Shown here: positions 1-64,000 of the stretch, one piece after another
Layout: every line of letters starts with the position of its first letter
Numbering within the stretch: the stretch's first letter is position 1
Assembly (NCBI GenBank): GCA_943737045.1
Contig: CALSFV010000216.1
Coordinates: 1-64,000, forward strand
Length of the DNA: 64,000 nucleotides
From: Parapristionchus giblindavisi
Taxonomy: Eukaryota; Nematoda; Chromadorea; Rhabditida; Diplogasteridae
Reading direction: 5' to 3'
The notes under the pieces: model-generated
What the model saw: the letters and a program-made list of their open reading frames with translations, nothing else
What the model was told of the DNA's origin: nothing
The model's database searches: none
Translations under genes and position numbers: made by a program

Positions 1-307
1 TGTAAAATGTATTTTTCCGCATCGGTAATCATTGAAGTTCGTCTCTCATTTGGTATACTTGTGTCTGTCACTCTCATGTAGAGGTCATATAGATTTTGGA
101 TAATTCTTTGTATAAACTACACATTTCTTCTCCTTGATTATTAAACGTTAGCGGAAAAAATAACGGTTTTTCTAAATCAACCCACTATATGAAAATACTG
201 CGTGGTCTCCGAAAATGTATTATACATTACTATCATCATCATAATAATAATTATTATTCTTATTATTATTATTATTATTCTTATTGTTATTATTATTGCT
301 ATTAAAG
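1..307. other. Non-coding stretch with ATT/TTA microsatellite
   Basis: No convincing coding sequence. Bases 224-300 are an imperfect ATT/TTA trinucleotide repeat that runs up to the acceptor of the first exon of pseudogene copy A. The short Ile-rich reading frame across it is a translation of the microsatellite and not a gene. Confidence 0.6.
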
Positions 308-809
308 GATGTGGACGTAGCCGCACTACGCAAGTCAATGGTCGATGGCGGATTCCAACGCATATTCAACATTCCTCAAGAGAAGCTCAAGAAACTGCAA
401 CAACTCATGCAAAAGGTTGGTTATTGATAGAACTATATTGATTGACTATTATTTCGAGGATATTGATTAATTATCATTTCACAAACTTTTTCGGCAGTAC
501 CGTTCATGCGTAAGCATATGATAAATATATAATATATAGAACTCTGTGGAGTGTGTCTTTTGTGGATATGCAAGAGGTGTAGGGGTACTGTTATCGTGTG
601 ATGAATTCGCTTTCTTCTATCTCTGTCATTTATTTATTCATTTATTTATCTTTCCTTATGCGATACAGTTAACACAAATGAAGGAAATTTGATTGGAGGA
701 ACTAGAAATTAAGTAATAAGGGATTGATTTCTATTGGAAAATATAGTTGTATCGAATGATCGTCTTATTTTGATTTTGTGGCTTATCGATTGTATCTAAC
801 GATAAATTG

Positions 810-895
<86 letters not shown>

Positions 896-2138
896 GATTA
901 TTAAATATTTCATTTTCAGACCGAGACTCGTCCATTCGGTGAGAAGCTAAAACGCAGTCCAGTTCTGTGAGGCGCTCATTGAACAGCGTGCGGAGCAGCT
1001 CAAGCAGTTTGAGGAGATGTGCAAGGTTGATCTTTGAACTTTGAACTAATTTTTGATCTTTGAATTTTGAACTATTCTTTGAACTTTGAACTTTGAACAG
1101 TTATACTTTTTTCGAAATTTAAAATTTTACTGTGTTAATCGCATTCAGTACATCACTAATTTTGTAATTCTGAAAACTTATTGTAAAGTTTTGATATAGA
1201 ATGAGGTAGCGTAGGTAGGGTCGGAGTTGGCATAGAACATAGCAGATGATGTTCTCAATTGGGCGTTTCTATCATGTTAGTAATAGTACTATAGTACATC
1301 ATATGAAATTGATCTCTTATTTGTTTGTCCAGATTTATCACTTGGATAATGATAGTTTATTATTTGTATTACTTCTACATATTGTTGTTCAAAGTCTATC
1401 AAGGATATAACACGATGAACTGAAGAAATAGAAGAAAGAAAAGCCATGGATCTATAAAGGACCCCCCTGCCATGACTCGTCGCACTAATGTGCGAACGAC
1501 GTTTTTGACCCAAAATTTCCAAAAAAAATCGAAAAAACCTAACCTCATTTTGAGAACTGAGGACCTAGCTATTCGACCTATGCCGAACGTCATAAATATT
1601 GATTAAAGTGTCCGACAGTTGAGAAATCGGAACTCATCTCGATTATCCCCCATTGTATCTTGTTTATACATGATATAATACTCATTATATTATTTGTTAA
1701 ATATCAATTATTGATTACCTCTCATTGTCAGGTGGTCTTGGATTCCGAACCAATCGCGGCGGTTGGAAATCATGCGATCGCGTTGTAACAGATGACCAAT
1801 GAGGTCGAGGAGGCCGTCAGGGTATGGAAGGAGTGAGTGATATTTGATCTTTGAACTTTGATCTTTGATCTCTAGGTCTTGCTTGGCGGTTCTGGCTGCT
1901 CATTTTTATGCTTTTTTACCAATACAGCTGCAGTACTGTAGTAGTATCTTATGTAGTATTTAAAGTGCGACTTATCTTCTTGTAAGTATTGAATTTAATC
2001 TGCGTTCATTTATTTCTTTAAAGTTTAATATTCTTTAATCTTTGATCTTTCAGATATTCCGATGAATTGGATGATTTTCGTGCCGACCTCACATCCCTCA
2101 TGACAGCCCTTCGATCGAATGTCGCCGATCTTGAGTGA
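308..2138 (+). pseudogene. Coiled-coil gene, inverted copy A (broken; possibly dynactin subunit 2-like)
   Basis: Four exon-like blocks are readable: 308-415 (begins DVDVAALRKS), 920-1025 (begins TETRPFGEKL), 1732-1832 (begins VVLDSEPIAA) and 2054-2138 (YSDELDDFRADL). Each is bounded by CAG or AAAG acceptors and GT donors. They would encode a charged coiled-coil protein. Copy B on the minus strand carries the same blocks. Two defects are visible. Block 2 has one extra base relative to copy B (106 versus 105 bp), which shifts the frame. Block 3 has an in-frame TAA at 1786-1788 that copy B shares. The order of motifs (a LEERVEAMERAL heptad block in copy B, then EQRAEQLKQFEE) loosely recalls the C-terminal half of dynamitin, but that is a weak inference. 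The upstream exon seen in copy B is not present here. Confidence 0.6.
811..895. repeat. (TTA)n microsatellite in pseudogene intron
   Basis: Almost perfect TTA trinucleotide repeat of about 85 bp lying in the intron between blocks 1 and 2 of copy A. The corresponding intron of copy B carries a longer (AAT)n tract. Confidence 0.95.
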
Positions 2139-2174
2139 GCCGTCGCCGCGAAAGAGAAGACCGCAGCCGGGAAA

Positions 2175-5100
2175 TAGGAAACGAAATTGATTTTCCGGTC
2201 CTGGCGCTAATTCTATCTCGCTGTTCACACCCTGCACCACGATTGAATCAACTGCGCTTTTGCAACATGCACAATATATAACTTATTATGAAGAGCTTTT
2301 TTGTTTCTAGATTATGTACATTATCTATTTCTATGTTGTTTTGTAAATATTAAATCCACTTTATCCACAGGAAGCGTCATTTTGTGATAAATATACAGTA
2401 ATCGAATATCGATCGAATGGCCTATGACAAAAATCAATAAAATCGGGGCTCGAAGAGCTAACTAAAGTATCGTAGCCTGATCCCTGTTGGTCTAGATCAT
2501 ACAGTATATCGTAGTAAGTGGGTGACAGATTACGGTACTTTTAACGAATCGTGCCACGTTTGGGGAATGGTCAGGTGTGGACGGGGCGGCACGTGTACGG
2601 TTGGTATGGGACGGATGGAAAGACGTCGACCGCACGCGTTATCTCGGCAACGGACGATCGGACGCGGTGATAGATGCGGTCGGAAGGCGGATTCGCGGAA
2701 TGGCGGACTGGAAGATGTAACGACGGACGCGGATGCGGTCCTCACGCTCTGCAGCCAGGTCCTGTGCTTAATAACAGTACGATCACAGTTTAATAACAGT
2801 ACGATCTCTATAACTACAGTACTCCATATCTCTATAACTACAGTAATCCATATTTCCATCACTCAGTTCACTATAATATTGCAAAAGATATGAGTTCATA
2901 TTATAGATGTATATCTTCTCTAATCCACAGCTGGGAATTTAACTTTCCAGCCGACAAACCGGCCCGATTGGTTGTCAGACTTGATATCCACTGGAAACGG
3001 GGCCCTACTAAAAGGTACATTAACTTTGCATAACTCTAGAGAGAGGGGAACGAAGAATGGACTAATAACGTCACATTTGCATATGAAGATTCTTTACGCG
3101 GAATGACGGCACCAACTAGTAGAGTAGAGTAGAGTAGAGTAGAGTAGAATAGAGTAGAATAGAATTGAATAGAGTAGAACAGATGATGATGAAGATCGTT
3201 GATAACGACGACGAACCAATGAGTCGAGCCTTAGATGGATCGAATATCATAGACGAGGGAAAGAAAGATATAGTATGAAAGAAATCCGATACAGTAAGGA
3301 AGATGTCTAAGGTAGAGGTAAAGAGAGCTAATACTTGATACTGATGCCAAAAAATACGAAATACTGTATAATATGCCACACTAATCTATCCACGAAACCA
3401 TACCCAGCCGTACTTGAGGTAAACCCGGTGAGCCTCATAAATTGCTCGTTACCGGGAATACCCCATGAACGGTCATACTGGGCTACGGTACCGTAAGACT
3501 AACTAACTAACGTAATAACAAGAATTAGAACTAACTAACGAACTAGAAATAGTGGTCAAGCAAAATCAACAATCCATGATGCCATACCAAGCCGTACACT
3601 ATCGCACGGCAGAGGGACGCAACTACAGTAAGTCAACGGATGCGGCAAGATGTTGCATAAGAGAAAACACAGTAAGAGAAAGATAATCAATAGTACGGCA
3701 ATGATAGGGTGGGATACGATACCTCACTGAAGAAACAGGCGTATCCTTGATTACCTGACGAATCCAATTACTGACAAGCGCAGAGAACTCCGGAAGTTGG
3801 CATGCATCGAGATGATCATCGAAGGTGAGCGGATGAGAAATGAAGACAGGCAGAGGAGAGGGGGGGGAGAGACGATGAATGACGATGGGAGCACTCTCGT
3901 ACGTTAGCTCTCTGAAGTACATGATGAATGTAAAGATCAAAGATCAATTCCAAAAAGGAAACGAATAGGGAAGCAGGTGAGGAGCGACGAAAACGACGAA
4001 ATTGACGAGAATGATAAAATGTGTTATGGATAATCAAATGCAAGACTAGACAATAACAACGAAATTATATGTAGATATGATAAAGTTAAAATATCAATGA
4101 ACAAAATAGGGATTGAAAGAAGGAAAGGGAGAGGAAGAGGGCCATAGGAGACATAGCAGAAAACAGAGGGGAATCGATCGAGAAGTTGACAATCACCAAT
4201 GAGTCAACACTATTGGTGATTCCCATGGTAGGTCAAAGAGAAGGACAGAGATTTCTTTCTCTGCACTCTCTCACTCTGTCTGTACTCTCTCAAATTTGCA
4301 CGCTCTCTACTATGATCAAAGAACGATCACATAATCTCGTCGTAGCCAGGGAAGGAATGGGAGTTGTAAATCATCTTGACTTGCCAGAGACTCTAGGAAC
4401 AGGATAAATCATTCCTTCCTTCCAATCAAAACATCAAGATCGAGCGCGTGATTTTGTGCGTGCTCCTTGGTATTCCGCATGCAAGACAACATCATAGCTC
4501 CCATCGTCATTCATCGTCTCTTCCCCCCTCTCCTCTGCCTGTCTTCATTTCTCATCCGCTCACCTTCGATGATCATCTCGATGCATGCCAACTTCCGGAG
4601 TTCTCTGCGCTTGTCTGTAATTGGATTCGTCCGCTAATCAAGGATACGCCTGTTTCATCAATGAGGTATCGTATCCCACCCTATCATTGCCGTACTATTG
4701 ATTATCTTTCTCTTTGTGTGCTTTCTCTTATGCCACATCTTGCCGCATCCGTTGACTTACCCTCTGCCGTGCGGTAGTGTACGGCTGGGTATGGCTTTAT
4801 GTATGGATGATTTTGCTAGACCACTAGTTCTAGTTCATTAGTTAGTTCTAATTCTCGTTATTTCGTTAGTCTTACGGTACCGTAGCCCAGTATGACCGTT
4901 CATGACGTATCCCCGGTAACGAGCAATTTATGAGGCTCACCGGGTTTACCTCAAGTACGGCTGGGTTGGTTTCGTGGATAGATTAGTGTAGTATATTATA
5001 CAGTATTTCGTATTTTTTGGCATCAGTATCAAGTATTAGTAGTAGTACCTTAGACATCTTTCTTACTGTATCGCTTTTCATTTTTAATATATCTTTCTTT

Positions 5101-5580
5101 CCCTCGTCTATGATATTCGATCCATCTAAAGGTCGACTCATTGGTTCGTCGTCGTCATCAACGATCTTCATCATCATCATCTGCCCATTCCCCAATCGTG
5201 GCAGGACTCGTTAAAAGATATCGAGTACCGTAATCTATCACCCACTTACTACGATATACTGTATGATCTAGACCAACAGGGATCAGGCGACGATACTGTA
5301 GTTAGCGCTCCAAGCCCCGATTTTATTGATTTATTGTCATAGGCCATTTGATCGATATTCGATTACTGTATATTTATCACAAAATGACGCTTCCTGTGAA
5401 CAAAGTGCATTTAATATTTGCAAACAAAACATTGAAATAGATAATGTACATAATCTAGAAACAAAAAGCTCTTCATAATAAGATGCAAGAATATTGTAAA
5501 TGTTGCAAAAGCGCAGTTGATTCAATCGTGGTGCAGGGTGTGAACAGCGATATAGAATCAGCGCCAGGGCCTACTGCAAG
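2175..5580. repeat. 3.4 kb foldback region built around a dispersed element (copy X1)
   Basis: The outer arms, about 2200-2535 and 5210-5580, are inverted copies of each other. Inside them, 3110-3900 is inverted at about 4490-5190. The stretch 3905-5190 as a whole is an inverted copy of the 8150-9420 part of element X2. Bases 2770-3000 match 7610-7865 in direct orientation. The region is therefore X-element sequence present in both orientations, with the 3910-4490 part forming the loop. Open frames here (for example 2522-2893 and the 3623-4043 antisense frames) have no splice context or recognisable motif and recur in the inverted copies, so I do not call genes. Confidence 0.75.
3117..3178. 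repeat. AGAGT/AGAAT pentanucleotide repeat
   Basis: About twelve copies of the pentamer with single-base variants. A shorter tract at the equivalent point (about 8150) in copy X2 suggests local expansion. Confidence 0.85.
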
Positions 5581-7609
5581 GGTATACTTATTTCATCGTT
5601 ATTCTAATAGGTCATAATAAATGTCCTCTTTCAAAGAATCAATACACACTCTCTCTCAGACAAAGTAGATGAGAGAGTGTAGTCAGAGTGGACAGGCCTA
5701 TTAATTTACCTGTTCTGAAGACTGCATCGAACATGCATCGGCTGAATCGGTAAGAACGACTTGTAATACGTTCCTACGCCGTGAAGAAGGTGACGGCTCA
5801 TAAACTTGGCAAGAAATCTCAAGTTATATTTTATTTATTAAGACGATTTATTTTATTTAGATGATGCTTAACAATAAGTCAACTTACGCATCCTAAAATA
5901 AATATGATGCCATAAGTGTGCATTTCGATAAGTTTAGTAAGCTGTGGATGACCTGAATGAATTTTGAGAGAACTATGATAGATACGTATACAATACAGTA
6001 GATCAGATTCAATCTTGCGCAAGTCAAAACAGGAGAAAACTTCTTTTTTATTAGTTAGTACTAATCTTCCATTGAAGACGACATCCGAATTCGAAACTTG
6101 AACGAAATAATCAAATAACCTACGAAGTTGTTGCGATATTCGTCAAATTGGCCTGTAAGACTAGACAAGACAATTCGTATAGTGCCGACAAATACAGATT
6201 CAGTCTCCCAATTCATCGCTTACATATAAGAATATGAGATACATGAAACCAAGGACAACGTCCGTCTGGGCTTATGCCTGTGATGACTGTCATTTTTGAT
6301 GGATAGGATACGAATATGAAGACAATGAAAAACTGTATCGATTTTGTATGAAAAAATATCGATTTTACAGGATGATTCGATTATTCTAATATAGAATGTT
6401 ATCCTCTACATTTATCTCATTCGTAAAGGGTCAAATGTTTCCACCTTCACTTTGTTCTTTTTCAAAGGAACCAGTAGTTCTGATAAGATGTATGCGAAAG
6501 TTAATACTTAGCGAAAACACGAAGAGTATTCTCTTTTTGAACATTTTCAATGACTTTGATTATCTGTTAATTATGGGGGACCAAAATTCAGAACAATTTA
6601 TGGTGCATACCACTAACCTCGGTACATTGTCATTATTTAGTTGATAAAATACTTATGTTAATCAGAATTTTTTGATCTGTCACATATCACACGATAGTTG
6701 TAATTTTTGTGCCTAAAAAGCTGTTTTCATCTTATCAGAGTGAAAGTTACTTTCGTACTTCGGTCAATCTGGCCGCGCTTAAAGATTACTGTTCAACGTA
6801 ATCTGAGTTTTGCCTTATTCAGAATGTTTTGCTCTTTAAAATGGTATATGACAACATGAGTGTTGCTGAAAATCTCTCTTGTCATGAATTGTTTTGAGCC
6901 AAAATACATAAAGTAATGAAAGAAAATTTTCTAGCTTTATTGAGCGATTGCTTATCTTTCTTGCCTGCCGGCAGTCGATTTTCTGAAGGATACTCATTTA
7001 GGCCGCGCCCCTTTTCATCTCGCGAGTCGTAAACATCTCTAGCTTCTCCATGCTATTCGTTGATAAATCAAATCACTCTGAAACGTATCATAGCCCTAAA
7101 CATCACATATTTATTATACTATACCTCGAAAACGTTGCATTCATTCCCCCCAGAGCTTTCTCTCTTTCATTTTTGATCTCATTATTCAGTTGTATAAATA
7201 ATATTATGGAATTATGACGTTTTATGAAATTACAAGAGAAATTATCAAGTCACAACGGTTCATCTTTAAAAAAATAAATATAAAAATAACTCTACTAGCA
7301 CAGATTTCGTATGAAAGGTCGAAAAAATATTAGAAAGTAAAGATTATGCTTCAGACTTGTACTCAGTTGATAAAGCGGAGTATTATGAAAATTTCTCTTT
7401 CATGGATTCACGGAAACGCGGACAAACTATCCAGTGTCAACCAATATTTTTCTTGTTTCTGTTGCGATCGTGAGGTTATCAGATAAGCCAACGAGCGTGA
7501 CTATTAACATAACTGTATTTGCTTATTCAGTTCAAAACGAAATGGGGCATAGGTGTGACGCAAAAAGTGCGATCGGTCCGGACTTTACGTTGTATCACAG
7601 TAGACTGAG
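5581..7609. other. Intergenic, AT-rich, no gene seen
   Basis: No frame has splice-site support or familiar motifs. Bases 5660-5695 are part of the palindromic GAGAGAGTGT hairpin MITE family found elsewhere in the window. Bases 6065-6180 resemble 55260-55390 (both contain CCATTGAAG followed by ATTCGAAACTTG), so a low-copy dispersed repeat is present. The 82-codon frame at 6396-6644 looks fortuitous. Confidence 0.5.
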
Positions 7610-10600
7610 TCTAGTAGACTCTATAACTACAGTAGTCCATATCTCTATAACTACAGTAGTCCATATCTATATAACTACAGTAGTCCATATCTCTACAACT
7701 GCAGTAATCCATCACTCAGTTCACTACAATATTGCAAAAGATATGAGTTCATATTATAGATGTATATCTTCTCTAATCCACAGCTGGGAATTGAACTTTC
7801 TATCCGACAAACCGGCCCGATTGATAGTCCCACTTGGCATCAACTGGAAACGGGCCCTCTATAGGATTCTTTAACTTTACATAAGCTTTCAAGATTCACC
7901 GATATATGGCTCCGCCCATTTCTTATCGTGCATACATAGTGATTCTCGCCCATTTAACTGCGCGGGCTTGGACACCGCTTGTAAACATCAAAACCACAAA
8001 ATCTTTATTTAGTTTAGAAAAAAGTGTGCGAGTGAAGAATTGCCAGACGAAGACGACAGTTTTCCTCGGTCTTCACTCCAGTGGCACAAAAGATAACGAC
8101 GCACCGACGTCGCCTCCATATCCAGTTATTGTATCTTAGAGTAACACGTAGAGTAGAGTAGATGATAATGACGATCGTTGATGACGACGACGAACCAATG
8201 AGTCGACCTTTAGATGGATCGAATATCATAGACGAGGGAAAGAAAGATATAGTAAATAAAGAATACCGATAAAGTAAGAAAGATGTCTCCGGTAGAGAAA
8301 AAGAGAGCTAATACTTGATACTCATGCAAAAAAAACGAAATAATATATAATATACTACACTAATCTAACCACGAAACCATACCCAGCCGTACTTGAGGTA
8401 AACCCGGTGAACCTTATAAATTGCTCATTACCGGGAATACCCCATGAACGGGCATACTGGACTACGGTACCGTAAGACTAACTAACAAACTAAATAACAA
8501 GAATTAGAAATAATTATCGAACTAGAACTAGTGGTCTAGCAAAATCAATTATACATGATGCCATACCCAGGCCAACACTACCGCACTGCAGAGGGCCGCA
8601 ACTACAGTAAGTCAACGGATGCGGCAAGATGTGGCATAAGAGAAAACACACTCAGAGAAAGATAATCAATAGTACGGCAATGATAGGGTGGAATACGATA
8701 CCTCACTGATGACACAGGCGCATCCTTGATTAAATCCAATGCAGACAAGCGCAGAGTACTCCGGAAGTTGACAGACATCGAGACGATCATCGAAGTTGAG
8801 CGGAGGAGAGGGGGAAGAGACCATGAATGACGATGGGAGCTATGATGTTGTCACACATACGGAATAGCAAGGATCACGCAAGCAATCACGCGCTCGATCT
8901 CGATGTTTTGATTGGAAGGAAGGAATGGTCTATCCTGTTCCTAGAGTCATCGATCTGAGTACATGGGCACGTGAAGATGATTTACAACTCCTATCCCTTC
9001 CCTGGCTCGGCGAGATTATGTGATCGTTCTTTGACCATAGTAGAGAGCGTTCAAATTTGAGAGAGTACAGACAGAGTGAGAGAGTGCAGAGAAAGAAATC
9101 TCTGTCCTTCTCTTTGACCTACCATGGGAATCACCAATAGTGTTGACTCATTGGTGATTGTCAACTTCTCGATCGATTCCCCTCTGTTTTCTGCTATGTC
9201 TCCTATGGCCCTCTTCCTCTCCCTTTCCTTCTTTCAATCCCTATTTTGTTCATTGATATTTTAACTTTATCATATCTACATATAATTTCGTTGTTATTGT
9301 CTAGTCTTGCATTTGATTATCCATAACACATTTTATCATTCTCGTCCATTTTGTTTGCAGTCTTCAGTTGTTTTCGCCGCTCCTCACCTGCTTCCCTATT
9401 CGTTTCCTTTTTAAAATTGATTTTTGATCTTTACCTTCAACGTTTACTTCAGTGAGCGTGTTAACGTACGAGAGAGCTGACAGAGTGAGAGATTGTGGCA
9501 AAGCGAGAGAGGGCAGAGAAAGAAAAAACTATGCACTCGTCAATGTTCTATCATCGATATTGTAGATTCACTAGTTGGAACCACTTCTTGGTATACCTTT
9601 CTCCATGTTTTCGTTCGTAATTATCATAGTTCAGTCTCTTGGCCATCCCTCTCCCTCTTTCTTTTCCTCCCTCTCCTTCGTTATCTCTTGATTGCTCCAC
9701 CTCTACTTCTCTTTTCAATTCTTCCTCTGGCCATGGTCTTGCCAGGAACCTACTACCTCTCTCATCTTCCTGTGCAGTCTTCGGTCCTTTGTCCCTTCAC
9801 TTATTGTGATTTTCCCACCATTTCTAGCTAAACTCTTCCATATCGTCTCCCTCTTCTCTATTTCTCTCGTGATTATCGATCTATCATTTCATGTTCTTAT
9901 TCGTGTTTTATTGAGCCTATTTTCCCTTGGCGTCCCCGTTCGTAAATCTCTGTCACTTGCATAGGATCCATATTCTCAATTTGTAGATCTCTCTCTGGAA
10001 ACTCTTCAACTAAAGTGACATTGGCCGATCTTCATGGACATAATCGAGGACCACGACAACGTTGGATCATCTACCATCGCTCTTGGAGGTACAAGTCTTC
10101 CTTGGCTAATCTTATGTAATGCTCTAAGGCATGAAAAGAAATGAAAATCAGAGAATACTCCTCGTTTTGCTCACTTTCTCGCCACTTTTTTTCTTTTCTC
10201 GGCTTCGGAACAGAAAATTACTATCCGTTCGGTCCTTCTTTCGATAACGACATCATATAAGCAATAATTTGTTCATAGTCTTCATTTCTTTTCCGAATGA
10301 TTAGTAAAACACGTTCCTTTCAAAGTAAAAGGTGATACTTAGTGAGCGATGTCGTTAGTGGAAGAAGTACCCTCTTCTATAATCTTGTACTATGTTCAAA
10401 AGTTCCGTAGAGCAAAATCAAGCTCACCATTTTTGTGATACTGTTAGCAGTGGAGAGTTTTCCTGCAGTAGTTTTAAACACAAATTGGGTTATGTTAGGA
10501 TAACAAAGCGTCGAGTTAATAGTTATTTATAATTCTTTATTTCAATTCGTCGATTCGTTGTCGTGACTGATGAACAACGTCAGAAGGTCGTCACTGATGA

Positions 10601-11060
10601 ACATTCCAATGGTCGGAGTAAAGATGAGAATGACGGCACAATCTTCGTTCTCCATGCTGCTGCTGAGGAACCGCCTGGATACTGTTTTCCGAAATAATAA
10701 AGATATTTGGGGTGTTATAATGTTTGATGTCAGTGTCCAACCCCGCGCGGTTAAATGGGCGGGGTCAGCATCGCAATATAAACAGGGTTGACCAGGAAGG
10801 GGCGGAGTTACGCATCGGTATTTGAACACGGGAGTGTTAGAGCATATGTAGATTGTTTGACATGCCTTCCAATAGGGACCCATGGCCTAGTGGATAAGAG
10901 CTCGGACATCCAAATGGCCGGTTGGTCGGGGATGAGAGTTCGTTCCCCCGAAGAGGATTAGCAAAAGATAAACGCTCTCAACTTGTCCCAACTGTTTTTT
11001 TGCTAGTTTTTCTTGACGTTTTTCCGCTCGAACCTACGCTATCATCTAGTGTGCGATAGA
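7610..11060 (+). mobile_element. Dispersed repeat element, copy X2 (about 3.4 kb, no transposase seen)
   Basis: This sequence recurs collinearly at 43350-46440 (copy X3) and partly inverted at 2770-5190 (X1). Near the left end, 7890-8060 (around CCCATTTAACTGCGCGGGC) is an imperfect inverted copy of about 10650-10790, giving the body inverted termini of roughly 150 bp. The interior is pyrimidine-rich or otherwise of low complexity and carries no recognisable transposase, helicase or reverse transcriptase. Frames at 9493-9964 are Ser/Leu/Phe-rich translations of TCTC-rich DNA. I interpret it as a non-autonomous DNA element; it could also be a Helitron-like sequence, for which I see no diagnostic ends. 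Confidence 0.6.
10875..10950 (+). other. tRNA-like sequence within element X2
   Basis: The stretch contains TGGCCTAGTGGATAAGAGC, a good match to a tRNA A box and D arm, and about 40 bases later GAGAGTTCGTTCCCC, which resembles a T arm or B box. I cannot pair a full acceptor stem, so it is more likely a tRNA-derived SINE head or a decayed tRNA than a working gene. A degraded relative lies near 46320-46360 in copy X3. Confidence 0.3.
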
Positions 11061-11442
11061 GGTCCCGTAGAATGATTGTGAACTAACCTTCTTTTCACAA
11101 TATTGTCATACGTATTTAAAAATATATGTGAAGATGCATTCAAAAATAAATGTTGACGATCAATAGCTTTTTTATCTATTTTTATTTTTAGCATTTTATT
11201 TTTAGCCGACCAATCCGTTGTGAAAAATTCTGGAATCATATTTATAAGAAACAAAATCGAATTAATAATCATATTTTTCTGAAACGTCTTGACCTCTGTC
11301 ACATTTCGTTACAGTGTTTTGTCTAATGCACAATACTGCAAGCTATATTGCTAAAAATCGTTAAAATGATCAGCCAGTCTGGAACCGCTAAAGCAAAACC
11401 TAGAGATCAAAGATCAAAGATCAAAGATCAAAGATCACTCAC

Positions 11443-13020
<1,578 letters not shown>

Positions 13021-13055
13021 CTGATCAAAGATCAAACTACGGAGTTTCAGATCTA

Positions 13056-14324
13056 TTAGGTTGAGTCATAATTAACCGTGGATTTTTGTGATTCGACTTT
13101 GAACGTTTGCCGTTCTTTTGTGATAACACCTCCTGTCTCGCGATATTGCACACATACAATATCCTCCTCCCTCTCTCACTCCCCGAGATATCAGTCATTA
13201 TTGTCCCCCGCCAGCTAAGAAATTACGAAAAATTTTCATACGAATAAACAACATGTCGGCATGTCATGATTTTCCTTTTCCTGTCTGGCCTCAAAGTCTC
13301 TGTTAGTCGACGGCGCACGGCCTAAGTTTACCACTCAGACACCCCCTTCTCTAACAACGGTGCAATATTGGTTCTATTGCTTCACATAGAAAAACAACAA
13401 TATGAAGAAGAGAGAGGTCGAGGTCGTCATCCAAGAAGCTATTTGGACCTACTGAAGAATAGCATCGAGGCTGACCCATACATGACCACCAGGTAAATGG
13501 TCTCTACTCTTGGGGGGTCACAGTCAGCCATCGTTCGCGAACTTCGTTCAATCGGCAAGGTGCGAAAGATGGGCCGATGGGTTCCTCACATACTGACCGA
13601 GAAGAACAAAAATGACCATGTCGGCTTCACCAGGCAATTGCTTAGCTACGAAAGAACCAACGCGTGGCTGACCAATATCGTCACTGGTGATGATAAGTGG
13701 ATACTGTACCACAACGTTGTGCGCCGTGCCAGAGGGTGAACACGTGGGATCAGAACGTCCCCAAACCCGAGCTATATGTACGATAAGAATGTCATACTCA
13801 GTGTTTGGAGGGGTGTCAAAGGTGTGTACCACTAGGAGCTGCTACCCCAAGTACAGACTATCAACGTCGCCCATTACGCTTCCCAACTACGTACTCACAA
13901 GCTGAAACTCGAATTTCCACGGGCTGCAGGCGATCGAACTGCCTTTCAGCATCATGGTACACGCCCCAACATGGCGAAGGCCTTCAAGAAGGAGGTGATG
14001 TCGTTTGGCTGACTAGTACTCCCCTAGCCCAAGTATACACTGGACCTTGCCCCCTCCGATTATTGGCTCATCGGTGATGTGCATCGTGCCTTGGCGGAGA
14101 AACACTTCCAAAATCGAATCGAGGTCGAATCGTGACTCGCCTCATACTTCGCCTCAAAGCCGGCCGTGTGGTTTGAGGAGGGAATCAAGCCCTTGCCCAC
14201 ACTTTGGCAGAAGACCATCGACAATGATGGTGGCTACCACGATTCATACGCTCATTGATTGACAAAGAATTTTCAAGTCAAAGTTGAAGTTCAAAATCCA
14301 CGGTTAATTATGACTCAACCTAAT
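13056..14324 (+). mobile_element. mariner-type DNA transposon, complete ends, dead
   Basis: Terminal inverted repeats begin TTAGGTTGAGTCATAATTAA at 13056 and end with the inverse ...GACTCAACCTAA at 14324. Both ends are flanked by TA (13054-13055 and 14325-14326), the mariner target duplication. The length of 1269 bp is typical of mariner. It sits immediately upstream of the first visible exon of pseudogene copy B. Confidence 0.93.
13440..14262 (+). pseudogene. Decayed mariner transposase
   Basis: The helix-turn-helix region is readable around 13450-13570 (IGKVRKMGRWVPH). The catalytic domain follows, with the first Asp in VTGDDKW at about 13686. Later frames give the block LDLAPSDYW at about 14040, which carries the third acidic residue, and a C-terminal WQKTIDNDGGY. 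The second catalytic Asp, normally in a QDNARPH-like motif, reads QHHGTRPN near 13950, so it is lost. A TAA at 13494-13496 and at least two frame changes after 13730 break the gene. A transposase is clear; activity is not possible. Confidence 0.9.
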
Positions 14325-14467
14325 AGAAGTAATAGATCAAACTACAAAGATACGAATCAGGGCTAGTAAACCCAGTGATGACCAACTTCGGAGACAGGTG
14401 TAAATGGTATTATCTTTATCGAATTGAAAAAAAGGAATTATGATTATCTAACACGTAACAATGGTAC

Positions 14468-15210
14468 AGACCTGGAAACGTTCCAGGAGCAATTATTGGA
14501 ACAGATAAGCCTCATAAACTCGACATGCCATCGATTGCAACCTCTTGTGGGAGCTACGAAATAACCCCCAAATGCCTACAGTCGTGGTCAAATCGATCTC
14601 CCAGCCACCTGGAGACCCCAACGTGCCTCTCCACACTACTCAACGTAGTCTAAATGATGCTAGAGTCCATGCACGTTGCCCGGCTAAGAGCTCGTTCAAC
14701 AGTCCAAAGAATCAGGCATGAGAAAGTGGAGTGTGCATGTTCGTATCGACACCGGGGACCAGAAGAGTAGCGAAATGTGAGTGACAGCATGAAGCTGACA
14801 CTTTGGATCGAACCGGGTGTCGACAAGACGACGTACGTAATTTATATGTTCCAAATCTACGATATTCAACATCGATTCGGCCGATCATAGCACTTTTCGC
14901 TACTCTGCTGGTCCCCGGTGTCTATACGCGCATGCACACTCCACTTTCTCATGCCTGATTATTTGGACTGATGAACGACCTCTTAGCCGGGCAACGTGCA
15001 TGGACTCTAGCATCATTTAGACTACGTTGAGTAGTGTGGAGAGGCACGTTGGGGTCTCCAGGTGGCTGGGAGATCGATTTGACCACGACTGTAGGCATTT
15101 GGGGGTTATTTCGTAGCTCCCACAAGAGGTTGCAATCGATGGCATGTCGAGTTTATGAGGCTTATCTGTTCCAATAATTGCTCCTGGAACGTTTCCAGGT
15201 CTGTAGCGAA
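14468..15210. repeat. Inverted repeat (about 310 bp arms) containing a duplicated exon-like block
   Basis: Bases 14470-14780 and 14900-15210 are near-identical inverted copies around a spacer of about 120 bp. Each arm starts with an exon-like block (DLETFQEQLLEQ, ending VGATK and a stop) read plus at 14469-14562 and minus at about 15200-15106. The block has a CAG acceptor and could be a displaced exon of the coiled-coil pseudogene. No transposase is visible, so this is a foldback element or a local inverted duplication. Confidence 0.75.
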
Positions 15211-15804
15211 CAAGGAACTTGGAAAATCGTTGATTGGGACAAGTTTAATTGCTGCGAAAGCTGCGCTTGTGTGTCTCCTCTTTGGGATCCCCATACCATC
15301 GTACTTTGCTGGTGCCATGTTAAACGGGCTGCTCCACGAAGCCTACTCATACTCTAAATCATAAAATAATGAATGGTAACATGAATTAAAACGAACAAGT
15401 ATAAAATAAAAATTGTTAGAAAATAAAACTAAAAAAACGTCAATTTCACAATTTTGACAAAATAATTTTTTTCATTTTTCCTTTTGCGGTATCTTAACAA
15501 GTAATTGCCCAAAGAATTATATGTAGACAGATTATCACCTGTAAAAAATTGGGAAAGATTTGACCACTTTTAAGCATTTTTTGACGAAAAAACTAAAATA
15601 TGATATAATTTTATCGTCTACTGTACACTGATGGAACTGATGTATACACGGTATAACCATGGAAATGTCAACTGTCTTTGTCTACGTCTGCCTTATCCTC
15701 CGATGTATAGAATAGCTCCATGGTTATGCTCATTCTATGTATATTCACTATATATTTTAACATTCTTCTTTTCTTGTTTCACAAAATTTGTTCGCTCAAC
15801 GTGA

Positions 15805-15852
<48 letters not shown>

Positions 15853-16641
15853 TTCACTTCCTGGCAACTATGAATACAGTCTCATAGCTAAAAGCTCTTC
15901 TTACTTCCGACAATCCCAGAATATTGATGTTGATCTTCATATGCGAAACTTCCGATTCCACTACTCCGTCTGGTGAGTTGGATTACATTACATTACATTA
16001 AAACAACTTTATAAGCATTGGGATGTTATTTAGCTGGGTTGCCATTAGGGTTCTCCAGAGAGATCGATCGTGTCTTGCTATGTGCATGAATTGAGGACCA
16101 TATTCAAAAATTTTTTACGACCCTAATGATTGTTGTAATGAATTATAAGTTTCAGACTTTCAATATGTATGATAAAAATTGTGCACAATTTTTTCTTTAA
16201 CTGTACGGCAGAATAGATTAATAATAAATCTGAAAAAAACTTTAAAAAATGTTGAGGAAATCAACTATAGATATCTGCTAATCATACTGTATTTGCTATA
16301 GATCAAGGATTAAAGATCAAACTTGAATTTTTTCCCAACCTCCCTGGTTGGTCAATTTCTAAAAGGAAAGGCTCCCGTGAATGTGGATTTATTTGATTGT
16401 TTAACCAGTTAAGAAAGTTAACAACATGAAGAATGAAGGGAAAAAGCAATATTGGAGTGAAGGAGTTCCGTTGCTTTGAATCTCCCTTTTGGTTTCGATT
16501 TGGGATACTTTGGATGGATTGACATGATCTGCAGATTTATTAAAGACACTTTATCAGTTCCAAACAACAATTATGATTTATATAAATTAATATTACTATT
16601 CAAAGGGTTTTGATCCGATCTCAGATTCTATGCGCCTCTTC
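15211..16641. other. Intergenic with (TA)n tract
   Basis: AT-rich DNA with a pure TA repeat at about 15808-15850 and no supported gene. The frame at 15155-15364 overlaps the inverted repeat arm. Short inverted matches (AACCATGGAA near 15655 and its inverse near 15720) may be a small hairpin. Confidence 0.5.
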
Positions 16642-19600
16642 TCATTTCTTCTGCAGTTTGGTCATCTCAACGTATCTGAAAGTTTACAGATTAATCTATT
16701 ATCCAGGAAAACCCAAATAAGCTATTAACCCAAAATACGAAAAAAGGTCAAAGGCTCTAACTTAATTTCAAGAGGAATGTGTCTGATTGGTTGAAGAAGT
16801 TTTACCTGAAACCAACAAAATGCTTGGTATCGATTGGAAGATTATCATAATCCTTAGTGAATAAAAGCTCCTTTTGGAACAGGTCGACATTGCGCCAACG
16901 TTCAAAAAGTACCTGAAAATACGAATATTTTAAAACCAAACCATTCAGGGTGCAAAAATTCATGGATAGGATGTTGGTAAAAAGGTAAAGTTACAACCCG
17001 TTGTTCAAGACACACAAAGTCCAGCGGGTGGTCACTACTAGGCCAGTGATAATTCATGCCTATTATGCAGTGTTCAGAACTTGGAAAATGCACGAAAATG
17101 CGGAAAATGCTGTTCAGAAGTTCAGTTGGAAAATGCTCAGAAAATGCTCATTTTCGGTGATTTTAAGCAAGTTTTACTGAATTTTTTTGTTTAATATCAA
17201 CGTTTATGGATCGCAAACAGCACACATTTTATTCATGATAATTGATATTTTGAAATATGGACACGTTTTGTTGAATTTTCGCAGCATTTTCGCTGTTTTT
17301 CGGCTTATAAATTCCTAAAAAGGATCATACGATATTTGTTTCAGTAGCATACCTTATAAGCGACCTAATTTAGTTTTTTTCCAAGAGACAATAAGTTTCA
17401 ACCCTTTTAAAGTGTTTAAAACCTTCATTTTCGAGCAAAAATCGACCATTTTCGGGCATTTTCCAGCTGAACTTCTGAACAGAATTTCCGCATTTTCGTG
17501 CATTTTACAAGTTCGGAACACCGCATTAATTGGCAGGATTTTGGTTTGGGCAATACTTCAAATGAATCGATAATATCAACACACCGTAGTCAGCATTCCA
17601 AGGTGGTATCGATCGGATAAAGTGAACAAATACGACTTGGAGAATTCGGATTGATCGATATCCGAAAGGAATAGTTCACACTTTCGAGTCAACTGAAATC
17701 ATGATCAAAATCCATCCGCACAAGTTCTGTTGTTTTGATCATTGATGATGGTCAGATTCGGAGAAATTTAATCATAATGAGAGGTTGTTAGCTATACATT
17801 TCTATATTATCTTGATTCACACGCGCTTTTTAGTATTATTATTGATAGACAAAAGTTGGAAAATAAACTAACGGCAGGCATGAGAAATCTATCAGCCAAT
17901 TCGAGCATCTTCTCGACATTTCTATAATCGATCGGCTTGTTTGGAGGGTAGATCACTGAGAGTAACTCTTCGAAGTCAGAAGAATGGACACCCTGAAAAC
18001 CGGTACATCAATCGTTTCACTGTTTTACGGTACAAACGCAAATTCAGTTATAAATGATGTAATAATTCGTCATATTATTATTTTCCTAACCTTGACAGGA
18101 AAAGTTCCCTCTACTCGCTCTTTCATTGGTGTTTTGAAGTAGCCGCGGAAGAAGTCAGACCAAAGCATCAATGCGCCTGATTTCACTATCATTTCCTAAA
18201 TTGTTCACAATAAAATATAGGGGCCAGAATGAACAGTTTAAAATGTTGCTTATGATTACGAAAGACAAATCGTCGATATCAACCATGTTCGAAATAACAC
18301 TTGAAAAGTGAAGCTAATAATAATTGGGCTACATTAAATCTCTATTAAAAAAGAATTTGTAGAATTTTTTTGTTTGACTTATTGGAAAAACATTTATATT
18401 AGGAAGGGTAAAAATTGAAAAAAACAAACTTTGCCATCTAAAATGATCTTCAGATCTTCTTCAGGCATTTCAATATTATTCACTTTGACAGATACGATCG
18501 ATACGCTCATTTTGCCCTCAACCTTAATTAAACGAGTTATTTTGTAGGTACGTCTTCCGATAGCAAGATCGCATCTCAAAAAATTTCACTATTTCAAAAT
18601 GAAATATGATTTCAGCAGAAATTATAGTTGAATATGACCGTGAACCTATTTCTAACTACATAGAAAATTAAACGAAATGCTTGTTATCGGAAGATATTTC
18701 GATTTGATCATTAAAGCACATCCGACCTAATTTAAATCTCTCCGTTTTGGGAGTCACGTAGATCATAGGTTTTGCAAACCGACATGATCAGGCGGCCATC
18801 CCGAACCCCTGGCTCGGATAGGGAAGGTAACCAGAGCTCAAACCTGCTACGATAATTCCCCACCCGCGCCCAAGTCCTCCGCGCCCTCTTCCTGCCCGTC
18901 TCCGATGTCGGTCGGTGCACAGAGGGCAGGACCATCTAATCTCGGAGCCCCTCAGGACATCTACCCGGACTACCCCCGAACCCTTACTAACACCCACTCC
19001 CCGTCACAACGACGACCTGAGGATCTGCACACTCAACTGCCGCACCGTCGCGTCCGACGACTCGATCGCCATTCTGGAGCATTCCTTCGAAGACATCAGA
19101 TACGATGTTGTGTGCCTGCAAGAGACAAAGTCGCGAAAGACCGTTGAGCACACCCTCGTCAACGGTGCAAGGCTGATACTTGGAGCGAAGATAGAAAAGA
19201 AGAACATCGGAGGAGTAGGATTCCTCGTCCACCCCCGACTTGTCTCATCCATCATCTCCTTCTGTATCGTCTCCCCTCGTCTTGCCGTGATTCGTTTCCG
19301 CTTCGGCAAGTCGTCCTTGTCCCTACTCTCAATCTACGCACCCACTTCGGCAACACCTTTAGAGGAAAGGCAGTCCTTCTTCGATGAGCTCACCTCCCTC
19401 TACAACAGCGAGAAGTCTCACTTCTACCGTATAGTGGCCGGCGACTTCAACATCCGAGTGAGCCCACAGAGAGACAGCGACTTCAGAACCGGCCCATTCC
19501 ACTCCGACCCCCACGGTGACCCGGACGATCTCATGAGAGATCTCCTTTCCTCTACCCGCTCCTTCCACGGGAATTCCGTCTTCGATAAGAAGTTGAACAA

Positions 19601-22600
19601 TCGATGGACATGGGAATCGCCTGGAGGTACGACCAAGCATGAGATCGACCACTTCCTTGTAAGTAGAAGATGGATGGTGCATGACGTCAGTGTTGTCAAG
19701 GGATTCGCTTTCCCTTCCGACCACCGCCTACTCCGCGCAAGAATCCGACTTGACGCCAAGATCGAGAAGAGTTGGAGATACTCGAGACGCCAACTTCCTC
19801 GTCCAACCATCGACCCTCATCGATACGAGGAGGCCATCAAAAGCTACCCCTGGAGCACGGACCCTGATCCAACGAAGGACTACGCCCTGCTCTGTGTCGG
19901 TTTGAAGCAGTGTGCTCGAGCAGCAGAAGTCCCGCCAACACCTCCTCCTCCACGTCTATCCGAAGCATCCCGCTTCTGGATTCAACAGAGAGGAAGATGC
20001 CTAAGGGACCCTGAGTGCAATACCTTCGAGAAGATCATGGCCTCGAGAACCTGCCGTGCATTCGTCAAGAAGGACATTCAGGAGCACCGGCTGAAGACAC
20101 TTCTGAAGGCTGCAGAAGAGAGAAGGTCGATCAAGAAGGCCAAGCAGAGCCTATCGAAAGCGAGGACTCCGATGGATGCAGTGTACGACCAATCCGGATC
20201 ACCGGTAACGAGTCGAACTGGAATTGAAGAGCGTGTGAAGGAGTTCTACTCAGATCTCTTCCGCTCCAAAACGCCGATTCCTCGTTGCCCCACCCCACCA
20301 GCCGACGAACCATTACCCATCCTTCCTTCCGAAATCCGCACCGCCATTACTAGTACGAAGAAGGACGGCGCAGCTGGACCGGACAAGATTACGGGCCCAA
20401 TGCTACGACACGGAGGCAGCTTCCTTCATTCCCTACTCTCTTCGCGGTTTAGCCGAAACCTGCAGTCACAGCAGTATCCAGGACAATGGAAATCTTCCTC
20501 CTCAATCCTCATCCACAAGAAGGGAGATCGCTGTGACCTCAACAACTTTCGCCCTATCGCCCTTCTCTCCATCCCTTACAAGCTCTTCACTAAGGTTATG
20601 GTCACAAGAATGGAGACGACTCTGGACGACGCCCAACCAGTAGAGCAAGCTGGTTTTCGAAGAAGATTCGGATGTATGGACCACATACACACCCTCTCCG
20701 CCCTCATTCAACACCACCGTGAATACCGACTCCCACTCGCCCTCGTCTTCGTCGACTACTGCAAGGCCTTCGACTCAGTCGAAATTCCTGCTGTGCTCAA
20801 CTCCCTGACGCATCAAGGAGCCGACCCCTCCTACGTACACTGCCTGGAGGCGCTCAACTCTGGATGCTACACGGAGATGAAGCCCTTTGCAGCGACCAGT
20901 CCGTATTCCCATCGAGAAAGGAGTTAGACAGGGCGACACCATCTCGCCGAAGCTCTTCACTGCCGCTCTCCAAGATTGCATGAAGAACCTTGACTGGAGT
21001 GAAGAAGGAGTGCTGATCAATGGGAAATGGCTCTCGCACTTGCGATTCGCTGACGACATCGTTCTACTCGGAACGGACACGACCGCACTCCAGAGAATGC
21101 TGAACGAGCTGGCGGAATCAGGAAAGAAGATCGGCCTCTCCATCAACAGGAAGAAGACGCAGCTCATGAAGAACGCGTGGTGTCCTGGACCCGGAATCAC
21201 TCTCAACGGAGAACCACTCGAAGAGACCGACTCGTACGTCTACCTCGGACGCGAACTCCGAGCAGATGGTCAGTTGCATACTGAACTTCTGAGGAGGAAG
21301 AGAGCGGCATGGGCCGCATACGGCAGTATTCGAGAGATCACCAGCCAACTCCAAGATCCCAAACTTCGCTCATCTCTCTTCGACTCTCACGTGCTCCCCG
21401 CTCTATGCTACGCCGCCGAGACGTGGCCCCTCACGAAGACCGTCACCTCCTTCATCCAGACCTCCCATCGTGCACTAGAGAGATCACTAATCAGCACGAA
21501 TCTCCACACGATGCGACAAAGAAGTATTACGAGAGAGGACGTCCGCCGGATCTCTCTCGTAACCGATCCGATGGACTACATACGACGAGCGAAACACCGT
21601 TGGGCAGGTCACGTCCTAAGGAGAGAAGACGACAGATGGTCCACTCGTGTCACGCAGTGGTTCCCCCCTCCCGACCTTATACGACCACCCGGACGCCCCC
21701 CCCCCCCGCCAGATGGAGTGACTCAATCGAGGAGTACGCGAAGATGCCCTACAGCACCGGGAGATCAACCCGATCCTCCGCTTCACGGACGCCCTATCAA
21801 CACTGGACTACACGCGCACGCAATAGAGAAATATGGAGGAATTGTGATCCACGCGGCCCCGCCCGCTGAAGATGGATCTACTAAGTAACTAAGTAAGTAA
21901 GTTTTGGGAGTGCGCACTCGCTTTCTTTCTCTGCGAGAGAGTATTGTCAGAGTGGAGAGACCAATTTGCTCAATGCGTTTCTTTGAAGAAATAATCAAAA
22001 AACCTTTACGTCCCTTTCGTAATTTCTCACTGGAGCACATATGAGCAATTGGATTAATAATATCGAATTACCTTCTGCCATGTGGAACCAACACGTGCCT
22101 CACGAGCATAGCCCAGCATTTTCTTACCACCGACAACGAATCTCTCGACAGCTGTGTGCTTCGTCTGAAAAATATTCCTAACTGAATATAAGAGTAATGA
22201 ATGAATGCGGATGAACCGAAAATCTCATGAATGCACTTTTACAATGAAAGTAACGATATAGCTTACAGTTCCAGTTTCCACCGATTTCAATTCGTATTCA
22301 GTAGTGATGAGAACTGAACGCGGATTGGCTGTATCGTCAGATTTGCAGATAGGGAAGCTGTAAAGTCAAAGAAGAAGTTCAAGGACTTTCGAAAGAAGAA
22401 GAAATATCCCTAACTATCCCATACCTAGGAATAAAAATACAGTGCTGCACGTAGGCCTTTTCCAAAGGCGACGCGCGACATAGCGCCTCGCCCCACCACG
22501 CCGATGTTTTTGACTTTGGAAAAGGCTAACGTGCACCACTGTATCTGATTTGATTTGACAAACGTTCTGGAATTATGTACGGAATGATATTATACTAGAA

Positions 22601-24375
22601 GTAAATGAACTTACAACTTGGCAAAGTGCACATTGTCTCGAGTCTCTACTGTGGCACCGAACGACACATCAACGTCGCCGAGCTGAATAAAGACTTTGCA
22701 TATTGAGACATGCTCCTATGTACTTTTTTCGCACCTTGCACTCGGGGCTGGCACAGTTCTAGTCATCACCCTTTTCATTGTTTCGATTCACCATTCACCA
22801 AGTATGCGATATCACGCCTGTCACGAGAGAATTGAGCTGAGAGTGGGAATGAAGAAAAATGGTGAAATGAGTTAGGACCATTTTTGGACATCTCTAGGCA
22901 TGCCCTACCAGCCTCCAAAGTCTCATTAAGCAATTTTCATTTTAGGGCTCAATACAAGGGTTCGGTAAAGTGAAGTCCCAACTTTGAGCACGAATTTCTC
23001 GCTTCTAGTGCGTTTTAACGAAAAAGTCTCACAAGAGTGGCCCCCGCTCTTTTTTCGAACTCTATCGAGTTAAACAAATCAGACGTCATAAAAATGTCTC
23101 TGAAAAGAGCTACACTTCGAAGCAAATAACTCAAAAATTTAGGAAAAGGAGGTGCTCTTCTTACAGTATGCTACTAAATTTTTCATCCGCTTTCGAATGA
23201 GGTGTTTGCGAAAAAAATACGTTAATGCGTTCGTATGGTTCATCCCCTTGGAAATTTCCCGATGATTTGAAGTCATTTTCGCCCAACCACAATCTCTCGT
23301 TTCACACACTCTCTCGCCGGAGAGTGAAAGAAATAGAGGGAAGAGAAAGGGTGAAAACGATATGTTTCATTCCGCACCGCGCGCTCGAGGCCGTGCGGTG
23401 CAGAATGGAATGGAGTGGAATGAAAAGGAATGGACGAGAGAGTGTGTGAAACGAGAGATTGTGGGTGGCGAAAATGACTTCAAATGATCATGAATTTAAC
23501 AAGGGGATGAACCATACGAACGCATTAACGTATTTTTTTCGCAAGCCCCTCATTCAAAAACGCATGAAAAACTTAATAACATACTGGAAGAAGAGCACCT
23601 CCTTTTCCTAAATTTTTTAATTATTTGCTTCGGAGTGTAGCTCTGTTCAGATATATTTTCATGACCTCTGGTTTGTGTAGATCGCTAGAGCTCGAAAAAA
23701 GAGCGGGGGTCACTCTTGTGACACTTTTTCGCTAAAACGCACCAGAAGCGAGAAATTCGTGCTCAAAGTTGGGACTTCACCTTACCGAACCGGTGTATTG
23801 AGCCCCAAAATGAAAATTGGATAATCAGACTTTGGGGGTTGGTAGGGCATGCCTAGAGATGTCCAAAAATGATCCTAACTCATTTCACCATTTTTCTTCA
23901 TTCCCCCTCTCAGCTCAATTCTCTCGTGATAGGCGTGATATACTGGCAGAGAACACAGATGTCCTTCCTTCAGCAAACCGTTACAAAGTAATTACCTTCA
24001 CAATATCAGTTCGTACTTCTCCTTTCAATACATCATTGAGACTCTCGATATCAAGCACGAATTCATGCTTGCTCATAACTGGCAAGTTGTCCGGCGAAAT
24101 GATGCGCTGAATGTCATCATAATTACAATAAGCGATATTTAGTGCAACATTGGAAAAGTTTTGTCACTTTTGATAACATCAAAATGTTATGTGAACCTTA
24201 TTCAGTTTATCGACTTCTCTCTGCAATGCCTCCGTCTTTTCAGCCATCTTCTTGATTGTTTCATCACGTTCCTTGAGATCCGTAGCTAATCTGAAATTGA
24301 CTTTTGATCTCCTATCTTGACGATGTGAAGCAACCTCTCTGCATCCTCAGTTGTGTGGTCCTCGATATCAGCCAT
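16642..24375 (-). CDS. MATH-like/BTB domain protein with N-terminal coiled coil
   Basis: Eleven minus-strand exons are readable: 24375-24335 (start MADIEDHTTEDAE), 24290-24197 (coiled coil, KKMAEKTEALQREVDKL), 24106-23996, 22682-22615 (LGDVDVSFGATVE), 22357-22267, 22164-22072, about 18575-18430 (ends ILDGK), 18195-18091, 17992-17873, 16912-16806 and 16675-16642 (stop). Exons 3-6 look MATH-like. Exons 7-9 are a BTB/POZ domain: ILDGK, then LMLWSDFFRGYFKTP, then DFEELLSVIYPP and NVEKMLELADRFLMP. Such proteins usually act as substrate adaptors of cullin-3 ubiquitin ligases; that role is inferred from the family. Phases agree within exons 1-6 and 7-11, but exon 6 (phase 0) does not join the frame of exon 7. 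An exon may therefore be missing in the intron that holds the RTE element, and the gene may be damaged. Introns also contain MITEs and a 1.1 kb foldback. Confidence 0.75.
17063..17528. mobile_element. MITE with about 70 bp terminal inverted repeats
   Basis: The left end (ATGCAGTGTTCAGAACTTGG onward) is matched in inverse at 17456-17526 (ending GTTCGGAACACCGCAT). The arms contain repeats of GGAAAATGC. The roughly 320 bp interior has no coding potential. It lies in the MATH/BTB gene intron between exons 9 and 10. Confidence 0.75.
18755..21900 (+). mobile_element. RTE-type non-LTR retrotransposon with target-site duplication
   Basis: The coding capacity is an AP-endonuclease plus reverse transcriptase (see the pseudogene entry). 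The 3' end is a short tandem array of TAAG (about 21880-21900) instead of poly(A), as is usual in the RTE clade. The 11-base word GTTTTGGGAGT stands at 18744-18754 and again at 21901-21911, so the element is about 3146 bp and flanked by a perfect duplication. Removing it rejoins a hairpin MITE (about 18725-18754 plus 21912-21985), so it landed inside a MITE that was itself in a MATH/BTB intron, antisense to that gene. Confidence 0.92.
18915..21869 (+). pseudogene. RTE polyprotein: endonuclease plus reverse transcriptase, two frameshifts
   Basis: The first frame (18915-20927) holds the APE-type endonuclease: LNCRT near 19030, CLQETKS at 19117, IYAPTS, AGDFNIR at 19437 and SDHRLLRA at 19717. 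It continues into reverse transcriptase blocks: AAGPDKI at 20371, NNFRPIALLS at 20550, QAGFRRRFG and FVDYCKAFDSV at 20750. The second frame picks up near 20890 with GVRQGDTISPKLF and the catalytic FADDIVLL at 21046. One extra T in the CCCTTTG run near 20886 explains the shift. A second slip in a 13-base C tract near 21698-21711 moves the conserved C-terminal block (ARWSDSIEE, later RNREIWRN) into a third frame, ending at 21869. All catalytic motifs are present, so this is a recent but inactive copy. The second shift could be a sequencing artefact of the C run. Confidence 0.93.
22440..22541. mobile_element. Short hairpin MITE flanked by TA
   Basis: About 100 bp beginning CAGTGCTGCACGT and ending ACGTGCACCACTG, flanked by TA on both sides (22438-22439, 22542-22543). 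The arms pair through GCACGTAGGCCTTTTCCAAA and the near-inverse at 22513-22535. TA flanks and CAGTG ends suggest a Tc1/mariner-derived MITE. It lies in the intron between MATH/BTB exons 4 and 5. Confidence 0.8.
22801..23944. repeat. Foldback element, about 540 bp arms, in a MATH/BTB intron
   Basis: The left arm (ATCACGCCTGTCACGAGAGA near 22810) is mirrored by TCTCTCGTGATAGGCGTGAT near 23920, and pairing continues inward almost without gap. Paired blocks include GGCATGCC near 22900/23845 and AACGCATTAACG near 23225/23520. A GC-rich centre at about 23375-23400 can itself fold (CCGCACCGCG against its inverse). No protein is encoded, and the reading frames at 23225-23449 and 23817-24110 cross it by chance. 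A transcript through this intron would form a very long hairpin. Confidence 0.85.
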
Positions 24376-26384
24376 CTTGGCGGCTCTTAAAGTTGTTATT
24401 TTATGAAATAAGGAAAATCTGAAGATACTTACATTTTCATTCACACGATAAGAAAGAAGAGCGACTGCTCAATAAAGATCAAGATGAAATAAATATGTGG
24501 AATAATGGAGAACAATAGATCATGAGCTTAAATTAGTCAAAATAATTGAACTTTTGGACATTAGTCAAATTTAATTCCTTTATTCGGAAAACAATGTATC
24601 TGAATATTCAATAAGGGAACAAAAGGACATAATCGAAATAAAAATACATAATCGAAAAACCTTTTTCGAGAAAGTATAGAAAATTCGAAAAAAACGAAAA
24701 ATGAACATCCCAGGTATCTATCTAGACTTTGACACTAGTAATAGGTGCCCATGTGTTAGATGAGAAGATACGAGATAGAGGAGGAGACAGAAGGGAGGAT
24801 GACTAATGACCTGTATGGAAAATGTGTACAGGATAAGACGGACGAATGGAAGGAGAGAGTTTGAAAGGGACAGGAGCAAGATGATACAAAGAAGAAGTAG
24901 AAGATGATAGAAAGAGGAAGGGGAGGAAGGATGAAAGAAGTTGACGAATGATACAAATAGAAGCGAAGAATACAGAAAGCGAAGAAGTTTGAAGACACAG
25001 AAAGTTCAATAAAAGCGTAAATGAATAGTTCAATCTCATAATAAATGCAAAAAAGTGATCATGATGATAATTTGTTTGAATAATTTAAATAATTAGTTTC
25101 ACCAAAAGAGAAAAATGTATCGGCTCTGTTACTTTTTATATCGGCCATAACCACCGAAATACAATGGTAACTTTCGTTCTTATACGAACCAAGCAAAGCA
25201 TGACACTGAGTCTTCCATCACGTTTTTGTTTTTTAAGCCATAACTTTCTTTGCACTCAACCGTTTCTCTTCATTCGCAGTATGATTGTGTATATCTACTA
25301 TATCGCAGAACCGTAAACCAAAACCTGATAGAATATTGCTCAGCACTGCATCATCACATTAAAGGCAGCTGGCATCCAAAAATTTCTATTCGAAATAGTT
25401 AAAACAGTTGATCTTAAGTTGATAACCTCAAAAAACTGATCAGAAATATGTATTTTAAAGTTTGAAACGACGCTCTGGTAAGAAGTTGGATTACTGTAGC
25501 TTGCTCCACACCAGGGCTGGGAATTTCTGTTTCTGAATTTTCTGTTTTTTTCTGTTTTCTGGTCATTTTGGAGACCAGAAAATTTTCTGACCAGAAACAG
25601 AAAATATATTTCTAAAACAGAAAATTTTCAGAAAATATTATTTTTTGAAATGGTTTTAAAGAAAAAAAAGAAAACTCATTTACTGTTGCATTTATGAAGT
25701 GTTTTTGTCTAATACCGTGCACAGCGAGAGTAAATTGGCCCAAATATGGCATCAGATTTCTCATCTTTCCCCACTTTTGTACACGATTTGCCCACATTCT
25801 GGCAAATGTGGTCGGAAAAACAGCTATTTGCCTCATACAAGCATGCATTTGCCAGAATACCAGAAAATCGTTCGTAAACGATCCCTACTAGGCCAAATTT
25901 AATCAATACGGCCATATACGGTATATACGGCCGCAATTTTCATGATCGGACTTTGGTATATATCGGTGTTCGTTCAAGTCAAATGAAGCCGGTATCATTT
26001 CGATTCAATAGTGTTGCAATTTGGTGTTTTTTCACTGGCGCCTAGATAAAAATGTATGCGAAATTGCTTTTGCAACCAAACTAATAGAAATATTAAGAAA
26101 AGAAGGCAAGTCAATGATTTTATGATATTTTTTTTCTTCGTTAGCGCCACATTACTCGGCTAGACTTTTTTCATGATATTCAAAAATTTGAAAACAATGA
26201 ACGCTCTCAAGTGTTCTCCAGTATATTGGTCAGAAAAAAATCTCTGATAACACTGACGAATCTTTTCGCCAGAATGTGAGAGACACATAAAGAATATGCA
26301 AAAAGAAAACAAGCAGAAATAGCTGGGTGAGATCATCACTAAACCAGCCAGTATCTGATTACTCAAAAATATGCATTCTTACAG
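24376..26384. other. Intergenic region between divergent genes
   Basis: This contains the presumed upstream regions of the MATH/BTB gene (minus) and of the unknown gene at 26385 (plus). Bases 25528-25640 are a low-complexity inverted repeat of TTTTCTG and CAGAAAA words that can form a hairpin. The frames at 24756-25039 are low-complexity antisense artefacts. The start exon of the 26385 gene is probably in the last kilobase, but I could not identify it. Confidence 0.45.
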
Positions 26385-29300
26385 TCGTCCGATGAAGATT
26401 TCCCTCAACTATCATCAAGTCCATCTACTTCTATCAGAATCGATTCCGACTCACTGCGAAGATTGTTCAGTTCTGTAGTTAGCAAAGAGGAAATACAGCA
26501 AGACGCCCTATCTTTCTGCGACTTGTTCCCTGCTCTACCAGGCAACGAGGTATTAGATTCAAAGCAACATTAGTAACGTTTTTGCATTCTCAGGGTTCGA
26601 AATTTGATGGGTGTGACCAGTCTCCGTCTCATCAGAAATCGAACAATGCCATTGCGTACGTACTATTAATTCTAATAGTTGCTTGTTATTTATAAAGTAT
26701 TCCAAGTGGCCAAAAAAAAGAAGGAACACTTAATATAAAGGAAAAAATGGTGCTACCCGGAGTTGTAAAAAAAATTTGGTAAATTACGCTATGGGAAAGT
26801 TTTTGTTGGAAATATTGTTTGAAAAATAATCAAAACAGAAACAACGATATTGGAAATCTCGATTGGAAAGTGCAGTATCGAGAACCGATCTAGTGGGAAG
26901 GATAAACTCGGAATGACTGTGCTCGGAATTAACTTATTGAGAACAATGATGTCAGAGGAACGATTATGTAAAGCGTTTTTGAGAAAGTGCGATTTGGGAA
27001 GTTTTTTTTCTGGAAGTGTTCTATTTGTAAATTTTATAGGCAAATGAGGCAATTTTGTATGCAATACTAGGCTAATGACAGATTTGAATACAGAGCAAGA
27101 CAACAAGGATCAAGAAATCGAAGGTGCATACGCTGTACTCTGAGCGATTATATTGAAAAATTATTCACGAAAGAATGATTCCCATGAATTACTTCCCAAA
27201 GATAACTTTTAAGAAAACAATTCCGAAAAAAAACTTCCCAAATCGCACTTTCTCAAAACCCATTATCCCGAAATGAATATTCCATTCATCTCATTCTGAT
27301 TAATTTCTTCCCAGCTGAATCATTCCGAGTGGTCCATTTTCGCTACAACTTTTTTCAAACGGTTTCTTTCGAGAATATAACTTTCAAAGTGAATTTGCCG
27401 AGAAAAAAATTACAACTCCGGGTAGTACCGAAAAAATCTCAAAAAATGTTTCTCAGAATATTACAGATGGAGCGAGGTCGCGAAGAAGGGTGTTGAGGGC
27501 AATCAAGCGAATATTAAGATATATTATCGATCGAATGTTTTTGCTCCTACCGTTGTAGATCCTACGGATGCTATGTAATTAGATATTGCTAAAGGTGAGG
27601 ACAGTTACTTGTCAGATGCTAATGAGTTAAAAAAACGTAAAATGTGAAATGGAAAAAAATGTAAAGTAATGCCGCACACGAAGTCCTGCTGGAGATCACT
27701 GCTGTCCTGCGATAATAGGCTCGAAATGAAAAAAAAACTGTAGTCAATTAAACTATTATTACATTATGTTCTCCTTATATGTTAGGCGTTATATTAGAGT
27801 ATGCTTGCGAAATATGGTCTCCTCGCGAACAATATCTTATCGACCTCATAGAGAAAGCTCAAAGATCATTTACTCGTAGTATATATGCTAAATGTGCCTC
27901 TTATTCGAATCGATTATCACACCTAAACCTTGATCTCCTTGAGCAAAGACGCACCCTTATAGACTTGAGTTTCACTTATAAAGTATAAGTACATGGACTA
28001 GTTAGTATAGACAATCCCTCCTTTCTTTTATCTTCACCCTCTAGAATTTCGCGTAGACACAATTATATTCTTCGTAAGCACCCCTGTAGATCCACTCGTT
28101 TGTCACATTTCTTTTCAAACCGTATTGTAAACGTTTGGAACTCTCTTCCCAATCGCTCGATTGTATGTCCTAATCCAAATTATTTAGTAATTCTATTAAA
28201 TCAATTATATGTAGCTCTTCTTAACTTTTTCGATGTCCACTACTATACTTATGCTACCCCGTTGTGGCATAGTAAATTATGTATCCAACCATTTTTCTTG
28301 TTTGTGTCCTTTGTATTGTTCATACGTACCAGCATAATAAAGTTATTAATGATCAAATGTCATTATAGATGAATTCCTCGCAGAACAGGAGCGGAGTGCA
28401 GTCACACCAAGTACAGAAGTCTGGAGAGCAATCGTCAACTGGGAAGGTTTCATAGAGTCTAACAATAAAAATGGCCGTGGAACATTGAAACTGTATAGCT
28501 TACAAGAGTATTTCGCTTATCTGGCTGTGTGCCCCAGAACACAGTGTTAGGAAACGAGAAACTGAACATATTGTTGTACATATACAGCTTGAGTTTCATC
28601 AAACCGCACAATTTCACTCCTTATATTTTCGCAAAATATTGTGCCTATAGTGAGATAGAAGATGATATCTAATGATGTGAGTGTATAAACAATCTCTTGA
28701 CATTCACCATCTCGTTCTTCATTGTTAATCGCCACCCAATTCATGAGAAATTCTCTGACCATTCATTCATTCTATTTCTAATTGTGACTGTTCGTGACAA
28801 GAAGGACAAATCTAGAATATGTATGTAGTTCCACTTACACCTCCACTCATCACATTATGTTGTTATAGACCGATAGGGGGGCTTTCACGCCAGAAAAAAA
28901 CGTTCAGGCCTTCAAATTTTTATGTAGCAACCAAGCATACACGTAACAGCTGTTATTGTTCAAAAGTTGTATGATACAGAAATTGGTGCAGTTTTATGAC
29001 ACTCAACCTAGTGGTACAATTTTTTTTGTATTTGTGTAAATATATTGTATTGCCTTTCAATGTAAAACCAGGTTTGTCCTAGAAAGTCCCTCGACGAAAG
29101 AATTACCACAAGAATTACAAGAAGGAAAGAGAACAACTGGAGAAGCTGAAGAAGAAGCAAGATTATGCATCGAAGATAGCTGCTCTCAAGGCTACTACAA
29201 AGTTAGTTGTGACATATTTACTGAACGCACGAGAAATTTAATTCTTATGAGATACCAGAAAGGATTGAAGAGTTAGTACATACATCTTACTATATCTAGC

Positions 29301-30220
29301 AGCCGTTTCGAGATGGTTGTCAATTCGCTCAAAGCATTTCTTTCTCGCGGGCCGTCTCAATACCGTGCATACCGGAATGCATATGTGCCTTTATCTAACT
29401 GAAACATTCGAACATAATTCTGTTTACATTTAACAAAATAAAGAAAAATCCTTGGATGGTGTCGATCAGTAATGAAAGAAAAAAATCCGTTTTTACTTTG
29501 AAAGTATATTGGTTGTAGTCGCGATCGTCGTCTCGCATTGCTTTGCTCGCTAAGGAAAATGGAAAACCCGAAGAATGTTCAAGAGACTCCAGAAGAAATG
29601 GTATGCACTACTATTGTTTTTCCGCACCTCTCTAAATCTCTATTACATATATCAGGAATACGCTGATGAACAAGAAAATCAGAACGACAATCATCATTGT
29701 AAGGATAATAGTGTTATGAAGATTCAGAGAGAACGACATAAGTTAACCGATCACAAATGGTCTGATCATTTCATTATATTTATTTATTCTAAAAAAATAT
29801 ATTATCGAAAGACATTCTACTGAACATCGCTATCTTGTAAGTCTAAAAGATCACTGATTTGTGCATAGGTTCCGACCGAACGAACCAGATGGGATCGAAA
29901 CAACGTTGAGAACTGTATTTGTGAGTTTTTTAAAGATAAACCGACCGCCAATTCATCTCATGAAATCTGTATGTATTATAGTTTCAAGTTTCTAGGATCT
30001 AATTTGTAATCAAGTTTTTTTTTCTTTTCAGGTTAACGTGTCCAATAAAATAAGAAAAAAACAATTGTATTTTAAGGATCGCTGTGCTGGATATCGACGA
30101 GTCATTCGACGTCATCTACACAGAAACATACAATACATCGTAACTGCACTGATCGCAATTTATCTACTCTCGGTAATTTTTAAAGCTCATCTGAGAAAAA
30201 CAACAATTGCTGCATTGTAA
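26385..30220 (+). CDS. Unrecognised multi-exon gene; basic coiled segment and C-terminal membrane anchor (5' end missing)
   Basis: Nine consecutive blocks join without breaking frame: 26385-26549 (SSDEDFPQLSSS), 26594-26655, 27467 to about 27560 (WSEVAKKGVEGN), 28369-28446, 29083-29201 (RRKNYHKNYKKEREQLEKL), 29519-29600, 29656-29741, 29869-29920 and 30032-30220 (stop). Splice phases 0/2/0/0/2/0/2/0 agree at each junction, which is the main evidence for a real gene. The protein is Ser-rich and acidic at the start, then Lys/Arg-rich and probably helical. It ends with a hydrophobic stretch (YIVTALIAIYLLSVIF) close to the C-terminus, as in a tail-anchored membrane protein. I do not recognise the family. 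The first exon lies upstream and was not found. A donor inside the last block could instead lead to an open exon near 33525. One intron carries a CR1-like relic. Confidence 0.55.
27780..28340 (+). pseudogene. CR1/jockey-like LINE 3' relic
   Basis: The frame from 27780 reads LEYACEIWSP, then IDLIEKAQRSFTRSIY, LDLLEQRRTLIDLSF, and after a stop FFSNRIVNVWNSLPN near 28105. These are the hallmark blocks after the reverse transcriptase domain of CR1/jockey-type elements (LEYASPVWSP, IEKVQRRFTR, RVVNVWNSLP). The catalytic domain and 5' part are absent. It sits inside an intron of the 26385-30220 gene. Confidence 0.8.
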
Positions 30221-30497
30221 GCAGTCTTGATCGGTATGAAAAGAAAACGGTTGTAAGCTATTATAGTATTGTAATATTGATAGGTAATGGTAAGGATAAG
30301 GGTATTCAATGCACTCCTGTGGGAGATCAGTGCTAGAGATGATAACACTGGGATAATTGAATGTACACTCTATTTAGTTCTTTATGGCTGGGAAATCTCC
30401 GAGCAACGGAAAGTGTCTTGAAGAACCGACGGTAAAGAAGTGTTTTGTTTGTTGTGTAAACAAGGAAATTACCTAACCTTATAACGTTCTTTATCTA

Positions 30498-31757
30498 TTA
30501 GGTTGTGCCATAAGTCTTTTTGAATTTGGAGGTACAACTTCAAATTGAATTATCTTAGTTTAACGACGACATTGAGGAGGAGTTTATTCGCTGTTATGGT
30601 CGATGACTCCTTGCTATATTCCAACCACACAATGGGCTCACTACTTATAGAAGAACCAGGGTTATTGTGCAAAGTGTGAGGCCACCCACGTTTTGATATC
30701 TTCTTAGTTCTTAAATTTTTCATTTACTAAAGCAAGTTGGACACCTTAACTAAAGTAGCGACCAGAGAGAGTAAGGTCCATAGAGTAAGGAGGCACAGGT
30801 AGTATGAGTCAGAAAAATTTGGCTGTCCTAGTATAACGTGTTTTACTTAGACAGTTCGAGTGGAGCAGCGACGTAGAAACATTTGACACCGCTTTGGACG
30901 CGGCGATAAGAGCTATGGCTTCAAATCTTGCAGTTATTTACAATGGAGGTCCCCGATTATAACAGTGACCTCAACTGCACGCATGCAATACATTGGCCAA
31001 TTTCATACTTCTTTTAACATAGGGTATCTAAATTTCCTGATATTTACAGCTTTCGTGATCGGTTCTGGTTTCTCTCCTTTCCAAATTCACTGGCTATAAT
31101 GCGCACTGTTATTGCGAATGATCCATCTCTTCAATCAAGCGACCAGATTGTCAACTCAGGCGCTTGTTCTTTTTAGAAAAATAAAAGAGATAGCGGTCTC
31201 AATCCGCAATTTTATTCAAATTCCCGCCAAATGACCACGTTTCGTCTAATCAACTTTTTGACTTTTTCAAGATTCCTTAATTCTAGCGAAATAGTGGGCG
31301 TGGATGACCCAAGTGTGGCTAACATTTAACGGCTGGTATCAAATGGCTCGCTCTCCTTTAGGACGAGTTGCGCAACCCAAAATTCCGAAGTGACCATTCC
31401 TCTATCCTATAAGATAATTTCTGATTTCAAATTTACGTAGGTAATTGGCCAGCGTATGGTTGGAGTGCATATATGTGGGGTACACATAACTTAGTTGTTG
31501 ATTGTTTTTTTGTAAAATTCAAGCGAGAGAGAGCCGGGAACAAATTGAACTTCAGAACTAGATTTTTCTTTTGGACAAACGGGCGAGGCATACGCATAGT
31601 TAGAGGGAAGTCTGAATCGAACGTGATATGGGTTATATAGAGGGGGACACTAGTTAGTGATATGCACCAGCGCGGAGAGCTCCGTTCAAAACGGAGCGAG
31701 AAACAAAAGTGCAAACACAGCACTATGAAATTCAAAAAGACTTATGGCACAACCTAA
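30498..31757. mobile_element. mariner-type element, intact ends, no recognisable transposase
   Basis: Terminal inverted repeats of about 30 bp: TTAGGTTGTGCCATAAGTCT onward at 30498, inverse ending GGCACAACCTAA at 31757. TA lies on both sides (30496-30497 and 31758-31759). The 1260 bp length and TTAGG ends match the mariner at 13056-14324. I could not find the DEKW or DNARPH-like blocks in any frame, so the interior is either very decayed or unrelated. Frames such as 31433-31735 minus show no transposase motif. Confidence 0.75.
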
Positions 31758-31794
31758 TAAGTTTGATATATTTTAGTGTTGACTTGTAAATATA

Positions 31795-33383
31795 CAGTAC
31801 TGGCCAAAAAAGTGTAACATTTGGATTTTTCGCCATAACTTTTTTCAAACTCAACCGATCGAGTCCAGATTTTCAGGCATAATTTTGATAGAGTTTTTAC
31901 GTGCTTTATACAAGAAATTAGCCCGGGTTATCCCTTACGGTGAAATTTATTTAGATTTTATCAAAAGTCACAAAAGTGAGATTTTTGGTTTCTTCGATTT
32001 CGACTTAATTTTTTCACTAATTTTGCTAGCAATGTGCGTTGTATCGTTTTAAAAGTATGAGACGGATTCTTGGGAGCAAGAATCTACCGAGATCCGAGCG
32101 AGAATCCATTATTCGTGGACGTCAGATGGGAGTGTCACTGGCACTCTGTCACAGCAGTTCCGAGTGACTGTTTCGACTATCCTGAAGTTCATCAAAACTT
32201 CAATCCGTGCTCAAACAATGAAGAAGGTTAATGTACGACCTCGCAAGTCGACCACGACATCGGATCGTCTGATTACCTGCATCTCGAAGGAGAAACTGAG
32301 GCTTACTACAATGGACACTAGCATAGGACACAGCGAGCACTAGCGGAGATTCGCTAATTTGAGGTGGCTAAGGTTTGTAAACATGGCTGAAAAGATGTTT
32401 GAAGGAATGAAAAGTGTCTCTAGCATATCTCCTTCTTCATAATTCTCTTCACGTGAACCAGGGGTCCAACCCCATCTTCAGAGAAACAACAACACAACAT
32501 CAACGATCCTCCTCCATGCTTCACGGTGGTCCTTTGGTACATCACATCAAATCTAGTGCCAACCGGACGACGAACATGATTTATTTCCTCCGTACCAATC
32601 ATCAGAAACTTGTTTTCGTCTGAGAATAAGACCTAATTCTACTGTTAGGGGGTCCAATATCAGTGCTCTTTTGCCCATGTGATCCATGCTTTGCGATTCT
32701 TTTCGGAGATCAGCGGTTTCTTGATATGTCGACGTTCGAAGAGACCCGAAGCACGAAGACGATGCTGTACATTGTTCACGGACACCTCAAACATCTTTTC
32801 AGCCATGTTTAGAAACCTTAGCTACCTCAAATTAGCGAATCTCTGCTAGTGCTCGCTTGATGTCCATTGTAGTGAGCCTCAGTTTCTCCTTCGAGATGCA
32901 GGTAATCAGACGATCCGATGTCGTGGTCGACTTGCGAGGTCGTACATTAACCTTCTTCATTGTTTGAGCACGGATTGAAGTTTTGATGAGCTTCAGGATA
33001 GTCGAAACAGTCACTCGGAACTGCTGTGACAGAGTGCCAGTGACAGTCCCATCTGACGTCCACGAATAATGGATTCTCGCTCGGATCTCGGTAGATTCTT
33101 GCTCCCAAGAATCCGTCTCATACTTTTAAAACGATACAACACTCATTGCTAGCAAAATTAGTGAAAAAATTAAGTCGAAATCGAAGAAACCGAAAATCTC
33201 ACTTTTGCGACTTTTGATAAATTCTAAATAAATTTCACCGTAAGGGATAACCCGGGCTAATTTGTTGTATAAAACACGTTAAAACTCTATCAAAATTTTC
33301 CCTGAAAATCTGGACTCGATCGGTTGAGTTTGAAAAAAGTTATGGCGAAAAATCCAAATGTTACACTTTTTTGGCCAGTACTG
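31795..33383 (-). mobile_element. Composite head-to-head Tc1-like element, copy 1
   Basis: The ends are CAGTACTGGCCAAAAAAGTG and its inverse, flanked by TA (31793-31794, 33384-33385); length 1589 bp. Both arms (about 600 bp) carry the Tc1 terminus and the N-terminal transposase region, pointing toward each other. Read on the minus strand, one side continues to the first catalytic block and VKHGGGSLM, then is cut off shortly after IMKKEI. The second and third acidic residues are missing, so it cannot be autonomous. It matches the element at 59774-61362 in inverse orientation, without a difference in the stretches I compared. Confidence 0.92.
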
Positions 33384-34342
33384 TACATTTACTCAACGCT
33401 ATTAAAATTCTGTTTAACAACTACCCATTTTTTTCTTTTTTTCAAGAATTAGGTATTTAAATACACCTTTCATCTTAATGTTAAGATATAAATTGATACC
33501 AAAACAAAATTGATAACATTGCAGATTCCGATGGGACTTCCTACGGCAATCAGAACTCCCAGAACTCCTCGAGTCAGGACTCCAACCTTTTCTGATACAA
33601 TATGCTTGGATTTGGTAGGCAATTCTGAATAACAATATTATTCAAATATAAACGTAATTGGCGCTTTGGACTCATGTCATAAATTAAGCTAAATATTATG
33701 GAATAAGCTGACATGTTGAAATCAACTATGCAGCTACATTATTTTGATATTTCTATAACCATTAAATTTTGTGATTAATCAATTCAATTATTAAATTTAT
33801 ATTTTCGTATTTAAAGAAGAAATTGAGATACTACGATCGATCAAATCTTGTTTTTTTTGCTCAGTTGAACCCGCGAGAGCTACTGAGGCTACAACGAATG
33901 AATGGATATTGATATGGATGCAAAATTGTTTAACGAAAATTTTCATAATTGACAACTCATAAACTATATCCACTTTGAAAAGCTTAAATTTTAATGTTTT
34001 TAAGCCATATTGGTTTGTAATTTTGAGGTTTGTAATCACATAAAAAAGTTGTTATTTACTGCAGTCTTCATGAGCGAGACTTTTAAAACAATTACAATTA
34101 CTGATTTACAATATTACAAATACAAATGCGATATTTATCAGAATCGTTAACGGAGATAAATAGTACTAATAGATATACAAACATATGTTGATATGCACAT
34201 TACCATAGAAAGCTGATAAGCGTAGAAATTAAATTATTAATGTGTTTTATGGTGTGGCTACGTCTAAAAAAATTTTATACACATTTTCTGGAGCGTAATC
34301 GATTCATACAAAGTAGAATGAAGTTATACAAAAAATGGTTTC
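33384..34342. other. Intergenic, AT-rich
   Basis: No firm gene. A block at about 33523-33600 after a GCAG acceptor is open in two frames (one ends NQNSQNSSSQDSNLF then stop, the other continues to a GTAGGC donor). It could be a further 3' exon of the 26385 gene. Otherwise nothing is seen. Confidence 0.4.
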
Positions 34343-34890
34343 CTAATATTTCACGAAACGACGACGTCTTCGGGCCTCGGCAGCAGGAGCAGGAGCACTG
34401 TTAGCAAATGCGTTCTGAATGAATAGATGGTCTTCAGTGATTTTTAAAAAAATATTTGATGAAAATCTTACAGCAGTCGCAGTGGCGTTGCCTCCCTCTG
34501 CGATAGCGTTGGCGGTAGCTACTGCATTGGCGGACTGAACGAATAATATAATGATTCTGATCGTAGTCAAAGATAATGATGAACGTACTGTTTTTAATTT
34601 TACCTGTCGCTTTCTACGCCCGAGTCCGGCATTTCCTAGAAGGTTCAATCCACCACCAATGCGACCTCCGGCACCATAGACACCCTCTTTCACGGTTCCT
34701 CCGTAGACATCTCCGTATCCACTGCCTGCAAAGTGGGAAATATAAGCACTTGAACACAGGAAAGTGTGTTACCTTGCAGACCGATATTGCCTTGGATATT
34801 GGTAGGGAAGGACGACGAACCGCCCTCAGTTTCTTGTGATAGTGAAGAAGTGATAAGGAGGCATGCACAGAGAAGGAAAGAGTAGATCAT
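34343..34890 (-). CDS. Secreted precursor family, gene A (124 aa)
   Basis: Four exons: 34890-34773, 34725-34604, 34534-34472 and 34414-34343, joined in phases 1, 0 and 0 with introns of about 47-70 bp. The start is the first ATG after a TATA box and gives a clear signal peptide (residues 1-18, SFLLCACLLITSS). Residues 35-40 read NIGLQG. Residues 40-80 form the Gly-rich core (YGDVYGGTVKEGVYGAGG, LNLLG) ending in the furin-type site RRKRQ. Residues 81-101 are an Ala/Asn/Thr module (SANAVATANA). The tail NAFANSAPAPAAEA ends in five Arg and FVKY. It is the outermost minus-strand member of the cluster and lacks the C-terminal module found in B, C and E. Function unknown; a processed secreted peptide is an inference from the signal peptide and basic sites. 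Confidence 0.85.
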
Positions 34891-34935
34891 TTTTATCAAA
34901 AGATGAAAATACGATGGCTGTTCAGTGAATCGAGT

Positions 34936-35012
34936 GGATTTATATAGTAGGGGATGATCGTAAAAGGATCGAGATAATCCCCATAGTTCAAAGGGCAATC
35001 CGATCCAAAAAT
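34936..35012 (-). promoter_or_regulatory. Promoter of gene A: TATA box and shared upstream element
   Basis: TATA sequence CTATATAAA (34947-34939), about 50 bp before the ATG. Farther up, on the minus strand, GGATCGGATTGCCCTTTGAA (from 35006) is nearly repeated upstream of B, E and F, followed by a GGGGATTATCTCGATC stretch that is also seen at B. Confidence 0.6.
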
Positions 35013-35183
35013 GACAACGGGGCGAATAGACCGGACAATATGGATGTAAGTGCAATATGTGCACTTTAAAAGAACATATTATATTATAGATAAGCTAAGG
35101 CTATTGAATCAGAGATTGATTTTTGGCTCTAGAGCGTAGTATTTTAGTGATTGAAGCAGTGTCCAATATATTCACAATGGAAG

Positions 35184-35634
35184 AGCATGAAATATCTTTT
35201 ATATCTTCGAACGAGTATATTTTTCCTCGATTGTATAGGCAATAAATGTTCGGAACCAAAATATCAAGTGCTTGCATGTACTTCCATGATTAATTTAATT
35301 GTACATCTTCGATCACGCAGCGTACACGTTGTGTATGAAGTAACAAGAGCATGAAATGACACCTGAAAGAGGAATGAAAACATCGCGGCATGGTGTAATG
35401 GTAGTGTGTACTCTTCTTGATCAGACTTTGGATCGTTCGAGCACACCAGTAGACATTTTATTTTATGCTCTTGTTACTTCATCGCCTACACAGTATGTAC
35501 ATATATACAATATTAAATTAACCATACAAAATCAGAAAGTGAATGCCATCAGTTGATATATTGGTTCCGAACATTTATTGCCTACAGCTAGCAAAAGTAT
35601 TCTCGATAAAAGGTCTAAAAGATATTTCATGCAC
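35184..35634. repeat. Foldback element with a tRNA-like loop
   Basis: The left arm (about 35184-35360) and right arm (about 35452-35634) are inverted copies. Shared blocks are GCATGAAATATCTTTTA at the outside, GGCAATAAATGTTCGGAACC in the middle and GATGAAGTAACAAGAGCAT at the inside. The loop holds the tRNA-like sequence described separately. Confidence 0.8.
35383..35452 (+). other. tRNA-like sequence in the foldback loop
   Basis: It reads GCGGCATGGTGTAATGGTAG, an A-box match, and 35 bases later GATCGTTCGAGCACACC, a B-box match. D- and acceptor-stem pairing is poor, so I do not call a functional tRNA. It could act as an internal RNA polymerase III promoter. Confidence 0.35.
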
Positions 35635-36105
35635 TACCCTTGTCAGCAGTGTCTGTAGAAAATTCATCGACGTTATTATTTTCATAATTGATTTTAACTT
35701 TGTTTCGTTTTAATTTGAATAATGACAAGTCGCTCTAAAATCTTAACGCATATTGATAAATAATTGTTCTCATTAAAGATTTTTTTCACGAAGCTCATGA
35801 AGTTTTATCAGCCATCAAACTCTAATTCATGAATTCTTTAAAATTTCTGTGAAAATCCCGAGAGTCATTCATTATTGTATGTCATTGACATTAAACATAT
35901 TGTTCGCATAATAAAGTTATTATTATTATATCTACATATTAATATGTGTGTTAATAGCGATCAACATTGTTTGACATACACGATTATGTAATATCCCTTA
36001 TAAGGTCATTGCCGTATACTTTAAATATAATTTATTCGAATGCTTGAGCAAACTCAATTGATTCATATCATCTTATGGCACAATATCAATAAATCAACAA
36101 AAAAA

Positions 36106-37198
36106 TCATTTGTGTGGTATAATCCTAGTTCCGGGAAGGACAATTCCTCCACTGCTAACGACTGTTCCAGATCCATCAACAGTCTGTGTTGCTATACTAC
36201 TGACTCCATTAACTGTAGAACCACTGAATGCCGCACCCGTCATACCGTTCATCATCGAGGCCGGTACAATGATAACCGGGAAGTAGATTGGTGTCATTTC
36301 AGCTGCCTGCAATCTATTAATTAATGCACATTTTTGAATTATTTATTGGTATTGTAAGTTTGTGCGCTTTGTTCATTGATTCATTGGATTTGAAGGGAGA
36401 TCTATACTTATGGCACGATGTACACATATAATTTACAAATAATTTTTGTTTAGTGATGTACCGATCTCTTTCGACGAGCGGAACATGGCTTATCATCCGC
36501 AGCAGGTTCCTCTGCGGGTGGAGGAGGTGTCGGCATTCCAGGGAACGTGAACGGAAAGGCTGGGAAGTTGTCAAAGCTACCAGAGACAGCGAAGGCGTTC
36601 TGGAAAATAAGTGTTTGCGAAGATGCTCGATGCGGGAAAACTGGTTAAAGGCAAATCTGAGCAAATTTTACTCTCCGCTCTGGCAAGGCTCTCTCGTAGA
36701 CAAAGAACGCGAGAGAGCACTGACAGAGCGGATGGTTTCAAATTAACTCGGGTTTTTTTCTTTATGAAAAACTTACTGCTATCGCTTGACCGTCACTTCC
36801 AGTAGCGTTTGCTGTAGCTGTTGCAGTAGCGGACTTAAACGATACCTTTGTAGCCTATTTTATAAAAGATCATTATGTTAGATTCTACCTGTCTCTTCCT
36901 ACGACCGTATCCAGCGGTACCGAGAAGATTCAAGCCTCCTCCAATACGGCCACCAGCCCCATAAACGCCCTCTTTCACCGTACCACCATACACATCACCG
37001 TATCCACTACCTGCAAAGTATTATTTCATCTTTTAAGCTAGTGGAAAAGATCAGACATATTATTGAAAGATCGATATCACAAAAAGGAGAAAATGATTTT
37101 GTACCTTGTAGACCGATATTGCCATTTATGGAGGGACTTCCGGCTTCCTGTGCCGCTGACCTGACTAGAAGAAGACACACAAAGAACAAAACAGTCAT
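36106..37198 (-). CDS. Secreted precursor family, gene B (210 aa, with C-terminal module)
   Basis: Five exons: 37198-37105, 37010-36889, 36854-36777, 36599-36462 and 36306-36106. The total is 633 bases with every junction in frame. The signal peptide is TVLFFVCLLLVRSAAQ. Residues 27-32 are NIGLQG, the core is residues 32-72 ending RRKRQ, the Ala/Thr module is residues 73-98, and the Pro-rich tail at 99-144 carries a lone Cys (KPCSARRKRS). A second furin-like site (RRKR) lies exactly at the exon 4/5 border. Exon 5 encodes a 66-residue module with NGVSSIATQTVDGSG and GGIVLPGTRI. Exon 3 uses an upstream TAG acceptor, adding ATKVSFK relative to its paralogues. A hairpin MITE occupies intron 3. 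Function unknown. Confidence 0.82.
36663..36750. mobile_element. GAGAGAGC hairpin MITE
   Basis: CCGCTCTGGCAAGGCTCTCT pairs with AGAGAGCACTGACAGAGCGG across a loop of about 14 bases, with TTTCAAATTAACTCGGG following. It is one of about nine copies in the window and lies in intron 3 of gene B. Confidence 0.8.
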
Positions 37199-37242
37199 CG
37201 TTATTGAAAGACTATACGAGGAACTGAAAGATTTTCAATAGA

Positions 37243-37320
37243 GGGAGTTTATATAGTAGTGGTCGAATATAAAAGAGATCGAGATAAATCCCAAAGTTCA
37301 AGGGGCGATCCGATCGAACA
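37243..37320 (-). promoter_or_regulatory. Promoter of gene B: TATA box and shared upstream element
   Basis: CTATATAAA at 37256-37248, about 50 bp upstream of the ATG. GATCGGATCGCCCCTTGAAC (minus strand, from 37315) and a following GATTTATCTCGATC stretch match the gene A promoter. Confidence 0.6.
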
Positions 37321-37384
37321 TCGCCATGGTGATGAGATGGAAATGCACTACGTGTACTTTAACGGCACTCCGAGCTAATTTTGC

Positions 37385-37470
37385 CGTCCATTCTGGTCTA
37401 TCGTAGACAAAGAACGCTAGAGAGCATTGACAGCGCGGAGAGTTTTAAATTAACTCGGGATGTGCCTTTT
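37385..37470. mobile_element. GAGAGAGC hairpin MITE
   Basis: The right half AGAGAGCATTGACAGCGCGG with TTTTAAATTAACTCGGG and a degraded left half (CCATTCTGGTCTATCG). Same family as 36663-36750, located upstream of gene B. Confidence 0.65.
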
Positions 37471-37863
37471 ACGGATGAGTTGCCTTTGTCGGTGCTCTCT
37501 TCGTTGCACACACTATTTCTTTAGTTTCTGTGCTCGCGAGTGCATTCAACGATGGAGACAATTGACCAATGGGTACTCTTATTTTAAATGAGCACTAGAA
37601 AAAAACAATTCAGTAAACACATAATGAAATCTGTATTACTCATCTAATAAGAACGATTATTGACCTATTTAAATCGCCAGACTTATGCAATGTTGGAATT
37701 TTTCGTTCTGATTTTTGTATTGTTTTTTTGTTGTTGAATTTTTGTTCGTTTTTTTTCTGTTTCTGAAAAACAAAGAATACAAGACAAAAAAGAAAATTAC
37801 AAACACAAATTTGTGTGACAAGTAAGTTTTGATCAATTGTGTGGATGAATTTTTTCTATCTCT

Positions 37864-38160
37864 TAAAGGTGGAGTCACACGAATATTATCGAGAACAAAG
37901 TGTGAAGACAAAAATATAGCAAGTTATACTGCATACCATACATGGATAATTCTATGCTAATTCAGCTTAGTGATTGCGAGAATCATGAATGAATCATGAT
38001 TGCGATTGCAGTCGGGCATTTTTGAAAATTAGAAAGTTCGGAAAAAGGATTCGAACACGCGATGTTATGCTTATTAGCGCACACTTATACCATAGCGCAA
38101 AGTGATTGATGAATGGCAATTCTAATATCTTGCATATCTCGTGTTCATTGTATAGTAGTC
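37864..38160 (-). mobile_element. tRNA-derived SINE-like repeat
   Basis: On the minus strand there is an A-box-like GCGCTATGGTATAAGTGTGC (38098-38079) and a B box TGTTCGAATCC (38057-38047), followed by a tail with AATGCCCGACTGCAATCGC. The same unit recurs at 51415-51710. I see no protein. Confidence 0.65.
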
Positions 38161-38260
38161 ATGTTATGGATTTACATAAACATTCACTGGCATCTATCTT
38201 TAATTTAATATGCTGTCAAATGTCGATTTGACTCGAGATTCGAATTATTTGGAAAGGACA

Positions 38261-39676
38261 AACCGGTTGATGGTGGTGGGCCAATATGTAATTTCAATTT
38301 CGGATCTCGTGTTTTCGTTAATTATATCTTGAAACTACAGTTTTGAAAAAGAGAAGTCGTAATGAGATTCCGGTCACTGATTTGAATGAACCCCTGATCA
38401 GAGAACAGCTCACAGAGAACAATGCAAATGTAATTAATTGAGTGGGAACAAAATATGCAAAATCGACGAGAGGGAACAACTGTCTGAGATATGATTTGCA
38501 TAGAACAGTTTGAGCAAAACCCACGTTTCGGAACCGAGATTTCGGAATCGCCTGGTTGGTTTGCTGATGTTCGCAACGACGCCCCGCTCGCTCCTAATCC
38601 AATACACGGTGAGTATAAAGAAGATGCTATGTGTATTGTAACTCATTTTTCCAGCATTGATCGATCATCTGGAGAGACATTATGTCGGGACCGGTCAAGC
38701 ACCTGTTCGATTTCCAAATGCGATTTGGACACTGTTCGGGCGTAATGGTGCGCCAAGGACATCATGCTCGGCAGAGTCATTTAACAGCCTTATTAATGTG
38801 AGTTCTTTTGCATGCATACATTTCAATAATAAGAGCAGGAGAAGAGGTTGAATTATTATCAAATTTGTGCTTTCAGCGCCGGTGCAAAGTATCGGGAGGA
38901 AGGGCCAAACTGAGCAAGCTGCTGAATGTGCTGAGGGACGAAGAAGATCGAATGAGGGTCGGACTACCAGCAGTTACACTTAGCCCCACTTTTCGGTTGT
39001 CTGTTAACCCATCTACTAGTGTCAGAAAGCATGCTGACAAAGTAGACTTGGTTGTGGCTAATCCAAATGGGCTAGTTGGGTTGGCATTCTTAGATTGGGC
39101 TAGTAGCACAGTTGGTCGTTTTAAGAAGAGTTAATATCGAGATTGTATTGTTATGAGCCTTTGACATGTTCTTTGTTTTGTATTGTTTTCTTCGTATATT
39201 TAAATATTTATATTAATAAATTTATATATTTATCACAAGCTCACACATGAACGGGACAGTCGAGAAAATATTAAATAGCATTATAGCAAAAATGATAATG
39301 ATTAAAAGTTTGAAAAGAACGAATATGGGGCAGTATTGTGTATTGTGTTGTGTGTATCTTTAAATATAAAACGATTTGTGACACCATTTGAAGAATTTAT
39401 TTTAGGTTCTGATGTATGCGGTTCCGAGCCAACGGTTCTGAAATCACGGTTCCGAAACGTGGGTTTTACTCAAACTGTTCTATGCTAATCGGAGCTCAGA
39501 CAGTCGTTCCCTCTCGTCGATTTTGCATATTCTGTTCCCATCTATTTGTGCTCAAAGATCACTTTCCTAATACAATAGTTTCATTAGCATAATTCCGAAT
39601 AGCTCGTTCTCACAATAGGGATGCGAGCAAATCATTTCCATGTATCGATTAACATTTCGGCCCACCACCCGGTTGA
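38261..39676 (+). mobile_element. MULE-like DNA element
   Basis: The outer ends AACCGGTTGATGGTGGTGGG (38261) and GGCCCACCACCCGGTT (39660) are approximate inverses. Inner long inverted repeats lie at about 38438-38560 and 39424-39545 (sharing GTTTCGGAACCG and ATGCAAAATCGACGAGAGGG). Long inverted ends around a gene fragment of the Mutator type support a MULE-class element inserted between genes B and C. Confidence 0.6.
38491..39134 (+). pseudogene. MULE-type transposase C-terminal region (fragment)
   Basis: Three blocks join in frame: to 38608, 38655-38798 and 38877-39134. The text LIDHLERHYVG, RFPNAIWTLFGR, PRTSCSAESFNSLIN and KLLNVLRDEEDRM follows the order of blocks at the C-terminal side of nematode and insect MULE transposase-like proteins (family pattern: 'E..Y+G', 'FP..LWN', 'RTNN..E.WH'). 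The upstream DDE core is not present, and the RTNN-type motif is altered to RTSC. It is probably a non-autonomous or captured fragment. An alternative is a host gene derived from a MULE. Confidence 0.5.
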
Positions 39677-39870
39677 TCAGATGATTTGATTATTTAGAAG
39701 ACAGTCAAAATTTTTTATTTCTTTTCTTAATCATAAAATGCAATTTTAATAATATCCTTGATATTGTAAAGTGATTTCCATGACAATAAAGGTACGGTGA
39801 GTATTCATTTATCGGGACTGAACGCAACGCAACATCGACACAGTTTGCAAACATAAATGTAAAACAAAAA

Positions 39871-40865
39871 TCAATTCTGCGGTATAATCCGGGTTCCAGG
39901 TAGTAGTATTCCTCCGGTGCTAATCACAGTTCCCGCTCCATCAACAGTTTGAGCAGCGATACTACTCACTCCGTTAACTCCAATTGAAGTTCCAGTGATT
40001 GCTGTACCCAGTGCACTATTCATGATGGCAGTCGGGTACGGCACAATAACCGGGAAAGGAATTGGTTGGATATTAGCCACCTGGAATACTATGGTTTATG
40101 CTCTCAATGTGGTCAAAGTCAACAATTTTGAAAAAAGCGCTTTATTCAGGAATTCGTTGCATAGAGATAAAGTTCATAAATTGTTATGATACAATATATA
40201 CATCAGCTAAGATGGTCTTCTAATTCTTTACCGATCTACGACGACGACCCTTGCAGGGCTTCTTTGTAGCAGATGGTTCAGGTGCAGGTGCTTTCGTGGC
40301 CGGACCTGGAGCTACCGGCCCAGGGCCTGATGGTCCTGACCCGAAGTTACCGGTACCGGCGAAAGCGTTCTAAAACGAAATATTCTAGTAAAATCGATAA
40401 TAGGCTTTGACTAAGAAACTTACAGCCATAGCTGAAGCATCGGGTCCATTGGCATTGGCGTAAGCACCAGCATTAGCCTTTAAACGATTATATTTATTTA
40501 TATTTTTTGTGGAAATATGCCAAAACAGCATCAAATTAATAAATATAACAGTACTTGTCTCTTCTTGCGTCCTACTCCAGCGGAGCCAAGTAGATTCAAT
40601 CCTCCTCCAACACGACCTCCGGCTCCATATATTCCCTCTTTCACTTTACCACCGTAGACATCACCATATCCACTTCCTGAAAAGTTTAGATTCTGCACCT
40701 TTAAGTGGAATAGTATTGAGGTAGAAGTCGAAAACAATAATAAACTATCAAACCTTGTAGACCGATGTTGCCCTGGATATTGGTTGGGAAGCCTAGACCT
40801 TCTTCACCTTGGGCTATCGATTTGGCAACGAGGATTGTTGAGCAAATAAGAAGGGAATAAAGCAT
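39871..40865 (-). CDS. Secreted precursor family, gene C (211 aa, with C-terminal module)
   Basis: Exons 40865-40754, 40676-40555, 40477-40424, 40369-40232 and 40080-39871 sum to 636 bases, all in frame. The signal peptide is LYSLLICSTILVAKSIAQ. NIGLQG ends at residue 38, and the core (38-78) ends RKKRQ. The module ANAGAYANANGPDASAMA follows at 79-96. The tail NAFAGTGNFG is Pro/Gly-rich and contains KPCKGRRRRS with the lone Cys. The C-terminal module (143-211) contains NGVSSIAAQTVDGAG and GGILLPGTRI. Exon 3 has an AAG acceptor. The last intron (40231-40081) contains AATAAA (minus strand), so a short isoform ending soon after the RRRRS site is possible. It is head-to-head with the closely similar gene D, sharing an 812 bp upstream region. 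Confidence 0.85.
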
Positions 40866-40943
40866 TATTGATTGATCAACCCTAGAGGAGATGAAGGGAA
40901 CTAGAGCACTGATGGTACTGTAGTTGAAACATGTGACTAGTCT

Positions 40944-40997
40944 CTTTATATAGCAGAAGTTGGTTGAGTGTGTCAAAATGATCATGGGATATAATGG
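40944..40997 (-). promoter_or_regulatory. Promoter of gene C: TATA box and ATCCCATGAYCATTTTG element
   Basis: CTATATAAA at about 40953-40945 and, about 30 bp above it on the minus strand, TATCCCATGATCATTTTG. The latter is found almost unchanged upstream of D and E at similar distances from their TATA boxes. Confidence 0.6.
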
Positions 40998-41187
40998 TAA
41001 TCCTTGTTATCCACTATATCCTCATAGTACAATATCTAGAAGTGCTCTGGTCCAGATACTCTCAATCAACAGGCTAACTGTTCAAATATCATACAAAGTT
41101 AATGTTCGAGTTGTTACCCTTTGCATGGGTATGCGTTCCACTAATCCGGAGCTAAAACCAAAAAAAACACATCTGTAAATGATCACA

Positions 41188-41296
41188 GACGGCACTCCAC
41201 AACTCATAAGACCTGTGAAGTGCTATTTATATTTAACACTTTTTCTGCTAAAAAATGAGTGTTGAATATAAAAATTGACACGTTTTATGTGCTGTG
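41188..41296. mobile_element. Small hairpin MITE between genes C and D
   Basis: The ends ACTCCACAACTCATAA and TTTATGTGCTGTGGAGT pair, and the inner arms TTAACACT and AGTGTTGAA pair, around a short loop. It is about 100 bp, non-coding, and placed inside the shared C/D upstream region. Confidence 0.6.
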
Positions 41297-41499
41297 GAGT
41301 ACAGTTATCTGTGTGTGAATGATCGTTCGCTTATCCATTTTAACATTTGTTCTACTTCTTCTATCTCTTACAGGGGCACATGTTATGATCACAGATCGCA
41401 GTATTCTTCTGACTTCATGAGGATAGAGTGGACATGCATTAGAGTTCGCATAACAGATTATTGCAGGTATCTCGCACCTGTCAATCTCTCTCTAAATGT

Positions 41500-41605
41500 A
41501 TTCAAAGTCCGATTGTGTTGTACTATGGGATATAGTGGATCACTCGGATTTTCGTTACATCCCATGACCATTTTGTCACGCGATAACTTCTCCTATATAA
41601 GTTGA
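41500..41605 (+). promoter_or_regulatory. Promoter of gene D: shared elements and TATA box
   Basis: AGTCCGATTGTGTTGTACTA at about 41506 is a diverged version of the element at A, B, E and F. ATCCCATGACCATTTTG at 41559-41575 matches C and E. TATATAA lies at 41594-41600, about 80 bp before the ATG. Confidence 0.6.
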
Positions 41606-41677
41606 CCATCAACAAGGAATGACCAGCAGCTGCTTCAGTATTCTAGGAACCTCCATCTCATTTCCATTCGATCAATA

Positions 41678-42675
41678 ATGATATACACCCTCCTGATTTG
41701 CTCCTCAGTCCTCGTTGCCAAGTCGCTAGGCGAAGGTCGAAGGCGAAGGCGAAGGCGAAGGCGAGGGCGAAGGCGAAGGCGAAGGCGAAGGTAGAAGGTC
41801 CCTCTTGCCCCCCACACTTCTACGTCATTTATAATTACCCACCCCATACATAATTTCCCCATTTCCCACCCCATTTCCCTGCTGCCTTCAACCGATTCGC
41901 TGATAACGCGACGGACCTCCATCAACCTATATTTATTACATATCTGTCCTATTGTTCATTTGTTATGATGGAAATAAAGAAAGAAAGAAAGAAAGAAAGA
42001 AAGGTGAGGGAGGCTTCCCAACCAATGTCCAAGGCAACATCGGTCTACAAGGTTTCACATTTTGTTATATTATTGTTTATCATTTTATGGAACGTTGTAA
42101 TGGGGCTAAAGACTGTTTTATTCCTCTCATGTAGTCACCGAATTTATGCTTACTCCACTACCTCTCAAATAATCTATCAGCAATTATACTTTACTTTTGC
42201 ACCGCATAATGTATATTATTATAGTTTACTATTAAGGTAATGGTTACGGTGATGTCTATGGTGGTAAGATCAACGACAATATCTATGGAGCCGGAGGTCG
42301 TGTTGGAGGAGGATTGAATCTACTTGGATCCGCTGGAGTAGGACGCAAGAAGAGACAAGTACTGTTATATTTATTAATTTGACGCTGTTTTGGCATATGT
42401 TTACATAAATTTTTGACTAGTATAATCGTTTGCAGGCAAGTGCTGGTGCTTACGCGAACGCCAATGGACCCGATGCTTCAGCTATGGCGGTAAGTCTCTT
42501 CGTAAAATCATAGCATCGATTGTATTACAATATTTCGTTTTAGAACGCTTTCGCTGGTACCGGTAACTTCGGGTCAGTACCTGGATCAGGTCCAGCCACG
42601 AAAGCTCCTGCACCTGAACCATCGGCTACCAAGAAGCCCTGCAAGGGTCGTCGCCGCGGACCCGGAAAGCACTAG
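41678..42675 (+). CDS. Secreted precursor family, gene D (137 aa if a novel intron is spliced)
   Basis: Exons 41678-41735, 42004-42051, 42237-42358, 42436-42489 and 42544-42675. The signal peptide is MIYTLLICSSVLVAKSLG. The N-terminal module is split: GAAG at 41735 is followed by a GAAGGC-repeat tract that reaches a stop at 41792, and the family sequence resumes at 42004 (EGGFPTNVQGNIGLQ). Treating 41736-42003 as a GT...AG intron restores the exact family phase; otherwise the gene is dead. The core ends RKKRQ, the module ASAGAYANANGPDASAMA follows, and the tail has KPCKGRRRGPGKH then stop. The C-terminal module of gene C is absent because the RRRRS/donor region is changed. AATAAA at 42764 lies 89 bp past the stop. 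It is the closest paralogue of gene C. Confidence 0.7.
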
Positions 42676-42763
42676 ACGATCTAGATCTCACTATTGTATT
42701 GTCCATGTATGTATAGTATCATATGAGTTTTATGAATCTTTCCTTATATGAAACTAATTTGTG

Positions 42764-42769
42764 AATAAA
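42764..42769 (+). terminator. Polyadenylation signal of gene D
   Basis: AATAAA in TTTGTGAATAAACAACTG. The surrounding 3' UTR resembles the first UTR of gene E and the last intron of gene C. Confidence 0.7.
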
Positions 42770-42809
42770 CAACTGTTTTTCATATTATTGAATTCTTTAT
42801 GGCACTTCC

Positions 42810-42910
42810 CAAGATAATTTTTATCTCCGCATTGACAAAGCTCTCTTGTAGACAATGAAAGCGTGAGTATTGCCAGAGCGGTGAGTGTAAAATTATCTTT
42901 GGGTGTCGCT
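42810..42910. mobile_element. GAGAGAGC hairpin MITE (diverged)
   Basis: CCGCATTGACAAAGCTCTCT and GCGTGAGTATTGCCAGAGCG are imperfect inverses; outer ends are CCCAAGATAATTTT and AAAATTATCTTTGGG. It lies downstream of gene D. Confidence 0.7.
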
Positions 42911-43194
42911 TTAATACTCGCCCAGTCGATAGGATTTATTTATGAATGTGGTTGAATATTATTCGTATAGGATCGATTGACTGAAATGTGCTGTAGATGT
43001 CTTTATCGATTGATTGTCTTTCACCTACTTAATCTTGCCTACATTCTGAAAAGACCTCGTTGATTTCTACTCGACCAAGCCTATAATTATCAACAAAATT
43101 CTGTCGATTGGGTGAGTATTAAGATAAAGTTCATAAATTTTTATGATACAATATATACATGAGCTAAGATTGTCGAAGACTTCTAATTCTTTAC

Positions 43195-43318
43195 CGATCT
43201 ACGACGACGACCCTTGCAGGGCTTCTTAGTAGCAGATGGTTCCGGTGCAGGTGCGTTCGTGGCCGGATGTGGAGCTACCGATCCAGGGCCTGGTACTGAC
43301 CAGAAACTGCCCGAAGCG
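43195..43318 (-). pseudogene. Truncated family exon (gene C exon 4 relic)
   Basis: The minus strand reads PGSVAPHPATNAPAPEP then SATKKPCKGRRRRS and a GTAAAG donor, almost as in exon 4 of gene C, followed by the same downstream intron sequence (AATTAGAAG). The exon start is lost where copy X3 begins, so this is a fragment left by a duplication and then cut by the repeat insertion or a rearrangement. Confidence 0.75.
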
Positions 43319-43349
43319 CAAAAGTCGACGTCGTACCGATTTCGCCTCC

Positions 43350-46300
43350 AGAACCCGTCAGAGTAGCTTAGAGTAGACCGTCAGAGTAGATAACGATGAC
43401 GATCGTTAATGGCGACGAAGAAACAATGAGTCGACCTGTATATGGATAGAATATCATAGACGAGGGAACGCAAGATACAGTAAAAGAAAACGAATACAGT
43501 AAGAAAAATGTCTACGGTAGAGGTAAAGAGATGGATACATGATACTCAAGCAAAAAATACAAAATACTAAATAATATACTACACTAATATATCCACGACA
43601 CCATACCCAGCCGTACTTGAGGTAAACCAGGTGAGCCTTATATATTGCTCGCTACCGGGAGTACCCCATGAACGGTGATACCGGGTTACGGTACTGTAAG
43701 ACTAACAAACTAACTAAATATCGAGGATTAGAACTAACTAACGAACTATAACTAGTGATCAACCAAAATCAACTATCCATGTTGTTATACTCAGCCTTAC
43801 ACTACCGCACGGGAGGGTGCAACTACAGTAAGTCAATGGATGCGACAAGATATGACATGAGTGAAAACACATTAACCAATACGGTATTGTAGGGTGGGAT
43901 ACAGTACCACAGTGAAGAAACAGGCGTATCCGTGGATAAATGACGAATCCGAGTGCAGATGAGCGCAGACTATTCCGGGAGTTGACAGGCCCCGAGACGG
44001 TTATCGGAGTTGTAGTACATAGAGCGGGTGAAAGATGAAGACGAGCAGGGGGAAGAGACGATAAATGACGAAGAGAGCTATGATAGTGTCTTATATACGG
44101 AGGAGCACGCGCTCGATCTTGATGTTCTGGAAGGATTGAAAGGAATGATCTATCCTGTTCCTAGAGCCATCGATCTGAATTCATCTTCACGTGAAGATGA
44201 TTTACAACTATTCCTTCCCTGGCTACGACGAGATTATGTGATCGTTCTTTGATCATAGCAGAGAGTGTGCAAATGTGAGAGAGTACAGACAGAGTGAGAG
44301 AGTGCAGAGAAAGACACCAATGCCCTCGTCAATAGTGTTTTGGTGATTCCCATACTGATCTATCGATTACACAATGTTTTCTACTATGTCTCCTTTGTCC
44401 CTCTTTCTTTCCCTTTCCTTTATTCAAACCCTGTTGCATTCATTGATATTTTGACTTTATCATATTTGCATGTAATTTCGTAGTTGTTGTCTAGTCTTGC
44501 ATATGATTATCTGTAACACATTTCAACATTCTCGTTCATTTCGTTTGCAGTCTTCGGTCATTTCGCAGCTCCTCACCCCCTCTTCGTTTCCTTTTTGAAA
44601 TTGATCTTTGATCTTTGCCTTCTTCACGTGCTTTAGACAGCGTGCTAACGTACGAGAGAGCTGACAGAGTGAGAGATTGTGGGAAAGCGAGAATGCAGAG
44701 AAAGAAATATGATGGACTCGTCAATGATCCAGCATCGATAATGTTGATTCATTAGCGTATCCCTCTATATAGAACTACTTCTCGATATACTTTTCTTATT
44801 CTTTTCATTCGTAATTATTATAGTTCAGTCTCTTGCCATCCATCTCCCTCTCCTTTTTCCTTTTCCTCTCCCTCTCCCTCTCCTTTTTCCTTATCCTCTC
44901 CCTCTCCCTTTTCCTATTTCTCCCTCTCCTTTGCTATATCTCGATCACTCCACCTCTACTTCTCTCTCCAATTCTACCTCTGGCCATGGTACTTGCTCTA
45001 TCTCTCCTCTCTCCTCTATCTCCTCTCGTTTTTTTCTCCCAGTGGGATCCCAGTAAAAGTGGGCGTGGTATAGGCCACAATACGTCCTAGTGGTTTCCCA
45101 GCAAATCTCCCACTAGTTTCCTAGCTAGATCCCCACTGGGAGATATGCTGGGATCCCACTGGGAGAAAAAAACGAGAGTCCTTCCTTCGTTTGCAGTCTT
45201 CGGTCCTATTGACCCTTCACTCTCGGTGATTTTCCCGCCGTTTCTAGCTATATCTCTTCCTTGTCTCCTCTCTTCTTCTCTACCTCTCTTGTAATCATTG
45301 ATATGTTATTGCACATTTTATTCTTATTTTTTCTTATTTTATATTCTCAATTTGTAGCTCTCTTGAGACTCGTTTTTCATTACTTTGTTGTCCTATGAGT
45401 GCATAATGGTCGCTGAAGTGTTACTGTGGACAACGTCAAATCCATTTCAGAACTCGAAATCTATCGTGAATGGTCGTATAAATGAAGCGTTCACTGAGAG
45501 GCCTTCATCGACTGATGTGAAGTTGGCGAAGAATCATGGACATGATTGGAAACTAGGTTAGACCATCTACGATCGATGTTGGAGGTAATCGTATGCTCTG
45601 TAAAAAAGTCATGAAAAGAAAAGAAAAACAGAGAACATTCCTCGTTTTGCACACCTTCTCGCCACTTTCTTTTCATTTTCACCTCTTTTGTGACCATATT
45701 TCTATCGTTTCGGCGCTTCTTCCGATAACGGCATCTATCTTAAAATCTATTCAACACTCATTTCATTATCAAATCATTACTGAAATGTAATAGACGATGT
45801 CGTTTAAGGATGAAGTGCCCTCATTTCTTGTCTTGTGTGATGATCAAAAATTGCGAAAAAATAAAAACCGAGCTCACATCTTTTTTTGATATTCTAAACC
45901 GTTGAGAGTTGTCCTTTCGCAGCTTTTGAACACAAGTTAGAATATGATAGGGAAAATTCGTTTAATCAATTTTGTAATTTGTGGTTCTTCATGTCGATTT
46001 TTCGTCATCATGGCTGATGAAGATGGTCGGAAGGTCGTCGTCATCTTCGATCATGAACTTCTCAATGGAATGGTGAAGGTGTAAGCGACTTGAAAGACTG
46101 CTGCTAAAGACTGCTGCTGGCGCCCCTGCTTGATACTGTGTTCAGAAATAATAAAGATATTTGGGGTGTTGTAAAGATTGTAATCGGTGTCTAAGCCCGC
46201 GCGGTTAAATGGGCGGAGTCAGAATCACTATATAAATAGGGTTAATCAGAAAGAGGCGGAGCCATGCATCGGTATGCAAGTTCGGGAATGTCTGAGTATA

Positions 46301-46440
46301 TGTAGATCGTTTAACATGTCTTCTAATGGTCTGGTCTAGTGCCCATGGTCTAGTGCCATTTTTTACTTGGCGTAACTCCGCTCTCCCTACGCTAATGACT
46401 AGTGTGCAGAGGTCCCATAGAATGATCGTGAACTAAATGC
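43350..46440 (+). mobile_element. Dispersed repeat element, copy X3
   Basis: Collinear with 8150-11090 (copy X2) through landmarks such as CCCAGCCGTACTTGAGGTAA (43605), GAGAGAGTGCAGAGAAAGA (44297), AAGATATTTGGGGTGTT (46155) and GCGCGGTTAAATGGGCGG. It is clearly diverged from X2 and carries a nested 156 bp insertion at 45023-45178. No credible gene is seen. Confidence 0.7.
45023..45178. mobile_element. Nested hairpin MITE inside X3
   Basis: The ends CTCTCGTTTTTTTCTCCCAG and CTGGGAGAAAAAAACGAGAG are perfect inverses, with GTGGGATCCCAG repeated just inside. The unit is missing at the equivalent place in X2 (about 9750), so it inserted after the copies separated. Confidence 0.85.
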
Positions 46441-47660
46441 GTTTTCAATAAGTTTCAATATTACATGGATACAATACAATTGATTGATATCAAGTGATAA
46501 CACTTGATGAAGGGATGAGCATTCTTCAGTTCCTCCGTTGGTATCAACCACCATCTTGCACCAATCTTCTCGAAGTCATCACGCCAACGAACACGGCATT
46601 ACGTTACATGGATACATACAACAAAAATATATGTAATAGATATTACGGTAACATTTAAATGTTACAAAAGGAATATTTAATAACACGGATCTCCTGTAAA
46701 AGAGTATGAAACCGTTCGACAGCAAATTAATTTTATCCGATTTCATTGATAGGTGTTAGACTGGTCTAACTGAGTTCGAAAACAACATTTTTAAATTTTA
46801 ATTTTCGAAATTTGCAAATCTATGAAATGTGCTTACTGTCAACGTTAAATGAATGTATTTGAGCTATCATGTGAAACTTTTTTAGATCGGTTGCTAATGA
46901 CCTCATCTACGAATAACTCAATTAAGGATATGGCCGGAAATGTTGTTTTACATGTGTTATTGCATGAAAACTGATTTTTAACATACAAAATGCGATGTTT
47001 CTCGAACATTTTCTCTAAAGCATAAGAGTGTTATTGCAGATCCGGATTCCCCGTTCTCAAATTGGCGTATCCTGATATATCTTTTAACGAAACTCTGTAT
47101 TCCCAATAGTGCTACCGTATATCGTCCAGGACATAGTGCAATTTTCTCTCAAATCACATTTTTGGTTGTAAATCAGCTAAAACTTATGCTAATAAATACA
47201 TTAGCATATTTGAACCCTGTATCTCGACCAACCTGACAAAATTGTCTTAGAGGTTCGAATTGTCAACAACAACCATTTTTGAGATATGAATTGAAAACTG
47301 ATTTTATTAAAGATTTTTCGCCTTTCTGAATTGATGCAACTTAAAAACACCAGGTTTCTCGTTGAAGCCATATTTCATATTTTCTTTTTATTTCAAAGCT
47401 GCCTTCACAGTTTGTCCACGCAAAAAACCTTTAATTGAAACATGCAGAAAATTCCCTGATATGTAAAGAATAATTCCCAAGGGGATTCTCATCGTCAGCA
47501 TATAAGGGAAATATTCCCTAACAATAAGTGCAGTTCTAAAACATCCCTAACAAACCCCTTTTATGGGATTTTTTTTGAGTTCAGTGAAACATGTTATTAT
47601 TATGTTTCACTGGTACGATGATTGTTGGTCGCACCTCACTGTTTCCTGTCTGCACTTCTC
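46441..47660. other. Intergenic, no gene seen
   Basis: AT-rich sequence between X3 and the gene E promoter, without reading frames or motifs I can support. Confidence 0.5.
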
Positions 47661-47667
47661 TTTATCT

Positions 47668-47765
47668 GATTTCGATCGGATTGCACTTTGACGATTAGAC
47701 TACTCAGATTATCATCATATCCCATGACCATTAATAGCGCACCAAGTATATTATCCTATATAAAT
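47668..47765 (+). promoter_or_regulatory. Promoter of gene E: both shared elements and TATA box
   Basis: CGATCGGATTGCACTTTGA at 47673-47691 (shared with A, B, F), ATCCCATGACCATTAA at 47719-47734 (shared with C, D) and CCTATATAAAT at 47755-47765, about 60 bp before the ATG. This is the only promoter with both elements clearly intact. Confidence 0.65.
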
Positions 47766-47819
47766 CGACCAAAATAACTCATTGTCAGTATACATATCGA
47801 AGTTCTTCATCCCAGCGAA

Positions 47820-48614
47820 ATGTCCCATTCCCTTCGTTGCTCATATGTCATCCTCATTATCCCGTTTGTTCTAACCAATGCAGCTCCACAGTTTCCCAAC
47901 AATATGCAAGGCAACGTCGGACTACAAGGTTTTTTCATTATGACTTTGACTGTATGCATGACTGTTCTTTTACTGACCTTAATCGCAATAGCTAACATGA
48001 CCGATTGCAATTCTTTGAAAAAGCGAATTATTGGAAACTATTCTAGGTGGAGGATACGGTGATATGTATGGTGGCAAGGTCCAGCCGGGTATCTATGGAG
48101 CAGGAGGTCGTTTTGGAGGTGGTATGGGTTTAAGTGGCGCATTCGGCCCTGGATCTGGATCTGGTGGATCTGGTGCTCCGGGAGCTCCTGCACCTCCTGC
48201 ACCTGGAACAGCAGCTCCTGCTCCTCCTCCAGTTGACAATGAAGAACCATGCGCAAAACGCAAACGTAGATCGGTAAAGCTCTAAACGTCGATGATTGTA
48301 TTATACATATTGTATCATAAATCTTTTATGAACCTTTTATTATCTATATGATATTAATTTTTGAATAAAAACTGTTTATAAAGTACTGGCTTAAATCACA
48401 AAATTAAACCATACGATTACAGGCGGATACTGTCCAATCAATTCCCTTCCCGATTATTATCCCGGACCCTGCTTCGATCATGAATAGTGTACTGGGTGCG
48501 CCAATGACAGCAACTTCCAACGGAGTCAGTAGTATTGCGGCCCAGACTGTTGATGAATCGGGGACCGTTGTTAGCACTGGAGGAATTGTACTCCCTGGAA
48601 CTAGGATTGCATAG
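47820..48614 (+). CDS. Secreted precursor family, gene E (175 aa; fused core and tail)
   Basis: Exons 47820-47928, 48047-48273 and 48423-48614, 528 bases in frame. A signal peptide is followed by APQFPNNMQGNVGLQG. The core YGDMYGGKVQPGIYGAGG runs straight into a Gly/Pro/Ala-rich tail (GAPGAPAPPAPG). The dibasic site after the core and the Ala/Asn exon seen in the other five genes are absent, probably lost together with their introns. The tail keeps EPCAKRKRRS at the donor. Exon 3 encodes the C-terminal module (NGVSSIAAQTVDESG, GGIVLPGTRI). If the last intron is retained, translation stops at 48285 and AATAAA at 48364 would end a short transcript; the long form uses the acceptor at 48422. Confidence 0.8.
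48364..48369 (+). terminator. Intronic polyadenylation signal of gene E
   Basis: AATAAA in TTTTTGAATAAAAACTG, between the exon 2 donor and the exon 3 acceptor. The equivalent signal ends gene D and also occurs in the last intron of gene C. Confidence 0.6.
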
Positions 48615-49004
48615 GAAAATTCGATTCTTAAACCAATTCGTATTTGTAACTGTGAGAGTATTTTGTTGTGTTCATCACTATCCCGATAAAAATAGTTCCT
48701 TTCATTTATCGTACTATATCAATTGAAAGCGAAAAATCGCAGTTTTATTTTTTATATTACATGACTTACCGGTATGCAGCAAGACGAAGGGTTGGCAAGC
48801 ACCATACTCGTTGACGTTATGATGTATGATAAAGAATCTAATGGTGGAAGATGACATATGACCAATGGTTACGAATGTGTGGAACCGATAAAAAGTGATT
48901 GGTTGGTTTGGTTGATTGATGCATCCCGAAGGATTTCAAATCATTGTCAAATAATAAATAGATAGAATAGTCAATAAAAGGTCTCAAAATTTCTTGAACA
49001 TCAC

Positions 49005-49115
49005 TCCCCAAACTAATTTGAAACTATCCACTCTAGTCACTCTTTCGTAGACAAAAGAAAGCGAGAGAGCATTGGCAGCGCGAAAAGTTTCAAATTGTGC
49101 CTTTAATGGTATTAT
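49005..49115. mobile_element. GAGAGAGC hairpin MITE
   Basis: CCCCAAACTAATTTGAAACT ... TCACTCTTTCG pairs with AAGCGAGAGAGCATTGGC ... AGTTTCAAATTG, and a TGCCTTTAA end follows. It lies between genes E and F. Confidence 0.75.
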
Positions 49116-49659
49116 TGTGATGGGCAACAAGCATTTATCTAACTAAACTATAACCATAAAATCTCCACTCAATGTAAAGTGCGCATTTTGTACTTCCATT
49201 TACACTTCCATGTATTATCAACCCGTCATCGTTTTTGTGGCGTTTAAAGTCAGGGGAAAAGACTAGGTAGTGTAGATTCTATACTCGATGATGATTTTCT
49301 TTCTAAAAGATTTTAATAATATTTTATTAGTTATCATCGTTGTATCATCAGATAAGATGAAGATTCCTCGTAAACTAGAAAAAAATTATTTACTCTAGAC
49401 AGAGTAATTGTAAAATCATTGCAGGCCTGGATATTACGCAATCCCTTCAAATTTGAATTCCCCGCACTTTTCAATTTTTGACCTTGTGAAATCGAGTAAC
49501 TGATGAACGTGTTTGAAAACGCTCTATTCTCGTATTCGAAGTATTGCATTTGGAGAATATTTCACAAAATACACGCGAAAAGTGGAAAGTGAGGAAGAAA
49601 GAAAGAAATTCAAATTGGAAGGGGAGTTTTCTCTTCCTTTTTCGTGTCTTTTGAACAGA

Positions 49660-49760
49660 GCACAAGTTGGATCGGATGACAACTTGAACTTCAGATCTAG
49701 TCTCTATCTCTTTAATGGCCAACCATTACAATGTATAGCACCCATATCTATATAAACCAC
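49660..49760 (+). promoter_or_regulatory. Promoter of gene F: shared element and TATA box
   Basis: TTGGATCGGATGACAACTTG at 49668-49687 with AACT following matches the gene A element. TCTATATAAACC lies at 49747-49758, about 35 bp before the ATG. Confidence 0.6.
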
Positions 49761-49789
49761 TTCACTCATTCTCTAGTCTTTCATTAACC

Positions 49790-50472
49790 ATGATCAGCTC
49801 ATTTCTTGTATGTGCGAGTTTGTTTATAGCCAATTCATTGGCTCACGATGTTGAGTCGCTACCTAGCAGCATAAATGACGATGTTGGTCAGCAAGGTGAG
49901 CATGTCCTTTAGTAACATATTTGATTTGAGTGTTTTGTAGGTAGTGGGTACGGAAAAATCTATAGTGGAAAGAACGGTCGTGATGGAATAGTTGATGGTA
50001 CGATGAATCTTATTGGGACTGCTGGATATGAACGAAAGAAGAGACAGGTAGTATTGCATAATGGACTTAGGTGAACATCTTTGTGCATTTAGCATTATTG
50101 CGCATGAAATTTTGACTAACACTTGAAGGTATATGTTCCGTTACTTTATTGTAGAGGAGATTGTTCATAGGTTTCACATTTCTCGTACTAGAGAGATCTA
50201 ATTATCCAAAAAAATGAAAATGTAGTAATAAATGTTACTTTTTAGTCAGCCAACGCCGTAGCCAACGCAAATGCTACCGGGCCCGATGCACATGCCAATG
50301 CCGTAAACATTTTAGATTGATATCTCTCTCAGCAATATCTATGGACTTAATTCGTTTCTAGAACGCCTTCGCCAGCACTGGTAATTTTGGAACCTTTCCA
50401 TCTTTCCCGTTTCTGTTCCCAGGAGCTACGGCCCGTCCATCACCAGATATAGAAGATACTGACATTGCATAA
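49790..50472 (+). CDS. Secreted precursor family, gene F (126 aa, degenerate core)
   Basis: Exons 49790-49895, 49941-50047, 50246-50302 and 50362-50472, 381 bases, in frame. The signal peptide is ISSFLVCASLFIANSLA. The N-terminal motif is changed to DDVGQQG, and the core is 15 bases shorter than in A-D, losing the GAGGRIGGG centre (now KNGRDGIVDGTMNLIG), but RKKRQ is kept. The Ala/Asn module SANAVANANATGPDAHANA and NAFASTGNFGTFP follow. The tail is acidic (SPDIEDTDIA) instead of basic and has no Cys. The module set is like gene A, which occupies the mirror-image position. It may be under relaxed constraint or have a new role. A polyadenylation signal AATAAA lies at 50618. Confidence 0.82.
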
Positions 50473-51337
50473 GGTAACTTCAGTCCGCTAAGTCTTACTC
50501 TCAATGTCATAAGAGATCGATAAGAGTTTGGACTCAGCCCAACGCCAAATTACTATTATTATTATTATTTGTACCACAATCTTATTATTTATCTTTTCAC
50601 ACGAAAGAATTTATCAAATAAAGCACTGTTCACCCCTTTATTACAAATCAATGCAGTTTAACAATAATATTACTATATAATAATTGCAATAATAATATAA
50701 ATGAAATATTATTAATACACTGCTGCAACAATTTACTGATACAGAATTGATGACAATAAAAGCGTTATCGTATCTTATCATATATTTCATCATAACAAGA
50801 ACGATAAGATTGTGAACAAAAAATACACAGACTATTGAGGTCGTTCTACGGTGAATACTCATTAGAAAACACTAGAAAAATAATGACCTTATCTTTACTT
50901 TCGGTCCCGTGTATTGGATCTTTACTTCTCTCTCTGTCTCCCTCTTCCCCTCCCCATCTCTCTCTCCCTCTCCCTCTCCCTCCCCTTGATCACCTATTCT
51001 CACCATTTGATAAGACAGTCATCGATTGATACGACTATAATGAACGCTTTATTATTATTTCCCCCCCCCCCCCTCTCTCAATTCTAAATGTAGTCATTGC
51101 GTTCATCCTTACATTTAGAACACAGATTTTTCCGGGAATTTTTCCGTGTTGCTTAATCATTTTTACGTAATCAATGAAATAATTTAAGGAATAGATCTAA
51201 TTACGATTGTACGTGAACTTGAACTTGAACAGTTTTTTGTGTATACTCGATGACGAATTTTTGATTGATTTCTTTTTCAATTTTTAAAAATAAAATAAAA
51301 ATACTGCAGCTACATTGTAAATCGAATAGATTACAAA
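50473..51337. other. Intergenic with low-complexity tracts
   Basis: Contains an ATT repeat (about 50550-50570), a TCTC-rich tract (50925-50985) and a run of about 14 C (51061-51074). No gene apart from the 3' end of F and the upstream region of the next gene. Confidence 0.6.
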
Positions 51338-53707
51338 ATGAACGACGGATCAATATTCCTCCGTCTGCCTCATGCCTTCAAACCACTACAAACGGTGAGC
51401 TATGATTTGTGCATTAAAGGTGGAGTCCATCGAATATTTTCGTAAAGAAACTGTGAAGACAGAAAGGTAGCAAAAGTTATTCTACCTACCGTACCCTATT
51501 TATTTAATGGTGATTGAGCTTATTTATCGCTAGAAACATGAATGAACCATCAGGCCCGTGCAGGGAAAGGCGCGTTTTTTTTTGAAAATTGAGGAAATTC
51601 GGCAATAAGATTTCAACTTGCGACAAATGGGTAACGACTCTGAACGTTTACCACTGCGCTATGGGATAGAAGAGTGGTTGTGCTAACTTCTCGTATATCA
51701 CTTGGCATTTGAGCAAGAGAGATGTGAGGGATTTGCATGAACATTTGCGGCTCTCCACTTTTAAAGGGAGCGTAACCTCTCTCAATGGTTTCTTCGATTC
51801 GCAATGCTTTCTCGTTGTTAGAGAACAAATAAATAGTGTGCGTAATGTAGAGACCATTGAGTGAGGTAACGCTCCTTTTAAAGACACACCCCCAGCAATT
51901 TCAAACCATTCGCTCTGGACATGCTCTCCCGATTTTTTTGACTGCGAGAGAGTGTTGTCCGAGCGGAGAGTAAATTTAATTTGGTAGAATCTTTAAAGAA
52001 AAAGTGTTTTTCCACGTTTTGAATGTTTATCAATGGAAATGATTGATTTGCGGCATAAGAATTTATGTAATGTAATTAAAAGACATTTTTCACGATTTTA
52101 AAAACTTGAGATTATTTGTTTCAGCTCAATGCGGTCCTTCTGTTCGTATGCATCGCATCCACGGGTGGATCGGAAAATGGAATCCTGTGGTGAGGGCATT
52201 TTCTTTTTTTCAAATCTCACCCCTAGCCAATTTTACTCCCCACTCTCGCAACATTTTCTTCACTCACAGTTTTTTTTAAACATTTAAACACTCTTTATCA
52301 ATATTAACAAAGTAGTTTTTTTCCATTGAATTTGGATAAAAGGGGATATATAAATGAAGCAACCCAAGCATGCAATCAACCAATATCAGCATATTTTTAA
52401 ACTATATTTTTGAGGTTCGTTGTCATAGTCTCGTTCCTCGTCTCTCTCACTGCAACAGTCATCTTCGCTCTCAACATGCAGGTTCCATTTACATGCTGTA
52501 CTTAACGATATTGACTAACGATGATTCTTCTTGATTGTGATATTATGTATCATCAAATGTGAAAAACAATAAGCCTAGAAATTGTAAACGGATTCGTATT
52601 CAGCATAAAAACTGATTGTAGTCATGATATTGCCTTCTCATAATGGCAGAACAATGAAACTCATACCTTGTAAACAGAACTTTACAGGACAATCTGCTCG
52701 ACCGATTGACAAACGGGCAAGTTACGTGGAATGTTGTAGTCAGTTTTTATTTATTTATTCGATCGATAAATAATCCATTAACCGTAACCCTTCATATATT
52801 AATCAATATTCAGGAGATGATCTACTCATTCGTGGTGGGAGTCTTGTGCGCCATCTCAGTTTGGGTCGCATTTGGTTACGCTAACAACCATCTAGGAGGC
52901 ACTTCGGCTGGATTCATCGCCACTGGGGTCAGTCATTAATAAACACCAGTGTATACAGATTTTCAAAGCACCCAAGTCCATTTTACTGAAAAACAAGGTA
53001 GGCGAGAGAGTGTGGTCAGAGCGGGGAGTTTCAAATTAGCTTGGGGCTCACTTAAATATCCACTTTTACTTTATGCATGAAATGAAAATACTGTTTTTCA
53101 AGATTGTTTAATATTTTGAAAAGAAAAAAAAACAAGAGAATGCTCTCTACCACCTGCACACTGTCAACAAACTTTAACATTAACATAACTTTTTTTAGCT
53201 TTTCCTGATTGCTCAAACGGCCTTGTATGCTGTGCCGAGTGTTATGATCTATGACTCAGTGCGACAAGAGAATCAAGGTAAACTCCAAACTGGGAAATTG
53301 GAATTTCGTATTAATAGATTTTCGAGAAAAAACTTTATATACTTTTGAAGAAATAGTTATTTTTAGGACATTCATGTCCATTCTTGTAATAAGATGCGCA
53401 AAAGCCACGAAAATAAAAGACGATCAGAGGCCGTATATATGAACTCGGGTACAAGTCGTGTGCCATCAAACCTAACGTCACAACCGTAGGCAGAGGTGTT
53501 TACCAAAAAAATTCCGCCTACACTTGTGACGTCACGTTTGCTGACTACATTTTGTGACAGTTCATGGTTCATGCGTGTTCATGGACTAAATGGGACCGAT
53601 AATTTGCAAATCGAATAAAAAAACGTTTATTTACAGCAGAGATTGCATTCGCTCAAGCATCCACTGTCGAGGCCGCTCATCCCTTCTCTGAGAGACCATA
53701 TCAGTGA
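51338..53707 (+). CDS. Tetraspan membrane protein, MARVEL-like (167 aa)
   Basis: Seven exons join without a frame break: 51338-51394, 52125-52189, 52415-52481, 52688-52738, 52814-52927, 53199-53277 and 53637-53707, total 504 bases. The protein has four hydrophobic segments: residues about 20-35 (LNAVLLFVCIASTGG), 42-61 (FVVIVSFLVSLTATVIFAL), 82-103 (MIYSFVVGVLCAISVWVAF) and 111-135 (FIATGLFLIAQTALYAV). There is a short N-terminus and a hydrophilic C-terminus (AHPFSERPYQ). This is the layout of MARVEL/CMTM or plasmolipin-type proteins of membrane trafficking; the assignment is by topology and is tentative. Exon 3 has a GAG acceptor. Intron 1 (730 bp) contains a SINE and a MITE. Confidence 0.78.
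51415..51710 (-). mobile_element. tRNA-derived SINE-like repeat, second copy
   Basis: The minus strand has TAGCGCAGTGGTAAACG (A box, 51661-51645) and a decayed B box (CAAGTTGAAATCT, 51620-51608). It is otherwise alignable to 37864-38160 through GGTGGAGTC...CGAATATT and GTGAAGACA near the far end. It lies inside intron 1 of the tetraspan gene. Confidence 0.65.
51875..51995. mobile_element. GAGAGAGC hairpin MITE
   Basis: Starts TTTTAAAGACACACCCCCAG and ends with GAATCTTTAAAG. The inner arms CGCTCTGGACATGCTCTC and GCGAGAGAGTGTTGTCCGAG pair. It gives the best view of the TTTAAAG outer ends and is in intron 1 of the tetraspan gene. Confidence 0.8.
52960..53052. mobile_element. GAGAGAGC MITE, right half
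   Basis: GGCGAGAGAGTGTGGTCAGA with GTTTCAAATTAGCTTGGGG; the left half is decayed. It lies in the fifth intron of the tetraspan gene. Confidence 0.6.
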
Positions 53708-54230
53708 GATCAAAGATCAAAGATCAACGATCAAATATCAATGATCATTTTCACTCTGCAATCGATATTTTTTCTCGTTTCTAAAAAAATTATTTGTTTG
53801 GTTGGATAAATAATTAACTGCTTACCATAAATGAAAAGTCATCGTTTTATTTCATTCCTGAACATGAAAAATAATTGAAAAATATATTTTGAATCTAAAT
53901 CAAATAGAAGTCATATAATTTTCATTGCGAAAATTTCTTCACTCTAGATGTCAAGAGTGTGCTATGCAATTCAATAAATTTTCCAAATTTTTGAATTTTT
54001 AAATTCAATTTGGATTTGAAAAGTAATCTTTTTAATAATTATTGGTAAAATAACATACAATTTTATTACGATAGGTTTTCAAAATAATTATACTGATAGA
54101 GCGGAAATAATTGTACATTATTTGGAAGAAAATTATCATCCTTAATAACAATTGTATTTGTTTTTCCCGGAAATAAAAGGTAGTTCAGTATATGCACTAA
54201 ACCCAAACGAGTGTACTTTTCTTACATATA
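53708..54230. other. 3' flank of the tetraspan gene, AT-rich
   Basis: GATCAAA heptamer repeats directly follow the stop (53709-53745). Beyond them is AT-rich sequence without a gene. Confidence 0.6.
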
Positions 54231-55158
54231 CAGGGTGGGGATTAATTATGGTGACACCATAAAAACGGAATAACTTTTTTGAAAAATATCGAGTTCCGTT
54301 CAAATGTATACCAAATAATGTTTAAACATCTGGGAATATAATAAAACAATCATTGCCCGATTCTGCCTCCATTGGGCTTGATGACGTCCTTGAGACGAGA
54401 GGGGTACGACTCTCTCACTGTACGCAGGTAGGTGGTGTTCATCTTCGATCACTCCTTCTCCAAGGATTTCTTCAGGGACTCTAGCTTTCGGTGGGGAGTA
54501 GTACAGTACCTATCCTCCAAGGTGTCCCAGGCTGAGTATACATGGGGCTGAGATCGGGCTAGGAGGAAGCCAATAATCTCCTCGGATGAATTCGGAAAAA
54601 TGCTCCTTTCACCACGCCTTGACGATCTTTGCCTTATAAACTGGCATTCCGTCCTGATCGGATGCCCACGAGCAGTTTCCGAAGTGGAAACTGCTCCAGG
54701 AGAGCTATGCGTCCTTAACTATCTTCCCTAGGCACTCCTTGTTGATCTTGGCGCCCGGATTCACAAAAACTTTACGGCGGCGAAAATCCCGGCCAAAACC
54801 ATTAGTTTTTAGGTGCTTGGAGGTGGTATGAACAATCCGACCATTGTAGTTATCAGCCTGGGGGTCCGTAGTAAGCACTCGGTGACTCTGAGGGTTATAG
54901 GTGGCGTTCAGGATGAACAGCTTCTCATCGGAGAACAAGATCATGAAGGTCTGCCCTACCCGCGTACAATTAGAGAGGCGTCCGCCTCCCGTCTCAAGGA
55001 CGTCATCAAGCCCAATGGATTCAGAATCGGACAATGATTGTTTTATTGCATTCCCAGATGTTTGAAGATTATTTGGTATGCATTTGCACGGAACTCGATT
55101 TTTTTGAAAAAAGATATTCCGTATTTTATGGTGTCACCATAATTAATCCCCACCCTGT
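54231..55158 (-). mobile_element. Tc1/mariner-superfamily element, internally deleted
   Basis: The ends are CAGGGTGGGGATTAATTATG and its inverse (TIRs of at least 35 bp, with further pairing inside), flanked by TA (54229-54230, 55159-55160); 928 bp. The minus strand encodes a transposase fragment: ILFSDEKLF with the first Asp near 54940, VFVNPGAKINKECL near 54750, then after a stop WASDQDGMPVYKAKIVKAW with the second Asp near 54655. The third acidic position (normally in an SPDLNPLD-like block) reads SPISAP. The N-terminal DNA-binding part is missing, so the copy is inactive. Confidence 0.85.
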
Positions 55159-56098
55159 ATCATTAAATGCGTTTCAGTACACTTCATAAGATTCATTTGG
55201 TGTGAGTAAAAACAGGGTGAATCTTATTATTCATTTGTTCTATTCTTTACCATATGACAGAATACCTTCTCCATTGAAGAATTCGAAACTTGCTCGAAAT
55301 AATTAAATAACCCACTAAATCTTTGAGATGTTAGTTCAGTAGGCTTGTAAAACTAAGTGGAAGTACCACTCTTGACGATCCAAAGTCTTCAGGCAGGGGA
55401 TTCAGTCCTTATTCCTTTATCCTTTTGATGGAATGGAAGATGAAGGGTGGGTAAGAATACCGACGCGGGCCAGACAGAAGAAGCAATAGATTTAGATATG
55501 TTTCTACGATATGAACACCGTGTCTGTACACTGTAATTGAGTATTATACAACAGATTTTCCATCAACATCATTTAACTGTTGGCAATATCAACTTGAACT
55601 CACTTACTTTTCAAAAAAAAAGAATGCGAGCTTAAAGACACACCCCAAGCTGCGCTCAATGCTCCCTCACTGTTTTATTCCCAGATTGAGTGTTCTATCT
55701 GTTTGGAGAGTGACATTTGCGTGCTTCTTTTATTTTTTTTTAAATCTAGGTTTTTTCACATCAGTGAATTCATTACATACTCATATTCTCGTTATATTTG
55801 GTATTTATAATATATTTTTCATTCTCGTATGCAAGTACATTTTATACGAACAAGAGCAGTGATCTTCCGCAGAACCTCTTATGCCCTGAATAACGGGATT
55901 TGTCTTTTCCGTTTACCTGTATTTTCTCAAACTCTGTTCTTTCAAAACTTAAAATGTAATTATCAATTTCACTTGAAGTAGACTTGTAAGTCCAAGTTAT
56001 GCGGAAGTCTACTTTAAGTAATGTACTGTAATGCCTTTCATTTCTTTCAAAAACTCATTCATACCTGACTGATCCATGTATATCTGTATATTTAGATA
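55159..56098. other. Intergenic with small repeats
   Basis: Bases 55260-55390 repeat 6065-6180. Bases 55624-55720 are a decayed GAGAGAGC MITE beginning AAAGACACACCCCAAGC. No gene is seen; the frame at 55659-55862 crosses the MITE. Confidence 0.5.
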
Positions 56099-57872
56099 AT
56101 GAACGACACAATGACATTTTATGTTCCACTGTGTGAGCTGTTTATTTGCATTCCGGCTGTCTTCGTTTCTTTACTGCTCATCGTTGTCACTCCTGCTACA
56201 AAATACGGCACATCGTTCAAGTAAGACTATACAAGTAATATACTTTACGAGGTAAAAATAGGATTGCAGATAAATTGATAGATAGTGAAGCACGTATAAA
56301 TTCGATGAATGCAAAGTTTACTGTTATAATTGCAATAGAGTTATTGAAAGTAATCTTTTCTGGTCATCCCTCAAACTCGTTATTATCCTTGTAACTATAT
56401 TGAGAAATATTTCTTGTCTGGGTAATTATAGTATTACATCCCACTCCTTTTTTGCTTTGGAAAATAGCAAAATTTGTCACGCGTGGTAAATATTCTGAAC
56501 AACCTACAATTTTGAAATATGTAGCATTCATCGAATATAGTAGACTGACAATCGTAGCCTATTCAACGAAGGATACGGAAATAAGGAAATAAAAACCGAA
56601 GACACAAAAATCTTGAACTAGCTATTTGAATTCTGTCATGTTTCCTAAAAATCACTCTAACTTTTATGCATTTTTTTATTATAAAGTCTAAACTTCTTCC
56701 AGAACATTACTGATTTGTGATGCCATAGGATTAATTATTATACCATTCTCTCACGCAATAATGGTTTGTGAGATTCTAACGTCGCGCACACAGTGGACAA
56801 TGGAAAAAAGTGAGCTAATAATTCAGATATTATCATGATTCATGTATCGATAAGCAAATAAAAATTGACAAAATGATACGAACAAATTGAAAAAAAACAA
56901 ATTATTTGCATATTTTAGCACGAAAAAATGTTTTCTCAATATCTTTTATTTTCTTTTTAGCAAAATATAAGTTCTTTGCAGTGGTGACGTCTCCTTGGCA
57001 GATAACTCACGAAATAGCCCATTTCTACTGTACATCATTGTGTTTTCTCATCGCATGCGAGCGTGTCTATATGACCCTACGGCGGGTTCGGTCGAACATT
57101 ACTCGCTGTAGGTGCTCTGCAGGTACCACTTTTTTGCTGCAAATAGTGCACATCTAATGTACAAATCACACTTTGTTCTGTAATTCGTCCATATGTATTC
57201 GTCCATATATTGCAGTTCGTGTTCACCGCACCAATGGTGTTCAGCGTTCAGAAAGGTACCGATATATACACATAATTGTAAAATTGGAAATTTAAAAAAT
57301 GATATTTTTGATATTTTGTAGGCAAATGTTCTATTTAAGCTAGGATTTGTTGTTGATCAAGAGTTATCACTTTCAGCCAAAACAAGAGTCGGTGGAGTAC
57401 TTCTCGGAGCAGTTTTCGAGATAATTTCCTTTGTAGTGAGTTCCTCAATTAACCAAAATGCTGTAAAAAATGGATTTAATTGTAGCTTTTGTGGTATTCA
57501 TTCGTGAGGAGTAATCGATTGTATGAAAAAGAACTCGGAAAAACGACGCTCAACATGCGATATCAGGTTAACTGAACGGACTTGCATGCATGCCATTGAT
57601 GAAATACTGTAAATATTGTACCATAATAATGATATGCATTTCTCCTCTGATTCAAATATCACACACACACGCAATAGTACACAACACCATTTCGCATTAC
57701 GTTTTGGAATTCAGGTAAGCAATTTCAGATTCGCGAGGTAATGGAACTCTCACGGTCTTTGCTTCCTGTTCAACTCTTAGGTCTTTGCTTTCGTGCTACC
57801 ACCTACATGATCGGTTACATGGCGTTTACAGGAATCACACCGTTTGCGGAGACGCTAACAGCTCTAAGAATC
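56099..57872 (+). CDS. Sre-like nematode chemoreceptor (7TM), 3' end missing
   Basis: Firm exons: 56099-56220 (start, TM1 ELFICIPAVFVSLLLIVV), 56703-56809 (LLICDAIGLIIIPFSHAIM), 56961 to about 57107 or 57122 (FYCTSLCFLIACERVYMT), 57486-57566 (ends TTLNMRYQ) and 57729-57872 (IREVMELSRSLLPVQLLG, then a further TM). Between 57219 and 57435 the exon edges are uncertain, but the block ending GGVLLGAVFEIISFV is a TM segment. The ER in the third TM region and the RYQ..E motif before a late TM are typical of the Sre and related chemoreceptor families. These are G-protein coupled and usually act in sensory neurons (family knowledge). After the donor at 57873 comes a Tc1 composite, and I find no final exon up to 61.4 kb. 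The gene is probably truncated. Confidence 0.65.
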
Positions 57873-58011
57873 GTGAGTTAACTTCACACGCTACGGGGAA
57901 AATGGTTTTATTTTTTTAATCGAGAAAAAAAGTAATACTTGGAAAATATGGTGTAATCATTATATTTGACTTACGTGCCAATGACTGCTATTATGCGTAG
58001 GTAGGCATGTA

Positions 58012-59585
58012 CAGTACTGACCAAAAAAGAATGACATTTGGTTTTTTCGCCATAACTTTTTTCAAACTCAACCGATCAAGTCCAGATTTTCAGGGTAAAT
58101 TTTGAGAGTGTTTTTACGTGTCTTACACAAAAATTACCCCGGTTGATTTTGTACGGTAAATTTTATTTCGATTTTATTAAAAGTCAAAAAATTAGATTTT
58201 CATTTTCTTCGCATTCTTCGGATTTTTTGCACTCATTTTTCTACCACTGTGTGTTGTATCGATTTAGAAGCATGACACGGATTCTTGGGAGCAAGAATAT
58301 ATCGAGATCTGAGCGAGAATCCATTCGTCGTGAACGTCAGATGGGACTGTCACTGTCACTCTGTCACTGCAGTTCCGAGTGACTGTTTCGACTATCTCCA
58401 AGGTAACCAAACTTCAATCCGTGCTCAAACAATGAAGAAGGTTAATGTACGACCTCGCAAGACGACCACGAAATCTGATCGTCTGATTACATGCATTTCG
58501 AAGGAGAAATTGAGGCTCACTACAATGAGCATCATGCGAGCACTAGCGGAATTTCGCTAATTTGAGGTGGCTAACGATTGTAAACATGGCTGACAAGATG
58601 TTTGAGGTGTCCGTGAACAATGTACAGCATCGTCTTCGTGCTTCGGGTCTCTTCGAACGTCGACATATCAAGAAACACCTGATCTCCGAAAAGAATCGCA
58701 AAGCATGGATCACATGGGCAAAAGAGCACTTGTATTGGACCCCCTAACAGTAGAATTAGGTCGTATTCTCAGACGAAAACAAGTTTCTGATGATTGCTAC
58801 GGTGGGAATATATCATGTTCGTCGTCCGGTAGGCACTAGATAGAATGTGAAGTACCAGCTGACCACCGTGAAGCATGGAGAAGGATCGTTGATGTTGTGG
58901 GGTTGTTACTCTGAAGATGGGGTTGGACCCCTGGTTCATGTGAAGAGAATTATGAAGAAGGAGATACTTTAGAGACACATTTCCTTCCTTCAAACATGGT
59001 TTCAGGCAAGTTTAGAACCTTTAGACACCTCAATTTAGCGAAACTCCGCTACTGCTTGCTTGATGTCCATTGTAGTGAGCATCGGTTTCTCCTTCGAGAT
59101 GTAGGTAATCAGACTATCAGATGTCGTGGTCGTCTTGCGAGGTCGTATATTTACCTTCTTCATTGATTGAGCACGGATTGAAGTTTTGATGACCTTCAGG
59201 ATAGTCGAAACAGTCACTCGGAACTGCTGTGACAGAGTGCCAGTGACAGTCCCATCTGACGTCCACGACGAATGGATTCTCGCTCAGATCTCGGTATATT
59301 CTTGCTCCCAATAATCCGTGTCATGCTTTTAAATCGATACAACACACATTGCTAGCAAAATGAGTGCAAAAAATCCGAAGAATGCGAAGAAAATGAAAAT
59401 CTCATTTTTTGACTTTTTAATAAAATCGAAATAAAATTCATCGTACACGATCAACCGGGGTATTTTTTGTGTAAGACACGTAAAAACACTCTCAAAATAA
59501 TCCCTGAAAATCTGGACTCGATCGGTTGAGTTTGACAAAAGTTATGGCGAAAAAACCAAATGTCATTCTTTTTTGGCCAGTACTG
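58012..59585 (+). mobile_element. Composite head-to-head Tc1-like element, older copy 3
   Basis: CAGTACTGACCAAAAAAGAA at the left and the inverse ending ...TTGGCCAGTACTG at the right, TA on both sides (58010-58011, 59586-59587); 1574 bp. It has the same inside-out plan as copies 1 and 2 and the same junction (just after GAGACAC near 58970), but it is clearly diverged from them. The transposase reads LRASGLFERRHIKKHLISEK and FSDENKF on the plus strand and is cut before the second catalytic residue. It lies downstream of the last visible Sre exon. Confidence 0.9.
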
Positions 59586-59773
59586 TATGTAAAGCAAACG
59601 CAAAGATGGATTACAAGGTTCATTTGCCGTGGATGAATTAGTGTGGGTTGTTCAGAAGTGATCGTAAATAGGCATAGTAGAGCAGTGAACGATAATATCT
59701 ACTCGGGTATTTTCAAACTAGTAGTTTTCTTATCATTCCCACTAGTTTGTAAGTCTTTACTAGTAGTGGTGTA

Positions 59774-61362
59774 CAGTACTGGCCAAAAAAGTGTAACATT
59801 TGGATTTTTCGCCATAACTTTTTTCAAACTCAACCGATCGAGTCCAGATTTTCAGGGAAAATTTTGATAGAGTTTTAACGTGTTTTATACAACAAATTAG
59901 CCCGGGTTATCCCTTACGGTGAAATTTATTTAGAATTTATCAAAAGTCGCAAAAGTGAGATTTTCGGTTTCTTCGATTTCGACTTAATTTTTTCACTAAT
60001 TTTGCTAGCAATGAGTGTTGTATCGTTTTAAAAGTATGAGACGGATTCTTGGGAGCAAGAATCTACCGAGATCCGAGCGAGAATCCATTATTCGTGGACG
60101 TCAGATGGGACTGTCACTGGCACTCTGTCACAGCAGTTCCGAGTGACTGTTTCGACTATCCTGAAGCTCATCAAAACTTCAATCCGTGCTCAAACAATGA
60201 AGAAGGTTAATGTACGACCTCGCAAGTCGACCACGACATCGGATCGTCTGATTACCTGCATCTCGAAGGAGAAACTGAGGCTCACTACAATGGACATCAA
60301 GCGAGCACTAGCAGAGATTCGCTAATTTGAGGTAGCTAAGGTTTCTAAACATGGCTGAAAAGATGTTTGAGGTGTCCGTGAACAATGTACAGCATCGTCT
60401 TCGTGCTTCGGGTCTCTTCGAACGTCGACATATCAAGAAACCGCTGATCTCCGAAAAGAATCGCAAAGCATGGATCACATGGGCAAAAGAGCACTGATAT
60501 TGGACCCCCTAACAGTAGAATTAGGTCTTATTCTCAGACGAAAACAAGTTTCTGATGATTGGTACGGAGGAAATAAATCATGTTCGTCGTCCGGTTGGCA
60601 CTAGATTTGATGTGATGTACCAAAGGACCACCGTGAAGCATGGAGGAGGATCGTTGATGTTGTGTTGTTGTTTCTCTGAAGATGGGGTTGGACCCCTGGT
60701 TCACGTGAAGAGAATTATGAAGAAGGAGATATGCTAGAGACACTTTTCATTCCTTCAAACATCTTTTCAGCCATGTTTACAAACCTTAGCCACCTCAAAT
60801 TAGCGAATCTCCGCTAGTGCTCGCTGTGTCCTATGCTAGTGTCCATTGTAGTAAGCCTCAGTTTCTCCTTCGAGATGCAGGTAATCAGACGATCCGATGT
60901 CGTGGTCGACTTGCGAGGTCGTACATTAACCTTCTTCATTGTTTGAGCACGGATTGAAGTTTTGATGAACTTCAGGATAGTCGAAACAGTCACTCGGAAC
61001 TGCTGTGACAGAGTGCCAGTGACACTCCCATCTGACGTCCACGAATAATGGATTCTCGCTCGGATCTCGGTAGATTCTTGCTCCCAAGAATCCGTCTCAT
61101 ACTTTTAAAACGATACAACGCACATTGCTAGCAAAATTAGTGAAAAAATTAAGTCGAAATCGAAGAAACCAAAAATCTCACTTTTGTGACTTTTGATAAA
61201 ATCTAAATAAATTTCACCGTAAGGGATAACCCGGGCTAATTTCTTGTATAAAGCACGTAAAAACTCTATCAAAATTATGCCTGAAAATCTGGACTCGATC
61301 GGTTGAGTTTGAAAAAAGTTATGGCGAAAAATCCAAATGTTACACTTTTTTGGCCAGTACTG
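59774..61362 (+). mobile_element. Composite head-to-head Tc1-like element, copy 2
   Basis: TA-flanked (59772-59773, 61363-61364), 1589 bp, exactly the length of copy 1 (31795-33383) and inverted relative to it. Transposase blocks on the plus strand: RPRKSTTTSDRLITC, NNVQHRLRASGLFERRHIKK, NRKAWITWAKEH, FSDENKF, VKHGGGSLM. It then switches into an inverted copy of the 5' portion at about 60750. It is non-autonomous because the last two acidic residues are missing. Confidence 0.92.
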
Positions 61363-61679
61363 TATAATACGGTAATGCATTTTTCAATTTCATAAGTAAT
61401 GAACACACAGAATAAATAAATATTTGTAGGTATAGTAAAGGGTAATGCATAATTTGAGGGTATTCCATAAAGATGTATATCATATGTGAGACTGTTGAAA
61501 GATGTATCGATGTTCTACTAATAGTTTATGAGACTAGAGATAGAGATAATAGGTGGAAACTCTTTTACTTCTCTCTAATTACTTCTTAAAATTAGTCCCT
61601 CCCACCTCACTTCATCTCATTTCTATCACTAAAAACTATTCAATATCATTCATCTATTCTTCTTCTTCATCAATACAAC

Positions 61680-64000
61680 ATGTTAACATATTTGATAATC
61701 TTCATCTTTCTTCTATTCTCTATTTCATCACAACAAACTATTCTATATCCTGATCCATCCATATCATCAACTATCACTCCATCTCCATCTCCATCACTAT
61801 CAACTACTACACTACCATCTCCCAATCTTCGTCAGGTTCCATATATATCATATTTGTACAACTATCAACTAGATTATACATTCATTCTAATATTAACCTA
61901 TAATAGTATGGATAAATATTAATTCTAGGTATCATTTGGAGATATAGATGATGGATGGTGGAATGAAGGAGATAATGATTATGATGGAGGAGAAGCACCT
62001 GGTAGATGGAGTTCAAGATTTAGGGGATGGGGAGGTGAAGGATCAAATAATAGATTTAGTCAATCATCTATTCCATTCAATGGATTCATTCAATCAAAGA
62101 TTAATCCATTAAATGAACCAAATATCTCATCTTTCTCTTCTCACAATGATCCTTCATCTATGACTAATTCAATGATTCCATCATCAATCAATAATAATAA
62201 TCCATCATTATCATTTCCAATAATTGGAGGATCTGCTATTCATAATGAACCATCATTAAATGAAGATACTCATCGAGATATAATCAATCAAACACCTAAT
62301 CTTAATACTGATGAGATATTCAGTCAAAGATTCAATAATGGTCAAGATGGAGGATTGAATAGTCGATCAGGATTTAGTAGTGGATTTAATCAAGGTGTAG
62401 GAGGACGATTTAACTATGATAATAGAGGATTGAATGATAGATCATTCAATAGAAGAGGATTCCATAATATAGATCCATCAAATTATCATAATGAGAATAT
62501 CTTTGGAAACGGATTCATGAATAGAGGAGAATTTAATAGAAGAAGAGGAGGAAATGATTATAATGATTATGATAATGGAATGAATAATGAAAGAAGAGGA
62601 GGATCAGATTATTATGATGATGTACAAGAAGGAAGAGGAGGAGAAGGAAGAGGATGGGATGGAAGAGGAGGAGAAGGAAGAGGAGGAGAAGGAAGAGGAG
62701 GAGAAGGAAGAGGAGGAGAAGGAAGAGGATGGGATGGAAGAGGAGGAGAAGGAAGAGGAGGAGAAGGAAGAGGATGGGATGGAAGAGGAGGAGAAGGAAG
62801 AGGAGGAGAAGGAAGAGGAGGAGAAGGAAGAGGATGGGATGGAAGAGGAGGAGAAGGAAGAGGAGGAGAAGGAAGAGGAGGAGAAGGAAGAGGATGGGAT
62901 GGAAGAGGAGGAGAAGGAAGAGGAGGAGAAGGAAGAGGATGGGATGGAAGAGGAGGAGAAGGAAGAGGAGGAGAAGGAAGAGGAGGAGAAGGAAGAGGAT
63001 GGGATGGAAGAGGAGGAGAAGGAAGAGGAGGAGAAGGAAGAGGAGGAGAAGGAAGAGGATGGGATGGAAGAGGAGGAGAAGGAAGAGGAGGAGAAGGAAG
63101 AGGATGGGATGGAAGAGGAGGAGAAGGAAGAGGAGGAGAAGGAAGAGGAGGAGAAAGAAGAGGATGGGATGGAAGAGGAGGAGAAGGAAGAGGAGGAGAA
63201 GGAAGAGGATGGGATGGAAGAGGAGGAGAAGGAAGAGGAGGAGAAGGAAGAGGAGGAGAAGGAAGAGGATGGGATGGAAGAGGAGGAGAAGGAAGAGGAG
63301 GAGAAGGAAGAGGATGGGATGGAAGAGGAGGAGAAGGAAGAGGAGGAGAAGGAAGAGGAGGAGAAGGAAGAGGATGGGATGGAAGAGGAGGAGAAGGAAG
63401 AGGAGGAGAAGGAAGAGGAGGAGAAGGAAGAGGATGGGATGGAAGAGGAGGAGAAGGAAGAGGAGGAGAAGGAAGAGGATGGGATGGAAGAGGAGGAGAA
63501 GGAAGAGGAGGAGAAGGAAGAGGATGGGATGGAAGAGGAGGAGAAGGAAGAGGAGGAGAAGGAAGAGGAGGAGAAGGAAGAGGATGGGATGGAAGAGGAG
63601 GAGAAGGAAGAGGAGGAGAAGGAAGAGGATGGGATGGAAGAGGAGGAGAAGGAAGAGGAGGAGAAGGAAGAGGAGGAGAAGGAAGAGGATGGGATGGAAG
63701 AGGAGGAGAAGGAAGAGGAGGAGAAGGAAGAGGATGGGATGGAAGAGGAGGAGAAGGAAGAGGAGGAGAAGGAAGAGGAGGAGAAGGAAGAGGATGGGAT
63801 GGAAGAGGAGGAGAAGGAAGAGGAGGAGAAGGAAGAGGATGGGATGGAAGAGGAGGAGAAGGAAGAGGAGGAGAAGGAAGAGGATGGGATGGAAGAGGAG
63901 GAGAAGGAAGAGGAGGAGAAGGAAGAGGAGGAGAAGGAAGAGGATGGGATGGAAGAGGAGGAGAAGGAAGAGGAGGAGAAGGAAGAGGAGGAGAAGGAAG
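61680..64000 (+). CDS. Secreted Gly/Arg-rich repeat protein (continues past the window)
   Basis: Exon 1 is 61680-61835: a signal peptide (LTYLIIFIFLLFSISSQ) followed by a Ser/Thr/Pro stretch. Exon 2 starts at 61929 after a CTAG acceptor, in phase 0, and stays open to the window end (690 codons). It first encodes an Asn/Ser/Phe-rich region (SFPIIGGSAIHNEP, RSGFSSGFNQGVGGRF), then RRG-rich text. From about 62627 it is only GGEGR and GWDGR pentapeptides. Codons are strongly A/T-ended and the DNA is purine-rich, unlike the other genes here. At least 742 residues. A structural or extracellular matrix-like protein is possible, but I recognise no family. Confidence 0.7.
62627..64000 (+). repeat. 15-bp unit polypurine tandem array
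   Basis: The unit GGAGGAGAAGGAAGA (GGEGR) alternates with GGATGGGATGGAAGA (GWDGR). Between successive GWDGR units there are 2 or 3 GGEGR units (4 only once, at the start), giving mixed 45 and 60 bp higher-order periods. Only one base variant stands out (GGERR near 63150). The array runs off the window. Confidence 0.97.

Follow-up and report, generated by a model that had tools for sequence, protein, structure and literature searches.

In the window, by which we mean the whole 64-kb stretch of Parapristionchus giblindavisi DNA analysed here, a cluster of six related genes (A to F) is present, as are mobile elements. The earlier note had described six genes with each protein module on its own exon and in the same phases; the cluster itself is confirmed, and five of the genes, all except D, have intact models with an uninterrupted spliced frame; exon 1 of gene D is interrupted by an insert, a point that the note overlooked. 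Gene A (34343..34890, minus strand; 124 aa) has four exons, encoding in turn the signal peptide with GNIGLQG (34890-34773), the Gly/Tyr core with RRKR followed by Q (34725-34604), the Ala/Asn module (34534-34472) and a tail with RRRRR (34414-34343); a similar copy, G, lies at C216:67910-68477. Genes B (36106..37198, minus strand) and C (39871..40865, minus strand) have five exons each, the last of which (36306-36106 and 40080-39871) encodes a C-terminal module in the long forms of 203 and 211 aa. Gene F (49790..50472, plus strand) has four exons: exon 1 (49790-49895), a diverged and shorter core with RKKR followed by Q (49941-50047), Ala/Asn (50246-50302) and a tail without a second site (50362-50472). 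The exon phases in A, B, C and F are 0 to 1, 1 to 0, 0 to 0 and 0 to 0. Gene E (47820..48614, plus strand) has three exons and no Ala/Asn exon. Its exon 1 (47820-47928) is followed by an exon 2 with phase 1 to 0 (48047-48273), in which the core is fused to a Gly/Ala/Pro tail, and by the C-terminal module (48423-48614). All 19 modelled introns of the six genes start with GT and end with AG. The SL1 pattern also occurs in the genome and places it among the nematodes.

Gene D (41678..42675, plus strand) is an inverted copy of C in which exons 2-4 are present; the inverted repeat has one arm of 354 nt (86% identity), one of 93 nt (86%) and one of 58 nt (90%). Since its exon 1 spans 374 nt (112 nt in C) and contains an AGGCGA array (41728-41791) together with in-frame stops, the gene is either broken or has acquired an intron. 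A fragment of a C-type tail exon (43182..43267, minus strand) forms a further inverted repeat, I5, with exon 4 of D (86 nt, 84%).

A search of the 251.4-Mb genome located the C-terminal module at three places, genes B, C and E, to which the earlier note had also assigned it, and did not find it in gene D. Short forms are predicted for each of the three: reading through the exon 4 donor would end B with SVHH at 36450, and the corresponding ends are SVKN at 40220 in C and SVKL at 48285 in E. The last intron of B, C and E contains AATAAA, and therefore the C-terminal module might be optional. As a cue for splicing versus polyadenylation the AATAAA is suggestive only: a Markov control for the three genes jointly gave 0.016, and two of the 16 other introns (intron 2 of C and intron 2 of F) contain it as well.

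The cluster is not isolated. Searching the whole genome at exon level gave 36 matches, of which 27 lie beyond the window, and the family comprises at least 24 loci in the P. giblindavisi genome, some of them broken, including the six of the window cluster. Tandem clusters are present in this genome, and near-consecutive locus numbers suggest that clustering may occur in Pristionchus too. Database searches yielded relatives in four Pristionchus species. A single-protein query returned one relative and profiles were required for more: a first profile matched 11 proteins over the core (E 2.8e-36 to 5.3e-13) and a trimmed profile 14, with about 8000 candidates sharing most words scored in each search, both profiles including P0001 and the trimmed one being built also with the earlier matches. 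The relatives are PRIPAC_91279 and PRIPAC_87746 (P. pacificus), PMAYCL1PPCAC_07983, 07985, 07990 and 07995, PENTCL1PPCAC_7849, 7850, 7865 and 27912, and PFISCL1PPCAC_28211, 28222, 4852 and 16756, all of them hypothetical proteins with no name or role in the database. Like the window genes, they carry a GNxGL.G motif and a GYGDxYGGK.KEGVYGAGGRVGG-type core and, PENTCL1PPCAC_7865 excepted, an R-X-(K/R)-R site; eight of those listed also have the alternating-Ala module. The C-terminal module of P0002 is 34% identical to that of gene C over 64 columns, while P0011 differs from the window genes in having three R-X-(K/R)-R sites. In a 24-row tree the Pristionchus proteins form a group apart from the P. 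giblindavisi members (97/99), of which only the long branch C102 falls among the Pristionchus rows.

Among the roughly 8000 candidates scored per profile search, no relative appeared outside Pristionchus and P. giblindavisi in either search, and no C. elegans protein was among the matches of these or of the single-protein query. To date, members are known from two genera alone, Pristionchus and its sister Parapristionchus. The earlier note's inability to name the family is borne out: none of the family proteins searched matched a Pfam-A family or a solved structure at E <=0.001, the weakest leads being Chorion_1 (E 0.013, 1/10), Keratin (0.026) and Synuclein (0.078), and the domain searches returned no matrix domain. 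No description of the family, of its relatives' locus tags or of its motifs was found among the top-ranked results of the literature searched, which lay mostly outside subscription journals. The family is undescribed, though of a broadly known kind.

The earlier reading is supported in part: the sequences indicate secreted, modular precursors with multibasic sites, from which separate peptides may be released. Downstream of the core, 18 of 20 products carry R-X-(K/R)-R, X being K or R in these 18; the two without it are E, as the note had recognised (its exon 2 nonetheless ends in KRKRRS), and P0015. Four diverged loci (C4g12-14 and C324) keep the site with X = E or P. A Gly directly precedes the first site in 16/18 products and a Gln directly follows it in 14/18; such a Gly would make C-terminal amidation possible, in keeping with the peptides that the earlier note proposed. 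The first piece is 47 to 56 residues long in A, B, C and F, with a net charge of -1 to -4. In both genera the Ala/Asn module shows a near-strict Ala/Ser alternation flanking an xGP(D/N)-like turn: across 15 chosen members of the two genera, 148 of 150 alternating positions are Ala or Ser, with an alternation score of 127 (shuffled mean 18.7; 0/20000 shuffles as high). Such alternation suggests that the module forms a beta-hairpin, one face of which would be lined by Ala/Ser. An AlphaFold2 model of P0002 was mostly of low confidence (mean pLDDT 48.9, 10 rows), the C-terminal hairpin excepted; at that depth it drew neither the Ala/Asn hairpin nor any other fold beyond the C-terminal hairpin. The exon 3-4 pair is repeated in C4g1 and C4g6.

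Between contigs, dN/dS was ~0.10 for the core (a pooled estimate at dS ~1, from which single sites could still differ), 0.19 for the Ala/Asn exon, 0.20 for the signal exon and 0.38 for the tail. Within C4, constraint on the signal exon (0.09) is as strong as that on the core (0.12), and because of this the gradation of constraint is clear only in the remaining comparisons. Among ten C4 genes the 40-residue product of the core exon comes in just four forms (pN 0.015), and we read these genes as copies for dose.

Of the readings considered, we favour one in which the products are convertase-processed matrix proteins, at a probability of roughly 0.38. After removal of the signal peptide, a proprotein convertase, presumably of the BLI-4 type, would cut at R-X-(K/R)-R, releasing the conserved Gly/Tyr-rich piece, a second piece composed of the Ala/Asn module (usually starting with Gln) and the variable tail and, in some genes, a third consisting of the C-terminal module, whose inclusion could depend on whether the last intron is spliced out or the transcript is polyadenylated within it. 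These pieces would then most likely assemble into an apical extracellular matrix, which could be the cuticle, the lining of the pharynx or mouth, or the eggshell, and cleavage would delay that assembly until secretion. Cleavage, assembly, tissue and role are all what we infer of the family products; a matrix product is favoured over a peptide by the alternating-Ala module, by the recurrence of a nearly identical core and by the disorder in the model. In C. elegans, cuticle collagens are cleaved by BLI-4 (PMC11304992), and the pharyngeal cuticle contains disordered low-complexity secreted families (PMC9629831), of which IDPA, IDPB, IDPC, APPG, NSPB and FIPR resemble the present family, by description only, in being secreted and of low complexity. 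A bolder version, which we consider improbable as specified, is a diplogastrid-specific, silk-like kit in which the Gly/Tyr-rich peptide and the alternating-Ala hairpin would co-assemble and intronic polyadenylation would gate a third, capping beta-hairpin peptide, the whole lining structures peculiar to this lineage, for example the toothed mouth.

The strongest competitor to processed matrix proteins, itself somewhat unlikely, holds that the products are Gly/Tyr-rich antimicrobial peptides that function like the NLP/CNC/GRSP groups of C. elegans, with the core as effector and the Ala/Pro part as pro-segment. The nlp-29 cluster (PMC2453101), the caenacins and the GRSP proteins of C. elegans are likewise small, secreted, Gly/Tyr-rich and clustered, Pristionchus has been reported to be rich in putative AMP genes, and the Gly before the site would permit amidation. 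By the GRSP rule as given in PMC10506718 (<=200 aa, signal peptide, mature Gly >17%), and with signal-peptide cleavage placed by eye and the long forms of B, C and E taken, A (20.0% Gly) and E (20.3%) qualify, whereas B (16.7%, 203 aa), long C (211 aa) and F (13.1%) do not. Furthermore, none of A, B, C and F has a cationic first piece, and here an internal convertase-type site links unlike modules, a difference from those C. elegans families. Lastly, while the nlp-29 cluster is described as having diversified under positive selection, the core here is under purifying rather than diversifying selection (pooled dN/dS 0.10 to 0.12, with exceptions at single sites possible).

More doubtful still is a role as secreted signals, hormone- or neuropeptide-like, in which the core, perhaps amidated, or a pyroglutamyl Ala/Asn peptide would bind a receptor. 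A multibasic site downstream of a signal peptide, flanking Gly and Gln residues that would let one peptide end in an amide and the next begin with pyroglutamate, and a core strongly conserved across genera all accord with such a role; the length and Gly-richness of the first piece and the low complexity of the second module do not. Nor are multiple copies of a short peptide present, A, B, C, E and F each holding unlike modules in single copy, and similar cores occur at every one of at least 24 loci, which would be many for a hormone.

We consider it very unlikely that the products are surface or secreted markers for encounters between worms, with a constant core and a variable tail, in the manner of SELF-1, to which they are likened by description only; SELF-1 is a small peptide that serves kin recognition in P. 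pacificus and whose C-terminus is described as hypervariable (PMC10721034). The diplogastrid setting, the small secreted products, the tail dN/dS and the unequal counts of AAEEAP-like units between C4g16 and C4g17 would agree, but this tail variation is seen between paralogues and not between strains. That these are chance open frames or decayed repeats, as the mobile elements and several disrupted loci might intimate, is scarcely credible given the retained splice sites and phases: the 36 exon matches, the low dN/dS of the core and the relatives in four species are more than chance.

Pristionchus and its sister genus serve as models for the study of lineage-restricted genes, and the family is constrained in both and apparently amplified separately in each. 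With promoter words of its own and a conserved convertase-type site, it is a compact example on which the idea of a new secreted material or effector can be tested. Its spaced promoter pair was considered as a clue to tissue and dropped: none of the 12 non-family sites of the pair showed a clear gene except perhaps L064, nor a known cuticle gene, and therefore no tissue is assigned. The pair (ATCGGAT ... CTATATAA) lies at 34940..35004 for gene A and 37249..37314 for gene B, both on the minus strand, and it occurs 25 times in the genome (reversed control, 11), with 13 of these occurrences at family genes; taken singly, the TATA-box word CTATATA is present in 19 of 22 stretches upstream of family genes, and ATCGGAT in 14 of them.

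Five of the six modular secreted-precursor genes proposed in the earlier note (window 34343..50472) have intact spliced models, with A, B, C, E and F encoding uninterrupted proteins of 124, 203, 211, 175 and 126 aa, whereas D repeats C in inverted orientation (arms of 354 nt at 86%, 93 nt at 86% and 58 nt at 90% identity) and has a 374-nt exon 1 that holds an AGGCGA array and stops. Exon 1 encodes a hydrophobic start (best 10-residue hydropathy 2.7-3.6 within the first 20 residues vs 1.0-2.2 elsewhere), consistent with the claimed signal peptide, and its product ends in LQG or QQG. The Gly/Tyr core and first multibasic site lie on exon 2, the Ala/Asn module on exon 3, and the tail on exon 4, where A, B and C, though not F, carry a second site; in E the core and tail are fused in a single exon. 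Inverted-repeat comparison also placed a fragment of the same C/D-type tail exon at window 43182-43267.

The genome searched (251,446,729 bases, 703 contigs) is that of Parapristionchus giblindavisi, which we take to be sister to Pristionchus. Protein A as query gave at least 36 exon-level matches, 9 of them inside the window, and at least 24 loci have a recognisable core, both counts being lower bounds: seven on the window's contig C216 (A-F and an A-like copy, G, at 67910-68477), fifteen on contig C4 (446-667 kb), and one each on C102 and C324, with two further core fragments on C4 outside this count. Several loci look disrupted or incomplete, namely D, C4g2 and C4g5 (these two with an interruption in the core), C4g9 (exon 3 acceptor without AG at the expected place), C4g11 (without a tail exon in line) and C4g12-14, and the exon 3 and 4 pair is duplicated in C4g1 and C4g6. 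On C4 at about 446-461 kb, family genes are inverted in a palindrome-like arrangement centred at about 453.8 kb.

Profile searches with the predicted proteins did find database relatives (P0001-P0015). A ten-member profile returned ten Pristionchus proteins and one unnamed protein at E up to 10 (11 in all); a trimmed 17-member profile returned thirteen Pristionchus proteins and again that unnamed one (14 in all). Each search scored only those candidates, about 8000, that shared the most words with the profile, so that more distant relatives may escape. Precomputed Pfam domains are absent from all of these relatives, Pfam searches with three proteins and with ten family members gave no match at E up to 0.001, and solved structures gave none, in keeping with the earlier claim of a family of no recognised name. 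A 24-row tree, to which this genome contributed 11 rows, separates the genes of the window species from those of Pristionchus (97/99; inner branches weak in 12/21), except for the C102 member, a long branch, and thereby suggests that the family expanded separately in the two.

The furin-type site claimed for all genes but E is held by A, B, C and F as R-X-(K/R)-R after the core, and by 18 of 20 products when P0001-P0015 are included (E and P0015 are without it), with K as X in 10 of them and R in 8. The core also leads into REKR at C4g12-14 and into RPKR at C324, four further loci, and so the motif survives a change of X, which furin-type enzymes tolerate. Gln follows the site in 14 of the 18 and Gly precedes it in 16, which would permit C-terminal amidation after the putative cleavage; since an amidated end is possible, release of secreted signalling peptides stays a live alternative.

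Judged from pooled dN/dS, rough figures in that dS exceeds 1, constraint is strongest on the core in every comparison but the one within C4. Between C216 and C4, exon 2 gave 0.10 (50 pairs, dS 1.05), exon 1 0.20 (50 pairs), exon 3 0.19 (50) and exon 4 0.38 (45); within C216 (A, B, C, F and G, 10 pairs each; D and E stood outside all pairs) the values were 0.11, 0.29, 0.17 and 0.29 for exons 2, 1, 3 and 4. Within C4 the signal exon equals the core (0.09 and 0.12, 45 pairs each; exon 3 0.19, 45 pairs; exon 4 0.41, 36 pairs). A separate count, with D in and F out, gave a pN/pS between contigs of 0.146.

In the Ala/Asn module, Ala or Ser occupies 148 of 150 alternating positions on both sides of xGP(D/N)-like turns in 15 members, and these positions are constant while the intervening residues differ between genera. 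The alternation score of 127 (shuffled mean 18.7; 0 of 20000 shuffles as high) overstates the case, as frames were placed by eye and the rows, being related, are non-independent. The members were hand-chosen, seven from this genome plus P0002-P0009; outside the set were A and G (longer module), D, E, the C102 and C324 members, the remaining C4 genes (near copies in some cases, incomplete in others), P0001, P0011, P0013 and P0015 (another layout), P0010 and P0014 (which end before the module) and P0012, which fits. We read the module as a putative beta-hairpin with a small-residue face; an AlphaFold2 model of P0002, from P. entomophagus, draws no hairpin there.

An abundant matrix product is the role that would best fit the family, a tentative reading given somewhat more than one chance in three and preferred because the core recurs almost unchanged, the Ala/Asn module is made of small residues, the model is disordered, the tails are of Pro/Ala type and the site is of convertase type. 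Cleavage by BLI-4 in C. elegans reportedly promotes the secretion of collagen ahead of cuticle assembly (PMC11304992), and low-complexity secreted families of that worm are assigned to its pharyngeal cuticle (PMC9629831). Antimicrobial peptides like those of the nlp-29 cluster are the nearest rival in layout, but that cluster is reported to be under positive selection (PMC2453101), and the first piece of A, B, C and F is not cationic.

The C-terminal module was found at three places in the genome, B, C and E as claimed, and also in P0002 (34% identity, 64 columns), for which AlphaFold2 draws strands at 195-202 and 208-215 (block 201-210, mean pLDDT 85). Read past the donor, B, C and E reach a stop three codons on; AATAAA occurs in the last intron of each, as well as in 2 of 16 other introns, and the last introns of C and E, and less well that of B, align with the 3' UTR of D. 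Two forms of these genes by intronic polyadenylation would be plausible. The C-terminal exons of B and E (window 36121-36210 and 48519-48608) are 84% alike over 90 nt, E being otherwise diverged, and recent exchange between them is possible.

Upstream of the genes, CTATATA was found in 19 and ATCGGAT in 14 of 22 stretches, raw counts on paralogues, which are not independent. Genome-wide, the spaced pair, a pattern derived from these same promoters, occurs at 25 places, 13 at family genes and 12 elsewhere; as the latter number is close to that of the reversed control (11 places), the pair marks the family and hardly anything beyond it. One occurrence, on contig C376 near 95.5 kb, precedes a short frame that begins like a signal peptide and might be a co-regulated gene for a secreted product.

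Between B and C, 108-nt inverted repeats (91%) surround a short open frame at window 38443-39540, perhaps a DNA transposon, and by eye a similar terminal sequence lies near the C102 family member. Window 18831-21888 (+) carries open frames like those of a non-LTR retrotransposon, whose endonuclease and reverse transcriptase domains lie in two frames, and from 62627 to 64000 and on past the window runs a long minisatellite, rich in GA, that stays open in one frame and reads there as RRKRRRRKRMGWK-like repeats. The SL1 spliced leader was found at 711 places in the genome at up to 2 mismatches (252 forward, 459 reverse; reversed control 0), and on contig C145 exact SL1 copies are arrayed in tandem at intervals of about 1.17 kb, beginning near 26 kb and reaching at least 83 kb.
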